Of a stretch of 64,000 nucleotides of DNA, positions 1 through 64,000 are shown in pieces. Position numbers and translations under genes: made by a program. The notes below the pieces were generated by a model, which was given only the letters and a program-made list of their open reading frames with translations, was not told where the DNA came from and ran no database searches. Position 1 is the first letter of the stretch, and every line of letters begins with the position of its first letter. Source of the stretch: Flexibacter flexilis DSM 6793 (GTDB lineage Bacteria > Bacteroidota > Bacteroidia > Cytophagales > Flexibacteraceae); the NCBI RefSeq assembly GCF_900112255.1, contig NZ_FOLE01000008.1, forward strand, positions 1 to 64,000, written 5' to 3'.

Positions 1-2003
1 TGTACTTTCGTAACGGCGGTGTTGGTGATTACTGGCGCGTTGTAGTCGAAGTAAATCGCTGCTTTGTTAGAAATGTTCGTGCCCAAAGCCAAGTTCGTTT
101 GCGGCTTGATGCGGAAGCTCACGAAACCATGACTTGCTTTTTCGTTTACGTTGCTGTCTGGCAACAGGATATTCAAATGCTCAAAATAAACTACGTTTCC
201 TTTCATACTTGTACGAACATTGTGCGAAGATGCTACCATTTCTAAAGTATTGGCTTGCAAATTACTTTCCAAAGTATCGGCAATTACGACGGTAAAAGCC
301 GTGTCTGTACCTGTGTTTTGAAAACGAATGGTATAGTCAATATACTCGCCAGCAGCTATTTGCGCCGGACTAATCGCTTCGCGCGCTTGTTTGTCGTTAG
401 GGTCAAAAGAACCTGTAACGATGCTGGTCGCTAAGGAATGGTTGTTGGTTGGGGTTTGCTCTTGTGTGTCGCTCATGTTCACCCAAGAATTAAACGCCAA
501 TTCTGTGCCTAAAGCTACATTGGTAGCAATTTTACCATAAATCAAAATTACACCTTTTTGGTCTATATCAAGGTTTCCTACATTCCAAATAAGGGTATCT
601 CCGCTTGCTGTATAGCCAGATACTGACGCAGAATCTACACTAAAACCAGCAGGTTTCAAGAACTTAACTGTGGCATTGGCAGATACTGTACCTATATTTT
701 GATAGATAATCGCTATTGTATTGTTAAAACCTGGACGAGAAGTACCAAGAGATTGATATATCCAAAGGTCTTTAGCTGTTTGGTTGGCCACTAATCTAAT
801 GTCTCGCGTGGCAATATCTCCATACATATATAAATCTGCAGGAGTTGTTGGGCTGATGATAGCCGTCCAATAAGGCAATGAAGATGCAAGTGAAATATTA
901 TAACTACCAGCTGTATCAATGTCAACTTGGTATTCATTGTTATAACTATAGCCCACCCAGCTATGGCCATTTACTTTCACAGCAGCATTTACTATAGGCT
1001 CATTGTCTTCATAAGAGCCATTATTATTCAAATCTTTATAGGCTTTTCCTTTTATAGCATACGGAAAGCTTGGGCAACTGTTCGGATTATTAGTTGGGTT
1101 ACAAATAGGTAGATTAGAATTTAGACTAACAGGTTTGTTAGGTAAACAAGTGATGCCCGTACCACTTATATTAAGAGATTGAAAATAATATGGGTTCAAA
1201 TAAGGTAAACAAGTAAGATTTGGGTTATTAGAACAATTCAAAGAATTGACAACACTAACCCCGTTTAAGCTTGTGATCTGATTATTAGAACAGCTTAAAG
1301 CGTAGTAATGACCAGAAGAAATACTTGTTAATTGGTTATAATTAACATTAAAGTTAACATCTCCCCCTAATTCTAACGAATTAGGAAGGCTTGTTAGTTG
1401 GTTATTATTCAAATAAAGGTTCTGTAACGATCCTTGTTGCCCTATGAAATTGGAAGGATATTCACTTAAATTGTTGTAAGACAAATCAATTTGACTAAAA
1501 TTATTATTTGGCAGCGGAGGTAATGAGGAGAAATTTAGATTAGGGTTATTTCGTAAACTTATGGCTGTTAGTCCACTCGGTAATGTTGGTAATACACTAA
1601 GATTACATGAAATATATTCTAGCTGCTTTACTGACGTAGGAATTATGAGCTCAGAAGGGGTGAGAAAATTCGCTTGCGTAAAACTCAAAATCTGTAGATT
1701 ATATGGTAATCTTGGTAAGGTAGATATTGTGTTGTACGTAAAAGATAGAAATATGATATTTTTAAAGTAATGAATACCCGTGACAGCTTGGCTACTAAGT
1801 CCAGAGATATCACAGGTCGAATTTTCAGCATTTGCTGCGGCCACCGTATCCAAATCTCCAACTGCGTTAAAACATTCTGGATAGATTAAACGCATACGGT
1901 TCCTAAAATTCGTATCGGGCAGTGTTACATACTGCGCTTGGGCCTCGTGCTGCGCGAAAAGTCCTGCCATGAGCAAAGACAGTGTTGCGATTGTTTTTTT
2001 CAT
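1..2003 (-). CDS. LRR surface protein with DPNDKQA-type repeat domain (C-terminus outside window)
   Basis: The reading frame runs from an ATG at 2003 to the window edge (667 codons) without a stop. The N-terminus MKKTIATLSLLMAGLFAQ is a signal peptide ending near AQA. It is followed by the YVTLPDTNFRNRMRLIYPECF module shared by the other three LRR proteins in this window. Then come leucine-rich repeats that are more degenerate than in the paralogs, a SdrD-B-like segment (KDLNNNGSYEDNEP), a DUF11-like domain and the domain starting GSFDPNDKQAREAIS. The T9SS sorting tail seen in the paralogs should lie just beyond position 1. It is probably exported to the cell surface; the ligand is unknown. 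It is the most diverged of the four copies in its LRR part, but near-identical to them in the DPNDKQA part. Confidence 0.85.
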   Translation of the reverse strand, partial: MKKTIATLSLLMAGLFAQHEAQAQYVTLPDTNFRNRMRLIYPECFNAVGDLDTVAAANAENSTCDISGLSSQAVTGIHYFKNIIFLSFTYNTISTLPRLPYNLQILSFTQANFLTPSELIIPTSVKQLEYISCNLSVLPTLPSGLTAISLRNNPNLNFSSLPPLPNNNFSQIDLSYNNLSEYPSNFIGQQGSLQNLYLNNNQLTSLPNSLELGGDVNFNVNYNQLTSISSGHYYALSCSNNQITSLNGVSVVNSLNCSNNPNLTCLPYLNPYYFQSLNISGTGITCLPNKPVSLNSNLPICNPTNNPNSCPSFPYAIKGKAYKDLNNNGSYEDNEPIVNAAVKVNGHSWVGYSYNNEYQVDIDTAGSYNISLASSLPYWTAIISPTTPADLYMYGDIATRDIRLVANQTAKDLWIYQSLGTSRPGFNNTIAIIYQNIGTVSANATVKFLKPAGFSVDSASVSGYTASGDTLIWNVGNLDIDQKGVILIYGKIATNVALGTELAFNSWVNMSDTQEQTPTNNHSLATSIVTGSFDPNDKQAREAISPAQIAAGEYIDYTIRFQNTGTDTAFTVVIADTLESNLQANTLEMVASSHNVRTSMKGNVVYFEHLNILLPDSNVNEKASHGFVSFRIKPQTNLALGTNISNKAAIYFDYNAPVITNTAVTKV

Positions 2004-2086
2004 AAATGTAAAAGTTTATTAAATTAAGTTAATTTTTTCGCAATAATAAACTATAAAATAACAACAAACAAGGATATTTGCAAAAA

Positions 2087-2136
2087 AATAAAAGACAAAG
2101 TCTATATATTCAAATATATAGACTTTGTCTTTTATT
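2087..2136 (-). terminator. Long perfect hairpin downstream of the second LRR gene
   Basis: Two 24-base arms (2087-2110 and 2113-2136) are exact reverse complements around a 2-base loop. It lies 20 bp after the stop codon of the LRR gene ending at 2156 and upstream of the next minus-strand gene, so it probably ends that transcript. The stem is unusually long for an intrinsic terminator. Confidence 0.75.
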
Positions 2137-2155
2137 AAAATTATTCAAAGTTAGA

Positions 2156-4588
2156 CTACTTCACCATTACTTTGGCGGTACGAGTTTCGCCTTTTTGCGT
2201 CACTTTCAACAAGTACATGCCTTGCGCGATGCCTTCCAATGAAACGCTTTCGCCGATAGTCGACCAGTTGCGCAACTCTTTGCCTTCAAGACTTGTAAGC
2301 GTAGCCGCTGCACCCACCATGTTTGGCACGTACAACACGCCATTTTCCACTGGGTTCGGGTAAACTGACAGGGTTTTATTGATTTTATCAAAAATACCTG
2401 TTGTATTTTGTACTTTCTTCGTAACGGCCGTATTGGTAATCACTGGCGCATTGTAGTCAAAGTAAATAGCGGCTTTGTTAGAAACCGTAGCCCCCACTGC
2501 TAAGCTAACTTTAGGTTTGATGCGGAAACTCACAAAACCATGACTTGCTTTTTCGTTTACGTTGCTGTCTGGTAACAGGATGTTCAGATGCTCAAAATAC
2601 ACTACGCTTCCATTCAAACTTGTACGAACATTGTGCGAAGAAGAAACAACCTCTAACGTATTGGTTTGCAAAGTATTGGCTAAAGTGTCCGCAATTACGA
2701 CGGTGAAAGCGGTATCAGTACCTGTATTTTGAAAACGAATGATATAATCAATGTACTCGCCAGCAGCGATTTGCGCAGGACTAATTTCTGGGCGAGCTTG
2801 TTTGTCATTGGGGTCAAAAGAACCTACCACCGTAAGATTTAACGTTTTGACATTATTTTCGGGAGTTTCTTCTGGGTTATTGCCTTGAATGCCTGCCCAG
2901 AATAGCATACTACTTCCTAAAACAGCAGCAGTCGAAACAGTTCCATATACAATGATTTTATTTGTAGCACCAATCGTCAAATTTCCTACATTCCAAATAA
3001 GCGTATCGTTATTTACAATATAGCCTTCAAGTGAAGTAGAGTCTATAGTATATAAAGCAGGTTTTAGAAACTTCACTACACCATTAGAAGCTAAGGTACC
3101 TTGATTGGCATAATCTATCGTAAAATCTAAGCCAAAACCAGAGCGAACATTGCGCGAATTTGTTAAATTAACTTTTAAATCATTGACCAGTAAATTGGAA
3201 GCCTGTCCGAAATTAGTCAAACTAACCTGTCCAAAAGCAGTAAAATGAACAGTTTGTGAGGCAGGAGTAAATGTAAAATACAGTGGTGCAGCAGGAACAG
3301 AGGCCGTAAATGTACCTGTATCTGGCACTGCTATTTCATAATAACCATTATTATCTGAATACACACTAATACCATTACCTATGGTAACTTTTACATAAGC
3401 AACCCCACTTTCGGAGGCATCTTTAATGCCATTATTATTGGCATCTAAAAATGTATAGCCCAAGAATTTAGGATACACATTACATTGCTCACTGTTGTTG
3501 GTTGGGTTGCAAATAGGAGGTAAAGATGTTGGACTAAGAGAGTCGCCATTTATGAGAGCTACCAAATTCGGCGTACTGTTCGGAATACAAGAAATATTAG
3601 TATTAGTTACCGAAATATGCCACAAATTGGGTGGTAATAGAGGCAAACAGTTTAAAGGATTATTATAACATATTAAAAAACTAAGGCCATTGGGAAGTAT
3701 TGGCAAACTACTCAATTGATTATCATTGCAATATAACTCAACTAAATTAGAGAGCAGTGTTGGCAAACTTGTTAATTGATTGTTCTGACAATATAAATAG
3801 CGTAAGCTATTCGGTAACGCTGGTAAACTTATCAATTGATTGTTCTGACAAGATAAATAATTTAAACCACTCGGTAATGTTGGTAAGCTCGTCAATTGAT
3901 TGTTCTGACAAGATAAATAATTTAAACCACTTGGTAATGTTGGTAAGCTCGTTAATTGGTTATTAGAGCAGGCCAAATAACTCAAAGCACTTGGCAATGT
4001 AGGCAAACTTGTTAGCTGGTTATAATAACAGTTTAATGAATGCAAACCACTTGGTAATGTTGGTAAGCTCGTCAATTGATTATCCTGACAAGATAAATAT
4101 TGTAAACTAACAGGAAGCGTAGGCAAATTTGTGAGCTGATTATAATAGCAGTTTAAATTTTGTAAACCACTCGGCAATGCAGGCAAACTTGTGAGCTGAT
4201 TAGAACCGCAGTCTAACGTTTGTAAACCACTCGGCAATGCAGGCAAACTTGTGAGCTGATTAGAACCGCAGTCTAACGTTTGCAAACCACTTGGCAAGTT
4301 TGGTAAACTTGTTAGTTGGTTGTTACTGCAATATAAATTTTTCACGTTCTTAAAGTATTTAATACCTTCCAAATTGGCGATATTACTATATGATACGTTT
4401 ATTTGATAATTCGTCGAATTTTGTGCGCAGAGGGTATCCAACTGCCCCGAAGAATTAAAACAACTCGAATAAATCGACATTAGTTGAGCCCTGAAATTTG
4501 CATCAGGAATAGTTACATACTGTGCCGACGCGCTTTGTGTGCATAAAGCTGCCCAGAAGAAGAGCAGTGAGAAAAATAATTTTTTCAT
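2156..4588 (-). CDS. LRR surface protein with T9SS type-A sorting domain (810 aa)
   Basis: The protein has a signal peptide (residues 1-22, cut near SASAQ) and an N-terminal module YVTIPDANFRAQL. About 12 leucine-rich repeats follow (roughly residues 80-325) with a strict 20-residue period of the type NQLTSLPALPSGLQTLDC, the short bacterial YopM/IpaH-like class. Then come a SdrD-B-like segment (FLDANNNGIKDASESG), a DUF11-like domain, the DPNDKQARPEISPAQIAAG domain (about 565-700) and a C-terminal T9SS sorting domain (SVYPNPVENG ... AKVMVK). It is expected to be exported by T9SS and anchored at the surface, probably as an adhesin or binding protein; this is inferred from architecture. At DNA level the repeats are 60-bp units, some almost identical. 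It faces away from nuoK and is separated from it by a terminator hairpin. Confidence 0.9.
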   Translation of the reverse strand: MKKLFFSLLFFWAALCTQSASAQYVTIPDANFRAQLMSIYSSCFNSSGQLDTLCAQNSTNYQINVSYSNIANLEGIKYFKNVKNLYCSNNQLTSLPNLPSGLQTLDCGSNQLTSLPALPSGLQTLDCGSNQLTSLPALPSGLQNLNCYYNQLTNLPTLPVSLQYLSCQDNQLTSLPTLPSGLHSLNCYYNQLTSLPTLPSALSYLACSNNQLTSLPTLPSGLNYLSCQNNQLTSLPTLPSGLNYLSCQNNQLISLPALPNSLRYLYCQNNQLTSLPTLLSNLVELYCNDNQLSSLPILPNGLSFLICYNNPLNCLPLLPPNLWHISVTNTNISCIPNSTPNLVALINGDSLSPTSLPPICNPTNNSEQCNVYPKFLGYTFLDANNNGIKDASESGVAYVKVTIGNGISVYSDNNGYYEIAVPDTGTFTASVPAAPLYFTFTPASQTVHFTAFGQVSLTNFGQASNLLVNDLKVNLTNSRNVRSGFGLDFTIDYANQGTLASNGVVKFLKPALYTIDSTSLEGYIVNNDTLIWNVGNLTIGATNKIIVYGTVSTAAVLGSSMLFWAGIQGNNPEETPENNVKTLNLTVVGSFDPNDKQARPEISPAQIAAGEYIDYIIRFQNTGTDTAFTVVIADTLANTLQTNTLEVVSSSHNVRTSLNGSVVYFEHLNILLPDSNVNEKASHGFVSFRIKPKVSLAVGATVSNKAAIYFDYNAPVITNTAVTKKVQNTTGIFDKINKTLSVYPNPVENGVLYVPNMVGAAATLTSLEGKELRNWSTIGESVSLEGIAQGMYLLKVTQKGETRTAKVMVK
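3781..4300 (-). repeat. 60-bp tandem DNA repeats encoding the LRRs
   Basis: Each 60-bp unit encodes one 20-residue LRR. The units at about 4161-4220 and 4221-4280 are almost identical. So are the two around 3841-3960. Other units are diverged. This indicates recent unit duplication by slippage or unequal recombination inside the gene. Confidence 0.8.
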
Positions 4589-4654
4589 TCAATTATTAAT
4601 GCTTAAGGTTAAAGAATTTTAGAATTGAGCAAAATTCTGTAGCCAAAACGCAAC

Positions 4655-4702
4655 AAAGCCTAAAATATTATAATTATTAGATACTCGAATATTTTAGGCT
4701 TT
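4655..4702 (-). terminator. Terminator of murQ-nuoK
   Basis: Perfect 15-bp arms (4655-4669 and 4688-4702) containing GCCTAAAATATT, with an 18-base loop. It lies 29 bp after the nuoK stop codon, and on the minus strand the stem ends in TTT. It separates nuoK from the LRR gene that starts at 4588. Confidence 0.7.
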
Positions 4703-4731
4703 TGAAGTAAATAAAATCTATGAAAAACACT

Positions 4732-5037
4732 TTATCTGTCGCGCAAATGCGTAAAGGTGCTTGGGTCGGTTTGTTGCGTGTAGCGGTACAACAATATCAG
4801 TATGGCCAATGCCACAGCTGTTTCGGCAGCAGCGATTACCATCACAAACAGCGCGAAAATTTCGCCTGTTTGCGCCGAATCTTGGCGGCTAAAAGCAACC
4901 AAATTAAGGTTGGCGGCATTGAGCATGAGTTCTATGCCCATGAGCATCAGGATGGCATGGCGTTTTACGATGACAAGCAGCAGCCCCACCGAAAACAAAA
5001 ACGCCGCCAAATACAAATAATAATTAATCGGTATCAT
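4732..5037 (-). CDS. nuoK: NADH-quinone oxidoreductase subunit K
   Basis: This 101-residue protein is a full-length NuoK, a membrane subunit of respiratory complex I that takes part in proton pumping. Three hydrophobic helices are visible. The two membrane glutamates important in this family are present: E36 in GIELMLNAANL and E72 in VIAAAETAVALA. The ATG at 5037 follows the murQ stop by 5 bases, so the two genes are almost certainly co-transcribed. No other nuo gene lies in the window, which is odd because nuoK is normally inside a nuoA-N operon. Either the complex I genes are split in this genome or this is an additional copy. Confidence 0.93.
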   Translation of the reverse strand: MIPINYYLYLAAFLFSVGLLLVIVKRHAILMLMGIELMLNAANLNLVAFSRQDSAQTGEIFALFVMVIAAAETAVALAILILLYRYTQQTDPSTFTHLRDR

Positions 5038-5042
5038 GTGGC

Positions 5043-5861
5043 CTAATGCTTGTTTTCTTGCTGATATAACTCAATGGCGCGGCGCACGTTGCCTGCTTTT
5101 TCGAGCCAATGGGCGGCTTCTTCGGCTGTAATATTCAGTTCGTCGGCCAACATACGGCGGCCTCTGTCCACGAGTTTATGGTTAGAAAGCTGCATATCAA
5201 CCATTTTGTTGCCTTTGATGCGGCCAAGTTGTATCATGGTGCTGGTCGTTATCATATTGAGCACCAATTTTTGGGCTGTGCCTGCTTTCATGCGTGTACT
5301 GCCCGTTACAAATTCTGGCCCCACGATTACTTCTACCGCAAATTTTGCGGCGGCTGATAGTGCGCTGTTAGGGTTGCAACTAATGCTTCCCGTCGTGATG
5401 CCGTGTTGGTTGCACATCTCCAGTCCGCCAATCACGTAAGGCGTGCGACCCGAAGCGGCAATGCCCACCACTACATCGTTTTTATTTATTTCATAAAAAT
5501 TCAAATCTTTCCAAGCCTGTTCTTTGTCGTCTTCTGCAAACTCAACGGCTTTGCGAATCGCGCCATCACCACCTGCAATCAGGCCTATGACCCAATCGTG
5601 CGGCACGCCAAAAGTTGGCGGACATTCGGACGCGTCCACAATTCCCAAACGTCCACTCGTACCAGCTCCGATATAAAACAAACGTCCGCCCACGCGCATT
5701 TTTTCTACGATGGCATTTACCAAGCACTCTATTTGCGGAATGGCTTGCGCTACGGCCAGCGGAACGGTTTGGTCTTGGGAGTTGATGCCGTGCAATAGTT
5801 CAGACACCGACATTTGCTCCAGATTAGAGAAATGAGAGGCCGATTCTGTTATATTTTTCAT
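5043..5861 (-). CDS. murQ: N-acetylmuramic acid 6-phosphate etherase
   Basis: MurQ cleaves the lactyl ether of MurNAc-6-phosphate to give GlcNAc-6-phosphate and D-lactate, in cytoplasmic recycling of peptidoglycan sugars. The 272-residue protein carries a SIS fold with the family signatures GRLGIVDASECPPTFG (catalytic glutamate) and VTGSTRMKAGTAQK. Length is slightly shorter than the usual 295-300 residues, because the N-terminus is compact and the C-terminal domain is short. It is the first gene of a two-gene unit with nuoK. A TAnnTTTG promoter box lies on the minus strand at 5892-5899, about 30 bp upstream of the start. Confidence 0.95.
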   Translation of the reverse strand: MKNITESASHFSNLEQMSVSELLHGINSQDQTVPLAVAQAIPQIECLVNAIVEKMRVGGRLFYIGAGTSGRLGIVDASECPPTFGVPHDWVIGLIAGGDGAIRKAVEFAEDDKEQAWKDLNFYEINKNDVVVGIAASGRTPYVIGGLEMCNQHGITTGSISCNPNSALSAAAKFAVEVIVGPEFVTGSTRMKAGTAQKLVLNMITTSTMIQLGRIKGNKMVDMQLSNHKLVDRGRRMLADELNITAEEAAHWLEKAGNVRRAIELYQQENKH

Positions 5862-5891
5862 TGTATCTGTATGCTGAAATAAAATTTAGGG

Positions 5892-5899
5892 CAAAACTA
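5892..5899 (-). promoter_or_regulatory. Putative -7 box of murQ-nuoK
   Basis: TAGTTTTG on the minus strand matches the Bacteroidota TAnnTTTG -7 element, 31 bp before the murQ start codon. No clear TTG is seen at the -33 position, so this is tentative. Confidence 0.4.
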
Positions 5900-5955
5900 A
5901 ATAAAAAAAAAACGGCATCACAGTGCTATTTTTTTTGATTTAAAATAATTTTTTA

Positions 5956-5988
5956 TTGAATAATATAGTGTTTTTTGGGCTATATTTG
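5956..5988 (+). promoter_or_regulatory. Putative promoter of the ECF sigma operon
   Basis: TATATTTG at 5981-5988 matches TAnnTTTG exactly, and a TTG lies 22 bases upstream at 5956-5958. Transcription would start near 5995, which argues against translation beginning at the far-upstream TTG at 5956. Confidence 0.45.
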
Positions 5989-6099
5989 CCACTTCTAAAA
6001 AAAAGTAATTTTTTTTTTACAAACACAGGCAGCGTTTGGGGTAGCTGTTTGCGTCTTGTAGTTAGAAAGCCAATTAGGAATATATCTCGCTATAACAAA

Positions 6100-6672
6100 T
6101 TGCCTAGTTCTACTCAAAATATAAACGACAGCAAACTTGCGGCTCTTTGTGCTAAACAAGACCGCAATGCACAGAAATTGCTCTATCAGCAGTTTTACGG
6201 GCAAATGATGTCTGTTTGTATGCGCTACGCCAGCAGCAAGGACGAGGCGGGGGAGATGCTTAATGATGGCTTTATGAAAGTATTTGCGCATATCCAAGAG
6301 TACAAGCCTGAGCATTCGTTGCAAGGGTGGATTCGTAGGATAATGGTCAATAATGCGATAGATGCTTTTCGCCGAAATCGGCAGTATGCGCACCAATTGG
6401 ATATTGAGGCTGCTGAAGAAGTGAATGTGTCGCCCGATGTAATAGAGCATTTTGCGGCAGAAGACATCATTCGGATTATTCAGGATTTGCCACCAGTCTA
6501 TAAAGTGGTGTTTAACTTATACGCCATTGAAGGCTATTCACATAAAGAAATTGCAGATCAATTGCAAATAACAGAAAGTACGTCTAGGGCTAATTTGGCG
6601 AAGGCGCGTGCTAAACTTCAACTCATAATAAAAGAAACAGAACCCACTATCTACGAACGTTATGCAAAATGA
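6100..6672 (+). CDS. ECF-type RNA polymerase sigma factor
   Basis: This is a sigma-70 family ECF factor. Region 2 spans LAALCAKQDRNAQKLLY to WIRRIMVNNAIDAFRR. Region 4 spans LPPVYKVVFNLYAIEGYSHK with the helix-turn-helix HKEIADQLQITESTSRANL. The start is uncertain: the frame is open from a TTG at 5956 and has no ATG before region 2. I place the start at the TTG at 6100 (about 190 residues, the usual ECF size) because a TAnnTTTG box lies at 5981-5988; a TTG at 6049 is an alternative. The stop overlaps the next gene by 11 bases, so the two are translationally coupled. The downstream protein is its likely regulator or target. Confidence 0.8.
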   Translation: MPSSTQNINDSKLAALCAKQDRNAQKLLYQQFYGQMMSVCMRYASSKDEAGEMLNDGFMKVFAHIQEYKPEHSLQGWIRRIMVNNAIDAFRRNRQYAHQLDIEAAEEVNVSPDVIEHFAAEDIIRIIQDLPPVYKVVFNLYAIEGYSHKEIADQLQITESTSRANLAKARAKLQLIIKETEPTIYERYAK

Positions 6673-8209
6673 GCGAAATTCTTTTGATGATAAAATAAGG
6701 GAGCGTGTGGAGGAGTATGCCTTTCCGTTTGACCAATCAGGTTGGGATGACATGCAACGTCGCCTTGATACCACTATGCCCGTAGCTTGGTGGAAGAAAT
6801 GGTATAATCTGCTGATCGCCTTGTTTTTGCTCACAGGTGCTGGTTCTGCGCTGTATTGGTTACAGTCTAGCCAAACAGAACACATTGCTATTGACAACTC
6901 CACGAACACTCTTGACGTATATAAACCTGAGTCAGGCAGAAAAGGCAATGCTTCGATGGCCGCGCTCAAAGAAAATAAAACCAATAAACCAACCTTTAGT
7001 GCCGAAAAAATAAATATTATTAATTCCAGTGCTACAATTCCAAACCTAGATTATCTCCAAACCTCTGAAAAAGGTAAAAATGAACGTCCAATTATTTTAG
7101 CGAGGAAAGCGCGTACTTTCAAGACTTATCGTCATTCGGTTAGGAACGCGCTTACTTCTGCTAGCAATGGTTCGACTCCTTTGCCTGCTGCCAATGGTAT
7201 CAGTGTAAATGGAGCTAATCGTCCTCAATTTCTGAATACGCCATTTCAAGCGTTTGTGAGTACGCAGACTACTAATTTGTTGGCACAAACTGCGCAAATG
7301 GCTATACAATCTAGCTATGTGGAAGAAGGAAGTGCTGGTGCACAGTTTGTTAGCTTAAACACTAGCAATACTGGAAGAGGTCGTGGCAATTTGAATCGTG
7401 GCTTTAATAGAAATTTTTTAGCTGCTGCAAGATATAAGCAAATGGGAGAATATGGCTTAGTAGAGGACGGTGGGGATTCTAACTCAGACCCTGATGTAAC
7501 TAATGTTATAAATACAACGCCATCCGCTAACAGTGCCAGTAACGATACCGAAAGTGCGCAAATTCTTAATGCGTCGCAGCAACAAAATTACAATTCAGGA
7601 AGTCAATATAGCACTTGGTTTGTGGCTTCTTATGGGGCAAGCGAATCAACAAATAGAAATTCATCGTCGGCCAAAACATTCAATGAACAAGGTGGTCAGA
7701 TTGGTATAAAAGCCTCTTATCTGTTGTCTAAAAAACTAAGTGTAGAAGTTGGTTTGTTCTATGCTCAAAATAAATACAATACAATAAATCAAGCCTCTAC
7801 GGATACTTCATTTGGAATGGTAACCAGTTTTGTAAAACAAAAACACATACAACTTCCAATCCAGCTTCAGTATCAAATCCTTGAGCACAAGAATGTTAGT
7901 TTGTCGGCTACGGCAGGGGCTACCATACGGAATTCAACTACTATTCAGACACTTGACTATGTAAAAAATATTACACTATACGATCTTCAAGGGCATTTGG
8001 CATATGCTAATGCAGAACAAAAAACAATCGTGAACCGCTCTGCAAGAGAATGGAATACAGGCGTTAATGTATCGCTCAATGGTGTTTGGTCTTTGAATGA
8101 ACGTATGCAATTTGTGCTTTCTCCATATTGGCAACGCATTGTTTCGGGAAGTTCTAATGTGCGCGGTAGAAGTATGGGTGTGAACACTTCAATCAACTTT
8201 AAATTCTAA
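6662..8209 (+). CDS. Membrane-tethered outer-membrane-barrel-like protein paired with the ECF sigma factor
   Basis: The 515-residue protein begins with a short cytoplasmic segment (1-43, containing REEVEEYAFPFDQSGWDDM-like charged sequence). One transmembrane helix follows (about 45-68, WYNLLIALFLLTGAGSALYWL). Then there is a long Ser/Asn/Thr-rich linker (70-320) and a C-terminal region (about 325-515) of alternating strands typical of Bacteroidota outer-membrane-barrel domains, ending TSINFKF. The gene overlaps the sigma factor gene by 11 bases. By position the N-terminal segment could act as an anti-sigma domain, with the rest sensing the periplasm or outer membrane; this is inference. No zinc anti-sigma motif is visible. 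A strong terminator follows. Confidence 0.75.
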   Translation: MQNERNSFDDKIRERVEEYAFPFDQSGWDDMQRRLDTTMPVAWWKKWYNLLIALFLLTGAGSALYWLQSSQTEHIAIDNSTNTLDVYKPESGRKGNASMAALKENKTNKPTFSAEKINIINSSATIPNLDYLQTSEKGKNERPIILARKARTFKTYRHSVRNALTSASNGSTPLPAANGISVNGANRPQFLNTPFQAFVSTQTTNLLAQTAQMAIQSSYVEEGSAGAQFVSLNTSNTGRGRGNLNRGFNRNFLAAARYKQMGEYGLVEDGGDSNSDPDVTNVINTTPSANSASNDTESAQILNASQQQNYNSGSQYSTWFVASYGASESTNRNSSSAKTFNEQGGQIGIKASYLLSKKLSVEVGLFYAQNKYNTINQASTDTSFGMVTSFVKQKHIQLPIQLQYQILEHKNVSLSATAGATIRNSTTIQTLDYVKNITLYDLQGHLAYANAEQKTIVNRSAREWNTGVNVSLNGVWSLNERMQFVLSPYWQRIVSGSSNVRGRSMGVNTSINFKF

Positions 8210-8255
8210 CTAATAAGCAAATATATCTTAATTAAACCTTTATTAATTTAAATCC

Positions 8256-8320
8256 AAGTGCGTGCTTTTGAGTTGCCTCTCCCCAAAAGGAGTTTCCGAC
8301 AATAAGGCGCGCACTTTTTT
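8256..8320 (+). terminator. Terminator after the sigma/barrel operon
   Basis: Arms AAGTGCGTGC (8256-8265) and GCGCGCACTT (8307-8316) pair with one wobble or mismatch, followed by a run of six T. Confidence 0.7.
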
Positions 8321-8377
8321 ATCTCAAAGAAAGATACAAAAAAATATATTTATTTTTATTTAAACGTCTGTCATCTT

Positions 8378-10537
8378 ATGAAAAAACTGTTCTCAACCCT
8401 GCTTTTTTGCTGGGCGGCTCTTTGCGCCCAAAATGTTGCTGCTCAGTATGTAACCATTCCTGATGCCAATTTCAGGAATGCGCTAAAAGTGAAATATCCG
8501 ACTTGTTTTAATGCTGATTCGCAGTTAGATACTACTTGCGCTCTTATTCTAACAGATACATTACTGAACGTGTCGGTTAAAAACATCGCTAATTTGGAAG
8601 GTGTGCGTTATTTCAAGAACCTAAAAGAGCTAAACTGTTATGGCAATTTGCTTACAAGTTTACCGCCATTACCAGATAGTTTAAAAACCTTAATTTGTTA
8701 TACCAATGCGCTTACAAGCCTGACGACATTGCCGAGTACACTTACGTATTTGCATTATGCCAACAACATGGTAGATAGCTTGCCCGCCTTACCCGCAGGT
8801 CTTGAGTATTTGAATTGTTCTAATAACTCCATGAACAGCCTTACAGAACTGCCGCCGATGCTTAAACATTTGTATTGTTCTGATAATTCGCTTCCGAGTT
8901 TGCCTGCCGTGCTACCAAGTAGTTTAAATACCTTGTATTTCCCTAATAACTTGGTAGAAAACTTACCCGTTCTGCCCAGCCAATTAAAGATTTTACATTG
9001 TGCCAATAATCTGTTGCAGGAGTTACAAAACTTTCCTGCTAGTTTATCGGCCTTATACTGCCATGGCAACCCGATATACTGTCTGCCTTTTTTGCCAAGC
9101 GGAATGCAAGTCATATCTTTATCTAATACCAATATTACTTGTATCCCCAACAAGCCAGTCAATATGCCATCAAGTTTTCCGATATGTAATCCTATTAATA
9201 ACATAGCGCAGTGTATGACGTTCCCTATGTTTTCGGGCTATGTTTTTTATGATGCAAATGGCAATGGAATAAAAGATTCCTCAGAAATAGGAATGGCTAA
9301 TATTGCCGTTAAAATATCGGCTAACAATAAGGTCTTTACAGATGCCAATGGTTTTTATTCGATTACCGTTCCTGATACAGGTTATTTTGTAGCTACGGTG
9401 GTTACGCCGCAATATTTTATTGTCCAAGATTCTGCTATTACGGCCCATTTTACTGCTTTCGGACAAATAAGTGCAACGGATTTTGCATTAACAACGTCTA
9501 ATCCGTTTCGCGATTTATCTACACATTTGGAGAGTTATCAGAGAGCTCGCCCCGGTTTTATGCTAAATTTCAAATTAACATATCGCAATCAGGGAACTGT
9601 TCCAACTAACGCCGTAGCCAAATTTGTAAAACCATTTTTATATACAACGGCAATCGTTTCTGAACCAAATTATACAGTAAGTGGAGATACACTTATTTGG
9701 AATTTAGGAACATTAGGTATCGGCGAAATTAAAAGCATTGTTGTTCATGGTACGGTATCAACGGCTGCCGTATTGGGTTCTGTGCTTTCGTTCCAATCTT
9801 TATTGAATAACAATGATACTTTGGATTATAACTTGGCCGACAACGTCAGTACAATAAATCTTACGGTACAAGGTTCTTTAGACCCCAACGACAAACAAGC
9901 CCGTCCAGCAATTAGCCCTGCGCAAATCGCTGCTGGCGAGTATATTGACTATACGATTCGTTTCCAAAATACAGGTACAGACACTGCTTTTACAGTGGTG
10001 ATTGCCGATACTTTGGAAAGTAATTTGCAAGCTAATACATTGGAAATGCTTGCTTCTTCGCATAATGTTCGTACCAGCGTAAAAGGCAATATCGTGTATT
10101 TTGAGCATTTGAACATCTTGCTACCCGACAGCAACGTAAACGAAAAAGCAAGTCACGGTTTTGTGAGTTTCCGCATCAAGCCGCAAACGAACTTGGCTTT
10201 GGGTGCTACGGTTTCTAACAAAGCAGCGATTTATTTTGATTATAACGCACCAGTAATTACTAATACCGCCATTACAAAGGTTCAAAATCCAACAGGTATT
10301 TTTGATAAAATCAATAAAACAGTATCTGTTTATCCAAACCCAGTGAACAAAGGCGTGTTGTACGTTCCGAACATGGCGGGAGCTTCGGCTACGCTTACCA
10401 GTCTTGAAGGTAAAGAATTACGCAACTGGTCAGCTATCGGCGAAAGCGTATCGTTGGAAGGCATTGCGCAAGGCATGTACTTGTTGAAAGTAACACAAAA
10501 AGGCGAAACACGCACCGCCAAAGTAATGGTGAAGTAG
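8378..10537 (+). CDS. LRR surface protein with T9SS type-A sorting domain (719 aa)
   Basis: Same architecture as the other three LRR proteins here. It has a signal peptide (1-22, NVAAQ), the YVTIPDANFRNALKVKYPTCF module and about nine 20-21-residue LRRs (roughly 80-255), more diverged than in the 810- and 771-residue paralogs. A SdrD-B-like segment (FYDANGNGIKDSSEIG), a DUF11-like domain, the DPNDKQARPAISPAQIAAG domain and a C-terminal T9SS sorting domain (SVYPNPVNKG to AKVMVK) follow. Surface location through T9SS is expected; the binding partner is unknown. The last 56 bases are identical to those of the gene ending at 13016, while the LRR parts differ strongly. That suggests gene conversion or selection on the shared C-terminal half. 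Confidence 0.9.
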   Translation: MKKLFSTLLFCWAALCAQNVAAQYVTIPDANFRNALKVKYPTCFNADSQLDTTCALILTDTLLNVSVKNIANLEGVRYFKNLKELNCYGNLLTSLPPLPDSLKTLICYTNALTSLTTLPSTLTYLHYANNMVDSLPALPAGLEYLNCSNNSMNSLTELPPMLKHLYCSDNSLPSLPAVLPSSLNTLYFPNNLVENLPVLPSQLKILHCANNLLQELQNFPASLSALYCHGNPIYCLPFLPSGMQVISLSNTNITCIPNKPVNMPSSFPICNPINNIAQCMTFPMFSGYVFYDANGNGIKDSSEIGMANIAVKISANNKVFTDANGFYSITVPDTGYFVATVVTPQYFIVQDSAITAHFTAFGQISATDFALTTSNPFRDLSTHLESYQRARPGFMLNFKLTYRNQGTVPTNAVAKFVKPFLYTTAIVSEPNYTVSGDTLIWNLGTLGIGEIKSIVVHGTVSTAAVLGSVLSFQSLLNNNDTLDYNLADNVSTINLTVQGSLDPNDKQARPAISPAQIAAGEYIDYTIRFQNTGTDTAFTVVIADTLESNLQANTLEMLASSHNVRTSVKGNIVYFEHLNILLPDSNVNEKASHGFVSFRIKPQTNLALGATVSNKAAIYFDYNAPVITNTAITKVQNPTGIFDKINKTVSVYPNPVNKGVLYVPNMAGASATLTSLEGKELRNWSAIGESVSLEGIAQGMYLLKVTQKGETRTAKVMVK

Positions 10538-10586
10538 TTTTTTGCTTGATTTTAACTTTCCTAAGTCCATATAATTATAAATATAG

Positions 10587-10630
10587 GCTTTATTTTTTAT
10601 TTTCTTGAAATAAAGCTTGTTTTTTGTATT
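10587..10630 (+). terminator. Terminator between the two plus-strand LRR genes
   Basis: GCTTTATTT (10587-10595) pairs with AAATAAAGC (10608-10616), followed by TTGTTTTTTG. The two LRR genes are therefore probably separate transcripts. Confidence 0.55.
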
Positions 10631-10700
10631 TGAATATGCTATTATTGTAATATAATTTTATTTTATCATTATTCATTTACTAATTAAACTTTAACATTTT

Positions 10701-13016
10701 ATGAAAAAATTAATCGCAACCATGTCTTTGCTTTTGGCAGGACTTTTTGTGCAGCCAGAGGTGCAAGCACAAAATTACGTTGATATTCCTGATGCTAATT
10801 TCAGGACTAAACTAATGTCGCTTTATCCGAGTTGTTTTAATACTTCGGAGCAGTTGGATACACTCTGTGCACAAAATTCGACGAATAATTTTATGGATTT
10901 GTCCCATAATTTTATTGTTAACCTAGAAGGAATCCAGTATTTTAAACAATTAAAATACTTGTATTGCAATAGTAATCAGCTCACAAGTTTACCTGCATTG
11001 CCAAGTGGTTTGCAAACTTTAAACTGTGGTTCTAATCAGCTCACAAGTTTACCAAGTATCCCGAATACAGTAACATACTTGAATATTAGTGATAACCAAC
11101 TAACAACTTTGCCAACTTTGTCTAGTGGTTTGGGAGCATTAGACTGTTCTAATAATCAATTGACAAGTTTGCCTACTTTGCCATCATCTCTAACTATGCT
11201 TGCTTGTAATAATAATCAGCTTACAAGTTTGCCTATGTTGCCAAGTACATTGCATTATCTAACTTGTCAGAATAATCAACTCACGAGTTTGCCTACACTG
11301 CCCAGTGGGCTTAATTATCTTAATTGTTCTTATAATCAACTCACGAACTTGCCAACATTGCTAAATAGCCTATATTATTTATACTGCAATAACAATCAAT
11401 TGACGAACTTGCCTACACTTCCTTCTAATTTAGCTGAGTTATATTGCAACGATAATCAATTGACTAGTTTGCCAATACTTTCCAATAGCCTTGGTTTTTT
11501 AATATGTCATAACAATCCATTGAGTTGTTTGCCTTTATTACCACCCTACTTATGGCAGATCTCCGTAACTAACACGAATATTTCTTGTATTCCCAACAGT
11601 ACGCCGATTTTGGTTGCCACCATCAATGGCGACTCTCTTAACACTACACCATTACCTCCGATTTGCAATCCAACCAATAACAGTGAACAATGTAATGTGT
11701 ATCCTAAATTTTTTGGATATATATATGAAGATTCTGATGCTGATGGAGTGAAAGACGCTTCTGAAATAGGTATTGCTCATATAAAAGTTACCACTAGTAA
11801 TGGTATTAGCGTGTTTTCGGATAATAGTGGTTACTATGAAATAGCAGTGCCTGATACTGGCATATTTACAGCCTCCGTTCCTACGGCACCATTGTATTTT
11901 ACATTTACTCCTACCTCGCAAACGGTTCATTTTGCTGCTTTCGGGCAAGTTAATATGACGAATTTCGGACTGATTACCAATGCATTAGTCTATGATTTAA
12001 AAGTTAATTTAACAAATTCGCGCAATGCTCGCCCTGGTTTTGGGTTAGATGTTATGATAGATTATATGAACCAAGGTACACTAGTGTCCAATGGTGTAGT
12101 GAAGTTTTTAAAACCTGCCTTATATACCATAGATTCGACTTCTGTTGAAGGCTATATAGTAAGTAACGATACACTCATTTGGAATGTAGGAAATTTGCCT
12201 CTTGGTTTTAGGAGTGAAATTACCGTATATGGAAAGGTTTCTACTGCCGCTGTTTTAGGAAGTAGTATGCCATTCTGGGCTGGTATTCAAGGCAATGGCA
12301 CAGAAGAAACTCCCGCGAATAATACCCAAATGTTGAACCTTATGATTACAGGCTCTTATGACCCTAACGACAAACAAGCCCGCTCAGAAATTAGCCCTGC
12401 ACAAATCGCTGCTGGTGAGTATATCGACTATACCATTCGTTTCCAAAACACAGGTACAGACACGGCTTTCACCGTCGTAATTGCCGATACTTTGGAAAGT
12501 AATTTGCAAGCCAATACACTTGAAATGCTTGCTTCTTCGCACAATGTTCGTACAAGCGTTAAAAATAACATTGTGTATTTTGAGCATTTGAACATACAGT
12601 TACCAGACAGCAACGTAAACGAAAAAGCAAGTCATGGTTTCGTGAGCTTCCGCATCAAACCGCAAGCAAACTTGGCTTTGGGCACGAACATTTCTAACAA
12701 AGCGGCGATTTACTTCGATTATAATGCGCCAGTGATTACCAACACCGCCGTTACGAAAGTACAAAACCCAACAGGTATTTTTGATAAAATCAATAAGACA
12801 TTGGCAACATATCCAAACCCAGTGGACAAAGGCGTATTATATGTTCCGAACATGATTGGTGCATCTGCTACGCTTACAAGTCTTGAAGGCAAAGAGTTGC
12901 GCAACTGGTCGGCCATCGGCGAAAGTGTTTCATTGGAAGGCATCGCACAAGGAATGTACTTGTTGAAAGTAACACAAAAAGGCGAAACACGCACCGCCAA
13001 AGTAATGGTGAAGTAG
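10701..13016 (+). CDS. LRR surface protein with T9SS type-A sorting domain (771 aa)
   Basis: The closest paralog of the 810-residue protein at 2156-4588. It has a signal peptide (about 1-24, EVQAQ), the YVDIPDANFRTKLMSLYPSCF module and about ten regular 20-residue repeats (NQLTSLPTLPSGLNYLNC type). A capping stretch ISCIPNSTP, a SdrD-B-like segment (YEDSDADGVKDASEIG), a DUF11-like domain, the DPNDKQARSEISPAQIAAG domain and the T9SS tail (ATYPNPVDKG to AKVMVK) follow. Between it and 2156-4588 whole blocks outside the LRRs are also shared (PPICNPTNNSEQCNVYPKF), so these two arose from the most recent duplication. They now sit in opposite orientation on either side of murQ-nuoK and the sigma operon. 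Confidence 0.92.
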   Translation: MKKLIATMSLLLAGLFVQPEVQAQNYVDIPDANFRTKLMSLYPSCFNTSEQLDTLCAQNSTNNFMDLSHNFIVNLEGIQYFKQLKYLYCNSNQLTSLPALPSGLQTLNCGSNQLTSLPSIPNTVTYLNISDNQLTTLPTLSSGLGALDCSNNQLTSLPTLPSSLTMLACNNNQLTSLPMLPSTLHYLTCQNNQLTSLPTLPSGLNYLNCSYNQLTNLPTLLNSLYYLYCNNNQLTNLPTLPSNLAELYCNDNQLTSLPILSNSLGFLICHNNPLSCLPLLPPYLWQISVTNTNISCIPNSTPILVATINGDSLNTTPLPPICNPTNNSEQCNVYPKFFGYIYEDSDADGVKDASEIGIAHIKVTTSNGISVFSDNSGYYEIAVPDTGIFTASVPTAPLYFTFTPTSQTVHFAAFGQVNMTNFGLITNALVYDLKVNLTNSRNARPGFGLDVMIDYMNQGTLVSNGVVKFLKPALYTIDSTSVEGYIVSNDTLIWNVGNLPLGFRSEITVYGKVSTAAVLGSSMPFWAGIQGNGTEETPANNTQMLNLMITGSYDPNDKQARSEISPAQIAAGEYIDYTIRFQNTGTDTAFTVVIADTLESNLQANTLEMLASSHNVRTSVKNNIVYFEHLNIQLPDSNVNEKASHGFVSFRIKPQANLALGTNISNKAAIYFDYNAPVITNTAVTKVQNPTGIFDKINKTLATYPNPVDKGVLYVPNMIGASATLTSLEGKELRNWSAIGESVSLEGIAQGMYLLKVTQKGETRTAKVMVK

Positions 13017-13043
13017 TGTTTTGATTATTTGTAATATTTGTAT

Positions 13044-13077
13044 AAAGCGGCACTGTTCAATACAGGCCGCTTTTTTG
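13044..13077 (+). terminator. Terminator of the fourth LRR gene
   Basis: AAAGCGGC (13044-13051) pairs with GCCGCTTT (13066-13073), followed by a T run. Confidence 0.8.
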
Positions 13078-13197
13078 TTTTTTATATAATATTACGATTG
13101 TTTGTTTTGTTTTTTTGTAGGCAAAATAGTGTTATTATATGTTCTACTCAAAACAATCACAATGCAAGTTTATCTTGTATTTGTCTTAAATAGTGTG

Positions 13198-13228
13198 TTT
13201 GGTTTTCTAACTATATCCCATAACTTTG
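13198..13228 (+). promoter_or_regulatory. Housekeeping promoter of the two-component operon
   Basis: TTTG (13198-13201), 19 bases, then TAACTTTG (13221-13228): an excellent match to the Bacteroidota -33/-7 consensus. The start codon of the regulator is 33 bp downstream. Confidence 0.7.
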
Positions 13229-13261
13229 TTAGAAACGTATTAAACCAAAGCCAGACTATAT

Positions 13262-14605
13262 ATGAAAATTTTTATAGTAGAAGACGATACTTGGTACGGG
13301 CAAATGCTACTGTATCATTTAGGGCAAAATCCTGATTACGAATTATCTTTATTCGAGAAGGCTGGCGATTTGCTCAAAGCCTTACACAAACACCCAGATC
13401 TTATTTGCATGGATTTTGGCTTGCCCGATATGGACGGCGAGCAATTGCTCCGAGAAATCAAGACCAGAGCCGCGCACGTGCCTGTGATTGTCATTAGCGC
13501 ACAAGAGGAAATCGGGGTGGCCGTAAACTTGCTCAAGCAAGGAGCAAAAGACTACATAATCAAAGATGAATATGCGAAAGATGTACTTTGGAAATCTGTA
13601 ATTTATCTCCGCGAAAATCTTGCCCTACGGCAAGAAGTGGAGGTTTTGCGCGAAGAGCTCAGTGCCAAATATGACTTTACCAAAACGATTATTGGCCAAA
13701 GTGAAGCCATTCAGCGCACTTTTGGTTTGTTGCGAAAAGCCATCCAATCCAGTATTAATGTGTCGCTGACTGGTGAAACGGGAACGGGCAAGGAGGTTTA
13801 TGCCAAAGCCATTCATTTCAACGGAGACCGTCGCAAAAAACCTTTTGTAGCCGTGAACATGGCCGCCATTCCCAAAGAATTGGCGGAAAGTGAGCTTTTT
13901 GGCTACGAAAAAGGCGCGTTTACGGGAGCCATGAACGCCAAAGCGGGCAAGTTTGAGGAAGCAGACGGCGGTACACTTTTTTTGGACGAAATAGGCGAAA
14001 TGGACCTGAACCTGCAAAGCAAACTATTGCGCGTGTTGCAAGAACGCGAAGTAGTGAGAATCGGAGGAAGCAAGCCCAAGAAAATAGACATACGACTCAT
14101 TACGGCCACACACAAAAACTTGGCTGACGAAGTCAAAAAAGGGAATTTCCGCGAGGATTTATTTTTTCGCTTAGTGGGTTTGCCCATTGAGTTGCCACCT
14201 TTGCGCAACCGCCAAAATGATGTGCTATTGCTGGCTAAACATTTTATGGACGAATACACGAGCCAAAATAAACAAAAGCCGCTCAAACTCTCGGATACGG
14301 CCAAAACCAAACTCAAAAAACATCTTTGGGGTGGCAATGTACGTGAATTAAAAGCGGTCATGGACTTGGCCTGCGTTATGTGCGATAACGGCGAAATCAC
14401 CGCCGAGGATATTACTTTTTATGAATTAGGAGGTACGAAGCCTTACTCTGAATCCGAAAAAACCCTCAGGGATTACGAATTAGAAATTATCCAATCCTAT
14501 TTGGACAGATACGAAGGCAATGCGCTTTTGGTAGCCGAAAAATTAGACATTGGAAAGTCAAAAATTTATAATTTAATCAGTGCAGGAGAGTTAAAAAACA
14601 AATAA
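13262..14605 (+). CDS. Sigma-54-dependent response regulator (NtrC family)
   Basis: A 447-residue bacterial enhancer-binding protein. The receiver domain occupies about 1-120, with D51 in MDFGLPDMDG as phospho-acceptor. The AAA+ domain occupies about 140-375, with Walker A GETGTGKE (171-178), the sigma-54-contacting GAFTGA loop (218-223) and Walker B GGTLFLDEIGE. A C-terminal Fis-type helix-turn-helix contains LLVAEKLDIGKSKIYNLI. When phosphorylated it should bind upstream sites and drive open-complex formation by RNA polymerase with RpoN. It is the first gene of an operon with a FIST protein (1 base gap) and a hybrid kinase. Four candidate sigma-54 promoters with a shared upstream palindrome lie between 19.3 and 37.6 kb and are its probable targets. 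Confidence 0.95.
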   Translation: MKIFIVEDDTWYGQMLLYHLGQNPDYELSLFEKAGDLLKALHKHPDLICMDFGLPDMDGEQLLREIKTRAAHVPVIVISAQEEIGVAVNLLKQGAKDYIIKDEYAKDVLWKSVIYLRENLALRQEVEVLREELSAKYDFTKTIIGQSEAIQRTFGLLRKAIQSSINVSLTGETGTGKEVYAKAIHFNGDRRKKPFVAVNMAAIPKELAESELFGYEKGAFTGAMNAKAGKFEEADGGTLFLDEIGEMDLNLQSKLLRVLQEREVVRIGGSKPKKIDIRLITATHKNLADEVKKGNFREDLFFRLVGLPIELPPLRNRQNDVLLLAKHFMDEYTSQNKQKPLKLSDTAKTKLKKHLWGGNVRELKAVMDLACVMCDNGEITAEDITFYELGGTKPYSESEKTLRDYELEIIQSYLDRYEGNALLVAEKLDIGKSKIYNLISAGELKNK

Positions 14606-14606
14606 A

Positions 14607-15710
14607 ATGAATAAGGGAATCTATTGCCAAACCGAAAGGGAGCTAGTAGAGATTGCCCAACAATTGGCAAACACACACACATACAACTCCTATTTACTTT
14701 TTATTGCAGACAGTACCAGACTAAGCCCTGACACTGCTCAGCTTTTATACAAAATCCTCGAAAAGCCACTTTTGGGCGGAATTTACCCCGAACTCATTGC
14801 GGCCAGCCGTCGCCAACAAACGGGCTTTTTACTTATTCCTTTGCCGATGGTGTTTGAGGTTACGTTACTGGACTTATCGAAAAATATGGCGGTCATTATC
14901 CAGCAATTAGAGACTTTGGGGCAATTGTTTTCGGTCAAATCTGTATTCTGCTTCGTTGATTTTTTATCACAGAATAAAGATACACTAATTCAGGAGGTGT
15001 ATAATACCTTCGGGCATGGTGTCAATTATCTGGGAGCAGGAGCGGGCGCGTTGGATTTTAAGCCACTGGACAGCATTTTGTACAACGGAATTTTTTATGG
15101 CAATACGGCTTTGGTGGCTGTTTGCGGGTCGGACATACAAGTGGGGGTGGCGCACGGTTGGTCTCCGATTAGCGAACCCATCAAAGTAACGGAGGTGGAC
15201 GGTAACATTGTTAAATCCCTAAACTGGCAACCTGCTTTTGAGGTGTATCAAAAAGAAATTTTTGCGCATTCGGGCAAACAGATTACCGAAGCTACTTTTT
15301 TTGAAATAGCCAAATCCTATCCGTTGGGGTTGGTGCGTATGGATGCAGAAATGGTGATTCGCGACCCTTACGCTTCCCTAAATGGTCATTTGCACATCAT
15401 TGACCACGTGCCGCAAGGCGACTACGTGCGCATTATGCACGGAAACCCACATTCGTTGTTGGCTGGGGCAGAACACGCCATTTCCTTGCTCAACAACGGG
15501 GAAAAAGAAAATACGCTCAAATTCTGTGTGGACTGCATTTCACGTGTGCTTTACATGGACGCTGATTTTGTAAAAGAATTAAATATTTTGGGTCAGAATG
15601 GCCTGTTTGATGGCGTGTTGAGTTTGGGGGAAATTGCCAATGCTGGTGAATCGGCACTGGAATTATACAATAAAACCGTCGTAATATCACAATGGAACGT
15701 AACAAAATAG
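14607..15710 (+). CDS. FIST-domain sensory protein
   Basis: A 367-residue cytoplasmic protein with FIST N and FIST C domains. It contains NYLGAGAGALDFKPLDSILYN, VAVCGSDIQVGVAHGWSP and, in the C-terminal part, GNIVKSLNWQPAFEVYQKEI and DYVRIMHGNP, all characteristic of the family. FIST domains are thought to bind small ligands such as amino acids and usually accompany signalling proteins. It has no catalytic output domain. It starts 1 base after the regulator gene and overlaps the kinase gene by 19 bases, so it probably supplies input to that kinase. Confidence 0.88.
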   Translation: MNKGIYCQTERELVEIAQQLANTHTYNSYLLFIADSTRLSPDTAQLLYKILEKPLLGGIYPELIAASRRQQTGFLLIPLPMVFEVTLLDLSKNMAVIIQQLETLGQLFSVKSVFCFVDFLSQNKDTLIQEVYNTFGHGVNYLGAGAGALDFKPLDSILYNGIFYGNTALVAVCGSDIQVGVAHGWSPISEPIKVTEVDGNIVKSLNWQPAFEVYQKEIFAHSGKQITEATFFEIAKSYPLGLVRMDAEMVIRDPYASLNGHLHIIDHVPQGDYVRIMHGNPHSLLAGAEHAISLLNNGEKENTLKFCVDCISRVLYMDADFVKELNILGQNGLFDGVLSLGEIANAGESALELYNKTVVISQWNVTK

Positions 15711-18700
15711 ACATACAAGTGTTGTTCGAACTGACTTTGCAGCAAATGCAAGGGTCTAATATTGAGCAAATTATACAAAACGCACTGCCGCTCTACCTCA
15801 AAAAACTCAATTGTATTATGGCGGGCGTGTGTCATGAAGGGCAACTGCGTTTTGTGTTGCCAAGAGTGGTGCAGAGCAACGAAACGGAACGCAATCGGCT
15901 CATGCAACTGCAACCCGAAATCATGGCCGATACGCAGCCGTTTTTTAGTAAGTTAATTGATGGTCGCTATTATTTTGTATATAAACTCTATACGTTTGGC
16001 CATTTGATTTTGGTCAGAAATACGCCTTTTTCGGATTCTATCGAAAAAGAACTCGGCAAAGTAATAGACCAATTGGGTAGATTATTAACGCAAGCCAATG
16101 AGGAAAAGCAACTGAAATTGTTACAAAACCTCGTGAATAACAGTTCCGATGCGTTCCAGATAAGCAAAGAAGACGGGCAATTGTATTACATCAATAATGT
16201 AGCCGAAAAAAGACTCGGTATTCCAAGAGATAAAATCACGGAACATAATGTAAAGGATTTTGAAAAGCTGTTCGAAGATCCGCAGCAATGGTATTTGCAC
16301 GTGCAGGATTTGAAAGAAAATGGAAAGCAAATACTTGAAGGACAGAATATTAATCAAGAAACAGGGGAATATTTCCCTGTGGAAGTAACCGTAAATACGG
16401 TAGAAGTAGAAGGCCAAACCTTCGTCATTGCCAATTCCAGGGATATTTCCGAACGCAAAGAACAGGAAAAACAATTGCTGGAAACTAAACAACAGTTAGA
16501 AAGTATTCTCAATCATTTAGATGATATTATTTGGTCGGTGAGTATCCCCGACAACCAACTTATTTTCGTAACGCCATCGGTTGAAAAACTCTTTGGCTTT
16601 AGCGTGGAGCATTGGAAAGGAAATAGTGATTTGTGGACGGATATTATTTACGCAGACGACAAACGCATTATCCGAGATATTTACTATGATTTGGCGCATA
16701 ATGGTACTTACGATGTGCGCTATCGGATCGTAACGGGGGCTGGGCAAATAAAATGGGTACGCAATCGGGGCAAATTTGTATATAATGATGCGGGTGTAGC
16801 CATTCGGCTCGATGGCGTGATTATGGACAAAACCAAACTTTATACCGCCGAAAGCAGCTTGCAACAAGAGTTGCACTTGCAAGAAACGCTTACGGACATC
16901 GCTTCCACGTACATCAATCTTGATGTAAGTGAAATAGAAAATACGATCAATCAGTCGCTTAGAAAAATGGGGCAGTTCGTGGACGCAGACAGGGCCTACA
17001 TTTTTGATTATGATTTTGAGAAAAACACTACTTCCAACACGTATGAGTGGTGCAATGAGGGCATTGAGTCAGAAATCAATAATTTGCAAAACGTTCCGAT
17101 GGAATATTTCCCGCAATGGGTAGAGCAGCACCGCAAAGGCCTGCCGTTTTATATTCCAGATGTAAGCAAATTGATACACACGGGTGCGCATGGCCTGAAA
17201 GCGATTTTGCAGGCGCAAGGCATCAAGAGCCTTATGGCCATTCCGATGATAGACAAAGAAGAACTCATTGGTTTTGTGGGCTTTGACTCGGTGCGTATGT
17301 ACCATAATTATTCCGAAAAAGAAACCCGATTATTGACGCTTTTTGCCCAAATGCTTATCAATGTGCGTAGCCGTCAACGTTGGCAAAAGCAATTGATTTT
17401 GCAAGAAGAAAAATTCCGTAACATTATCGCCAACATGGATTTGGGCTTGTTGGAAATAGATAATAATGGAGGAATCGTATTTTTCAATCAAAGTTTTAGC
17501 TCCATGTTTGGCTATTCGCTCGACAAGCTGCAAGGCTTCAAACTGGTAGATGTGCTTTCCGATTCGGACAAAGAAATAATCATGCAACGCATAGAGCAGC
17601 GGCAAGCGGGCTTAACGGAAAGTTATGAATACAAAACCCGCAGCAAAGATGGCAGTGATTTGTGGCTGTTTATCAGTGGCGCACCCAACTACAACGACAA
17701 AGGTCAAGTAACAGGCAGCATCAGCATTTTCTTGGATATTACCGAACAAAAAGTATTAGAAGAGCAATTGGCGCAGGCCAAAAGTTTTGCGGAAGCCGCC
17801 GCCAAAGCCAAAGAATTGTTTTTGGCCAACATGAGCCACGAAATCCGCACGCCGCTCAATGTGATTATTGGCATGATTCGCCAACTCTCCAAAGAGCAAC
17901 TGAGTTTGCAACAATCTTTTTACGTGAAGCATTCCGAGACGGCAGCCAAACATTTGCTCACGATTCTGAACAATATTTTGGATATAGCCAAAATTGAGTC
18001 GGGGGAATTGCAAATTATTTCTAAAGAGTTTAGCCTGAGTGTGTTGGCTTATAATGTGCATAGCATTATGCACTCGCAAGTAAAAGAAAAAAATCTCAAA
18101 TTTAAGCTCAATGTAAGCCCTGATCTCAAACCCGCCTTGCTCGGCGACGAGACGCGTATCCGTCAGGTACTCATCAACTTGATAGGCAACGCCATCAAAT
18201 TTACGGATTTTGGGGCTATCTCCATCAACGTAAAAGTCTGGCAGACTACCGCCACACACCAGCGCGTAAGTGTGGAAGTAGAGGATTCGGGTATAGGTAT
18301 GTCGCAGGCGTTTTTGGGTAAAATATTTGATAAATTCTCGCAAGAACAAAACAATGCGAATCGCCGATATGAAGGTACGGGCTTAGGCTTGGCCATTTCC
18401 AATGATTTGGTGCGGCTCATGGGCGGCCAACTCACCGTGCAAAGCCAAAAGGGGCAAGGCTCAGTGTTTGGTTTTGAACTGGATTTGCCGATAGGCAACG
18501 AAAAAAATCTACTCACTGCCAGCACGCACATCCAAACGGGAGCGTTTAAGGGCAAAAAAGTATTGATGGCCGAAGACAACGAAATGAACCGATTTATTGC
18601 GCGGCAAAGCCTTGAATATTTGGGTTTTGAGATAATGGAAGCCGAAAATGGCCAAATGGCGGTGGATATTGTACGCGCCCAACGCTTCGATCTGATTCTG

Positions 18701-19327
18701 ATGGATATACAAATGCCCATCATGGACGGCGAAAAAGCCACCGAAATTATCCGCAAAGAACTCAAAATTGATACGCCGATTATCGCCCTTACTGCCAATG
18801 CTTTCCGACACGATATTGACAAATATCTGGACAAAGGCATGAACGATTTTATCATCAAACCCTACGATGAAGATTATTTCATAGGTAAAATACAACACGT
18901 TTTGGGGGGTGAGGCTGTGTCCATCAAAGAAGCTGAGCAACTGGCAAGAGCCGAAATGAAAATGCTAGAGGCCGAAAAGCCTACCAACGGTTTACTTTAC
19001 GACCTGACGTATTTGGAAAAAATGAGTAGGGGCAACAAGGCTTTTGTAGATAAAATGGTAAGCGTGTTTGTGGAGCAAACCAAACAAACCATGACGGACC
19101 TTGTGGAGGCTTTGGAGGCTGGCCAAATAGACCGTATCAATAAAGTATCGCACAAGGCTAAAGCTAGCATAGACCAAATGGGCATCAAATCGCTGTACAA
19201 TACAATTCGGGTGTTGGAGAAATTTGACCCAGAATCCAAAGACAAGGAGTCTTTGCGGCTGCTCATCGGCCAAACCAATCAACTTTTGCAACAAACCATT
19301 GACCAACTCACTCAACAATCACTTTAA
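15692..19327 (+). CDS. Hybrid sensor histidine kinase (PAS-PAS-GAF-PAS-HisKA-HATPase-REC-Hpt)
   Basis: A 1211-residue soluble kinase with no membrane segment. In order: an N-terminal region of about 130 residues, PAS (140-255), PAS with PAC (265-395), GAF (400-560), PAS (570-690), HisKA with H716 in NMSHEIRTP, HATPase (N box LINLIGNAIKF, G boxes DSGIGM and GTGLGLAIS), a receiver domain with D1005 in LMDIQMPIMDG, and an Hpt domain with H1154 in VSHKAKASI. This is a complete H-D-H phosphorelay. The final acceptors are probably the NtrC-type regulator encoded first in the operon and the lone CheY-like protein at 24277, whose receivers share SAQEEI and LK-GA-DY stretches. The signal is intracellular and probably linked to the FIST protein. 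Confidence 0.95.
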   Translation: MERNKIDIQVLFELTLQQMQGSNIEQIIQNALPLYLKKLNCIMAGVCHEGQLRFVLPRVVQSNETERNRLMQLQPEIMADTQPFFSKLIDGRYYFVYKLYTFGHLILVRNTPFSDSIEKELGKVIDQLGRLLTQANEEKQLKLLQNLVNNSSDAFQISKEDGQLYYINNVAEKRLGIPRDKITEHNVKDFEKLFEDPQQWYLHVQDLKENGKQILEGQNINQETGEYFPVEVTVNTVEVEGQTFVIANSRDISERKEQEKQLLETKQQLESILNHLDDIIWSVSIPDNQLIFVTPSVEKLFGFSVEHWKGNSDLWTDIIYADDKRIIRDIYYDLAHNGTYDVRYRIVTGAGQIKWVRNRGKFVYNDAGVAIRLDGVIMDKTKLYTAESSLQQELHLQETLTDIASTYINLDVSEIENTINQSLRKMGQFVDADRAYIFDYDFEKNTTSNTYEWCNEGIESEINNLQNVPMEYFPQWVEQHRKGLPFYIPDVSKLIHTGAHGLKAILQAQGIKSLMAIPMIDKEELIGFVGFDSVRMYHNYSEKETRLLTLFAQMLINVRSRQRWQKQLILQEEKFRNIIANMDLGLLEIDNNGGIVFFNQSFSSMFGYSLDKLQGFKLVDVLSDSDKEIIMQRIEQRQAGLTESYEYKTRSKDGSDLWLFISGAPNYNDKGQVTGSISIFLDITEQKVLEEQLAQAKSFAEAAAKAKELFLANMSHEIRTPLNVIIGMIRQLSKEQLSLQQSFYVKHSETAAKHLLTILNNILDIAKIESGELQIISKEFSLSVLAYNVHSIMHSQVKEKNLKFKLNVSPDLKPALLGDETRIRQVLINLIGNAIKFTDFGAISINVKVWQTTATHQRVSVEVEDSGIGMSQAFLGKIFDKFSQEQNNANRRYEGTGLGLAISNDLVRLMGGQLTVQSQKGQGSVFGFELDLPIGNEKNLLTASTHIQTGAFKGKKVLMAEDNEMNRFIARQSLEYLGFEIMEAENGQMAVDIVRAQRFDLILMDIQMPIMDGEKATEIIRKELKIDTPIIALTANAFRHDIDKYLDKGMNDFIIKPYDEDYFIGKIQHVLGGEAVSIKEAEQLARAEMKMLEAEKPTNGLLYDLTYLEKMSRGNKAFVDKMVSVFVEQTKQTMTDLVEALEAGQIDRINKVSHKAKASIDQMGIKSLYNTIRVLEKFDPESKDKESLRLLIGQTNQLLQQTIDQLTQQSL

Positions 19328-19350
19328 ATCAACTCCAAAACACGGAGATT

Positions 19351-19365
19351 TTCCAAGATTTGGAA
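19351..19365 (+). promoter_or_regulatory. Candidate upstream activator site 1
   Basis: TTCCAAGATTTGGAA is a palindrome with 6-base arms and a 3-base centre. Its centre is 89 bp upstream of the -12 GC of the sigma-54-like promoter at 19433-19448. It matches the site at 24141-24155 at 13 of 15 positions. Confidence 0.55.
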
Positions 19366-19432
19366 GTGATTTTTAAAACTACAAAAATATTAAAATACTG
19401 AAATTGAATACTTTGTGTGAATAAAAAATCTT

Positions 19433-19448
19433 TGGCATAAATCATGCG
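19433..19448 (+). promoter_or_regulatory. Candidate sigma-54 promoter P1 (giant T9SS protein)
   Basis: TGGCATAAATCATGCG has GG and GC separated by exactly 10 bases, as required for the sigma-54 -24/-12 element. The predicted transcription start is near 19459 and the start codon is at 19484. Confidence 0.6.
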
Positions 19449-19483
19449 TAATGCAGTGATGCACACGCTAAAAACGATTCGCC

Positions 19484-22400
19484 ATGAAAAGGATAATCTT
19501 ATTCATCTCCATACTGTTACTGGCCAAATGGGCTGCTTTCGGGCAAAGCGAACCATCCACCTATTTTAATATTTTTGTGCCACCCAACAACGAAGCCGTA
19601 CAACGCAACGTAGCGTTGGTAATTACAGCAGTAAGTGATAGCACAACCTTTACCATCACCGACGACGGCATGGACGGCGATACCGACGACAATGTACAAG
19701 GCGTTTTGATGGCGGGACAATCCTACATTTTGTACATCAAAGACAACGGCATCAACGACGACGCGCGTTATGCTTCGGGCGGCACGCTCAAACGCGATGG
19801 CGATTATTTTACCATCAACAGCAACAAAATTGTATATGCGTCCATGTCCACCGACAGCGATTGGCAACACAACTTTGTGCCGTCGGTAAACAAAAAATCC
19901 GTAGGTCAAAAATTCTACATTTATGCCCCGAAAGTAAGTAGCTCGCCGCGCGACCTTAATGTTTTTGCTTTCGAAAACAATACAACCATCTCTATTTACA
20001 AAATTTCGACGGTTACCACGCTCCAAACGGGCTACACCAACATTGATTTTGACCAAAAACAATGATATTATTTACCTCAACACGCAAGGCCGCGACGTAA
20101 TGCAGTCGGGCGCAACGTACATGATAGAGGCCAACAAAAACGTAAGTGTGCAATACGGTGCTTTGTGGGGAAATGAACGTGACGGCGGCGGTTATGTCCC
20201 TTCCTCGAATGGCAGTGCGTCGGGCGAGTTGTTTTATTTTGCTGTGCCATATCAGGCAGCTGGCGAACAAGAAATTAGAGTTTCTTCGTGGGACAGCAAT
20301 AACCAAGTACAACTTTCGCGCTATAGCGGCGGCCAATGGATAGCCATGAGTTCTTGGACACTCAACCAATACCAACCCGCCGACTGGGTAGGCAAACAAA
20401 ACGGAAATGCAACGTACGCCACACTTTTCCGCGTTACGTGTACGGCTGGCAAACGCGTTTCGGTGATGGAAGCCAACTGGATGGAAACTGGCGCAACCAA
20501 TACTTCGGACATGTCCACGATGCTTTCAGCAGAAAATGGCACTTGTTCTGGTAAAAAATATTTGGCGTATATGCTGCCACCCAGCACAGAAGGCAACGTT
20601 TATGATCCTTTTACCAATCAATTGTTTACGGGAAGTATTTCGCACTTTTACTTGTTTGCGGGCGGCCAAAGCACTACCGTAACCATCAAAGATGCCAAAA
20701 CCAATGGCGCGGTTTTGAATAAAACTTATAACATTGCCGCCGACCGCTACGCAGATGCCAAGTTTACCATTACAGAATGGAAAAGCATTTACAACGGAAC
20801 AGGTACAGCCGCTGGCGGTTCGGAACGGCCTTATGTGCTTATCGAATCGTCGCAAAATATTTCGGTGCTAAGTACCAACTTTAACGACAACTGGATGAAC
20901 TATTTTGGTTCGTCTTTGCCGCAAAGTTTCAAGTTGGGGGCGGCTTCTTCCAGCCCAGATGCGATTCCCGGCCAACAGGTTACTTTTACCACCTCACTGA
21001 CCCAAGACAACGTAACGATTACGGGTACGAGCATGGAAGTAAATGTCGGTTCGGGGCTTTTGCCGATTAGTAGCGTGTTGTACAACAACGGCCAGCAAGT
21101 CCAAACAGGAACGATTACGACCACTTCCGACGGCAGCCTGATTACATTCCAAGACATCAGTACCATTACGGCCACCGACAACTACCAAATGCAAACTACC
21201 GTGTTGGTCAAATCTACTTACGATAACGGCACGGTCATTCCTAACGGCGTGATTTTGAGTACTGAAACCGTCGTGAGTGGCACGGTAAACGGCGAATTTC
21301 AGCAGGCTTTCGTGTCCAAAGGGATTCAGAACAACACGGCCAATACTGCTAATTTGTTGTTCTCGGCTTGCCACCAAACCACGGTGGGCAGCACCGTAAA
21401 CGACGCTTGGAATGCCGCTTGGGTGGACTATAACAATGACGGTTGGGAAGATTTGTGTGTGGCTACCAAATCCGAAACGCAAGCCAATGAGCTGTATCGG
21501 AACAACGGAAACGGCACTTTTACCAAAATCACGAATATTAATTTTGTAAACGAAAAGGCACTCACTACCGCCAGCGTTTGGGCAGACATTAACAATGATG
21601 GCCGCATGGACGTGCTGTTGGTTAATTCGTCCAAAACCCGTTCTAAATTGTTCTTGAACAACGGCAACAGCAACTTTACGGAACTGAAAAATTCGGGCAT
21701 AGACACCAATCCAGAATATTTTCATGGGGCGGCTTTCGCCGACTTCGACAACGACGGTTTCGTGGATTTGGTAATGACAAATTTCTTCCAAACCCGATTC
21801 CATCAGCTTTACCGCAACAATGGCAACAATACGTTTAGCCGCGTAGAAAATACGCCTGTAACGCAAGAAACCGAACGTTCTTTAGCTCCGATTCTGGCCG
21901 ATTACAACAACGATGGACTTGTAGATATTTTCATTCCCAACGGCAATAACAGACCTAATTCTTTGTTCAAAAACGTAGGAAATTTTCAGTTCCAAAAAGT
22001 AAACGATGCGACTTTGGCGGCAGATGCCAAAAACAGCGTTGGCGCGGCTTGGGGCGATTTGAACAACGACGGTTTCTTGGATTTGGTGGTGGTGAATGCT
22101 TCCAAACAAACCAACGATTTGTATTTGAACGTACAAGGACAATCGTTTATGAAAGTTCAAAACTCGCTTTTTGCAGAATATAACGGTGATAATCATGGGG
22201 TTGTGTGTGCCGACCTCGACAATGACGGTTGGACGGATATTTTCATGACCAACGACAACGGCCTTTCGATGCTTTATCTCAATGACCACAACGGAGGCTT
22301 TACCCTCAAACCTGAAGAGTTGATTGCGGGTAGCTTGGGCAAAGCCTACGGCGTGGCTTACGGCGACTATAACAAAGATGGCGCATTGGATTTGGTGGTA

Positions 22401-24068
22401 ACCACGCACACGACTGGCACGACTGGTTTTTATTGCCATAATCCTTCTACCAACAACTGGATAGGCTTTAAACTGCAAGGCGTTTATAGCAACAAAGCGG
22501 CTATCGGGGCGCAAGTGGCCATCAAAGCCAACGGCGTTTGGCAGTATCGCCAGCTTTTGCCCGTGTCGGGTTTTGGTAGCCAAAATACTACGCTTATTCA
22601 TTTTGGTTTGGCGGCTACTTCGCAAGTAGATTCGGTGCGGGTGTTGTGGCCTTCGGGAATAAAACAATACGTAACAGGTTACAGTTCGGGTACTTACAAT
22701 GCCGTGCAAGAGCAAGGCGGAACGGTGGTAATGGGCAAAGCCTTTAACGACCTCAACGGCAATGGCGTACAAAATGCGGGGGAAAATACGGTGGGCAATT
22801 TGGGACTAAACATTGACCCAACGGGCATTTCGTTGCGCACCGACGAGGCAGGCACTTTCCAACTCTACACCCGCGAAAGCAGCTTACAATTTAGTTTGAA
22901 TAATACGTCTTATTGGTCTTTGAATCAAAATTTTGCAACCATCAACAACACCAATCCGAATGATACGCTATGGGCAAACGTGCCGGTGCAAGCCGTTACG
23001 AATGGTTATGATTTGGCTGTAAGTTTTGCTACGACGGCTTGGCGCAGAGGTTTTGAAAATCAAACCGTTTTGGTGGTGCAGAATTTGGGTACTACGGCGG
23101 CGGGCAGCGCACAAGTAAAACTCACGTATCCGAACAATGTGTATTTGAAAACAGCCGATGCCAATTACAGCGTTTCGGGCAAAGAATATACTTGGCAAAT
23201 CGGGACGTTGGAGGCAGGAGCAAGCCGTACGTTTTTGATTACGGACAGCGTAGGTTTGGGCTTGGCTACGGGCAATAGCGTAACACTTACGGCCAACACG
23301 TCGGCTTCGGGGCTGGACGTAAACGCCGCCAACAACACGGCGCAGGAGGACATTACGATTGTGGGCGCGATTGACCCCAACGACATTTCGGTTTCGCCAA
23401 AAGGCAAAGGCAGTTTGGGTTATGTGAATCCTGACCAAGTGCTTACTTACACGATTCGTTTCGAAAACTCAGGTACTTACAAAGCAACGTATGTAGTGTT
23501 AGAAAGTCAATTGCCTGCGGGACTGGATTTTAATACGTTCCAAGTAGTTGGCGCAAGTCATCATTACACTTACTCGTTAGACCGCGACGGCAACCTGAAC
23601 GTATCGTTTAGCCACATAGATTTGCCTACGGTTTACGATAACCCGACGGCGGCGCACGGTTATTTCAAATATCAAATCAAACCAAAAAATAACTTGGCAG
23701 GCGATACGCGACTGTTGAACCAAGCGAATATTACCTTCGATTTTGAAGCTCCAATCGCGACGAATATTGTCCAAAATACGATTCGCTTCAAAGGTAGCAA
23801 CGCGGTCAAATCATTGATTTTGTACCCGAATCCCGCCACCGACGAAGTTACTTTGGTACTCGACAAGGCGCATGAGTCCGTAACCGAACCGCAAGTAATT
23901 TTGCAATGGCAAGTAATGGATTTGTTGGGGAGGGTGAAAATGGAAGCCTATGGCCTAAGCCAGCCCGAAGCACAAGTACGTGTCGCGAATTTGGAAAAAG
24001 GCGTGTATTTGCTCAAGGCTTGGGACCAATACGGCGTGCTTTATATTGGCCAACTCACCAAGCAGTAA
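19484..24068 (+). CDS. Giant secreted FG-GAP/ASPIC protein with T9SS sorting domain, interrupted by an apparent +1 frameshift
   Basis: Reading starts at ATG 19484 (signal peptide, FISILLLAKWAAFGQ) and stops at 20065. The continuation is in another frame and runs to 24068. The two join perfectly (TNIDFDQ then NNDIIYLNTQGRD) if one A is removed from the AAAAA run at 20055-20059, giving about 1527 residues. Domains: an IgGFc-binding-like N-terminal domain, about seven FG-GAP/VCBS repeats with calcium-loop motifs such as DYNNDGLVDIF and DLNNDGFLDLV, an ASPIC/UnbV domain (IGAQVAIKANG, VRVLWPSG), a DUF11-like part, a DPND domain related to that of the LRR proteins, and a T9SS sorting tail (LYPNPATDEV ... 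GVYLLKAW). It is probably a calcium-stabilised surface adhesin. The frameshift may be a sequencing error, a real inactivation or phase variation. A sigma-54-like promoter lies directly upstream. Confidence 0.85.
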
Positions 24069-24104
24069 ATTTTAAATATAGTTGTTTTGTTTGTGCTCTC
24101 TAGT

Positions 24105-24138
24105 GCCCAAAGGCCGCTTCTCGTAAGCGGCTTTTGGC
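24105..24138 (+). terminator. Terminator of the giant T9SS gene
   Basis: GCCCAAAGGCCGCTT (24105-24119) pairs with AAGCGGCTTTTGGC (24125-24138) with small imperfections; the loop is about 5 bases. Confidence 0.7.
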
Positions 24139-24140
24139 AT

Positions 24141-24155
24141 TTCCATAATTTGGAA
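24141..24155 (+). promoter_or_regulatory. Candidate upstream activator site 2
   Basis: TTCCATAATTTGGAA lies with its centre 96 bp upstream of the -12 GC at 24243-24244. A half-site (TCTGGAA) follows about 20 bp downstream. Confidence 0.55.
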
Positions 24156-24229
24156 AAACATAATGAATCTGGAAGAAATATAATTTTATTTATGTTTTTA
24201 AGTTATTGATAATCTGATAGTTATTTATT

Positions 24230-24245
24230 TGGTACGAAAATGGCA
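24230..24245 (+). promoter_or_regulatory. Candidate sigma-54 promoter P2 (exopolysaccharide operon)
   Basis: TGGTACGAAAATGGCA shows GG-N10-GC and differs from the TGGCACG-N4-TTGCA consensus at only two positions. The start codon of the first gene is at 24277, about 20 bp after the predicted transcription start. Confidence 0.65.
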
Positions 24246-24276
24246 TTTAATTTACCAAACTTAAAATTATACGGAT

Positions 24277-24708
24277 ATGAGAACGGTCGAAAACAAAATA
24301 TTTCTGGTAGATGATGATGTTTTTCATCTTGAATTAATGGAGCATATTCTCCACAATTTTGGTTACACAGACGTACACAAATACGAAAATGGGGTGTCGT
24401 GTTTGGATAATATTCATCATAATCCGCAAATCGTTTTTCTGGATCATAACATGGATATTTATTCGGGTTATGAGGTGTTACGGAAAATCAAACGCCAGAA
24501 TCCCAATATTTTTGTGGTGATGGTGTCGGCGCAAGAAGAAATCAAGACCGCCGTAGATGCTCTCAAGCATGGGGCTTTTGATTATGTACAAAAATCTGGA
24601 AATATGATAGAAAATGTTGCAGATGTTCTAAAAAGAATTGAACTTGTAAAAGAAAAGTTAAGAGAACGAAAACCGACTTTTCTTAAAGCAGTGTTCGGTT
24701 TCTTATAA
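24277..24708 (+). CDS. Single-domain response regulator (CheY-like)
   Basis: A 143-residue protein consisting of one receiver domain: acidic pocket D12-D13-D14 (FLVDDDV), phospho-acceptor D56 (FLDHNMD), switch Ser in MVSAQEE and Lys in DYVQKSG. There is no output domain, only a basic C-terminal tail. It is the first gene behind sigma-54-like promoter P2 and sits 21 bases before the Wza-like gene. Its receiver resembles that of the NtrC-type regulator at 13262, so it may take phosphate from the same kinase, as a phosphate sink or as a direct controller of polysaccharide export. That role is inference. Confidence 0.9.
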   Translation: MRTVENKIFLVDDDVFHLELMEHILHNFGYTDVHKYENGVSCLDNIHHNPQIVFLDHNMDIYSGYEVLRKIKRQNPNIFVVMVSAQEEIKTAVDALKHGAFDYVQKSGNMIENVADVLKRIELVKEKLRERKPTFLKAVFGFL

Positions 24709-24729
24709 GGCAAACAGCAACGCATAAGT

Positions 24730-25479
24730 ATGGTAAATCTGAGATTCGGTGTAATTATTTTATTCTTGTTACTACTTTTTGGGGCTTGCAAAACTACTAA
24801 CTTGTTCGAAGCAAGACATGCAAGCAATCGGGTAGCCGATTTGGATAGCTTATTTTGGGCTGACTCTTCTTACGAATACCATATTCGCCGCGACGACAAA
24901 ATTACCATTAGCCTCTGGGGACACGACGATTTGAGCGTGGGCTCTACTTACGGGATTTATAACTCCAATGAAGTATATGGCAAATGGCTCATGGTGGACA
25001 GCAAAGGCAATGTAGAAATTCCGCGTATCGGAACCATGCACGTTGAGTCGCTTTCCATTACCCAAATGAAAGACACGCTTCGTACGCTTTATGCTCGGTG
25101 GGTGCGCGACCCCATCGTAGATGTAAAAGTGCTGAACCGAGAAATTACGATACTCGGAGAAGTGCGTGACCCACAGGTAATTACAGTGGACAAAGAACGC
25201 AATACTTTGCTGGATATGATTACGCGCTGCAAGGGTTTTGAGTTTTATGCCAACATCAAATACATTAAAGTTTTCAGGCAAAAAGGGCCTCACGTACACG
25301 TAGCCAACATCAACTTGAGCAAGGGCAGCTATTTCGACAAGCGCAATATTTACTTGTATCCAGGTGATGTGGTGGTAGTTCCCTCTAAGGCTTACAAAGA
25401 GTTTGACAAGCGGGTATCTACGATTATTCCATTTACGACCACCGTAACTGCCGCCGCCATTTTCATGGGGCTTTTCTAA
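24730..25479 (+). CDS. Polysaccharide export outer-membrane lipoprotein (Wza-like)
   Basis: A 249-residue lipoprotein with lipobox LLLFGAC at the N-terminus. The polysaccharide-export (Poly_export) domain is visible from YHIRRDDKITISLWGHDDLSVGS to VDVKVLNREITILGEV. An SLBB-type domain (ITVDKERNTLLDMITRCKGF ... NIYLYPGDVVVVP) and a C-terminal hydrophobic segment follow. It is expected to form the outer-membrane channel for the exported polysaccharide, partnered with the Wzc-like protein 14 bases downstream. The length is shorter than E. coli Wza (about 380 residues), which is common for Bacteroidota homologues. Confidence 0.92.
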   Translation: MVNLRFGVIILFLLLLFGACKTTNLFEARHASNRVADLDSLFWADSSYEYHIRRDDKITISLWGHDDLSVGSTYGIYNSNEVYGKWLMVDSKGNVEIPRIGTMHVESLSITQMKDTLRTLYARWVRDPIVDVKVLNREITILGEVRDPQVITVDKERNTLLDMITRCKGFEFYANIKYIKVFRQKGPHVHVANINLSKGSYFDKRNIYLYPGDVVVVPSKAYKEFDKRVSTIIPFTTTVTAAAIFMGLF

Positions 25480-25493
25480 CCCAAATCTAATTT

Positions 25494-27710
25494 ATGGGAG
25501 ATTCTTTTAGCTTTCTAAAACCCTATTTGAGAGGCTGGCCTATTATTTTGGGGGCGATGGTGCTTGCCTACATGATTGCGGCTAAATATCTCACTTACGT
25601 AACGCCCATGTACGAGAGTTCGGCCAAAATGCGGGTTGCCGATGCGCAAGAAGGCGTACATAACAGTAACTTGTTCAAGGACTTAGATGTTTTTTCGAAC
25701 ACTCACAAACTCGCCGCCGAAATCGAAATAATGAAATCGCGCGTGCTACTGACGAAGGCCATCAAAAAGCTACCGTTTGAAGTGGAACTGTACAGGGTGG
25801 GAAGTTTTAAGAAATATGAACTCTACGATGAGAGTCCTTTTGTGGTGCAGATTCTGTATTTTGAAGAAAAAACCAAAGACGTAATGTTGCCGCTGGTCAT
25901 TACCGAAAAGGGAAAAATTACGATTACTTGCCCCGACGGAAACATTGCTACTGGCATGATGGGCGACACGCTCAGTTGCTTGCATTTTCGCATTATCATA
26001 AAGCTCAACTACTCGTATATCCAGTCCAAAAAAGATGTGAAAGTAGCGGACACTTACGAAATGCTCGTCAAGAGTGAAGAAAAACTTTTGTCCGAAATTG
26101 ATAAAAACTTAGATGTAATTACGGTGGACAAAGACGTTCCCGTGATTCGCATCGCCTACAAGGCCTCACATCCGCACAAAGCCGCCGACTTTCCTAATGC
26201 TTTGGCGCGGGCTTATATCGAAGATTATATCGAAAATAAATACCACGCCGCCAACGTAACCGTTAATTTCTTGAACGATCGCATCAAAGACATTAACGAC
26301 CAACTCACGGCCACCGAAAACAAGATTTTAGCTTTTCGGGAACAAGAAGGCATCACGAACATTAGGCAAGAAACCGAGACGGATTTGCGCCAAATCTCGC
26401 AGCTCAAAATTCAGCAAACCAACCTGAAAATGAGCCTCGATGCCATCAAGCAATTGGAGCAATATGTAAAATCTGGGCAAGACCATTTTTTGGATTTAGC
26501 TCCTAATTTTGAGGCGTTTACGGATTTGCTTTCTACCGAAATTATCAAAAATATTAAGTTGCTTCAGGCCGAAAAAAAGGACTTGTTGCTCAAATACACC
26601 GAAAATGAAGAGAAAGTCCGCATCATTGATGTAAAGATAAAAGACCTAACCTCGTATCTGATAGAAAGTATTACCAACACGCGCCGCAACACAGAAACCA
26701 AATACAATCAGTTGGTGGACGACATAGAAGCCGCCGAAGCCGTTTTCGTAACTGTTCCCGAAAAAGAAAAAATGCTTACGATTATGAATCGGGAATTTGA
26801 TATTTACCAACAATCGTACAATTTCCTGAACAGTAAGAAGATAGAAGCCGAAATCGCTCGCGCCGCTCGCATTGCGTTTCACCGCATCATTACGCCTGCC
26901 ACCGTGAGCAAAAGCCCTGTTTCGCCGAACGTGGCCATTATCAAAATTGTGTCGGCATTGCTGGGTATGATGGGAAGTATCATGTTGATTATGGTGGTGC
27001 ATACGCTCAAAGCCAAAGTAAATGAACCGTCGAACATCGAAAAAAACACCATGATTCCGCTTTCGGCTAATATTCCCAAGCTCAAGAAAGATTTGATTCC
27101 GATGTATTTCCTGAATTTGATTGGCCAATGGGAAGTGAAAAAGCTGTTTAGTAGTGGTCAAATCATTGTTTGCAATCATTTTTCCCCAGACGAAGGCGCG
27201 GATTTTATTGTTAAAAATTTGGCACAAGCCTTTTGCTTTCAAGAAAGAAAAACATTGCTGATTCGCTTTGCGGAAAATGTTTGGGAAGTGAATAACCACC
27301 AAAATCCACCGACGCAAGTAGAAGATTATTACTGGGAGTTGCCTGTCAGGGTGAAGGATATGTACTCGTTCACTTCGGAGCAAATAAAACAGTGGCTCAC
27401 GAATTTAGCAGTAGATTACGACGTAGTATTGATAAGAAATGCACCCATTGGCGATGCCATTACGTTGCCTGTGATGGCGGCCACCGACCTGAATTTTATG
27501 TGTTTGGATGCTCGCCTCAGCCCGATGAGTCGGGTAATGGAAACGCAACTGATACAAGACGAATACAAATTGGCAAACTTTCATTTCGCGCTGAATCGGT
27601 CTGGTTATAATCCAAGTTTCGTAAAAGAAGTGCTTTTGTGTATTTGGGGTAACATAGAAAGAATAAAACGCATGGTTATCGTCAAGATTTATAAAAAATT
27701 CAAACGATGA
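25494..27710 (+). CDS. Wzc/GumC-like polysaccharide co-polymerase with degenerate BY-kinase domain
   Basis: A 738-residue inner-membrane protein. It has a first transmembrane helix at about 14-33, a large periplasmic Wzz domain with coiled coils (about 250-430) and a second helix at about 480-503 (IIKIVSALLGMMGSIMLIMVV). The cytoplasmic domain (505-738) has the outline of a bacterial tyrosine kinase. Where Walker A should read GEGKS it has DEGADF, and the Walker B region is VDYDVVLIRNAPIGDA instead of the usual DTPP. There is no tyrosine cluster at the C-terminus. It probably sets chain length and couples to Wza but cannot hydrolyse ATP in the usual way. The gene overlaps the flippase gene by 4 bases. 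Confidence 0.88.
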   Translation: MGDSFSFLKPYLRGWPIILGAMVLAYMIAAKYLTYVTPMYESSAKMRVADAQEGVHNSNLFKDLDVFSNTHKLAAEIEIMKSRVLLTKAIKKLPFEVELYRVGSFKKYELYDESPFVVQILYFEEKTKDVMLPLVITEKGKITITCPDGNIATGMMGDTLSCLHFRIIIKLNYSYIQSKKDVKVADTYEMLVKSEEKLLSEIDKNLDVITVDKDVPVIRIAYKASHPHKAADFPNALARAYIEDYIENKYHAANVTVNFLNDRIKDINDQLTATENKILAFREQEGITNIRQETETDLRQISQLKIQQTNLKMSLDAIKQLEQYVKSGQDHFLDLAPNFEAFTDLLSTEIIKNIKLLQAEKKDLLLKYTENEEKVRIIDVKIKDLTSYLIESITNTRRNTETKYNQLVDDIEAAEAVFVTVPEKEKMLTIMNREFDIYQQSYNFLNSKKIEAEIARAARIAFHRIITPATVSKSPVSPNVAIIKIVSALLGMMGSIMLIMVVHTLKAKVNEPSNIEKNTMIPLSANIPKLKKDLIPMYFLNLIGQWEVKKLFSSGQIIVCNHFSPDEGADFIVKNLAQAFCFQERKTLLIRFAENVWEVNNHQNPPTQVEDYYWELPVRVKDMYSFTSEQIKQWLTNLAVDYDVVLIRNAPIGDAITLPVMAATDLNFMCLDARLSPMSRVMETQLIQDEYKLANFHFALNRSGYNPSFVKEVLLCIWGNIERIKRMVIVKIYKKFKR

Positions 27711-28936
27711 AAAGCTCTAACCCAAAAATATTGATACTCGCAGACCAAGCAGTATTCAGTGGCACTAATTTTTTGCTCACGATTCTGCTGGCTCGCACGC
27801 TGGATGTAGCGGCTTTTGGTCGATATTCGGCTGTTGTGTTGGCGATGTATTTGATTGTCAGTGTCTTAAATGCGATAGTGGTGCAAGTGGTACAGGTGCA
27901 AGCCGCCGCCCAAAAAGATTCGAGGGCTTATATTTCCTTTTCGTTTTGGTTGCAAACGGTGGTTTTGTCGGGGATTTTGTTGGTAGGAGGCTTGGTGTAT
28001 CGCTTTTTGCCGCTTTCGTTGAGCCTCTGGACGGTGCTACCGCTGATTTGGGGCTTTGTGATGCACGATTATTTCCGCAAAACACTCATTGCCTTAGGCC
28101 GAACTACACAAGTGCTGACCATTGACATACTGGCCGCTGTGGCGCAAATCGGGGCGTTAGTGGCTTTGTTTTGGCTCAAAGGTTCGCTGAATCTGTATTT
28201 ACTGCTCATGGGAGTGGCCTACGTGCTGCCGTTTGTGTATGGCGTGTTCGTGTTGCGGCCTTTGCTGTGGAGTTTGCGCGGCCAATGGTCGGGGTTTGCG
28301 GCTCTGCATTTTACGGAAGGCAAATGGCTTTTGGGCTCGGCTTTGGTGCAATGGTGGGCAGGCAATTTGTTTGTAGTGGCTTCGGGCATTTATTTGGGTG
28401 CGCAGGCGTTGGGCGGGTTGCGTTTGGTGCAATCGCTTTTTGGCATCTTGAATGTGCTTTTGCAAACCTTCGAAAATTATGTGTTGCCGACTACGGCCAC
28501 GCTTTTGGCCAAAAGCCGCAACGATGCCGCGCATTATTTGGTACGGACTACCCAAACCGCAGCCATTTTGTTTGTACCTGTGCTATTGGCGACGGCCTTT
28601 TTCCCAAAACAAATTATGCAATTGGTAGGCGGCGAAGTGTATATGGAATACGGCTTTTTGCTTACGGGCATGGCCTGCAACTATGTGCTTATTTATTTGG
28701 CGCAACCTATTCGCATCAGTATCAGGGTTTTACTCCTGAACGAATACTTTTTCTATGGATATGTACTCACGTTGATATTTGCTTTATCAAGCTCAGATTT
28801 TTTACTCTCCAATTACGGATTAATCGGCGTACTGGTGGGGCTGCTAAGTTCCCAACTGATTCTGATTGTTTTCTGGCAACTCACTCTTAACAACAAAAAA
28901 GGCTTTTTCTCATGGAAATCATTCATATCATTTTAG
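27707..28936 (+). CDS. Polysaccharide flippase (Wzx-like, MOP superfamily)
   Basis: A 409-residue, highly hydrophobic protein with 11-12 predicted transmembrane helices, starting LADQAVFSGTNFLLTILLA, the usual opening of Wzx/PST-type oligosaccharide flippases. It should translocate undecaprenyl-linked repeat units across the inner membrane for polymerisation by the Wzy-like protein at 30439. It overlaps the Wzc-like gene by 4 bases and the next glycosyltransferase by 25 bases, so all are in one transcript. Confidence 0.88.
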   Translation: MKSSNPKILILADQAVFSGTNFLLTILLARTLDVAAFGRYSAVVLAMYLIVSVLNAIVVQVVQVQAAAQKDSRAYISFSFWLQTVVLSGILLVGGLVYRFLPLSLSLWTVLPLIWGFVMHDYFRKTLIALGRTTQVLTIDILAAVAQIGALVALFWLKGSLNLYLLLMGVAYVLPFVYGVFVLRPLLWSLRGQWSGFAALHFTEGKWLLGSALVQWWAGNLFVVASGIYLGAQALGGLRLVQSLFGILNVLLQTFENYVLPTTATLLAKSRNDAAHYLVRTTQTAAILFVPVLLATAFFPKQIMQLVGGEVYMEYGFLLTGMACNYVLIYLAQPIRISIRVLLLNEYFFYGYVLTLIFALSSSDFLLSNYGLIGVLVGLLSSQLILIVFWQLTLNNKKGFFSWKSFISF

Positions 28937-30012
28937 GAAAGGCAAACCCCGACCGCCTCAACGGGGTAAATAAGGTGGTGTATAACATGGCCACCGAACA
29001 AACCAAAGCGGGTATGAATGTAGAGGTTTGGGGCATTACGCCCGACCCGACACACGACTATCCCGCACGCAATTTCACTACGCGGCTTTTTGAGGCGCAC
29101 CAGAATCCGTTTAGCATAGACCGCAATCTTAAACTGGCGATTTTGGCTAAAGAAGATGCCGTATTTCATTTGCACGGCGGCTGGATTCCGCGTTTCAGTG
29201 CGTTGGCTACGCTGATGCAAGAATATGACATCAAATATGTGTTCACGCCACACGGTGCATACAACACTGTCGCGATGCAACGCAGCTCTTGGGCAAAAAA
29301 AATCTATTTCTATTTGTTTGAGAAAAAACTCTTGAGCGGCGCACGCAAAATTCACGCCATCGGCGAGAGCGAAGTGAGTGGGTTAAATCAAATTTTCCCC
29401 AATCAAAAATCTTTTTTGTTGCCTTATGGCTTTGAGTATTCGGAGCATAGCGTATTTCATGTAACCAAAAACATTGATTTTACGCTGGGTTTTGTGGGTC
29501 GCCTCGACGTTTATACCAAAGGGCTGGATTTGCTTGTTTCGGCTTTTGAGCGGTTTCAGTACAAAGTCCCGACGGCCAAGCTCTGGATTGTGGGCGATGG
29601 CGAAGGCAAAGATTTTTTGAGCCAACTCATTGCCACCAAGAATATTAGAGGTATTACGCTTTGGGGTAAAAAATTTGGAGCGGAAAAAGATATGCTCATT
29701 TCCAAAATGCACGTGTTTGCGCACCCTTCGCGCAACGAAGGTTTGCCAACTGCCGTGCTGGAAGCTGCTTCTTTCGGGGTGCCTGCCATTGTTACGCAAG
29801 CCACCAACGTGGCAGCCTATGTCCAAAAATATGATTGTGGCGTGGGCATTGCCAACGAAAATGTGGACGAACTCGAACGCGCCATGTTGGAGCTACACGC
29901 CAACCATAAAGGCGAACGCTATCATCAATTAGGGCACAATTGCGAAACCATGCTCAAGCAGGCGTTTGCGTGGCCTGTGCTGGTGCAGCAGTACAAAGAG
30001 CTGTATGCCTGA
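28912..30012 (+). CDS. Glycosyltransferase, family GT4 type
   Basis: A 366-residue GT-B glycosyltransferase. The N-terminal domain carries LHGGWIPRFSALA and FTPHGAYNTVA. The C-terminal domain has LGFVGRLDVYTKGLDLLV and the nucleotide-sugar-binding EX7E motif in HPSRNEGLPTAVLEAASFG. It should add one sugar to the lipid-linked repeat unit at the cytoplasmic face; donor and acceptor cannot be told. It overlaps the flippase gene by 25 bases and is followed by a repeat-containing gap. Confidence 0.9.
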   Translation: MEIIHIILGKANPDRLNGVNKVVYNMATEQTKAGMNVEVWGITPDPTHDYPARNFTTRLFEAHQNPFSIDRNLKLAILAKEDAVFHLHGGWIPRFSALATLMQEYDIKYVFTPHGAYNTVAMQRSSWAKKIYFYLFEKKLLSGARKIHAIGESEVSGLNQIFPNQKSFLLPYGFEYSEHSVFHVTKNIDFTLGFVGRLDVYTKGLDLLVSAFERFQYKVPTAKLWIVGDGEGKDFLSQLIATKNIRGITLWGKKFGAEKDMLISKMHVFAHPSRNEGLPTAVLEAASFGVPAIVTQATNVAAYVQKYDCGVGIANENVDELERAMLELHANHKGERYHQLGHNCETMLKQAFAWPVLVQQYKELYA

Positions 30013-30060
30013 GTGTTAAATTTTTGTTTTTGCATAAAAAATAATGGAAGATGCCACGCC

Positions 30061-30203
30061 TACGGCGTTCGTTCGTACAAAAAACGTATTACTACCAAGA
30101 TCCCAAGCCTAAAGGCTTTGTGATGCAATATGGTAAATCCGTAAGGATTGAAATCTTTGTAGCCAAAGGAATTTGAGATAGGATTCTAACGCCTTTAGGC
30201 GTG
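30061..30203 (+). repeat. Structured intergenic repeat, copy 1
   Basis: This 143-base unit is repeated almost identically at 30231-30372. It holds three small perfect hairpins, each with 5-bp arms and a 4-base loop: AAGCC-TAAA-GGCTT (30105-30118), AATCC-GTAA-GGATT (30136-30149) and ACGCC-TTTA-GGCGT (30189-30202). No coding potential is visible. It probably belongs to a dispersed family. Confidence 0.85.
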
Positions 30204-30230
30204 GTCATTTGGTTTAAGCAGGTAGCAATC

Positions 30231-30372
30231 TACGGCGTTCGTTCGTACAAAAAACACATTACTACCAAGATTCCAAGCCTAAAGGCTTTGTGATGCAATA
30301 TGGTAAATCCGTAAGGATTGAAATCTTGGTAGCCAAAGGAATTGAGATAGGATTCTAACGCCTTTAGGCGTG
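30231..30372 (+). repeat. Structured intergenic repeat, copy 2
   Basis: Same unit as 30061-30203, in the same orientation, with a one-base deletion (ATTGAG instead of ATTTGAG) and a few substitutions. The three hairpins are all preserved. The 27-base spacer between copies is unrelated. Together the two copies fill most of the gap 30013-30438 inside the polysaccharide locus. Confidence 0.85.
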
Positions 30373-30438
30373 ACATCTTCAATGCAAAATATTGGTTTGA
30401 TAATTTGATTGATATTTAAACCCCATGACATAGAGTCT

Positions 30439-31734
30439 ATGAAAGCGAAAACACGCGAAGAACGAAACGCCGCCTTTTTTGCCAAAACCAACTGGCAATT
30501 GTTCTTGATTTTGCTGCTGATGGTGGCGTGCTTTTTTACGTGGAGCGAAAACGTGGTGATTACCAGAGGCATCAAAGTTGTTGGCCGTTTGGGAATGCTC
30601 TACGCGTCGTATTACGTGTACAAAAGCATTATCAACTATGGCGCGGTGGACTCGCTCAAAGTGCATAATCCGCTTTCCAGTGCGTTTTATGGTATTTATT
30701 TGCTCATTGGTTTTGCCTCGTTTATGTGGAGTACCAATGTCGGATACAGCTCTTTGCAGTGGTTTATGACCTCCCAAACCCTCGTGTTTTGCTATTATTT
30801 TGTCAAAAGTCTGTACTTGCTCGACCACTTTTTCCCAGAACATCCTATCCGAATGTTTAATTTAGTCGGCAATACATCTTTTCTCCTGATTTTGGTTTTT
30901 GTGGTAGGAATGTGGGTGAATCCTGATGCGTTTTATCGGCTCACGCACGGCGGGGAAGAGGCTCGTTTGGGTGGCTACATGATGAATCCCAATGAGTTAG
31001 GAATGTTGGCGGGGATTGGCGTGGCGGGTTTGCTGTTCGACATTCGCCGAAATCATCGCCGCGTCTGGACGGTTGTCAAACTGCTGGTGTTGTTCTATGG
31101 CCTCATGGCAACGGGTTCGCGCTCTTCGTTGATTGGGGCTTTGCTTATTATAGGGTTTCATGTGTTGCAGTCCGAACAAAAACAATTTGCAATTGCGGCT
31201 ATTATCGTCATGGCATTGGTTTCGCCGATTGCCATTTATAAAGTGGTACTCAAAGACGGCGACCCCGAACGCATGGAAGAAGTCATGAGCATGACGGGAC
31301 GTTTACCGTTTTGGCAAGCTCTCATTAATGAAGGTTTGCCTCGTGAGCCGCTCTTGGGTTTTGGTTTTATGCGCATCGACTACAAAGAATTTTTTCAGAG
31401 TACGCACACGTATCCTGGCAAAATGACGCATAACACGTTTATGCAAGTGCTCATGAATCTGGGTTTTATTGGCCTGACGATGGTGTTTTTTCAGATAGTT
31501 TTTACGGTTCGTGGGATTTTGGCAGAAAACAACGAGAAAAAACTCATGCTGTTTAGTATGCTCATCCCGATTGTGATAAACTCGTTCACGGAATTTGGCA
31601 TTTATGGCGAGTCCAACTATGGTATTTTATTTTACCAATTGGTCATTTTATATATTTCCTTTAAGGCTTCGTCTATCATTACGCCTGCCCAACGCGTGCA
31701 TTTGCGCAAGCGTCGGCCAGACCTAACGGTATAG
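30439..31734 (+). CDS. O-antigen ligase/polymerase-like membrane protein (Wzy)
   Basis: A 431-residue protein with about 10 transmembrane helices and a large periplasmic loop. The stretch GGYMMNPNELGMLAGIG followed by MATGSRSSLIGALLIIGF is the signature of the O-antigen ligase/polymerase (Wzy_C) family. With Wzx and the Wzc-like protein in the same locus, polymerase is the likelier role. I chose ATG 30439 (MKAKTREERN); the frame is open from a TTG at 30409, but that would add a non-conserved tail. A repeat pair separates it from the upstream glycosyltransferase. Confidence 0.87.
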   Translation: MKAKTREERNAAFFAKTNWQLFLILLLMVACFFTWSENVVITRGIKVVGRLGMLYASYYVYKSIINYGAVDSLKVHNPLSSAFYGIYLLIGFASFMWSTNVGYSSLQWFMTSQTLVFCYYFVKSLYLLDHFFPEHPIRMFNLVGNTSFLLILVFVVGMWVNPDAFYRLTHGGEEARLGGYMMNPNELGMLAGIGVAGLLFDIRRNHRRVWTVVKLLVLFYGLMATGSRSSLIGALLIIGFHVLQSEQKQFAIAAIIVMALVSPIAIYKVVLKDGDPERMEEVMSMTGRLPFWQALINEGLPREPLLGFGFMRIDYKEFFQSTHTYPGKMTHNTFMQVLMNLGFIGLTMVFFQIVFTVRGILAENNEKKLMLFSMLIPIVINSFTEFGIYGESNYGILFYQLVILYISFKASSIITPAQRVHLRKRRPDLTV

Positions 31735-31759
31735 CGATTCTTCCATATTTTATTTTTCT

Positions 31760-31774
31760 GTCCATATTCTGGAA
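31760..31774 (+). promoter_or_regulatory. Candidate upstream activator site 3
   Basis: GTCCATATTCTGGAA matches site 2 at 12 of 15 positions. Its centre is 76 bp upstream of the -12 element at 31842-31843. A half-site TTCCATA is at 31741. Confidence 0.4.
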
Positions 31775-31828
31775 AAAAAATGTTGTTTTTGTTTTTGTAA
31801 ATAATTGAAAATTAGTGCTTTGTGATAT

Positions 31829-31844
31829 TGGCAAGGTTTTGGTA
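31829..31844 (+). promoter_or_regulatory. Candidate sigma-54 promoter P3
   Basis: TGGCAAGGTTTTGGTA has the -24 TGGCA and correct spacing, but GT instead of GC at -12. The predicted transcription start is near 31855, before ATG 31881. Weak alone; supported by the upstream palindrome. Confidence 0.4.
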
Positions 31845-31880
31845 TTTTCCTTTACAACAACAAACAAAACACTAAATACA

Positions 31881-34274
31881 ATGGAAGATTTCTTATTTGC
31901 GCTAGGCCTTAGCCTCAAAAAAACCAGAGAAGGAGCTACTCCAATTTGTTTCTATTACATCCCAAATACTGACGGCTCTATTCGTTGGTTTTGGAATGAA
32001 AAAGCCACTCAACCACATTTCCTCAAATTCTACCACACAGCCGACTGGCGTTCTCGCTTGATTGCGGCGTTTTATCACCTTGTTTTTTTCTTCAAATTAC
32101 AACATTTGTTATTTGCCAAAAACCAGATACTGGCCTACATAGCCGACATGAATAAAATTGTTGGCTCAGACGCTTGGACAGATGTTTTTGTGTTCACGGG
32201 GACGGCAGGCCCCAACCGAAAACTTACCCTGTTTCTGCGCAATCAGCAGGGTAAAAGTTTTTTTGTAAAACAAGCCATTAGCTCCAACTCCTTACAGCTC
32301 ATTGAGCGAGAGAAAACCACACTATCATATTTAAATCACATTAGTTTATCACAATCACGCATTCCTTCGGTGGCGTTTGCGGGCAGCACTTTTCTGATGT
32401 TTGTCAACGAAAGCGCAGGAAAAACCAGTACCGACCGATTCGGGGCAGCACACCAAATCTTTTTGGAGGAGTTGCATCACCAAAGCGTGCATTTGGCCAA
32501 CACCAGCAAGTTTTTGAAACTCGAAAATTTGGATCGTCGCCTTGAGTTGTTGGGCGGTACTAAAGTGCCTGTGGGCATTGTCAAAAAACTCAACACGCTG
32601 GCCAAAGACCTTGCAAATGAGCAATCTAACTTGATGCTAAGTTACGCGCACGGCGACTTTACGCCATGGAATATGTTCGTGGATGCGCAAGGCAAATTGT
32701 TCGTGTACGACTGGGAACTGTTCCGCAAGGCTTATCCCGAAGGCTTCGACTTCATTCATTTTATTGTTCAAAAAGGAATCTTGATTGAGCGCAAAAACTG
32801 GGCGGCCATCAAAGAAGAAATCTACAATACTTATGCTGAATATCAGGGGGATATGGAAATTTCCATTGACCAACAACTCAAATGGTATTTGCTACTAAAC
32901 ACACTTAATCAACTGGAGATTTTCGCCGCCCAAGCCCAATGGCACACACAGGTAAACTGGCTGCTCAATACTTGGAACGATGCTTTGAGCGATATTCTTT
33001 CCGCCAAACACCAAACGCGCCCGTTGATTATCAGGGATTTGTTCGACTGGCTTTCGGCCAAACAATACGGTACACTCAAACTCGAATTGCCTAATGTGGA
33101 GCTTTTGCCTGTTACTTCGGATTTAGATATTTGCCTGAATCGCGCTGATGCCTTGCAAGCCTTTGCGTATTTCTCCAAACATTCGTTGGTTGCCAAACTC
33201 ATTGTGGTTAAAGGTTTTACCGTGTCGCGCGTTACGCTTTTGCTTCGCGACGGAGGTATTTTGCACGTGGATTTTATTCACCAATGGCGACGCAAATACA
33301 CACAATTTGGCTTGCTGGGAGATGTTTTGGCCAAAACCCACACCGATGCGCAAGGTATCCGACACGTAAGCCCGTATTACACGGCGGTTTTTGTGGGTTG
33401 TTTTTATGGATTAAATAAATCACAAATCCCGTTCAAATACCTGCATTACAGTCAGTTTCTGGAAAAAAGCCGCTCTTCGCTCGACAATCAAATTTATGGC
33501 TTGTATCTGGGCGATCGCGCCAACCCTGCACGCCTGACACGCTATTTGCAAAAACGTATTTATAATCAGGGTTTTAGCGCGTTTTTGTGTAAAGTACAAT
33601 ATTGGTTGGACGTGGCCAGTAGGCTCATCACGACCAAAGGCTTTACGGTAACGTTTAGCGGCGTTGACGGCGCAGGAAAATCGACGGTGATTGCGCATTT
33701 GCGCGAGGAGCTGGACAAAAAATTCAGACGTAGAGTAGTGGTGTTGCGCCACAGGCCATCGTTTCTGCCGATTCTCAGTGCCTACAAACACGGCAAAACC
33801 CAAGCCGAACAAATCGCGGCCAACACGCTGCCGCGCCAAGGCCAAAATACCAGCGTGATTAGTTCGCTTTTCCGCTTTGGTTATTACTACATAGATTATC
33901 TGTTTGGGCAATTCGTGGTGTATTTCAAATATATTTTGCGTGGTTACATTGTGCTGTACGACCGCTATTATTTCGACTTCATCAACGATTCCAAACGCAG
34001 CAATATTTATTTGCCAAAATGGTTTTTGAAAATGGGTTATTTCTTCCTCAAAAAACCAGAATTAAATTTCTTTTTGTATGCGCAAGCACAAGAAATTTTG
34101 AAGCGAAAACAAGAATTAAACGAAAATACAATTCGCTCACTTACTTCCGATTATTTGGGACTATTTGAGTCGCTTTCTAAAGATAAAAATGCAAAATATA
34201 TTGCTTTAGAAAACAATCATTTGCCCCATACTTTGCAACATATTTCGGGCGAAATTAAAAATCTTGCTTATTAA
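31881..34274 (+). CDS. Three-domain protein: APH-like kinase, nucleotidyltransferase-like, thymidylate-kinase-like
   Basis: A 797-residue protein. The N-terminal half carries an aminoglycoside-phosphotransferase-type kinase fold with catalytic loop HGDFTPWN (H257, D259) and metal-binding D in VYDWELF. The middle part has the polymerase-beta-type nucleotidyltransferase acidic residues D414 and D416 (SDLDICL) and D464 (LHVDFIHQW), though the usual GS motif before them is absent. The C-terminal part has a thymidylate-kinase-like P-loop GVDGAGKST (594-602) and a DRYYFDF motif. ATG 31881 is chosen because a sigma-54-like promoter sits at 31829-31844. Location in the polysaccharide locus suggests phosphorylation of a sugar, polyol or glycan-linked substrate; the real substrate is unknown. 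Confidence 0.8.
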   Translation: MEDFLFALGLSLKKTREGATPICFYYIPNTDGSIRWFWNEKATQPHFLKFYHTADWRSRLIAAFYHLVFFFKLQHLLFAKNQILAYIADMNKIVGSDAWTDVFVFTGTAGPNRKLTLFLRNQQGKSFFVKQAISSNSLQLIEREKTTLSYLNHISLSQSRIPSVAFAGSTFLMFVNESAGKTSTDRFGAAHQIFLEELHHQSVHLANTSKFLKLENLDRRLELLGGTKVPVGIVKKLNTLAKDLANEQSNLMLSYAHGDFTPWNMFVDAQGKLFVYDWELFRKAYPEGFDFIHFIVQKGILIERKNWAAIKEEIYNTYAEYQGDMEISIDQQLKWYLLLNTLNQLEIFAAQAQWHTQVNWLLNTWNDALSDILSAKHQTRPLIIRDLFDWLSAKQYGTLKLELPNVELLPVTSDLDICLNRADALQAFAYFSKHSLVAKLIVVKGFTVSRVTLLLRDGGILHVDFIHQWRRKYTQFGLLGDVLAKTHTDAQGIRHVSPYYTAVFVGCFYGLNKSQIPFKYLHYSQFLEKSRSSLDNQIYGLYLGDRANPARLTRYLQKRIYNQGFSAFLCKVQYWLDVASRLITTKGFTVTFSGVDGAGKSTVIAHLREELDKKFRRRVVVLRHRPSFLPILSAYKHGKTQAEQIAANTLPRQGQNTSVISSLFRFGYYYIDYLFGQFVVYFKYILRGYIVLYDRYYFDFINDSKRSNIYLPKWFLKMGYFFLKKPELNFFLYAQAQEILKRKQELNENTIRSLTSDYLGLFESLSKDKNAKYIALENNHLPHTLQHISGEIKNLAY

Positions 34275-34304
34275 TTTTTTATTGAACAAAAACAACCGAA
34301 AACC

Positions 34305-35015
34305 ATGACACGCTTATTAGAATATATTATCAGAAAAAGAAACCCGAAGTTTCGTTTTGATGCCCACCTTTCGGGTGCAATGCTTTTAGCATTTATTTGG
34401 GAACAAATCGCGAATTTTAGGAGAGGTTGCATACTGTGTTTTTATCTCCGAAATCCAAAAATGGCCTTGTTGGGCAAGGGCGTAAAGTTCTTCAATTTGG
34501 CGGGGATTCAGTTTGGCAAATTCATGAAATTGGGCGATGGCGTTTACTTACGCGCCTTGGGCGTGGAGGGCATCAAGCTCGGCGATAACGTGAGCATTGG
34601 GGCGTATAGCAGGCTGGTAGTTTCCACGACGCTCAACCACATTGGCGAGTTTATCCGCATCGGCGACAACGTCGGCATTGGCGAGTTTGCGTATCTGGGC
34701 GGTGCTGGTGGCTTGGAAATTGGCGCAGAAACCATTGTAGGTCAGTACTTTAGTTGCCACCCCGAAAACCACATCATCGACGACCCTGACGCGGCCATAC
34801 GCTTTCAGGGCGTAACGCGGCAAGGTATCCGAATCGGGAAAAATTGCTGGATTGGCAGTAAAGTAACGGTTCTGGACGGCGTGCGCATCGGTAACGGCTG
34901 CGTGATTGCGGCGGGGGCGGTGGTTACCAAATCTTTCCCTGACAATAGCGTAATTGGTGGCGTGCCAGCGCGTTTGCTCAAAACTCGAAACGCCGAATAT
35001 ATACCAATGGATTAA
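34305..35015 (+). CDS. Left-handed beta-helix acyltransferase (hexapeptide repeat)
   Basis: A 236-residue protein with hexapeptide repeats (LGDGVYLRALG, IKLGDNVSIGAY, IRIGDNVGIGEF, IRIGKNCWIGSKVTVLDGVRIG) and the end motif NSVIGGVPARLLK, typical of WbbJ/WcaF-type acetyltransferases. It probably O-acetylates a sugar of the polysaccharide using acetyl-CoA. The N-terminus (about 60 residues) is basic and partly hydrophobic. It follows the three-domain gene by 30 bases. Confidence 0.9.
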   Translation: MTRLLEYIIRKRNPKFRFDAHLSGAMLLAFIWEQIANFRRGCILCFYLRNPKMALLGKGVKFFNLAGIQFGKFMKLGDGVYLRALGVEGIKLGDNVSIGAYSRLVVSTTLNHIGEFIRIGDNVGIGEFAYLGGAGGLEIGAETIVGQYFSCHPENHIIDDPDAAIRFQGVTRQGIRIGKNCWIGSKVTVLDGVRIGNGCVIAAGAVVTKSFPDNSVIGGVPARLLKTRNAEYIPMD

Positions 35016-35076
35016 ATAAAATGATATACGGTTTGTATTTTAAATCTATTGACTACTAACAAAACACACTCAAACC

Positions 35077-36300
35077 ATGAAAACCATATTAGCAACTGCA
35101 TACGCCATCAATCCTTACAAAGGTTCTGAAGATGGAATGGGCTGGAATTTTGTGGCACAAATGGCACGTTTCAGCCGTGTAATTGCGATTACTCGCGAAA
35201 ATAATCGCCCATATATTGATAAATTTATGCGCGAAAATCCCGCTGACTTTTACCAAAATATTCAGTTTTTGTATTTCGATTTGCCAGCTTGGGCGCGTTT
35301 TTGGAAAAAAGGTAGCAGAGGTGCCATGATTTATTATTTGATGTGGCAAAAAGGCGTTATTAATTTTATTCGCAAACAAAATATTCAGTTTGATATTGTA
35401 CATAATCTGAACTTTCATAACGACTGGACTCCCTCGTATTTGTGGCAATTCGGAAAGCCGTTTGTTTGGGGACCAATTGGCCATCACAACCGCATTCCGT
35501 TTCAATATTTACAATCTTATTCGCGCTTGTATTGGCTCAAAGATGAGCTTACGTGGCTTGTCAAAAAATCGTTTTGGAACGCATCGACTGGCCTCAACGA
35601 TACCATCGCCAATTCCAACCATATTTTGTGCATGAATGCGGGCGTTTCGACGCAATTGCAGTTGCCCGAAACCAAATATTCGGTAGTGCCGTCGGTGGCT
35701 ACGCAAGATTGCGGTTGGTTGCCTGTGCAGCCCGACACCGAGCAATTCACGGTTATTTCGGCAGGCCGACTTGTGCCGCTCAAAGGTTTTGATTTAGCGA
35801 TTGCGGCTTTTGCGCAATTTGTGCACCAGTTGCCAGCCGCCCAAAGAGCCAATTGCAAATTCAAGATTGTGGGCAGCGGCGAAGAAAAACATACCCTCAT
35901 GGATTTGTGCGAGTCGTTGCAAGTAGTTGAAAATGTAGAGTTTATCTCTTGGATAGACCGCCAAGAACTGCTGGAAATGATGAAAATGGCCTCTGTGTTT
36001 TTGTTCCCTTCGCACGAGGGCGCGGGCATGGTGGTAGCCGAAGCCTTGTCGTTTGGGTTGCCTGTGGTGTGTCTGGACAACGACGGGCCGGGCGAATTTA
36101 TCGACGGGACTTGCGGAATTGCCGTGCCGATTAGTAGCTATGAGAGCACTGTCGAAAAATTGGGCAACGCACTAACCACGCTTTTTGTACGCCCCGACAA
36201 AAGAAAAGCCATGCGCTTGGCGGCTCGCAAACGCTTTGAAAACCACTTTCATTGGGACGTGCGCGGCAGGCAGTTACAAGAAATTTACGAAAAACTTTAA
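35077..36300 (+). CDS. Glycosyltransferase, family GT4 type
   Basis: A 407-residue GT-B enzyme. It opens with ILATAYAINPYKGSEDGMGWNF, has VISAGRLVPLKGFDLAIAAF at the domain junction, and the EX7E region HEGAGMVVAEALSFGLP. Its start resembles a group of glycosyltransferases that begin with a GSE motif. It should transfer one residue during repeat-unit assembly; the sugar is unknown. It is 61 bases after the acyltransferase gene. Confidence 0.9.
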   Translation: MKTILATAYAINPYKGSEDGMGWNFVAQMARFSRVIAITRENNRPYIDKFMRENPADFYQNIQFLYFDLPAWARFWKKGSRGAMIYYLMWQKGVINFIRKQNIQFDIVHNLNFHNDWTPSYLWQFGKPFVWGPIGHHNRIPFQYLQSYSRLYWLKDELTWLVKKSFWNASTGLNDTIANSNHILCMNAGVSTQLQLPETKYSVVPSVATQDCGWLPVQPDTEQFTVISAGRLVPLKGFDLAIAAFAQFVHQLPAAQRANCKFKIVGSGEEKHTLMDLCESLQVVENVEFISWIDRQELLEMMKMASVFLFPSHEGAGMVVAEALSFGLPVVCLDNDGPGEFIDGTCGIAVPISSYESTVEKLGNALTTLFVRPDKRKAMRLAARKRFENHFHWDVRGRQLQEIYEKL

Positions 36301-36336
36301 ATAATAATTTTTTCCATCACCACTACTATTACTCCT

Positions 36337-37407
36337 ATGCAACCACGTATTATTGCCTGCCATTTGCTAAACGATTTTAGCGGCAGCCCCAAAATTCTGG
36401 CGCAAGCTCTGCGCGTTTTGGCGGACAATCAGCACCAAGTTTATTTGTTTTCGTCGTTCAATAACAAAGGTTTTCTTACAGATATTCAGGGTGTTAAGAA
36501 AGTAAATGTATGGTATCACTATGATGCAAATCCAATTTTTCGTTTATTTTTCTATACACTCACCCAAATGATTTTGTTCGTGTACTTGGTCTTTTTTTTG
36601 GATAAAAAAGATACCGTTTACATTAATACGCTGTTGCCGTATGGCGCGGCATTGGCAGCGCGTTTGCGTGGTTGCCGCGTGGTGTATCACGTACACGAAA
36701 GCAGTATTAGCCCGCCCTTATTGCGCGATTTTTTGGTAGGTGTGGCCAAAAAGATGGCTTCCGAAATTGTGAATGTTTCAGATTTTGTGAAAGAAGCCCA
36801 CAAAATACAACAAGTGAATAGCTATTTGATTTACAATTCGTTGGATGAGCATTTTGCCCAAAAAGCCGCCGAATTTGACAAGCCAACCGCTATGAAACAT
36901 GTATTAATGGCCTGTTCTCTCAAAATTTACAAAGGCATTTTTGAGTTTATGAAATTGGCCGAAAAAAACAGAAATCTAAAATTTCGGTTGGTGCTCAATG
37001 CCTCCGAACCAAAGATTAAATCTTTTTTCAAAAACTGCATTTTACCGCCCAACGTGGAAATTTTGGCCGCGCAATCGGATATGCACCCGCATTACCAATG
37101 GGCCGATGTGATACTGAATCTTTCGCGCCCTGATGCTTGGGTCGAAACCTTCGGCATGACTGTTTTGGAAGGAATGGCTTATGGTTTGCCTGCCATCGTG
37201 CCGCCTGTCGGTGGCATTACGGAAGTGGTACGCGATGGCGAAACGGGCTTTTTGGCCGATTGCCGCGACACGGACAGCGTCAATAAATGTTTGCATAAAC
37301 TCTTGGACAACCGCGACGCTTATTTGTCGTTTTCGGCCAAAGCCAAAGAGCAATTGCAAATGTTTAGTAGCCAGACGTTTCAGACCAAAATTTTGTCGCT
37401 GTTCTAA
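36337..37407 (+). CDS. Glycosyltransferase, family GT4 type
   Basis: A 356-residue GT-B enzyme with FSGSPKILAQALRVL near the N-terminus, a middle VVYHVHESSISPPLL segment, and the donor-binding motif ETFGMTVLEGMAYGLPAIVP followed by GGITEVVRDGETGFL. A hydrophobic stretch at about residues 67-86 (FYTLTQMILFVYLVFFL) may associate it with the membrane. It acts within the polysaccharide locus; donor and linkage are not predictable. Confidence 0.9.
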   Translation: MQPRIIACHLLNDFSGSPKILAQALRVLADNQHQVYLFSSFNNKGFLTDIQGVKKVNVWYHYDANPIFRLFFYTLTQMILFVYLVFFLDKKDTVYINTLLPYGAALAARLRGCRVVYHVHESSISPPLLRDFLVGVAKKMASEIVNVSDFVKEAHKIQQVNSYLIYNSLDEHFAQKAAEFDKPTAMKHVLMACSLKIYKGIFEFMKLAEKNRNLKFRLVLNASEPKIKSFFKNCILPPNVEILAAQSDMHPHYQWADVILNLSRPDAWVETFGMTVLEGMAYGLPAIVPPVGGITEVVRDGETGFLADCRDTDSVNKCLHKLLDNRDAYLSFSAKAKEQLQMFSSQTFQTKILSLF

Positions 37408-37431
37408 AATTTTTCCAAACCAAACCCAAAC

Positions 37432-37446
37432 TTCCGAAATATGGAA
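37432..37446 (+). promoter_or_regulatory. Candidate upstream activator site 4
   Basis: TTCCGAAATATGGAA has TTCC/GGAA arms with the same 15-base length as the other three sites. Its centre is 77 bp upstream of the -12 element at 37515-37516. Confidence 0.4.
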
Positions 37447-37501
37447 ATACTTCGATTCTTTTTTTATTATAAGCTATTGATTTTCAGTGTTGTATTCGTT
37501 T

Positions 37502-37517
37502 TGGTACGCATTTGGTT
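37502..37517 (+). promoter_or_regulatory. Candidate sigma-54 promoter P4
   Basis: TGGTACGCATTTGGTT shares TGGTACG with promoter P2 and has the same spacing, with GT at -12. The predicted transcription start is near 37528, 15 bases before ATG 37543. Confidence 0.4.
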
Positions 37518-37542
37518 ACATTTATCTGAAAAGCGAAAAACC

Positions 37543-38751
37543 ATGAAAAAGGAACAAAAAAACAAGTTGGCCATTATCGGGACGGTAGGATTGCCAGCCA
37601 ACTACGGCGGTTTTGAAACACTCGCCGAACATCTTGTCGAAAATCTAAGCGACCGTTACGACATTACGGTTTATTGTTCGGGCAAAAAATATCCAAAAGA
37701 AAAACGCCTGCGCTATTACAAAGGTGCACGCTTACAATATTTGCCACTTGATGCCAACGGCGTACAAAGCATTCCGTACGATACGCTTTCGATTTTGCAT
37801 AGTTTGTTTTATGCGGACGTGCTCTTGATTTTGGGCGTGGCGGGAGCTTGGATACTGCCTTTTGTGAAGCTATTCACCAACAAAAAAATAATAATTTCCA
37901 TTGATGGCATCGAATGGAAACGCGATAAATGGAGCAATTTGGCCAAGTTGTATTTGTTCTGGGCGGAGTCGTTGGCGGTGCGTTTTTCGCACATAGATAT
38001 TTCCGACAACGAAGCCATACAAGACTATACAGCAGAACGTTACGGTTCGTTGAGCCGCATTATTGAGTACGGCGCAGACCACACACTCAAGTTGCCATTA
38101 GACGAAGAAACGCGCAAACAATATCCGTTTGTCAATCAATCTTACGCCTTTAAGGTTTGTAGAATAGAACCCGAAAATAACGTACACATTGTACTGGAGG
38201 CTTTTTCCAGAACCCGTAAATTGCCGCTGGTGATTGTAGGCAATTGGGATAAAAGCGAATACGGCCAAAATCTGAAAGTCCAATATAAACACCACGCTAA
38301 TATTTTTATTCTTGACCCCATTTACAACCAAGCCAAACTGGACGTATTGCGCGGCAATGCGGCGTTGTATGTGCACGGACATTCGGCAGGCGGAACGAAT
38401 CCGTCGTTAGTGGAAGCCATGTATTTGGGTTTGCCTGTGATGGCTTTCGGCGTGTCGTACAACCGCGTAACAACCGAAAACAAAGCCTTGTATTTCAGAG
38501 ATTTGGACGATTTGATGGGCTTGCTCGAAAGCGTAGAAGCCGATATGCTCGCGCAGTTGGGTGAGGTGATGGGGCAAATCGCCAAACGCCGCTACACGTG
38601 GGGCACGATTTCCGACAAATACGAACGTCTTGTGGAACAGGCTCTTAGCCAAAAAGAAAAGCCAACGGTATTGCCTGCGGCCAGTGCCATGCAGTATTCG
38701 CAACTTTTGGATAATGGCTGCGCACATCTCAAAACCCTTGATAATTTCTAA
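37543..38751 (+). CDS. DUF1972-type glycosyltransferase (rhamnosyltransferase-like)
   Basis: A 402-residue GT-B enzyme beginning KLAIIGTVGLPANYGGFETL, the hallmark of the DUF1972 N-terminal domain found in rhamnosyl- and related transferases. The C-terminal domain has GGTNPSLVEAMYLGLPVMAF. The frame is open from an ATG at 37441, which would add a 34-residue hydrophobic extension. I prefer 37543 because family members start right at this point and because a sigma-54-like promoter and its upstream palindrome lie within the extension. It is followed after 13 bases by the WecA-like gene. Confidence 0.85.
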   Translation: MKKEQKNKLAIIGTVGLPANYGGFETLAEHLVENLSDRYDITVYCSGKKYPKEKRLRYYKGARLQYLPLDANGVQSIPYDTLSILHSLFYADVLLILGVAGAWILPFVKLFTNKKIIISIDGIEWKRDKWSNLAKLYLFWAESLAVRFSHIDISDNEAIQDYTAERYGSLSRIIEYGADHTLKLPLDEETRKQYPFVNQSYAFKVCRIEPENNVHIVLEAFSRTRKLPLVIVGNWDKSEYGQNLKVQYKHHANIFILDPIYNQAKLDVLRGNAALYVHGHSAGGTNPSLVEAMYLGLPVMAFGVSYNRVTTENKALYFRDLDDLMGLLESVEADMLAQLGEVMGQIAKRRYTWGTISDKYERLVEQALSQKEKPTVLPAASAMQYSQLLDNGCAHLKTLDNF

Positions 38752-38764
38752 ACCACTTACGGCC

Positions 38765-39844
38765 ATGAACCAACTAATGTTTCTTATCCCGCTCTTATCC
38801 TTATTGATTATTCTCTTGATTTTGCCCATGATTCGGGCTGTGGCTCTGAAAGTAAACCTAACGGACATTCCCAATGGCCGCAAAGTACACAGGCAACCCG
38901 TGCCGTTGGTGGGAGGGATTGCCGTATTTGTGGCGGTGAGTTTGGCTCTGACGTTTGCCATGTTTCACGGGTTTCATTTGGGCGAATACGTCAGCATCTA
39001 TTTGGGGGCGACGGTGCTGCTCATTATGGGCGTGGCCGACGACAAATGGGACTTGGGTGCTTCGCTTAAATTGCTGATACAACTCACGTTAGCGCATTAT
39101 ATTTACCTGCAAGGTTTTTATATAGATACACTTTTGGGCGTGTTTGGAATTTATGCCATTCCGCATTGGTTGGAATATGCCCTTACGATTGTGGTGGTGG
39201 CAGGTGTGGTTAATGCCTTTAATCTCATGGACGGAATAGACGGTTTGGCCGCGTCCATTGCCATTTTTACGCTGGCCATGCTCGGAGCGTTTGCGTATAT
39301 GCTCAACTTGCTCAATATCATGTTGATTTGTATGTCGATTATGGGCGCGTTGGTTGGATTTTTGTACTACAATTTTTCCAAAACCCGTAAAATATTTATG
39401 GGTGATGCGGGGTCGTTGGTGCTGGGTTTTGTGATGGTGGTGTTGGCCATTGCGTTGCTACAAAAAGCCGAACAAGCCGCAAGGCCTGATATTATGTACG
39501 GCGGTGTGTTTGCGGTAATGGCTTTGCCCGTACTCGATGCGCTGCGGGTGTTTAAAAATAGAATTAGAAGAGGAAAAAGCCCTTTTGCTGCCGACAAAAC
39601 ACATTTGCATCATTTGTTTTTGGTAACTGGTCTCAAGCACAAATACATTACGTTGCTGATTGCCGCTTTGCTTGTCTTCATTACGCTGATGGGCGTGCTG
39701 ACCAGCTCGCTGACGGGTGTAACGTTTGGGGTTCAGATTGTTTTGCTGGTGTTTAGCCTTACGACCCGAATCCTGAAAACCAAATCCGACATACAACACT
39801 GGCAAGTGAAAATCCGAGAAATGGAACAACAAGGCAATTTATAG
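38765..39844 (+). CDS. Undecaprenyl-phosphate sugar-1-phosphate transferase (WecA/MraY family)
   Basis: A 359-residue polytopic membrane protein of the WecA/TagO/MraY family that loads the first sugar phosphate onto undecaprenyl phosphate. Diagnostic motifs: GRKVHRQPVPLVGG near the N-terminus, MGVADDKWDLG (metal-binding Asp pair), NAFNLMDGIDGLA, MGDAGSLVLGF and KTHLHHLFL. It has about 11 transmembrane helices. ATG 38765 is used; the open frame upstream (from 38630) overlaps the glycosyltransferase gene and is not conserved. It closes the polysaccharide locus and is followed by a terminator. Confidence 0.92.
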   Translation: MNQLMFLIPLLSLLIILLILPMIRAVALKVNLTDIPNGRKVHRQPVPLVGGIAVFVAVSLALTFAMFHGFHLGEYVSIYLGATVLLIMGVADDKWDLGASLKLLIQLTLAHYIYLQGFYIDTLLGVFGIYAIPHWLEYALTIVVVAGVVNAFNLMDGIDGLAASIAIFTLAMLGAFAYMLNLLNIMLICMSIMGALVGFLYYNFSKTRKIFMGDAGSLVLGFVMVVLAIALLQKAEQAARPDIMYGGVFAVMALPVLDALRVFKNRIRRGKSPFAADKTHLHHLFLVTGLKHKYITLLIAALLVFITLMGVLTSSLTGVTFGVQIVLLVFSLTTRILKTKSDIQHWQVKIREMEQQGNL

Positions 39845-39873
39845 TTTTTCTTTAGGAGATATATTTAAGTGGT

Positions 39874-39910
39874 AGCCAGCCTCGTCCGAAGCGATTAGGG
39901 TGGCTTTTTT
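39874..39910 (+). terminator. Terminator of the exopolysaccharide locus
   Basis: AGCCAGCC (39874-39881) pairs with GGGTGGCT (39898-39905) with one G-U pair, followed by TTTTTT. Confidence 0.65.
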
Positions 39911-39917
39911 GTTGAAT

Positions 39918-40210
39918 GAAAACCCCCTCTAAGGAGGACTTGAACAGGAATTGCAGGGGTGAAATATTCAAACCCTTCCTAAATCCTCCCCAAGGGGAGG
40001 ACTTTAACAGGAATTGCAGGTTGGATAACAGGAGTCGCGGGAAGAAAATATTCAAACCCTTCCTAAATCCTCCCCTTGGAGAGGACTTTAACAGAAGTTG
40101 CAGGTTGGATATGTGGTTTGTGAGGACACAGACCACGGGAGGGGAAGGATAAATATTCAAACCCCTCCTAAATCCTCCCCAAGGGGAGGACTTTAATAGG
40201 AATTGCGGAT
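39918..40210 (+). repeat. Cluster of four short repeats with CCTCCCC-GGGGAGG core
   Basis: About 60-base units of the form AAATATTCAAACCCTTCC...CAGGAATTGCAGG occur at about 39962-40025, 40047-40109 and 40151-40210. A truncated copy lies at 39918-39960. Each full copy has the palindromic core CCTCCCC-AA-GGGGAGG or a variant. Apparent reading frames across them are artefacts of the repeats. Confidence 0.8.
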
Positions 40211-40215
40211 TTAAG

Positions 40216-40240
40216 GATACGCACAACCGTGCGTATCTAC
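40216..40240 (-). repeat. REP-like hairpin with GTAG foot
   Basis: GATACGCAC-AACC-GTGCGTATC (40216-40237) is a perfect 9-bp hairpin. On the minus strand it is preceded by GTAG, the arrangement recognised by REP-associated transposases. No such transposase gene is in the window. Confidence 0.5.
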
Positions 40241-40277
40241 TAACAAAAACCATAGCCCAGCGGCGAGGGAATAAAAA

Positions 40278-40300
40278 ATGGCCTGCGAGATACAGGCCAT
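40278..40300 (-). terminator. Terminator downstream of the PD-(D/E)XK gene
   Basis: ATGGCCTG and CAGGCCAT pair perfectly; on the minus strand the stem is followed by a run of six T. It lies about 60 bases after the stop codon at 40361. Confidence 0.7.
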
Positions 40301-40360
40301 GGGGGAACACTGAACGTGATTTTACTGAAAAACTCGCCAAACGTATGTTATGAGCTGCAC

Positions 40361-41275
40361 CTATTTAAAGAGCTCGTTGAAATTCATATAAATGTTTCCT
40401 GTTTCGCTTGCCTTTCTGCGCTTTTTAAACAATAAATCGGTTAATGTAATTCTATTTTCAAGCACTGCAAGCAAATCAATTCCATCCATAATTATTATAG
40501 ATTTGAAATCAGTTGAAATTGCTTCTTTGGTAATTCCATCAATTGATATTAATAATCCAGCTGCATTTTTGAATTTCGTTTCGACTTTAAAACAGAATGT
40601 AGCTAAATCACTTCTGTTAACTTCGGTTGCCCATTTAGCTTCCAATAAATAATCTGTATTCTGAAAAGTAAATGCTCCGTCGATTTGTTCGCCATGAATT
40701 TTGAATGAACCTTTAGGTTCAAGGTCAAATAGAAGAAAAAGCTTGTATAAAAATTTCTCAAGCTGAAATCCTCGTTGATTAAAATTTTTATTAACGGCTA
40801 TTGTATTGAATTCATCTTTGAGTTGAAAAAGCTCTAGTTCAAGTGATAAAGCCTTTTTTGTTTTCAGTTCTGCTTTAGCTTTCCTAACTTTAGCTTCTTC
40901 TTGCTCTTTAGTAATTTGAATGAAACCTTTACTTAACGTTCTCAATCTATTTACTGCATCTTTAGCCCTTTTTGTTTTTGTTCCGTCCTCGTCCCAGTAA
41001 GTCAAATTTCCGAAGTCATTAAAATCAGTTACGGCTAAAATTAGATTCATTAAATCAGATTCGTAAATATCAATGCGGTTAGTCATTCGTGTAAGAAGTT
41101 CATTTACAATCCCTCTTTTTGTGGCTGACCAATTTATTGTTGAAACAATTGCGGGATTGTCTATAGTTAGCTTTACAAACTGTTGTAAATCATCTTTTTT
41201 CCAATAGATGACAGATAAGGCTTCTTTAACTGCTGAGATTGCTTCTGGTGATATTTTCTTTTTCTTAACTTCCAT
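40361..41275 (-). CDS. PD-(D/E)XK nuclease-like protein (restriction-endonuclease family)
   Basis: A 304-residue protein not clearly assigned to a named system. The N-terminal 120 residues are helical (AVKEALSVIYWKKDDLQQFV), followed by a charged coiled coil (about 130-175). The C-terminal domain (about 180-290) carries the nuclease signature: E in RGFQLEKFLYKLF, D in GEQIDGAF and the LLEAKW (ExK) motif about 13 residues later. This resembles Mrr-like restriction endonucleases. It stands alone between terminators, is visibly richer in A+T than its neighbours and sits beside repeat elements, all signs of horizontal acquisition. A role in phage defence is likely but not proven. Confidence 0.7.
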   Translation of the reverse strand: MEVKKKKISPEAISAVKEALSVIYWKKDDLQQFVKLTIDNPAIVSTINWSATKRGIVNELLTRMTNRIDIYESDLMNLILAVTDFNDFGNLTYWDEDGTKTKRAKDAVNRLRTLSKGFIQITKEQEEAKVRKAKAELKTKKALSLELELFQLKDEFNTIAVNKNFNQRGFQLEKFLYKLFLLFDLEPKGSFKIHGEQIDGAFTFQNTDYLLEAKWATEVNRSDLATFCFKVETKFKNAAGLLISIDGITKEAISTDFKSIIIMDGIDLLAVLENRITLTDLLFKKRRKASETGNIYMNFNELFK

Positions 41276-41432
41276 TAATTATACGGTTTCTCTTGGTATG
41301 GTTCATAACATCCGTCCAAACGAATCTCATTGCACCAAACAAGCACCTTACTTGCTATTCCTTTGCAAAATCCTAAACTCGAACGATGTTTGCAAATAAT
41401 ATTTATATTTTATTCTGTGGTCAATGAATTAC

Positions 41433-41472
41433 AAACAGGCAGAGCCGCAACTTGTTGCGGCTCTGCCTGTTT
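41433..41472 (-). terminator. Terminator of the RND efflux operon
   Basis: Perfect 18-bp stem (41433-41450 and 41455-41472, core GGCAGAGCCGCAA) with a 4-base CTTG loop, 32 bases after the stop codon of the membrane-fusion gene. It could also stop transcription coming from the other side. Confidence 0.8.
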
Positions 41473-41504
41473 ATTGAGAAATATAAGTGAGGACGGGAGT
41501 TTGT

Positions 41505-42590
41505 TTATTTCACTGCCGTGCCGTCCTTGATTTCTTCGGAGGCGTTTTTGACCAAAACAGCCGAAGGCGTTAGCTCGCCAAATACTTCCACTTTGTCGGC
41601 AAACTCGCGGCCTTTCTGGATGTGCGTGCGTTTGGTTTGGTTGTTTTCGACTTGCAATACAAAATTGCCTTCGCTGGACGCCACCAACGCGGATTTTGGC
41701 ACTACAAAAGTGCTGTCTTTGGCATTGAGTGGCAATAACACTTCGGCCACCATTCCCGGCAAAAGCAGTTTGGATTCGTTGTACACGTCCATTTCGACGC
41801 GTTCGGAACGCAAACGGCTGTCCAATGCGCCTGCTTTACGGGCTATTTTGGCTTTGAATTTTTTCCCCAACAAAGATTTTACGCTAAAAGAAAGCTCATC
41901 GCCGATGCTAAGGTAACCCGTGTAAAGTTCGGGCACATATACCGCCAAACGCAATTTGTTTTGTTGTTGTACCACCAAAAGCGGCAAATCCGAACCTTTT
42001 CCCGCAGGGCCAACATACGCCCCAATGTTTACGTTTCTGGCCGCTACCACGCCATCAAAAGGCGCGTGAATTTGCAAATAGCTTATCAGGTTTTGGATTT
42101 CCTGATAGGCGGCTTTGGCGGCTTGGAGCTGTGCGAAATCGGCGTTTTTCTTGCTTTCGGCCACGTCTAATTCATTTTTAGAAACCGTTCCTTCGGTTTT
42201 GCTGGCCTCCAAAAGGCGGTTGTAAGTGCCGTTGCTGGCCATGTACACGGCTTCTTGGGAATGTAGGCGCGATTTGGCCGCCGACAATTGCGAACTGGTT
42301 TCGGGAGCTTCCAGCACCATGAGCAATTGCCCTTTTTTGACGGTAGAGCCAATATCCACTTTGAGTTCTTTTACAAAGCTGCTGATTTTAGCATAAATAT
42401 TTACCTCCTGAAAACCTGTGAGTTCGGCGGGAAGTCGCAACTCCGTAGAGAGTTTTTCTCTGGCAATTTTGAAGGTTTCGATGCTGGCTTTTTCGCTTGT
42501 CTCGGCTTTTTGGGCTGGCTTTTGTTCGGCACAGCTCACCCAAAGGAAAGACGCTGCGGCCATTGTTATTTTTAGGGTTGTATTTTTCAT
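41505..42590 (-). CDS. RND efflux periplasmic adaptor (membrane fusion protein)
   Basis: A 361-residue lipoprotein (lipobox FLWVSC at about residue 20) of the HlyD/AcrA family. The biotinyl-lipoyl-like halves are visible (VNIYAKISSFVKELKVDIGSTVKKGQLL and IHAPFDGVVAARNVNIGAYV), separated by a helical hairpin, followed by a beta-barrel domain (LAVYVPELYTGYLSIGDEL). It bridges the RND pump and the TolC-like channel. The gene overlaps the pump gene by 4 bases and is last in the operon. Confidence 0.93.
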   Translation of the reverse strand: MKNTTLKITMAAASFLWVSCAEQKPAQKAETSEKASIETFKIAREKLSTELRLPAELTGFQEVNIYAKISSFVKELKVDIGSTVKKGQLLMVLEAPETSSQLSAAKSRLHSQEAVYMASNGTYNRLLEASKTEGTVSKNELDVAESKKNADFAQLQAAKAAYQEIQNLISYLQIHAPFDGVVAARNVNIGAYVGPAGKGSDLPLLVVQQQNKLRLAVYVPELYTGYLSIGDELSFSVKSLLGKKFKAKIARKAGALDSRLRSERVEMDVYNESKLLLPGMVAEVLLPLNAKDSTFVVPKSALVASSEGNFVLQVENNQTKRTHIQKGREFADKVEVFGELTPSAVLVKNASEEIKDGTAVK

Positions 42591-45500
42591 TTTGTTGGTT
42601 GGAAAGATGATGGTACATAATGTTTGCTTTCTTCGTCTTCGGGGTCTAAAGACACGGATTGAGTAGAGTTTTTATCCATCATCCAAGCAAAAATCACAGG
42701 CAAAACAATGAGTACGGTAAAAGTCGAGAACAGCAGTCCGCCGATTACGGCACGTCCCAGCGGGGAAGTTTGTTCGCCAGCTTCGCCGTGCCCGATGGCC
42801 ATCGGCAACATACCCACAATCATGGCGATACTGGTCATAATGATAGGGCGTAAACGCAACGAAGCCGCTTCGCGTGCCGACTCCAGCGCGTCGCCGTTTA
42901 CTTTGCGGAGTTGTTCGGCATTGGTTACCAACAACACGGCATTGGCAATGGAAACCCCCACAGACATGATAATACCCATGTAAGACTGCAAGTTAAGCGT
43001 AGAACCTGTCAGCAACAGCATGAGCAAAGCTCCCAACACTACGGCGGGCACGGTGGTCAAGATTACCAGCGAGAGTTTGAAGGATTGGAAATTAGCCGAA
43101 AGCATCAAGAAAATAACCACAATCGCCACCAAAAGACCCGATTCGAGGCTGCCCATTGTTTCGGAAAGCACTTTTGTAAGGCCGATAGGTTCCATAAACA
43201 AACCGCGAGGCAGCTCGCCAAGTGAATTGATAGCCGTTTTAACGGCTTGGTTGGCTGTTCCCAAATCCGTATGGTGAATGTTGGCAGTTACGGAAATGTA
43301 GGGCATTGCACCTAAGTTGTCGTTTTCGCCGTGCGTGTACGAGGGCGTGAGCGTGGCCACGTCGCTAAGCACTGGGCGTGTCGCATTTTTGAGCAAAGGC
43401 ACTTCCTTGATGTCGTTTTCCGTGTTCATTTGGTCGAGTGGGACTTGTACTTGCACGTTGTACGAAAGACCTGCTTTCTCGTCAATCCAAGTGTTTTTTT
43501 CGGTGTAACGAGATGAAGACGTAGAGGCAATCAGCGAACGCGAAACGTCGTTCATGTCCACGCCCAATTGCGCGGCGCGTGTACGGTCTATGTCGATGTT
43601 GAGCGCAGGATATTTGATAGGTTGGCCGATTTGCACGTCTCTGAAAAAAGCCGTTTCGTTGAGCTTGGCAATGAGTTTGTTGGCGTATTGCTCATTAAGG
43701 TTTTTGTTTTTGCCCGCAATTCGAATTTCGATAGGCGTAGGCGAACCTTGACTCAATACTTTGTCGGTCAGTTCGATAGGCTCAAAAGAAACTTTATCGT
43801 TGGGTAATGCTTTGGCCAAACGCTTTCTAAATTCGTCTTTGAAGTTGTCCATGTCGGTATGGTAGTCTTGCAAACCAATTTGGAAAACAGCTTCGTGCGG
43901 CCCTGCCGTGAACAAATAAATAGGCGAAACGGAAAACAAACTTGGGTGCTGTCCCACGTACACCGACGAAATGGCAATATGTTCTTTGCCAATCATTTTT
44001 TCTAATTCTTTCAGGGCGGTGAGGGCGTGTTCTTCGGTGCGTTCGAGGCGTGTTCCGTTGGGCGCACGCAGGCGCATTTGGAACTGGCTTGAATTTACTT
44101 TCGGGAAAACGTCTTGTCCGATATGGCTCAACAACAACACAACTACCGTACTGGCTGCCAGCAAATAGGCAATCGTAATGGGTTTTTTGTAAGAAAATAA
44201 ACGTCCAATAAAGGCCATGAAACGCACACGGAAACGCTCAAATCCACTGAGTTTTCCGTCGTTGTTGAGGTCTTCGCGGTGGCTTAGCTCTTCTTTTTCG
44301 TGGCCTGCGGCGGCTGGGTGGTGCGGCGCGTGTTCTGCATGGCTTTTCATCAACCAATTGGCCATAATGGGCACAAAAGTTTGAGATAAAAGAAACGAAA
44401 ACACCATCGAAAAGCCAATGGCTAAGGCCAACGGCAAAAACAACGCGCCTGGTATGCCTGCCATCGTGAAGGCGGGAGCAAACACGGCCAAAATACACAA
44501 TAGAATCAGCAATTTGGGCAAGGCGATTTCTTTACAAGCGTCCCAAATGGCCAAGGCTTTTGGTTTGCCCATGTCGAAATGTTGGTGAATGTTTTCGATG
44601 GTTACGGTACTTTCATCTACCAGAATTCCGATGGCCAGAGCCAAACCGCTCAAAGACATGAGGTTGATGGTTTGACCAAACAATTTGAGAAACAAAACCC
44701 CCGAAATAATGGAAATCGGAATGGTCATAATCACGATGAGGGCGGCGCGTCGGTCACCCAAAAAGAGCAACACCATTAGGCCAGTGAGTATCGCCCCGAT
44801 GACCCCTTCCGTTACCAAACTTTTTACGGCGTTGATTACGTGTACGGACTGGTCAAACTCATACGAAATACTCACGTCTTCGGGCAAGGTGCTTTGTATT
44901 TTGGGTAATTGCGCTTTTAGGTTTTTCACTACGTCCCAAGTGGAAGCGTCGCCCGCTTTGGCAATGCTCACATATACAGAGCGTTTGCCATTGACGAGGG
45001 CATAACCTGCCGTAATGTCTGCGCCGTCTTTTACGTTGGCCACATCGCCCAAATATAGGTTGCTCACACCGCCTTTAAACAAAGGTATTTTCTCAAAATC
45101 TTTTACACTTTTGATGGTGTTGTTGGTGGGCGTGATGTAGTTCAAATCCCCGATGCGGACGTTCCCAGACGGTGCGGTTTGGTTGTTGAGGCGAATAGCT
45201 TCTACGATTTGGTCGGGCGTGAGGTTGTGTGCGCGGAGTGCGTCGGGGTTTACGTTTATCTCGATTGTGCGCGGGCTACCACCAAAAGGCGGCGGCGACA
45301 ACAGCCCCGGAATGGACGTAAACGAAGCACGTACATATACGTTGGCCAAATCCTGTAACTCGTTGTTGGTGCGGGTTTTACTGCTCAAAACCAATTGCCC
45401 GACAGGTAAAGACGAAGCATCAAAACGAATAATAAAAGGCGGTTGCGAACCAGGAGGGAAGCCCGCCTGAATCCTGTTGGCTAAGGCGGCGAGTTCGGCG

Positions 45501-45814
45501 GCAGCTTGCGCCATATTCGTATTTTCGTAATAGCTAACTTTCATGAGCGTAAGCCCCTGAATGTTTTTGGTTTCAATGGATTTTACGCCATTGGCAAACA
45601 ACATGATGTTTACATAGTTTTTGGCAAAATAAGACTCCATTTGGTCGGGGGTGTAGCCGCCAAACGGGTGCGCCAAGTAAATTACTGGCAAGTTCATTTT
45701 AGGCAAAATATCTACCTTGATGCTTTGGACGGCTCCAATTCCGAAGAAAACGAGACCCGCCACCAACACCAAAATGGATATGGGTTTGCGAAGTGCGAAA
45801 CGTATTAAATTCAT
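42587..45814 (-). CDS. RND efflux transporter with EF-hand-bearing cytoplasmic loop
   Basis: A 1075-residue proton-driven pump of the AcrB-like RND superfamily with the usual duplicated layout: TM1, porter loop, TM2-6, cytoplasmic loop, TM7, porter loop, TM8-12. The TM4 proton-relay region reads AIGILVDESTVTIENIH, with Asp-Glu where AcrB has Asp-Asp. The loop between TM6 and TM7 is unusual: it is His-rich (HAEHAPHHPAAAGH) and contains a complete EF-hand calcium loop at residues 515-526 (DLNNDGKLSGFE). Metal or drug substrate is unknown. It lies between the TolC-like gene and the adaptor gene and is co-transcribed with both. Confidence 0.93.
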   Translation of the reverse strand: MNLIRFALRKPISILVLVAGLVFFGIGAVQSIKVDILPKMNLPVIYLAHPFGGYTPDQMESYFAKNYVNIMLFANGVKSIETKNIQGLTLMKVSYYENTNMAQAAAELAALANRIQAGFPPGSQPPFIIRFDASSLPVGQLVLSSKTRTNNELQDLANVYVRASFTSIPGLLSPPPFGGSPRTIEINVNPDALRAHNLTPDQIVEAIRLNNQTAPSGNVRIGDLNYITPTNNTIKSVKDFEKIPLFKGGVSNLYLGDVANVKDGADITAGYALVNGKRSVYVSIAKAGDASTWDVVKNLKAQLPKIQSTLPEDVSISYEFDQSVHVINAVKSLVTEGVIGAILTGLMVLLFLGDRRAALIVIMTIPISIISGVLFLKLFGQTINLMSLSGLALAIGILVDESTVTIENIHQHFDMGKPKALAIWDACKEIALPKLLILLCILAVFAPAFTMAGIPGALFLPLALAIGFSMVFSFLLSQTFVPIMANWLMKSHAEHAPHHPAAAGHEKEELSHREDLNNDGKLSGFERFRVRFMAFIGRLFSYKKPITIAYLLAASTVVVLLLSHIGQDVFPKVNSSQFQMRLRAPNGTRLERTEEHALTALKELEKMIGKEHIAISSVYVGQHPSLFSVSPIYLFTAGPHEAVFQIGLQDYHTDMDNFKDEFRKRLAKALPNDKVSFEPIELTDKVLSQGSPTPIEIRIAGKNKNLNEQYANKLIAKLNETAFFRDVQIGQPIKYPALNIDIDRTRAAQLGVDMNDVSRSLIASTSSSRYTEKNTWIDEKAGLSYNVQVQVPLDQMNTENDIKEVPLLKNATRPVLSDVATLTPSYTHGENDNLGAMPYISVTANIHHTDLGTANQAVKTAINSLGELPRGLFMEPIGLTKVLSETMGSLESGLLVAIVVIFLMLSANFQSFKLSLVILTTVPAVVLGALLMLLLTGSTLNLQSYMGIIMSVGVSIANAVLLVTNAEQLRKVNGDALESAREAASLRLRPIIMTSIAMIVGMLPMAIGHGEAGEQTSPLGRAVIGGLLFSTFTVLIVLPVIFAWMMDKNSTQSVSLDPEDEESKHYVPSSFQPTK
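44237..44272 (-). other. EF-hand-like calcium loop within the RND pump
   Basis: These 36 bases encode residues 515-526, with Asp, Asn, Asp, Ser and Glu at loop positions 1, 3, 5, 9 and 12 and Gly at 6, a full match to the canonical EF-hand loop. The His-rich stretch lies immediately N-terminal. Confidence 0.65.
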
Positions 45815-45826
45815 AGCTGGTTATTC

Positions 45827-47212
45827 TTAAAATTCATTCATAAAAAAGTCAAAATCGCCTGTTGCCGCCGCCTTGAGTAACAGCGATTGCCAAATGTTGG
45901 TCAAGATAATGTCTTGGTCAATTTCGGCGCGGTTGAGCGTGTAAAACGTCTGGGTAACAGCCACCAAATCCGCCAAACCGTTTTTGTACAAAGCCGTTTT
46001 TTGGGTGTAGGCTTGTTGGGCGGCGGCTACTTGCTTAGGTGCTTCTTGCGCATTTTCGATGGCCAACTTGATTTTGGTATCTGCCGCATCCGACTGCGTT
46101 TTGAGTTGCTGTTCTACTACGTCGTATTCGCTTTGCAGGCCTTCTACCAACAGTTTTTGGGCACTTACCTTTTTGTTTACTTTGGCGATAGTGGTCAGAT
46201 TCCAGTTGAGTCCCATACCCAACAAATAATTCTGGCGATTGGGGCTGATGCCGTCCAGATAGTTGCGCGTGAACGAATTTTGGTTGCTGGCATAATCGGC
46301 ATTAAAACCCGAAGCCCGTGTTTGATAGATTCCCACAAGGCTAAGACTCGGATAATATTCTGTTTCTGAAGACTTTAGTTGTTGTTTGCCAAAGCTGATG
46401 CGGCTTTTGTAAAATTGCAAAATAGGATTGAGCGTGTCGCTGCTGGCTGCCGTCGGGTAGGCCGATTTGGGCGTTTTCTTCACAAAGGTCGTATCCAACA
46501 CCAAATCGCGCACTTCTACGCCCATCAGGGCAATGAGCTTGTTGTTGAGTTCTTTGTTTTGGTCTTTTATCTGATTTAATAAAATTTTAGCTTTCGATAC
46601 TTCCGCGGCGGCAAGCGTAGAATCTACACCCGCATTGAGGCCATTTTTCGCTTTTTGGGCAGTTGTTTTATAAAATATTTCCGCTCTGTCTAAATTCTTT
46701 TGTTGAGAAATAATCATGCGTTGGCTGGCCAAAAGATTAAGGTAAGCGGCTGCAATTCTGATTTTATGCTGAAATTTTTCTTGTTCCAAATCTTTCTCGT
46801 AGCGGCTGGCATCGGCTTTGGATAGGTTAATTCTTTGCTTTATTTTTCCGAAAGTAAAAAACTCCCAATTCACGTTGGTAAGGTAAAGTGCCCCGAACGC
46901 GGCGTTCCAGTTTTGGTGGGGCAGCGGCAAGCCCGACGAGGAAACGCCAAAGCCGCCAAACCCATACAGTGGGCCGTTTTGTCCGTTTACCGTGCCATAA
47001 TCTTGCTGTAAAGAGAGCGTCAGGTTGGGTAAATAATCGCGCTGCACTTGCTTTACGGTTTCGTTGGCCGCTTCCCAGTATTTGCCTTTGGCTTTGATGG
47101 TTCCGTAGTTGGCCACGCCAGTTTCTACGGCTTCTTTGAGCGATAGCGTTTGCCCAAAACTCTGATAGAATAATAAGAAATTGACAAAAAAGATAAGTCT
47201 TTTAAATTCCAT
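45827..47212 (-). CDS. TolC-like outer-membrane efflux protein
   Basis: A 461-residue protein with a signal peptide (LIFFVNFLLFYQSFG) and two OEP repeats typical of TolC family members (LSLKEAVETGVANYGTIKAKG at the start; long helices around 150-215 and 355-430). It is the outer-membrane channel of the tripartite pump. It is the first gene of the operon, 12 bases before the RND gene. A TAnnTTTG box lies on the minus strand at 47238-47245. Confidence 0.92.
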   Translation of the reverse strand: MEFKRLIFFVNFLLFYQSFGQTLSLKEAVETGVANYGTIKAKGKYWEAANETVKQVQRDYLPNLTLSLQQDYGTVNGQNGPLYGFGGFGVSSSGLPLPHQNWNAAFGALYLTNVNWEFFTFGKIKQRINLSKADASRYEKDLEQEKFQHKIRIAAAYLNLLASQRMIISQQKNLDRAEIFYKTTAQKAKNGLNAGVDSTLAAAEVSKAKILLNQIKDQNKELNNKLIALMGVEVRDLVLDTTFVKKTPKSAYPTAASSDTLNPILQFYKSRISFGKQQLKSSETEYYPSLSLVGIYQTRASGFNADYASNQNSFTRNYLDGISPNRQNYLLGMGLNWNLTTIAKVNKKVSAQKLLVEGLQSEYDVVEQQLKTQSDAADTKIKLAIENAQEAPKQVAAAQQAYTQKTALYKNGLADLVAVTQTFYTLNRAEIDQDIILTNIWQSLLLKAAATGDFDFFMNEF

Positions 47213-47237
47213 AATTGTTGATTGATTGATATAACTA

Positions 47238-47245
47238 CAAACATA
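47238..47245 (-). promoter_or_regulatory. Putative -7 box of the efflux operon
   Basis: TATGTTTG on the minus strand, 26 bp before the start codon of the TolC-like gene. The divergent gap 47213-47546 otherwise shows no clear repeats; the -33 element is not obvious. Confidence 0.4.
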
Positions 47246-47546
47246 AACGTCTTGGCGCGTATAGGAGTGTTTTTAGTGATAAATGCAGCTAATAAAATGA
47301 TGAATTCAATTCGTCATTTATACGCCGTAAAGTCTATGCCTATATGCTTTCTTTGCAAATAATAGAGCCCTAATTTTAGCTGCTAGTTACCAACAAGTGT
47401 GCTTTATTTTTAGTGCAATGTCCAATATTAAAATTTGATTAATTTGGTTTTTGGGCTAAAAATAGACTTTGATTTTGGCCACACACCAGCGCACCGCATC
47501 ACAATTAACTGTCTTTTTTCAAAACGATATATACTATACAAACGAT

Positions 47547-48566
47547 ATGAAATTTAAGTACGTCATAGACAATGAGTTGTTGCAAGAGATATTTATTTTA
47601 ATATTCTCTTTTGTGCTATTTACGCTCAACGATTGGATTTTTATTTTAAGTTGGAAAGGCTTTTTTTCGGGTGTCGTTTATTTCTCTATTTTGTACGGAC
47701 ACGCTCAATTTAATAGACATTTTATTTTACCTTTTTTGTGGAAAGAACAAAAGCCATTATTATATTTTTTACTTACGATTGTGGCCATGCTTATTTTTTC
47801 GGGAATTTTGTACGAAGTTTCTACCGAAATACTCTACAAAAATTGTTTTTTATATAAATCTTCGCACCAAAAAACGTATCAATTTCAATTGGCTTCGTTG
47901 GCGGGTACGCTGCTTTGTATTTTGGGAGCTTTGCAAATTTTGGCCTATTACAGGGAGCAAAAACGCAATTCCAGCATGAAATTAATTTCTAATGAGGTGC
48001 AACTCAATACGCTGAAAGGCCAATTAAATCCGCATTTTCTTTTTAATACTTTCAATACGCTGTATGGCATCAGTTTGCAATACCCCGAACGCACTTCGGA
48101 TATGATTATGCAAGTTTCGCAACTGATGCGCTATCAGGTCGAAAACTCGGCCAAAGAATATGTATCGCTGGAAGATGAAGTAACCTTCTTGAACAGTTAC
48201 ATAGAGCTTGAAAAAGAGCGAGTTGGCTACCGTTGTGCCATTGATGTAAACTTTGATATTGACCCAGAAAAAAACTATCAGATAGCCCCCATGTTGCTGA
48301 TTACTTTTATCGAAAATGCTTTCAAACATGGCGCGTGTAGCATCAAAGATTGCTTTGTTAAAATTTCTCTTTTGGTGAAAGATAATACACTTATTTTGCG
48401 CGTTATTAATTCAATTCCCAAAAAGAAAAAAGAAATTATTTCTACAAAAATTGGGATTGTAAATACCAAACAGCGTTTAAATATTATTTATCCGAATCGC
48501 TACCAATTAGATATAAAACCTTCGGCAGATATATTTGATGTACAATTAGAAATTCAGTTAGCGTAA
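47547..48566 (+). CDS. LytS-type sensor histidine kinase
   Basis: A 339-residue membrane kinase of the His_kinase (LytS/YehU) family. Four hydrophobic helices occupy about 12-140. The dimerisation/phospho-acceptor motif is LKGQLNPHFLFNTFNTL with H163, and the ATPase N-box is LLITFIENAFKHG. There is no recognisable extracellular sensor domain beyond short loops. The frame is open from a TTG at 47469, but ATG 47547 fits the membrane-helix start. It overlaps the LytTR regulator gene by one base and is divergent from the efflux operon. Confidence 0.9.
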   Translation: MKFKYVIDNELLQEIFILIFSFVLFTLNDWIFILSWKGFFSGVVYFSILYGHAQFNRHFILPFLWKEQKPLLYFLLTIVAMLIFSGILYEVSTEILYKNCFLYKSSHQKTYQFQLASLAGTLLCILGALQILAYYREQKRNSSMKLISNEVQLNTLKGQLNPHFLFNTFNTLYGISLQYPERTSDMIMQVSQLMRYQVENSAKEYVSLEDEVTFLNSYIELEKERVGYRCAIDVNFDIDPEKNYQIAPMLLITFIENAFKHGACSIKDCFVKISLLVKDNTLILRVINSIPKKKKEIISTKIGIVNTKQRLNIIYPNRYQLDIKPSADIFDVQLEIQLA

Positions 48567-49267
48567 TGAATACCGTCCGCAAATGTATTATTGTAGATGA
48601 TGAGCCAGCTGCGCATTATGTACTCATTAATTATATCAAAAAAAGCCCACAATTGGAACTGGCAAGCCAGTTTTTTAATGGTGTGGATGCGCTTAATTAT
48701 TTGCGAGATAATAAAGTTGATTTATTGTTTTTGGATATAGATATGCCCGAAATTACGGGATTAGATTTGCTCAAAATATTGCCTGCACCACCCAAAACAA
48801 TTCTTACGACGGCCTATTCTGAATTTGCGTTAGAAAGCTACGAATATGGTGTCATTGATTATTTGCTAAAGCCCATTTATTTCCCTCGTTTTCTGAAATC
48901 GGTGGATAGGTTTTTTTCGATGTATGGACAAGAAACTTTGCAAAATATAGATGAAAATATCAGCGTCATTTCCATAAAAGTAGATGGCATCATGGTAGAA
49001 TTGGCCTTAGACGATATCTTTTATGCGCAAAGTTTCGGAAATTATGTGAAATTATTTACTAAAAATAGAACCTATTTGGTGTCTTCGACTACCAACGAAA
49101 TTCAATGCAGTTTGCCCAGTCATCGGTTTATGCGTATTCACAAATCGTATATTGTGGCTTTAGACAAAATTCAGGAAATAGATAAAGATTTTGTGGTAAT
49201 TGGTCAGCAAAAAATCCCGATTGGTATTACTTACAAACGGGAGTTATCGGAATACTTGAAACGTTAG
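48566..49267 (+). CDS. LytTR-type response regulator
   Basis: A 233-residue regulator with a receiver domain (1-120; D11-D12, phospho-acceptor D57 in LLFLDIDMPEITG, Lys in DYLLKPIYF). A C-terminal LytTR DNA-binding domain follows (about 135-233; SISVISIKVDGIMVEL-like start, then MRIHKSYIVALDKI). It is the cognate partner of the LytS-type kinase. The divergent RND efflux operon is the nearest possible target. Confidence 0.93.
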   Translation: MNTVRKCIIVDDEPAAHYVLINYIKKSPQLELASQFFNGVDALNYLRDNKVDLLFLDIDMPEITGLDLLKILPAPPKTILTTAYSEFALESYEYGVIDYLLKPIYFPRFLKSVDRFFSMYGQETLQNIDENISVISIKVDGIMVELALDDIFYAQSFGNYVKLFTKNRTYLVSSTTNEIQCSLPSHRFMRIHKSYIVALDKIQEIDKDFVVIGQQKIPIGITYKRELSEYLKR

Positions 49268-49365
49268 TTAATACAAAAAAAGAGCAGTGTTTTGGATATT
49301 ATAATGGTATTTTAGATTTTTTAACTAATTTGCACTTATTTTTATACATACTGTCTTGGTTTGTT

Positions 49366-51129
49366 ATGTTACGTTTTTTTAGAACACTGCTATTTTTATT
49401 TTCTCTCATTTCCATTCAATCAAAGGCGCAATTAGTTGATTATTGGCATAGAAATGAAGCTCAACCGCGCATGGATTCGTTGTTGGGGATTTTCCAAAAC
49501 AAAATATTATATGTAGATTCTGCGGAGGCACTTGCCGAAATTCGATACCTTGAGAAAGTTACCAAGCCTTCTTTGGAGTTGCATTATTTGGCTAAATTTA
49601 TGGAAGGTTGCTATTATGGCGGAGGCCTTCAACCGAATATCCCGAAATCGTTGCCTATTTTTTTGAAAGCCGTACGAGATATTAAGCCTTATTCGAATAA
49701 GTGGACTCCCGAACTGGCCAGTATGTATGTATTTCATTTACAGGCTGCTGCATCGCATTATTTTATGCAAGAAAAAGGCATGGAACCGCAAGCGCAGCAG
49801 TTGTACATAGAATCGGATTCTATTTATAAAAAAATTGGCTACGATAATGCCTTTGGTTCGTTTCAGGTACTGGTCAATATTGGCGACTTTTATTTGAGAA
49901 TGAAAGAGTATCCTGTGGCGTTGGATTATTTGCAACGTGCGGCCAAATACATGGATAAAGACCCGTGGAATTGGTATAAAATCAATTATTATAATGATGT
50001 GGGATTGTGTTTGAGTAGGCTTCAAAAACATGAAGATGCGATTCATGCTTTTGAAAAAATAGAACCACTTATCGTCAGGCCTCGCGATAGTGTATGGGTA
50101 GGCTTACTCAATGGCAATATTGGGGAGGAATATTATACCTTAGGGCGATTGGAGGAGGCTGAAAAATGTTTGTTGATTGATTATCAGTATTCTATCCGCT
50201 ATAAAGAGATATGCAGTGCCGTAAATACGCTCAGAACCTTAGTTGAAATTAGCAAGAAACTTCATCGTTTGGATAAAGAAAAAAAATACTTGGATTGGGG
50301 CTTATATTGGAGCAAGTCATGCAATAATAGAGAGTATTTATACAAGCTTTTACAACAACATTCGGCATATCTGTACGAGATAAAAGACTATAAAAAGGCG
50401 TTGGAGGTTCGTATTGTGGCCGACAGTCTTGCCGATAGCTTGTCTTTGGCTGCCCAGCGGCGAAATATCGGGGAAAAGGCGCAGGCTTATGAGGAGAAAC
50501 AAAAGGAAGCGGCACTCAAAATATTGGAGCAAGAAAAAGAATACGCCACACTACAACGTAATTTTCTGCTTTTTGCGATGTTGGCTATATTGGTGTTGGC
50601 TGTTTTTGTGTTTCGGACGATGCGCCTTAACGCCCAACGCCAGCAGGGTTTGCTGGCACTCCAACAATCGCAGCTGGAACACGAAAGGCAAGAGGCATTA
50701 TTAGAATTGCATTCGTTCAGACAAAACATCAATCAGAAGAATAAACTTATCAAGCATTTTCAACAAGAACTCCTCTCGCTTAAGTCCATTCAGCAGCAAG
50801 AAGATTATGATGCTGCATTACAACAGCTAGAAGAACCATCTTTCGTAACACAACAAGATTGGGTATTGTTTAGCAAAGCATTTGAAAAAGTGCATCCGTC
50901 GTTTCTTCAAAATTTACAAAAAAAATACCCACAGGTTACGCCTGCCGAAACCCGTTTGTTGGTACTGACCAAGCTACAATATAGTGGAAAAGAAATTGCA
51001 TCAGCCTTGGGCGTTTCGCTGGATGCTGTACATAAAAGTAGGTATCGCTTGCGTAAAAAGCTTGATTTGCCAGAAGAGGATAATTTTACAAATTTGATAG
51101 AAGAAGCCTCTGGTTTAGTGCAAATTTGA
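49366..51129 (+). CDS. Membrane-anchored TPR protein with LuxR-like HTH
   Basis: A 587-residue protein with a signal peptide (LRFFRTLLFLFSLISIQSKAQ), periplasmic tetratricopeptide repeats (about 60-370), one transmembrane helix at about 410-430 (FLLFAMLAILVLAVFVF), a cytoplasmic coiled coil and a C-terminal helix-turn-helix (TPAETRLLVLTKLQYSGKEI ... ALGVSLDAVHKSRYRLRKKL). This is a common Bacteroidota one-component regulator layout in which periplasmic sensing is passed to a DNA-binding domain. ATG 49366 is preferred over the TTG at 49330. It follows the two-component genes by about 100 bases. Confidence 0.88.
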   Translation: MLRFFRTLLFLFSLISIQSKAQLVDYWHRNEAQPRMDSLLGIFQNKILYVDSAEALAEIRYLEKVTKPSLELHYLAKFMEGCYYGGGLQPNIPKSLPIFLKAVRDIKPYSNKWTPELASMYVFHLQAAASHYFMQEKGMEPQAQQLYIESDSIYKKIGYDNAFGSFQVLVNIGDFYLRMKEYPVALDYLQRAAKYMDKDPWNWYKINYYNDVGLCLSRLQKHEDAIHAFEKIEPLIVRPRDSVWVGLLNGNIGEEYYTLGRLEEAEKCLLIDYQYSIRYKEICSAVNTLRTLVEISKKLHRLDKEKKYLDWGLYWSKSCNNREYLYKLLQQHSAYLYEIKDYKKALEVRIVADSLADSLSLAAQRRNIGEKAQAYEEKQKEAALKILEQEKEYATLQRNFLLFAMLAILVLAVFVFRTMRLNAQRQQGLLALQQSQLEHERQEALLELHSFRQNINQKNKLIKHFQQELLSLKSIQQQEDYDAALQQLEEPSFVTQQDWVLFSKAFEKVHPSFLQNLQKKYPQVTPAETRLLVLTKLQYSGKEIASALGVSLDAVHKSRYRLRKKLDLPEEDNFTNLIEEASGLVQI

Positions 51130-51211
51130 TTTTGTTTGACTATAATTTAAACTTTTGTAGTTGTCCTATGTTTGTCCAACCCTAAAAAGTATTAAAATTC
51201 AAAATTCATAC

Positions 51212-51219
51212 TATATTTG
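51212..51219 (+). promoter_or_regulatory. Orphan TAnnTTTG box
   Basis: TATATTTG, with no gene immediately downstream. It would give a transcript of about 120 bases ending at the terminator at 51314-51344. Confidence 0.3.
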
Positions 51220-51313
51220 AAGTATTAAAATTAAAGGCTATGACAACAAAATCTTTATTGATTTTAAGGTGTAGTTTTTAACAGATAATTAGAGAGTATA
51301 TGGAAAAAAAGAA

Positions 51314-51344
51314 AAACCTTAGTCCTTTGGATTAAGGTTTTTTT
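51314..51344 (+). terminator. Plus-strand terminator in the 51130-51488 gap
   Basis: AAACCTTAGTCC pairs with GGATTAAGGTTT (one G-U pair, 3-base loop), followed by T residues. It is 185 bases after the TPR gene. Apart from this, the orphan promoter box and the rplS terminator, nothing else is visible in the gap. Confidence 0.75.
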
Positions 51345-51420
51345 GTTGCCTCCAACACAACAATACGTGGAACGGGTATTCAAGATAAAATACAAATATT
51401 GATTTTGGAATAAAGGCACA

Positions 51421-51455
51421 AAAAAAGCGGCACTTGTAGTAAGTACCGCTTTTTT
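51421..51455 (-). terminator. Terminator of the rpsP-rplS operon
   Basis: AAAAAAGCGGCACTT (51421-51435) pairs with AAGTACCGCTTTTTT (51441-51455); runs of A and T on both sides make it effective in both directions. Confidence 0.85.
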
Positions 51456-51488
51456 GTATCGTCAATAATAACGACCCTTGAGGGCTTA

Positions 51489-51845
51489 TTATCTTTTTTC
51501 TTTGATACGAGCTGCTTTGCCAGACAAGCCGCGTAGGTAGTACAAACGTGCGCGACGTACTGCACCACGACGTACGATTTCGATTTTGTCGATAGCAGGT
51601 GAAATGATTGGGAAGATACGCTCCACGCCAATACCGTTAGACACTTTACGAACTGTGAAAGTTTCGCCGTTAGTGTTAGGGTTTTTGCGTTGGATTACAA
51701 CACCTTGGAACTGTTGGATACGCTCCTTGTTACCTTCGCTGATTTTTACGTGAACATTGATAGTATCACCAGCCTTAAATGCAGGCAATTCAGCACGACG
51801 GTCTGTGTTGAACGCTCTTTCTACGATTTTGATTAACTCGCTCAT
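51489..51845 (-). CDS. rplS: 50S ribosomal protein L19
   Basis: A 118-residue L19. It contains [49 protein letters not shown] and [18 protein letters not shown], all diagnostic. The start is ATG 51845 ([12 protein letters not shown]); the open frame further upstream is not conserved. It is last in the classic rpsP-rimM-trmD-rplS order, 101 bases after trmD and followed by a strong terminator. Confidence 0.97.
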
Positions 51846-51946
51846 GTTATTAATGATGTTAAAATAATGCGTTATTAGAAAAATTTTGAATAAAATAAAA
51901 GCTGGATAAGCGGACCGGCGCGTCAATCAAAAAAGAACACCGTTCA

Positions 51947-52636
51947 TTATGAGCCCAATAGTTTTTGATATAAGTCGGGTCGGCGTGTTTTGGTTCGCTC
52001 GATGGCTTGGTCGTTGCGCCACTGCTCAATGGCCTTGTGGTTGCCCGACAAAAGCACCTGCGGAACACTCATTCCTTCATAAACTTCTGGCCGCGTATAA
52101 ACGGGCGGAGCTAACAAACCGTCCTGAAACGAATCGGTTAGCGCAGAGGTTTCGTCCGAAAGGACATTGGGAATAAGCCTGACCAACGCGTCTGCAACGA
52201 CTGCGGCGGCCAATTCACCACCCGAAAGCACATAATCGCCTATGCTGATTTCGTGCGTAATAAATTTTTGTCTGATTCGCTCGTCCACGCCTTTGTAGTG
52301 GCCGCACAAAATCATGATATTTTCCACCATCGAATAGCGGTTGGCTATCGACTGCGAAAATTGTTCTCCGTCAGGAGTCATGTACATTATTGCATCGTAT
52401 TTACGCTCACTTTGCAAAGACATAATGCAGTTGGCTATGGGTTCGGGCATAAGCACCATTCCAGCACCGCCACCGTAGGCATAATCGTCGAGTTGTCCGT
52501 GTGCGTAAGTCGTGTAATCGCGCAAATCAATAACATTGATGCTGGCCAAACCTTTGTCCTTTGCTCTCTTGACGATCGAATGGTCAAAAGGACTGGCAAG
52601 CAATTGCGGTACACAAGTGATTATATCAATTCTCAC
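51947..52636 (-). CDS. trmD: tRNA (guanine-N1)-methyltransferase
   Basis: A 229-residue SPOUT methyltransferase that makes m1G37 in tRNA and prevents frameshifting. It has the trefoil-knot motifs IMILCGHYKGVDERI and EISIGDYVLSGGELAA, and the C-terminal PPVYTRPEVYEGMSVP and VLLSGNHKAIEQWR. It overlaps rimM by 11 bases, so the two are co-translated. Confidence 0.97.
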   Translation of the reverse strand: MRIDIITCVPQLLASPFDHSIVKRAKDKGLASINVIDLRDYTTYAHGQLDDYAYGGGAGMVLMPEPIANCIMSLQSERKYDAIMYMTPDGEQFSQSIANRYSMVENIMILCGHYKGVDERIRQKFITHEISIGDYVLSGGELAAAVVADALVRLIPNVLSDETSALTDSFQDGLLAPPVYTRPEVYEGMSVPQVLLSGNHKAIEQWRNDQAIERTKTRRPDLYQKLLGS

Positions 52637-53171
52637 GGTTTGGTTTTTCTTCTAAGTAAATTTCCAGTAGTCCGTCGGGCAATTGGGTTTGCACCTGTGC
52701 GTTTTCTTTGTCCACTGCCAACACGATTGCGTCTGTAAGCGGAATGAGTACTTCCACGTCCTGATAATCCATCGCCAACAAATGTTGTTGCGGAAGTTCA
52801 TAGACGGCAGTAACTTTTCCCAGTACACCTTTTAGTTTGTCAATTACCTGATAACCAATTATTTCGTGAAAATAAAACTGGTCTTCGTCCAAAGGCTCTA
52901 ATGCTTCTTCGGGCAAATAAAGTTCGCAGCTTTTCAGCAGCGCGGCTTTTTCTACGGTATTGACATCTTCCAGTTGCACAATGGCTTTGTTGCCGCGCAG
53001 CCTCAACGACTCAATGAAGTAAGGAACCAAACGGCCTTTTACTTCCAAAAATATCGATTCTAAATCCTCGTAATCTTCGGGGAAATCCACATCGAATACC
53101 ATGACAATTTCGCCGTGAATACCGTGTGTTTTCTCAACGTAGCCGAGCAAAAAACAATCGTCTTTGGTCAT
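52626..53171 (-). CDS. rimM: 16S rRNA processing protein RimM
   Basis: A 181-residue ribosome maturation factor that assists 30S head assembly through S19. The N-terminal beta-barrel (FLLGYVEKTHGIHGEI) and the C-terminal PRC-barrel (EIIGYQVIDKLKGVLGKV, LIPLTDAIVLAVDKEN) are clear. It lies 110 bases downstream of rpsP; an imperfect hairpin in that gap (53227-53251) may adjust the amount of rimM relative to rpsP. Confidence 0.95.
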   Translation of the reverse strand: MTKDDCFLLGYVEKTHGIHGEIVMVFDVDFPEDYEDLESIFLEVKGRLVPYFIESLRLRGNKAIVQLEDVNTVEKAALLKSCELYLPEEALEPLDEDQFYFHEIIGYQVIDKLKGVLGKVTAVYELPQQHLLAMDYQDVEVLIPLTDAIVLAVDKENAQVQTQLPDGLLEIYLEEKPNREN

Positions 53172-53226
53172 TGGGGTTGCAATCTGTGTGAAGGAAATAG
53201 ATTTTAAGAAATACGATTACACAACA

Positions 53227-53251
53227 AGAGCAGCCTTTGTGGGGCTACTCT
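53227..53251 (-). promoter_or_regulatory. Hairpin between rpsP and rimM
   Basis: AGAGCAGCC pairs with GGCTACTCT with one mismatch around a 7-base loop. No T run follows on the minus strand, so it is more likely an attenuating or processing hairpin than a full terminator. Confidence 0.35.
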
Positions 53252-53281
53252 GTGTGTGTGTTGCAAATGAATGCGTTAGGA

Positions 53282-53809
53282 TTATTCGGCAGCAGCAGCC
53301 TCGTCAGAAGCAGGAGCTTCTTCGGCAGGAGCAGCGGCTGCGGCGGCAGCAGCTTCCGCTTTTGCACGCAACGCTTCAGCACGAGCTTCACGAACTTTAG
53401 CTTCAGCAGCCAAACGAGCTTTTTGCGCGTCTGCTTTGCTTTGAGCCAAGTTGTCCACTTTGCCAGCGATTTTGTTTTCTTTCTTAGCTTTCCACTCAGC
53501 GAATTTCGCGTCAGCTTGTTCTTGAGTTACAGCACCTTTAATTACACCAATTTGAAGGTGGCGACGCAACAATACGCCTTTGTATGACAACATAGCACGT
53601 ACAGTGTCAGAAGGTTGTGCACCATTCATTACCCATTGGAAGGCTTTTTCTTCGTTAAGCTCGATAGATGCAGGGTTGGTATTTGGGTTGTAGATACCAA
53701 TTTTCTCGATGAAACGACCATCGCGTGGAGCGCGAGCGTCAGCAACTACTACATCGAATATAGCCAATTTTTTACGGCCTCTGCGAGCTAATCTGATTTT
53801 TACTGCCAT
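53282..53809 (-). CDS. rpsP: 30S ribosomal protein S16 with Ala-rich C-terminal extension
   Basis: The first 80 residues are a standard S16 ([52 protein letters not shown]). The remaining 95 residues form a Lys/Glu/Ala-rich extension ending in an alanine and acidic stretch. Extensions of this type are known in Bacteroidota S16. It is the first gene of the rpsP-rimM-trmD-rplS operon, with a good promoter at 53875-53905. Confidence 0.96.
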
Positions 53810-53874
53810 TGTTTATTAACTTATTAAAGTTGAGCGGCGGAACTCGTCCACCTATTTATATTTTTTTGAGGGCG

Positions 53875-53905
53875 CAAAGCTATCGAATCTTTTTTTTATT
53901 CCCAA
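53875..53905 (-). promoter_or_regulatory. Promoter of the rpsP operon
   Basis: On the minus strand TTG (53905-53903), 20 bases, then TAGCTTTG (53882-53875) matches the Bacteroidota -33/-7 consensus. The leader before rpsP would be about 60 bases. Confidence 0.6.
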
Positions 53906-53982
53906 TGCTTTAACAAAAAATATTTGGAAAATTTGATAACCAAAAAATATATCTGCATTTTTGTAACAATATCAGCCCAAAC

Positions 53983-54069
53983 AGAGAGGTGTCTGAGTGG
54001 TTGAAAGAGCACGCCTGGAAAGTGTGTATGCGCGAAATCGCATCGGGAGTTCGAATCTCCTCCTCTCTG
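53983..54069 (+). tRNA. tRNA-Ser (anticodon GGA)
   Basis: The acceptor arm AGAGAGG pairs with CCTCTCT, with discriminator G at 54069. The anticodon stem CACGC/GTGTG encloses CTGGAAA with anticodon GGA at 54017-54019. A long variable arm (TGCGCGAAATCGCA) marks a class II tRNA. The T arm contains TTCGAAT. The CCA end is not encoded. Confidence 0.95.
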
Positions 54070-54167
54070 CTTCTTATCTTATTACGCGTCAAAAACCACC
54101 TTGGCTTTTGCCCCAAATTATTCTTCCCAAACAAATTTTTACAGCTAAATTATTGATTTATTGCTGA

Positions 54168-54515
54168 TTACATATAAGCGGTTGCCCAGTTGGCCATCGC
54201 ATGAATCACGGGCAAAAGTCGCTGACCTGCCTCGCTGAGTCGATAAGTAACAAAAGGTGGCACTACGGCTTTGGCTTCTCGGATGATGAGTCCGTCGGCT
54301 TCCAACTGCTTGAGATGCTGAATGAGCACTTTTTCCGTAATGGCGGGAATAGATTTTTTCAGCTCGCTGTACCGCTTGCAATCTTCCGACAAATGATAAA
54401 TAATGATGGGTTTCCAATAGCTCCCGATTTTTTCCATCGTGAACGTAACAGGACACATTTCTTGCGCTGTCTTTTTGTTTTGCTGAATGGTCGATGTTTC
54501 TTTAATGGCTGTCAT
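54168..54515 (-). CDS. HxlR-family transcriptional regulator
   Basis: A 115-residue winged-helix repressor of the HxlR family. It opens with EMCPVTFTMEKIGSYWKPIIIYHL and continues with the helix-turn-helix SELKKSIPAITEKVLIQHLKQL and wing IREAKAVVPPFVTYRLSEAG. The cysteine in MCPV is at the place of the redox-sensing cysteine of YodB and HypR. It is divergent from the NmrA-like oxidoreductase gene and probably controls it through the repeats at 54531-54556. Confidence 0.93.
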   Translation of the reverse strand: MTAIKETSTIQQNKKTAQEMCPVTFTMEKIGSYWKPIIIYHLSEDCKRYSELKKSIPAITEKVLIQHLKQLEADGLIIREAKAVVPPFVTYRLSEAGQRLLPVIHAMANWATAYM

Positions 54516-54530
54516 GGCACATACTTTAGG

Positions 54531-54556
54531 GTAAGTACTTGTAAAAAAGTAAGTAC
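54531..54556 (+). promoter_or_regulatory. Candidate HxlR operator
   Basis: Two copies of GTAAGTAC (54531-54538 and 54549-54556), 18 bases apart. An imperfect inverted repeat (GTACTTGT with GTAAGTAC) lies within. It overlaps the -33 element of the oxidoreductase promoter, a good position for repression. Confidence 0.55.
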
Positions 54557-54569
54557 AAAAATACCTTTG
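54539..54569 (+). promoter_or_regulatory. Promoter of the NmrA-like gene
   Basis: TTG (54539-54541), 20 bases, TACCTTTG (54562-54569); the start codon is 29 bases downstream. Confidence 0.65.
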
Positions 54570-54597
54570 CAGCCATAAACATCAAAATAAATTTGAA

Positions 54598-55479
54598 ATG
54601 AAAATTGTAGTTACAGGGTCTTTAGGAAATATTGGCCAACATTTAGTAAAGAATTTGCTTGCAAGCGGAAACAATGTTACGGTTATTAGCAGCAACAAGG
54701 ACAGACAAGCCGCCATCGAACAATTAGGCGTAAAGGCGGCGGTTGGTTCGATTACGGACACGGCATTTTTGGCGCAAGTATTTGCGGGAGCAGATGCCGT
54801 ATTTGCCATGACACCCCCGAACATGGGCGGCCAAAACATTATTGCCAACACCACCAATGCGGGCAAATCCTATGCCCAAGCCATTGAGAAAGCAGGCGTA
54901 AAACGCGTGGTAATGCTCAGCAGTGTAGGAGCGGAGCACGACGGCGGTACGGGACCAATCACGGGTTTGCATCATATCGAACAGTTGTACAGCGAGTTGT
55001 CGGGCGTTGCCGTTACGTTTTTGCGTGCGGGATATTTCTACACCAATTTTTACAACGATATTCCAGTAATTAAAAATGCAGGAATTATTGGTTCTAATTT
55101 CCCAGCCAGCACCCAATTGCCGTTGGTGCATCCTTCGGATATTGCGGTGGCGGCTGCCGAAGAGTTGCAAAAACCAGCAGCTACAGGCCACCAAGTGCGC
55201 TATATTGTGAGCGACTATGTGAGTGCGGCGCAAGTGGCCAGCGCATTGGGCGAAGCCATCGGAAAACCTGCACTTCCTTGGGTCGAATTTACGGACGAAC
55301 AAGCCATACAAGGCATGACGGGCGCGGGTGTGCCTTCCGAAATTGCAGGACTTTATACGGAAATGGGCGCAGCGATTCGTGCGGGTAAACTGCAAGCAGA
55401 TTTTGAGGCGACAGGCGCGGTACAAAACGGCGTGCAGAAACTCACGGATTTTGCAAAAGAGTTTGCCGCTAATTTTTAA
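54598..55479 (+). CDS. NmrA-like NAD(P)-dependent oxidoreductase
   Basis: A 293-residue atypical short-chain dehydrogenase with the nucleotide-binding motif VVTGSLGNIGQHL, then VTVISSNKDR and AVFAMTPPN. It resembles the YtfG-type quinone oxidoreductase/NmrA group, which lacks the classic Tyr-Lys catalytic pair. Pairing with a divergent HxlR regulator is typical of electrophile or quinone detoxification modules. The substrate is not determined. Confidence 0.9.
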   Translation: MKIVVTGSLGNIGQHLVKNLLASGNNVTVISSNKDRQAAIEQLGVKAAVGSITDTAFLAQVFAGADAVFAMTPPNMGGQNIIANTTNAGKSYAQAIEKAGVKRVVMLSSVGAEHDGGTGPITGLHHIEQLYSELSGVAVTFLRAGYFYTNFYNDIPVIKNAGIIGSNFPASTQLPLVHPSDIAVAAAEELQKPAATGHQVRYIVSDYVSAAQVASALGEAIGKPALPWVEFTDEQAIQGMTGAGVPSEIAGLYTEMGAAIRAGKLQADFEATGAVQNGVQKLTDFAKEFAANF

Positions 55480-55569
55480 TCAAATAGTTCTTTAGTAGCT
55501 TTATCAAAACAAGAAGTCAAGCATAAGTATTGGCTTCTTGTTTTTGCATATAAATTTTTGGAAAAGAAT

Positions 55570-56394
55570 ATGACAGAAACAGAAATATTAGACCAATTGC
55601 TTTTGTATTTTGAAACCAAAACGCCACAAACAGCTTTTCGGAATTTGGAGAAAAGAGAGCGATTGAAGGCGTACCTGACGGTTTGGTATCCGTCCGAGCC
55701 ATTGCCCGCCGCTGTGATGGAACTGGCAGATAGGCTTTTTGCGCAAGAAGCCGCCCGTTTGTTGGTAACGGAAGCGGCCACTTTACCGCGACTCTCGGCA
55801 CAAATGCAGGGCACGGCGTATCCGTCGGCGGGCAAATGTTCGCTTTGGAAAGGCGATATTACTACGCTACGCGCCGATGCCATCGTCAATGCGGCCAACG
55901 AACAAATGTTGGGTTGTTTTACGGTTTTTCATAAATGTATAGACAATGCCATTCATTCGGTGGCGGGGCCTCGTTTGCGTGAGGCGTGTTATGGGCTAAT
56001 GTCTGCGCAGGGACACCCCGAACCGACGGGCAGTGCCAAGATTACGAAAGGTTTTAGTTTGCCTGCAAGCTATGTTTTGCATACGGTTGGCCCGATAGTT
56101 CGTAGCGGCTTGCCTACGGCCACGCAGCAGGCACAATTAGCCGACTGCTACACACAATGTTTGGATTTGGCGGCGCAAAATGACCAAATTCGGAGCGTGG
56201 CTTTTTGCTGCATCTCGACGGGTGTGTTTGGTTATCCTGCTCATTTGGCCGTAACGGTTGCTTTGCAAGCTGTGCATCATTGGCTTGCCAGTCATCCCGA
56301 TTCGCAAGTGCAACACGTTGTGTTTAATGTATTTAGCGAGGCAGATTATCATATTTATCAAAAAGCAATAGAACAATGGCCACAAACTTTGTAG
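55570..56394 (+). CDS. Zinc-type macrodomain protein (protein-ADP-ribose hydrolase)
   Basis: A 274-residue protein. Residues 1-90 form the helical N-terminal part common to this group. The macrodomain follows, with LWKGDITTLRADAIVNAANE, the CFTVFHKCIDNAIHSVAGP region, GHPEPTGSAKITKGF and YVLHTVGPIV, and the loop CISTGVFGYP. These are features of the microbial macrodomains that reverse SirTM-catalysed ADP-ribosylation. The start is ATG 55570. It overlaps the SirTM gene by 19 bases, so the writer and eraser are co-expressed. The lipoylated GcvH-like target and lipoate ligase of the staphylococcal operon are not present nearby. Confidence 0.9.
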   Translation: MTETEILDQLLLYFETKTPQTAFRNLEKRERLKAYLTVWYPSEPLPAAVMELADRLFAQEAARLLVTEAATLPRLSAQMQGTAYPSAGKCSLWKGDITTLRADAIVNAANEQMLGCFTVFHKCIDNAIHSVAGPRLREACYGLMSAQGHPEPTGSAKITKGFSLPASYVLHTVGPIVRSGLPTATQQAQLADCYTQCLDLAAQNDQIRSVAFCCISTGVFGYPAHLAVTVALQAVHHWLASHPDSQVQHVVFNVFSEADYHIYQKAIEQWPQTL

Positions 56395-57233
56395 AGATAT
56401 TAAAAACAGCCGCCCAGAAAATAAAAGAAGCTCCCGCCGTGCTCATTGGCGCGGGTGCGGGCATGAGTGCCGCCGCAGGCATTGACTACACCGACGAGGC
56501 GCGATTCCGACAACTTTTTCCAGTAATGCACCGCCGAGGCTTTCACAACAACTATGAGTTGATGGGCTTTCAGGGACTTTCGGAGGCGATAATGTGGGGC
56601 TACCATGCCATGCACGTGCAACATGTGGCCTACGACAACCAAACGGCTGAGGTTTACCAAGATTTGTTGGCGTTGGTGCGCTCGAAGGATTATTTTGTGC
56701 TTACTTCCAATGTGGACACGATGTTTGCTAAAAATGGCTTTGACCCCGAACGGATTTTTACGCCACAAGGCAATTACAAACTTATGCAATGCCTGCGTCC
56801 GTGTTCGCAAGAAACCTACGATACGCGGCCTTTTTTAGATAAATTATTAGCAAATCTTGACCCCGTAACGCACGAAATCACGGATTTGACGGCTATTCCC
56901 CGATGTCCGAAATGTGGCGGTGCAATGTTTATGAACGTGCGCGGCGGCCATTGGTTTATCGAAAAACCATACCAAACCCAACGTCAGCAATTTCAGCAAT
57001 GGGTACAGGCGCATTTGGGTAGTCCGTTGGTGCTGATGGACATGGGAACGGGTTTTAACACGCCAAGCGTAGTGCGTTGGCCAATGGAACAAATTACACA
57101 TCATAATCCTGAGGCGTTTTTGTTGCGTTTTAACCTCGACCATCCCGCCGTACCTGCCCAAATCGCGAGCCGCAGTCTGGAAATCGGAATGCCCATAGAC
57201 GCTGCCTTGCGGGAAGTGGTACGCAATCATTGA
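56376..57233 (+). CDS. SirTM-class sirtuin (NAD-dependent protein ADP-ribosyltransferase)
   Basis: A 285-residue SIR2-family protein. It shows LIGAGAGMSAAAGIDYTDEARF for NAD binding, FVLTSNVDTMFAKNGFDPER, a zinc-binding region with CPKCGG, and VLMDMGTGFNTPSVVRWPME. The general layout and the partner macrodomain gene identify it with class M sirtuins, which act as protein ADP-ribosyltransferases rather than efficient deacetylases. The target is unknown here because no GcvH-L gene is adjacent. Confidence 0.9.
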   Translation: MATNFVEILKTAAQKIKEAPAVLIGAGAGMSAAAGIDYTDEARFRQLFPVMHRRGFHNNYELMGFQGLSEAIMWGYHAMHVQHVAYDNQTAEVYQDLLALVRSKDYFVLTSNVDTMFAKNGFDPERIFTPQGNYKLMQCLRPCSQETYDTRPFLDKLLANLDPVTHEITDLTAIPRCPKCGGAMFMNVRGGHWFIEKPYQTQRQQFQQWVQAHLGSPLVLMDMGTGFNTPSVVRWPMEQITHHNPEAFLLRFNLDHPAVPAQIASRSLEIGMPIDAALREVVRNH

Positions 57234-57338
57234 TTTATTCAAACAAAACCTGAAAATTGTACCTAAGTTTTGTAAAGTAAAAGTGTTTATTTGGCGATGG
57301 CGTTTGTTCTGCAATCGTTCAAATCTTATTTTTGCTCA

Positions 57339-58091
57339 ATGGAACAAAGCGTTTATGATTTATTGATGAGCAAGTCTGAAAAACACAGACTTGAATTTTT
57401 GCCTCATATTTCTATTGATTGTGTGGTTTTTGGGTTTCATGAGGCCTCACTGAAAGTATTGTTATTAAAAATGAAAGGCGAAGACACATGGTCGTTGCCA
57501 GGCGGCTACGTGGGCAAGCAGGAAGATTTGGAAGAGGCCGCCAATCGGATTTTGGAAGAGCGAACAGGCGCAACAAATATTTATTTACAGCAATTTAAAG
57601 TTTTTTCTGACCCCAACCGTAGCCAACACTTTTTTGCAGAGATGCCCGATGCGCTGTGGCACAAGCAGCGTTTTGTTTCGGTGGGATTTTATGCCCTGAT
57701 TCCTTATCTGTCGGTTACGCCTGTTTCCGATGAGGCCTCGGACGTGTGCCTGTGGTGCGACATTCACGATATGCCCGCGTTGATGATGGACCACCAACAG
57801 ATTTTTGAAGGGGCATTGCTGTCGTTGCGTCGCGAACTTACCTACAAACCAATTGGTTACAATCTTTTGCCAGAAGAATTTACCTTGCCTGAGCTACAAA
57901 AATTGTACGAAATTATTTTGGGGCGAAAACTCAATCGAGGCAATTTTTATCGGAAAATAATGGCTTACGACGTGCTCGACAAGCTCGAAGGGGCGCGTAG
58001 AGGTGGCGCACACAAAGCCCCGTATCTGTACAAATTTAATCAAGAAAAATATAAAGCAGCTCTGCACAACGGCTTCAAAGACAATTGGTAG
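57339..58091 (+). CDS. NrtR-like Nudix-domain transcriptional regulator
   Basis: A 250-residue protein with a Nudix domain (about 20-150) and a C-terminal winged helix (LPEEFTLPELQKLYEIILGR, NFYRKIMAYDVL, APYLYKFNQ). The Nudix box reads GGYVGKQEDLEEAANRILEE; the REXXEE catalytic core is changed to RILEER, so hydrolysis is probably lost. This is characteristic of NrtR-type regulators, which sense ADP-ribose or related compounds. The start is ATG 57339. It lies 105 bases after the SirTM gene, so it may control NAD metabolism or the neighbouring ADP-ribosylation pair; this is inference. Confidence 0.85.
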   Translation: MEQSVYDLLMSKSEKHRLEFLPHISIDCVVFGFHEASLKVLLLKMKGEDTWSLPGGYVGKQEDLEEAANRILEERTGATNIYLQQFKVFSDPNRSQHFFAEMPDALWHKQRFVSVGFYALIPYLSVTPVSDEASDVCLWCDIHDMPALMMDHQQIFEGALLSLRRELTYKPIGYNLLPEEFTLPELQKLYEIILGRKLNRGNFYRKIMAYDVLDKLEGARRGGAHKAPYLYKFNQEKYKAALHNGFKDNW

Positions 58092-58236
58092 CCGTTGCGC
58101 GGGGCTTCATGTACGAAAACGATGGCCGTGCATTCGGAATAATTCTTGACGGAATCGGAAATGGGTTTGAGGCTTCTGCAAAATTTTGTTAAAATTGCGG
58201 ATTGTTATTAAAATTAGTGCCTCATAAAAACACAGT

Positions 58237-58977
58237 ATGTCTCGTCAGAAGTTAAAGCGATTTGCCGATAATGATTTGGCAGTCAATATTATACAAGAAG
58301 GTAAATCCGAATATCAAACCATCAAAAGTCAGTGGCTTACTTCTTTTTTCAAAAATACAAACCCGCTTGTCGTGGAGCTTGCCTGCGGTCGCGGGGAATA
58401 TGCGGTAGGACTTGCCAGTGTTTTTACAGATAAAAATTTTGTGGGTGTGGACATCAAAGGCAACCGCATTTGGGCGGGTAGCCGCCAAGCCACCGACCGC
58501 CAATTGCAAAACGTCGGCTTTTTGCGCACACGCATTCAGAATTTAGAACAATTTTTTGCCCCACAAGAAATAGATGAGATTTGGATTACGTTTCCAGACC
58601 CGCGCCCCAAAGGCCGTGACGAAAAACGCCGCCTCACCAATCCACGCTTTTTGGCTATGTACCAACGACTTATCAGCAAAGAAGGTTGGGTACATCTGAA
58701 AACCGACAACGTAGGGCTTTTTGAATATACGCTCGAAACGCTCGCGCAAATGCCCGTACGCGAGCTGATCGTTACACACGATTTATACGCTTCGCCTTAT
58801 GCCGACGAACACAAAGGCATTAAGACGAAGTTTGAACAAAAATATTTAGCCTTAGGCCAACCGATTCATTATCTGCGCTTTAAGTTCGCCGACCAGCCCA
58901 TACAATTGGCTGCGGACTTTTTGCCTTTCGACCAAGTACCCGAAGGGGAAGACGGCGACGACGGGCAAGAAGATTAA
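58237..58977 (+). CDS. trmB: tRNA (guanine-N7)-methyltransferase
   Basis: A 246-residue SAM-dependent methyltransferase making m7G46 in tRNA. It contains the SAM-binding motif VVELACGRGEYAVGLA, FVGVDIKGNRIWAG, the family signature IWITFPDPRPKGRDEKRRL and GWVHLKTDN. It ends with an acidic tail (EGEDGDDGQED). It stands alone, with ppk1 starting about 100 bases later. Confidence 0.95.
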   Translation: MSRQKLKRFADNDLAVNIIQEGKSEYQTIKSQWLTSFFKNTNPLVVELACGRGEYAVGLASVFTDKNFVGVDIKGNRIWAGSRQATDRQLQNVGFLRTRIQNLEQFFAPQEIDEIWITFPDPRPKGRDEKRRLTNPRFLAMYQRLISKEGWVHLKTDNVGLFEYTLETLAQMPVRELIVTHDLYASPYADEHKGIKTKFEQKYLALGQPIHYLRFKFADQPIQLAADFLPFDQVPEGEDGDDGQED

Positions 58978-59074
58978 AGCCTAACACAACCTGCCAAAGA
59001 AGATGCCTACCAATCAAATATACCTGTCTTGGCTTCGGCCTGTTATTCGTTTCACGAAAAAGATATTTGCAAGT

Positions 59075-61195
59075 ATGAGTACCCAATTACACCCTAATAA
59101 GGCTTCAGAACAAATACTCCAAAGCGATTATGTGAGCCGCGATTTGAGTTGGTTTCAGTTCAATTACCGTGTGCTGGATCAGTCCACCAACGAGCAAAGA
59201 TCGGTTTTTGAACGGCTAAAATTTTTGGCGATTACCGCGTCCAATTTTGATGAATTTGCCATGATTCGCATCGGCAGTTTGTACAATTATCTGGACTACG
59301 GCAAAGAGCGTGTAGATTATTCGGGGCTGCGCGAAAAGCCCTTCAAAACGGCTTTGTTCAATGAAGCGCAGAATTTTTTTGCGGCTCAAACCGAGCAATT
59401 TAAAAAGCTAATGCCCGAATTTATTACCCACGACTTTGAGATTTTGGGCATAGACCAACTCACCGACGCGGAAAAAGAACGCACGGCGCAATATTTCAAA
59501 AAGACGGTGTATCCGATGCTTACGCCGATGCTCGTGGACATTTATCACACATTTCCAGTGGTAATGAACAAAGCATTGACTTTCGGGGTGGTTACGCAAA
59601 ATTTGGCTGATACCAAGCACCCCAAACGCTTATCTTTCGTACAGATTCCGCAAAATTTGCCACGATTTTTTGAGATACAACGTGCTGATACACTGGTTTT
59701 TGTACCGATAGAAGAAATTGTGCGCTGGCGCATTTTTAAGCTCTACAAAAACATTGAGATTTTGTCGGTGAATCTGTTTCGCGTAACGCGCAACGGCGAT
59801 ATTTCCATCGAAGAAAGCGACGACATCGAAGCCGACTTCGTCGACGAGGTGCGTCGCAAACTCTCGACGCGCCGCACGGGTAGGGTAGTGCGTGTGGAAG
59901 TCGAAGACAATTATTCTTCGTACATGATGAAGATTTTGAAGCAACGCTGGGAAATTGACTACGATAACATCTTTGTTACCAATAGTTTGATGGATTTTAC
60001 GGGGCTTTGGCAAATTGTAAACCACCCCGAATTTAAGGAAAAAACACCAGTTTCGCACGCGTCCGTATTGCCGTTGAGTGCGGCAGGCAACAAGCATTTT
60101 GATGAAGAATTGTTTGACATTCTCAAGCAACGCGACATTCTGATGCACCACCCGTACAATAGTATGGAACCTGTGGTAAGCCTGATAGAACAAGCCGCCG
60201 ACGATCCTAAAGTCTTGTCTATCAAGATGACTATTTACCGTTTGGCCAAAAATTCACGCATTACCAACGCACTGCTCAAAGCCGTAGAAAATGGCAAGCA
60301 CGTAGCCGTTTTGTTTGAAGTAAAGGCGCGTTTTGATGAAGAAAACAATATTCGCGAAGCCAAAAAGCTACAAAAAGCAGGCTGTTTTGTGATTTATGGC
60401 GTGAGCAGCTACAAGACGCATACCAAAATGATGTTGATTGTGCGCAAAGAAGACGAACGCATTACGCGTTATGTACATTTGTCGAGTGGCAACTACAACG
60501 AAAGCACGGCCAAACTTTACACGGATATTGGTTTGCTTACCACCAACGAGGTTTACGCCAACGACGTTTCGGAGTTTTTCAATGCCATTACAGGCCATTC
60601 CGTGCCCGACGAATACAAGTATTTGATTACGGCACCGCGCGACATGCGCAACCAACTCATTGAGCTAATCCGACAAGAAGCCGAAAATGCTCGAAACGGT
60701 TTGCCGAGTGGCATTGTGATTAAAGTAAATTCTTTGGAAGATAAAGCCACTATCGACGAACTTTATAAGGCTTCTCAGGCTGGCGTAACGATTAAGTTGA
60801 TTGTACGCGGTATTTGCTGTTTGCGTCCGCACCGCAAAGGCTTGAGCGACAACATTACGGTACGTTCGATTGTGGGCGATTTGTTGGAACACACACGTAT
60901 TTATTATTTCCACAATGGCGGCAATCCGAAAGTGTATGGCGGTAGTGCCGACATGATGAACCGCAGTTTTGACCGCCGTCTGGAATCGCTTTTCTTGATT
61001 GTGGACGAAAAACTCAAGCAAGAGGCCATTAATATTTTGGCTTACAACGTAAAAGACAACGTGAACAGCCACCTCATGCACGAAGATGGCACGTACCACA
61101 AACGCGCACTACACGGCCACGAAAAACCGTTTAACATTCATCAAGAATTTTATGATGTAACGGAAGACGTAGTAATGAATGCTAAGTTGTTCTAA
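59075..61195 (+). CDS. ppk1: Polyphosphate kinase 1
   Basis: A 706-residue PPK1 that makes polyphosphate from ATP at the membrane. It contains YVSRDLSWFQFNYRVLD at the N-terminus, the catalytic region GVSSYKTHTKMMLIVRKED with the autophosphorylated histidine, HLSSGNYNESTAKLYTDIGL, and the second histidine in YYFHNGGNPKVYGGSADMM. I use ATG 59075; the ATG at 59003 would add 24 non-conserved residues. A terminator follows. Confidence 0.95.
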   Translation: MSTQLHPNKASEQILQSDYVSRDLSWFQFNYRVLDQSTNEQRSVFERLKFLAITASNFDEFAMIRIGSLYNYLDYGKERVDYSGLREKPFKTALFNEAQNFFAAQTEQFKKLMPEFITHDFEILGIDQLTDAEKERTAQYFKKTVYPMLTPMLVDIYHTFPVVMNKALTFGVVTQNLADTKHPKRLSFVQIPQNLPRFFEIQRADTLVFVPIEEIVRWRIFKLYKNIEILSVNLFRVTRNGDISIEESDDIEADFVDEVRRKLSTRRTGRVVRVEVEDNYSSYMMKILKQRWEIDYDNIFVTNSLMDFTGLWQIVNHPEFKEKTPVSHASVLPLSAAGNKHFDEELFDILKQRDILMHHPYNSMEPVVSLIEQAADDPKVLSIKMTIYRLAKNSRITNALLKAVENGKHVAVLFEVKARFDEENNIREAKKLQKAGCFVIYGVSSYKTHTKMMLIVRKEDERITRYVHLSSGNYNESTAKLYTDIGLLTTNEVYANDVSEFFNAITGHSVPDEYKYLITAPRDMRNQLIELIRQEAENARNGLPSGIVIKVNSLEDKATIDELYKASQAGVTIKLIVRGICCLRPHRKGLSDNITVRSIVGDLLEHTRIYYFHNGGNPKVYGGSADMMNRSFDRRLESLFLIVDEKLKQEAINILAYNVKDNVNSHLMHEDGTYHKRALHGHEKPFNIHQEFYDVTEDVVMNAKLF

Positions 61196-61222
61196 AACAA
61201 TTTTTTATAAAAAATACAGAGG

Positions 61223-61250
61223 CCACTCGCTATCTTCGGCGGGTGGTTTT
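61223..61250 (+). terminator. Terminator of ppk1
   Basis: CCACTCGC (61223-61230) pairs with GCGGGTGG (61239-61246) with one mismatch, followed by a T run. Confidence 0.65.
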
Positions 61251-61279
61251 TGTTTTCTAATAACCAATCTTTTTTTAGC

Positions 61280-61927
61280 ATGAAGGTAAAGGCATTTATT
61301 TTTGACATGGACGGGACACTTATCAATAACATAAGTTACCACCAAAAAGCATGGTTGGCGTTTTTGGCCAAGTATGGCATTGAGCTTGCGCCGCACGAGT
61401 TTCACGCCCAAAATCACGGAACGCAAGACGAGCTTATCAGACATTTTTTTGGACAAGACCTTGACTACCCCAAAGTACAGGCTTTAGGCAATGAAAAAGA
61501 GGCTTTGTATCGGGAGTTGTACCGCCCAGCGATGGAGCCGCTCAAGGGTTTGCCCCAACTGCTCGACGCGTTGAAAGCCCAACAAATTCGGATTGCTTTG
61601 GCCACGATGGGCGGCGCAGATAACATTGATTTTGTGTTGGATACGCTGCAAATACGGCCTTATTTTGAAGTGATAGTAGGCGGGCATCAGGTCAGGCACG
61701 GCAAGCCGCACCCCGAAGTTTATCAAAAAGCACTTAAGGCACTGGGTTTAGAACCGTCGGAGGCCATCGCTTTAGAGGATTCTCGCGGCGGCATTGTTTC
61801 GGCCAATGGCGCGGGGCTGCCCGTCGTCGGGATTACTACTTCGCACACGCCCGACGAGCTACGCCAATGGGGTGCGATTCATACGGTAGCGCATTACGAA
61901 AATTTCCCAACTAAAAGTTTTTTATAG
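61280..61927 (+). CDS. HAD-family phosphatase, beta-phosphoglucomutase-like
   Basis: A 215-residue HAD hydrolase of the PGMB-like subfamily. The nucleophile motif is FIFDMDGTLINN, the helical cap follows (about 15-85), then IALATMGG (motif II), HGKPHPEVYQKAL (motif III Lys) and ALEDSRGGIVSANGAG (motif IV). The probable substrate is a small sugar phosphate, not identifiable from sequence. ATG 61280 aligns with family starts. No operon partner is evident. Confidence 0.9.
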   Translation: MKVKAFIFDMDGTLINNISYHQKAWLAFLAKYGIELAPHEFHAQNHGTQDELIRHFFGQDLDYPKVQALGNEKEALYRELYRPAMEPLKGLPQLLDALKAQQIRIALATMGGADNIDFVLDTLQIRPYFEVIVGGHQVRHGKPHPEVYQKALKALGLEPSEAIALEDSRGGIVSANGAGLPVVGITTSHTPDELRQWGAIHTVAHYENFPTKSFL

Positions 61928-62062
61928 GCTTTTGGTTGGGAAATTTGCTTGATTAGAATCTCGTGTAATTGATATTTATAGCTAAAGCGTTGTTTATCAG
62001 TTGATTTTTGTTTTATAACGCTATGATTATCACAAAAACATAGCACTGTATGGGGCTATCCG

Positions 62063-62070
62063 TATATTTG
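62063..62070 (+). promoter_or_regulatory. Putative -7 box of murF-alr
   Basis: TATATTTG, 33 bases before the GTG start at 62104. No clear TTG at -33. Confidence 0.45.
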
Positions 62071-62103
62071 CCGCCATCATTTCACCCTTTTTAGTACAGT
62101 ACC

Positions 62104-64000
62104 GTGATTGCATTCAAAGATTTAGTAGATATAATCGGCGGCTCAGTGTTGCAAGAGCCTGCCACACAGTCGGTTATTAGTTATTTGGCTACCGACAGCC
62201 GCAAATTAGTGTTGCCAGCTCGTACCTTGTTTTTTGCCATTCGCGGCACGCGCCACAACGGACACCACTATTTGCCAGACCTTTACGCGCAGGGCGTTCG
62301 CAATTTTGTGGTAGAAGTGGCCTTGCCCGAATCCGTCCTTTCGCGCTACCCCGAAGCCAATATCTTGTTGGTAAACAGTGCCGTAGATGCCTTGCAACTG
62401 CTTGCGCGGGTGCACCGTCAGGGCTTTGTATTGCCTGTGGTGGCCATTACGGGCAGCAACGGCAAAACCATCGTGAAGGAATGGGCGGCGCAATTGCTTG
62501 CGCCAGATTTTAACATTGTACGCAGCCCCAAAAGTTATAATTCCCAAATCGGTGTGCCGCTTTCGGTCTGGAGCATCGCGCCGCAGCACACGTTAGGCAT
62601 TTTTGAAGCGGGCATTTCTCAGCCCCACGAAATGACGCGTTTGCAAGCGATTTTGCAGCCGACCATCGGTATTTTTACCAATATCGGTACGGCGCACGAC
62701 GAAGGTTTTTCTTCCCAAAACGAAAAAATTGCCGAAAAATGGCAGCTTTTCAAAGATTGCCCTGTGGTGATTTATAACCGTGCGCATGAGGCGTTGGATA
62801 CTTTTATTCAAAAATATAAATCTGATAACCAATACGTTATTGCGTGGAAAGTGACCCGCGAGGGCACACGTTACCGCGTGGAAGGTTTGGGCGGCGAGGC
62901 GTGGGAGCTAAACTTACCTTTTTCGGATGCGGCTTCGGTGGAAAACGTGTTGCATTGTGTGGCTTTGATGTTTTGTTTGGGAAAAACGCAGGCCGAAACC
63001 CAATCGCGACTGTTGGCTCTCAAACCCGTGTCCATGCGTTTGGAACTCAAGCAAGGAATTAATCAATGTTATTTGATTGACGATAGTTATAACAATGATT
63101 TGGCGGGGCTTACGCTCGCGCTGGATTTACTTAATCAACAAAACCAAGCCGTCAAATCGCGCAAAACCGTGATACTGTCCGATGTGCCGCAAGCGGGCAT
63201 TGAACCCACTATTTTGTACAAACACATTGCGCAATTGCTCACCGAAAAAAACGTAAGGCGTGTGATTGGTATCGGCAAGGAAATCAAAGTGTTACGTCAG
63301 TTTTTTGAAGGAGAAACGGCCTTTTTTGACAGCACGGACAGCTTTTTGGAGGCCATCAAACCACAACAATATTTTCATAACGAACTGATTCTGATAAAAG
63401 GCGCACGCAGTTTTGAGTTTGAGCGAATAGGGCAGTGGCTGCAAGAAAAAGTGCATGGCACGCGCTTGGAAATCAACTTGGACGCGCTGGTCAATAACCT
63501 GAATTTTTATAAAAGCAAACTAAAACCCGAAACTAAACTCATGGTGATGGTCAAGGCTTTTGCTTATGGAAGTGGCAGTTATGAGGTGGCCAATTTGCTG
63601 CAATTTCATCGCGTGGACTACCTGACCGTTGCCTACACAGACGAAGGTGTGGACTTGCGGCGCAACGGCATCACGTTGCCGATTATGGTGATGAATCCTG
63701 CGCCCGAAACCTTCGATAAGTTGCTGTCTTTCAATCTTGAACCAGAAGTATATAGTTTCAGAATCCTGCAAAAACTCTTGGAACATTTGGACGGCCAACC
63801 CGCCAAAATTCACCTCAAAATTGATACGGGCATGAGGCGTTTGGGTTTTGAGGAAAAAGAAATTGCGGCGTTGGTGCAAGTGCTGAACGAAAACAAAAAT
63901 TTAACCGTCGGCTCGGCGTTTAGCCATTTGGCGGGTTCGGACGAGGCCAAACACAACGATTTTTCGCATCAACAGATTGCCACTTACACGCGTAGCGTGG
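62104..64000 (+). CDS. murF-alr: Bifunctional MurF ligase / alanine racemase (3' end outside window)
   Basis: The frame opens at GTG 62104 and runs to the window end (632 codons). The N-terminal part (about 1-455) is MurF, which adds D-Ala-D-Ala to the UDP-MurNAc-tripeptide: YLATDSRKLVLPARTLFFAI, the ATP loop VVAITGSNGKTIVKEW, FEAGISQPHEM and DDSYNND. The C-terminal part (from about residue 455) is a PLP-dependent alanine racemase with the catalytic lysine in MVMVKAFAYGSG and the stretch HLKIDTGMRRLGF. The fusion is typical of Bacteroidota and couples D-Ala production to its use. The remaining racemase domain, including the catalytic tyrosine, lies past position 64000. Confidence 0.93.
   Translation, partial: MIAFKDLVDIIGGSVLQEPATQSVISYLATDSRKLVLPARTLFFAIRGTRHNGHHYLPDLYAQGVRNFVVEVALPESVLSRYPEANILLVNSAVDALQLLARVHRQGFVLPVVAITGSNGKTIVKEWAAQLLAPDFNIVRSPKSYNSQIGVPLSVWSIAPQHTLGIFEAGISQPHEMTRLQAILQPTIGIFTNIGTAHDEGFSSQNEKIAEKWQLFKDCPVVIYNRAHEALDTFIQKYKSDNQYVIAWKVTREGTRYRVEGLGGEAWELNLPFSDAASVENVLHCVALMFCLGKTQAETQSRLLALKPVSMRLELKQGINQCYLIDDSYNNDLAGLTLALDLLNQQNQAVKSRKTVILSDVPQAGIEPTILYKHIAQLLTEKNVRRVIGIGKEIKVLRQFFEGETAFFDSTDSFLEAIKPQQYFHNELILIKGARSFEFERIGQWLQEKVHGTRLEINLDALVNNLNFYKSKLKPETKLMVMVKAFAYGSGSYEVANLLQFHRVDYLTVAYTDEGVDLRRNGITLPIMVMNPAPETFDKLLSFNLEPEVYSFRILQKLLEHLDGQPAKIHLKIDTGMRRLGFEEKEIAALVQVLNENKNLTVGSAFSHLAGSDEAKHNDFSHQQIATYTRSV

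Follow-up and report, generated by a model that had tools for sequence, protein, structure and literature searches.

Kinases and nucleotidyltransferases (NTases) that work as pairs or as fusions are known from sugar activation, as in FKP, HldE and AmgK/MurU, and anomeric and choline kinases make the phosphorylated intermediate (X-phosphate). The E. coli O9a protein WbdD belongs to an ABC-transporter pathway. The APH family is marked by an HGDxxxxN catalytic loop, a DxE motif and the Lys and Glu of the ATP site, and the usual pol-beta NTase by a Gly-Ser (G-S) or Gly-Gly (G-G) triphosphate motif behind the first strand. APH enzymes make phosphate esters and thymidylate kinase (TMK)-type enzymes phosphorylate them; in dTMP kinases the dTMP-binding segment comes after the DRY motif.

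Here we describe a protein that is a new combination of these known folds, that has unfused relatives, and that is tied to one conserved exopolysaccharide cluster. It is encoded in the window, by which we mean the whole 64,000-nucleotide stretch of Flexibacter flexilis DSM 6793 DNA that was analysed. Pfam and NCBIfam hold no name for the whole 800-residue protein, and no description of the APH-NTase-TMK architecture was found in searches of an open-access library (most subscription journals lie outside this scope). A figure legend in PMC12419801 names APH-type kinases, and two passages of a phage paper (PMC7432712) are unrelated to the trimodular architecture.

Three nucleotide-handling folds in one chain

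The open reading frame at 31881-34274 on the forward strand encodes 797 amino acids plus a stop; its ATG lies at 31881 and its stop codon at 34272-34274, and the same reading frame opens at a GTG at 31815. The chain begins with an N-terminal extension (residues 1-100, 31881-32180), in which alignments show conserved R35-W36 and F47-L48-x-F50-Y51, and continues with an APH/choline-kinase-like domain (residues 101-373, 32181-32999), a pol-beta-type NTase-fold domain (residues 374-486, 33000-33338), a helical part behind the NTase core together with a linker (residues 487-586, 33339-33638), and a thymidylate-kinase-like domain (residues 587-797, 33639-34271), which is the best-conserved part of the protein. 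An AlphaFold model of the whole chain, based on 81 sequences, had a pLDDT of 91.5 and a pTM of 0.90, the latter being in line with a well-defined assembly. The presence of three nucleotide-handling folds in this 797-residue protein is well supported by the predicted models. The first-pass annotation had read the same three folds from the sequence, and AlphaFold, Foldseek and VIA bear it out, the middle fold through structure and without a Pfam family. The catalytic residues that it had named (HGDFTPWN 257-264, DWE 277-279, D414/D416/D464 and the P-loop at 594-602) were all confirmed in the translation.

In the APH-like domain, the HGDFTPWN catalytic loop (residues 257-264) lies at 32649-32672 and the DWE motif (residues 277-279) at 32709-32717. 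The Pfam APH family (PF01636) matched the window protein with an E value of 1.6e-4 and 22.0 bits, just under the cut-off of 23.2 bits. That cut-off was exceeded by the fused relative L002 (25.8 bits) and by the split relatives L103 (24.4) and L104 (24.2); L011 (21.9), L009 (21.0) and L005 (13.9) scored beneath it, and L008 and L021 gave no PF01636 match. Across the window protein and the best 80 of 298 relatives, the APH-family residues K130, E144, D259, N264, D277 and E279 do not vary in any of the 81 sequences, and residue 257 is His in 75 and Gln in 6. Among the Foldseek matches listed for the whole model, the choline kinase LicA (4r7b, E 3.3e-6) was the top APH-fold entry, with other APH-fold kinases and thymidylate kinases listed as well. 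The best match of an APH profile to solved structures was also a choline kinase (4r77), and it was weak (E 0.0045). The domain thus resembles LicA and the APH family in fold, HGDxxxxN loop and DxE motif, but the window protein adds the conserved N-terminal extension and its Pfam score falls just under the cut-off. A small-molecule hydroxyl is the putative target of phosphorylation.

The middle domain of the window protein matched no NTase family in Pfam at E values up to 1, and a profile of its sequence found a single match among solved structures, to a Nudix protein (E 0.9). Folded alone by AlphaFold, this part reached a pLDDT of 94.4. All 50 Foldseek matches listed for the model were NTase-superfamily proteins, none with an E value below 1e-3, and VIA aligned it with JHP933 (4ok0; Z 10.4, rmsd 4.6, 155 residues) and with ANT(2'')-Ia (4wqk; Z 9.0, rmsd 3.5, 149 residues). 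The first-pass annotation had staked its reading on this domain having an NTase fold, and the fold is present in the predicted structure. The DxD...D triad, formed by the acidic pair D414-x-D416 (33120-33128) and the third acidic residue D464 (33270-33272), is identical in all 81 sequences (the window and the best 80 of 298). Columns 396-413 of this 81-sequence family alignment hold an invariant lysine (K400) and no conserved Gly-Ser or Gly-Gly. Fold and triad are thus shared with pol-beta-type NTases such as JHP933, ANT(2'')-Ia and NTP_transf_5 (PF14907), whereas the invariant lysine, the absence of the G-S motif and the lack of a Foldseek E value below 1e-3 set the domain apart. Since the G-S motif is absent, nucleotidyl transfer is not assured, and triphosphate binding may depart from the usual mode. 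PF14907 matched 7 of the 81 middle domains at E values up to 5 (best 1.8e-4) and gave no match to that of the window protein; in two plasmid records its single match was under the cut-off and lay elsewhere in the record.

The thymidylate-kinase-like domain carries the P-loop GVDGAGKST (residues 594-602, 33660-33686) and a DRY motif (residues 694-696, 33960-33968). Thymidylate_kin (PF02223) matched the window protein with an E value of 3.4e-7 and 30.6 bits, above the cut-off of 27, and in the VIA comparison of the whole model residues 586-797 matched 5x7j (Z 19.3, rmsd 2.9, 180 aligned). The 50 VIA matches listed for the whole model were thymidylate kinases only and are therefore uninformative on the APH domain. 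Mean pairwise identity was 59% in this domain and 33, 37, 36 and 29% in the other segments. The domain shares fold, P-loop, DRY motif and a score over the Pfam cut-off with the thymidylate kinase family, but it scored 26.5 bits against the NCBIfam dTMP-kinase equivalog TIGR00041, far under the cut-off of 83.25, and this curated score excludes its identification as a dTMP kinase. After DRY it has a highly conserved segment of its own, with residues of the type Y-F-D-F-I-N-D-x-x-R-S-N that differ from those of the dTMP kinase 3hjn and are invariant at many positions across the family. A conserved segment at this place that is unlike that of dTMP kinases suggests one conserved acceptor, which, on the evidence of these residues, is probably some phosphate ester distinct from dTMP.

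The fused protein is widespread in Bacteroidota

Scanning species genomes of bacteria and archaea yielded 298 relatives, the best 80 of which were kept as named loci. Among these 80, one came from a metagenome-assembled genome labelled Limnohabitans (L055), and the rest are labelled as Bacteroidota, Balneolaceae and Balneolales included. One alignment (A1) comprised eight sequences, the window's and L002 to L008, with the split L009 and the decayed L010 excluded; two others (A3 and A4) comprised the window and the 80 named loci. A profile comparison that gave a probability of 100 was disregarded, since the second alignment contains the window's own segment and its close kin.

At all 80 of these best loci the protein is one chain of 761-886 residues with near full-length coverage, and beyond the APH-family residues, K400 and the acidic triad, residues G594, K600, D694, R695 and R742 are likewise invariant in 81 of 81 sequences. 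A fused chain in 80 of 80 loci together with these invariant residues argues that the architecture is not due to chance. The fused architecture is thus widespread, and the same module is found as a gene pair too. In a sample of 395 genomes from the phylum, the full-length fused form occurs in eight, the window's counted; one further genome (G022) has a decayed form, and another (G047) has two adjacent genes at the same cluster position. Only the window's genome among the 11 of its own family has the protein, so the cluster is patchy in distribution. Plasmid pHsw1 (L105) of Hymenobacter swuensis, which is typed as mobilizable, carries the fused protein together with much of the cluster.

The protein belongs to a conserved Wzx/Wzy-type exopolysaccharide cluster

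The trimodular protein belongs to one conserved Wzx/Wzy-type exopolysaccharide cluster of Bacteroidota. In the window, all on the forward strand, the cluster opens with a CheY-like response regulator (24277-24708), its recurrent first gene, followed by a Wza-like polysaccharide export protein (24730-25479), a Wzc-like co-polymerase (25494-27710), a Wzx-like flippase with a weak Pfam match only (27707-28936, E 0.17), a GT4 glycosyltransferase (GTa, 28912-30012) and a Wzy_C polymerase/ligase (30409-31734) that is 42-64% identical to its counterparts in eight other sampled genomes. Downstream lie a hexapeptide-repeat acetyltransferase (AcT, 34305-35015), usually the next gene, two GT4 glycosyltransferases (GTb, 35077-36300, and GTc, 36337-37407), a DUF1972/Cps2T-like glycosyltransferase (GTrha, 37441-38751) and a WecA-like polyprenyl-phosphate sugar-phosphotransferase (38630-39844). 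Domain searches of the window genes at 24277-39844 recognised no sugar-nucleotide synthesis gene.

The order response regulator-Wza-Wzc-Wzx-GTa-Wzy-trimodular protein-AcT-GTb-GTc-GTrha-WecA recurs, with some losses and insertions, in Flavobacterium, Chryseobacterium, Balneolaceae, Hymenobacter, Pedobacter, Saprospiraceae and others. Genes at the 80 best loci of the 298 were predicted as longest ORFs with a simple script, and neighbours were labelled by blastp against the window's own genes, so that unrelated replacements were scored as absent. On this basis, all ten scored neighbours were present at 41 of the 80 loci, at least five at 70 and at least one at 79. Where at least 9 kb of upstream sequence was available (62 of the best 80), Wzy, GTa and Wzx were each found on the same strand at 56 loci; with at least 7.5 kb downstream (68 of the best 80), AcT was found at 63 and GTc and GTrha at 66 each. 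Wzy was the nearest called ORF upstream at 59 of the 78 loci that have one. In the reverse test, this Wzy type occurred in 9 of the 395 genomes, and all nine carry the protein (eight fused, G047 split).

The first-pass annotation had named homologues outside glycan loci with a different known role as evidence against its reading. We looked for fused homologues of that kind, and the sole locus of the best 80 without cluster neighbours was L068. It lies on a short contig of 8856 bases, of which some 350 bases are left downstream, and it is preceded by an FG-GAP gene; such a gene also lies upstream at L036, L069, L080 and L100, each with the cluster downstream. The decayed copy of G022 (L010 1480-3384, equivalent to L145 9239-11143) sits in a cluster remnant. 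Read by eye, it has lost its P-loop, and D414 and D464 are replaced. In the surrounding 18-kb stretch, Wza, Wzc, Wzx, GTa, Wzy, AcT, GTrha and WecA all went unmatched, and a search of the whole G022 genome did not find the Wzy type of this cluster. Decay of the protein where cluster genes are absent is expected if it works only with the cluster. The protein is probably soluble and dedicated to one exopolysaccharide pathway.

Several other features of the window were noted. A sigma-54 response regulator, a FIST protein and a hybrid histidine kinase are encoded upstream of the cluster (13262-19327), and several other loci have a related sigma-54 regulator at the distal end of the cluster. A pattern search for sigma-54 promoters gave 48 matches in the window, where chance alone would yield 46.3, and so no signal for the cluster. 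An FG-GAP/UnbV_ASPIC protein with a secretion tail is encoded at 19959-24068, and a similar ORF was seen in 15 of the 80 named loci. The gap between GTa and Wzy (30013-30408) holds two copies, 170 nt apart, of a palindrome-rich repeat, which, with 61 blastn matches in its own genome (itself included), belongs to a dispersed intergenic repeat family. Three LRR_4/DUF7619 proteins that are alike in build are encoded within 11 kb (2156-4588 on the reverse strand, 8378-10537 and 10701-13016 on the forward strand).

Unfused relatives occur in other polysaccharide loci

In G047, an APH gene is followed by a neighbouring NTase-TMK gene, and in G165 and G189 the two genes stand in the reverse order. 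On four Leisingera plasmids and on Agrobacterium leguminum p1, both genes lie close together and are non-adjacent; locus annotation came from one of the four Leisingera plasmids and match positions alone from the other three. The pairs of the Leisingera sp. M658 plasmid and of A. leguminum p1 resemble the fused form in comprising related APH and NTase-TMK proteins and in belonging to polysaccharide loci with a DUF1972 glycosyltransferase. They differ from it in being two genes, with one and four genes between them, and in the presence of rfbABCD, which was found with the DUF1972 glycosyltransferase in both annotated loci. The unfused genes are annotated there as "phosphotransferase" and "hypothetical protein". 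The Leisingera plasmids probably correspond to the biofilm plasmids with a "rhamnose operon" that are known from roseobacters.

On each of the five plasmids where the match spans 80% or more of the split NTase-TMK query, an APH match is present as well. In the sampled genomes, APH-profile matches occurred in 13, and 12 of these also had an NTase-TMK-profile match, in the fused protein or in a neighbouring gene; several rows of either profile were drawn from the genomes counted here, and neither tally is therefore independent of the set. That the pair stays together despite changes of order and fusion is a sign of joint function.

Partial relatives were also found. Five further genomes of the 395 (G117, G028, G079, G161 and G193) had an NTase-TMK-profile match without an APH match, covering the TMK part only; in G028 and G079 the match overlaps ordinary TMK genes, and the relative in G193 is a TMK-like protein of 272 amino acids that adjoins a Na+/H+ antiporter, outside a glycan locus. 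Streptomyces and Legionella plasmids likewise gave TMK-part matches and no APH match. In G355, an APH-like gene with a weak match (2.3e-7) adjoins a TMK-like gene that has no NTase domain, a pair that may be a separate invention.

Possible roles in exopolysaccharide synthesis

The first-pass annotation had proposed a pathway that phosphorylates and perhaps activates or modifies an unusual glycan component, a reading that is plausible. The three folds, the intact catalytic residues and the glycan locus on which that reading was built have held; the NTase domain, however, has no G-S motif and the TMK domain scores far under the dTMP-kinase cut-off. We tentatively favor, as quite possible though short of probable, successive phosphorylation of a conserved precursor followed by transfer, for which we infer the order of steps, the chemistry, the substrate and the product. 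The APH-like domain would phosphorylate a hydroxyl on the precursor, either a small molecule or a lipid-linked repeat; the TMK-like domain would act next, on the phosphate set by the APH-like domain; and the NTase-fold domain would act last, joining or activating the phosphorylated group through metal-dependent transfer. By this route, the repeat or its donor would acquire a phosphate-containing group ahead of flipping and polymerisation. This serial mechanism is supported by the three predicted folds, the three intact sets of active-site residues, membership of the cluster and the occurrence of unfused relatives in polysaccharide loci. Counting against it are the missing G-S motif, the G355 pair without an NTase domain, the TMK-part relatives without an APH partner and the fact that no sugar-nucleotide synthesis gene was recognised among the window genes at 24277-39844. 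A quite improbable variant is a three-step phosphate relay, in which the APH-like domain would make X-P and the TMK-like domain X-PP, from which the G-S-less NTase fold would place P-X on the repeat; if true, it would be a nucleotide-sugar-free decoration of a bacterial polysaccharide.

Other readings divide the labor differently. The protein might synthesise a donor in one chain, as FKP or AmgK/MurU do, with the APH-like domain making X-phosphate, the NTase converting it to NDP-X and the TMK-like domain regenerating the spent nucleotide. The LicA and 4r77 matches of the APH-like domain and the precedent of kinase-NTase pairs and fusions speak for this arrangement, which we consider possible but doubtful, as the NTase is of the pol-beta type without a G-S motif, unlike those of FKP, HldE and AmgK/MurU, and the middle domain is conserved far less than the TMK domain. 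That the protein is so strictly linked to this Wzy type (9 of 9 genomes), and that Wzy is the called ORF nearest to it upstream at 59 of 78 loci, would instead suit a kinase that phosphorylates a lipid-linked repeat or chain end and so gates flipping, polymerisation or length, in the manner of WbdD. We regard such a role as unlikely: the WbdD pathway is of the ABC-transporter type whereas this locus is of the Wzx/Wzy type, and the active sites of the TMK and NTase domains would be left unexplained.

If one or two of the domains were non-catalytic scaffolds or sensors, the TMK domain would be the sole enzyme. Its high identity (59%, against 29-37% elsewhere) and the lack of a G-S motif in the NTase fit this idea. 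Dead enzymes, however, seldom retain their catalytic residues, and those of each of the three domains are invariant in 81 of 81 sequences (the window and the best 80 of 298); we judge the idea very improbable. The chances are equally slim that the TMK domain serves nucleotide supply by phosphorylating dTMP or another NMP, which would lead to dTDP-rhamnose for the rhamnosyltransferase-like glycosyltransferase. The rfbABCD genes of the Leisingera and Agrobacterium loci would agree with such a supply, as would a window genome in which no PF02223 match besides the trimodular protein rises above the cut-off; against it stand the score of 26.5 versus 83.25 bits, the segment after DRY that is unlike that of dTMP kinases, and the confinement of the protein to 4 of the 24 genomes of its order and class with weak PF02223 matches, which shows that it does not serve as the housekeeping dTMP kinase of these genomes.

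The split and fused forms make function a question open to direct testing. Identifying the product would bring to light a feature of Bacteroidota slime that is conserved and perhaps phosphorylated. It would also explain what the genes annotated as "phosphotransferase" and "hypothetical protein" do in alphaproteobacterial polysaccharide loci.

Thymidylate kinases in the class of the window genome

PF02223 matches were weak at best (best E 2.7e-7) in each of the 24 genomes sampled from the window's order and class, its own among them, and the 75 sampled genomes of the phylum's other classes all had a match at about 1e-19 or better. The housekeeping dTMP kinase of the window's class may thus have diverged or been replaced. 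The trimodular protein was rejected as a candidate for this enzyme; the four genomes in which it was matched are G000, G082, G047 (split) and G022 (decayed). The window's own genome also encodes a deoxynucleoside-kinase-like ORF of 204 amino acids (L148 1423-2037).
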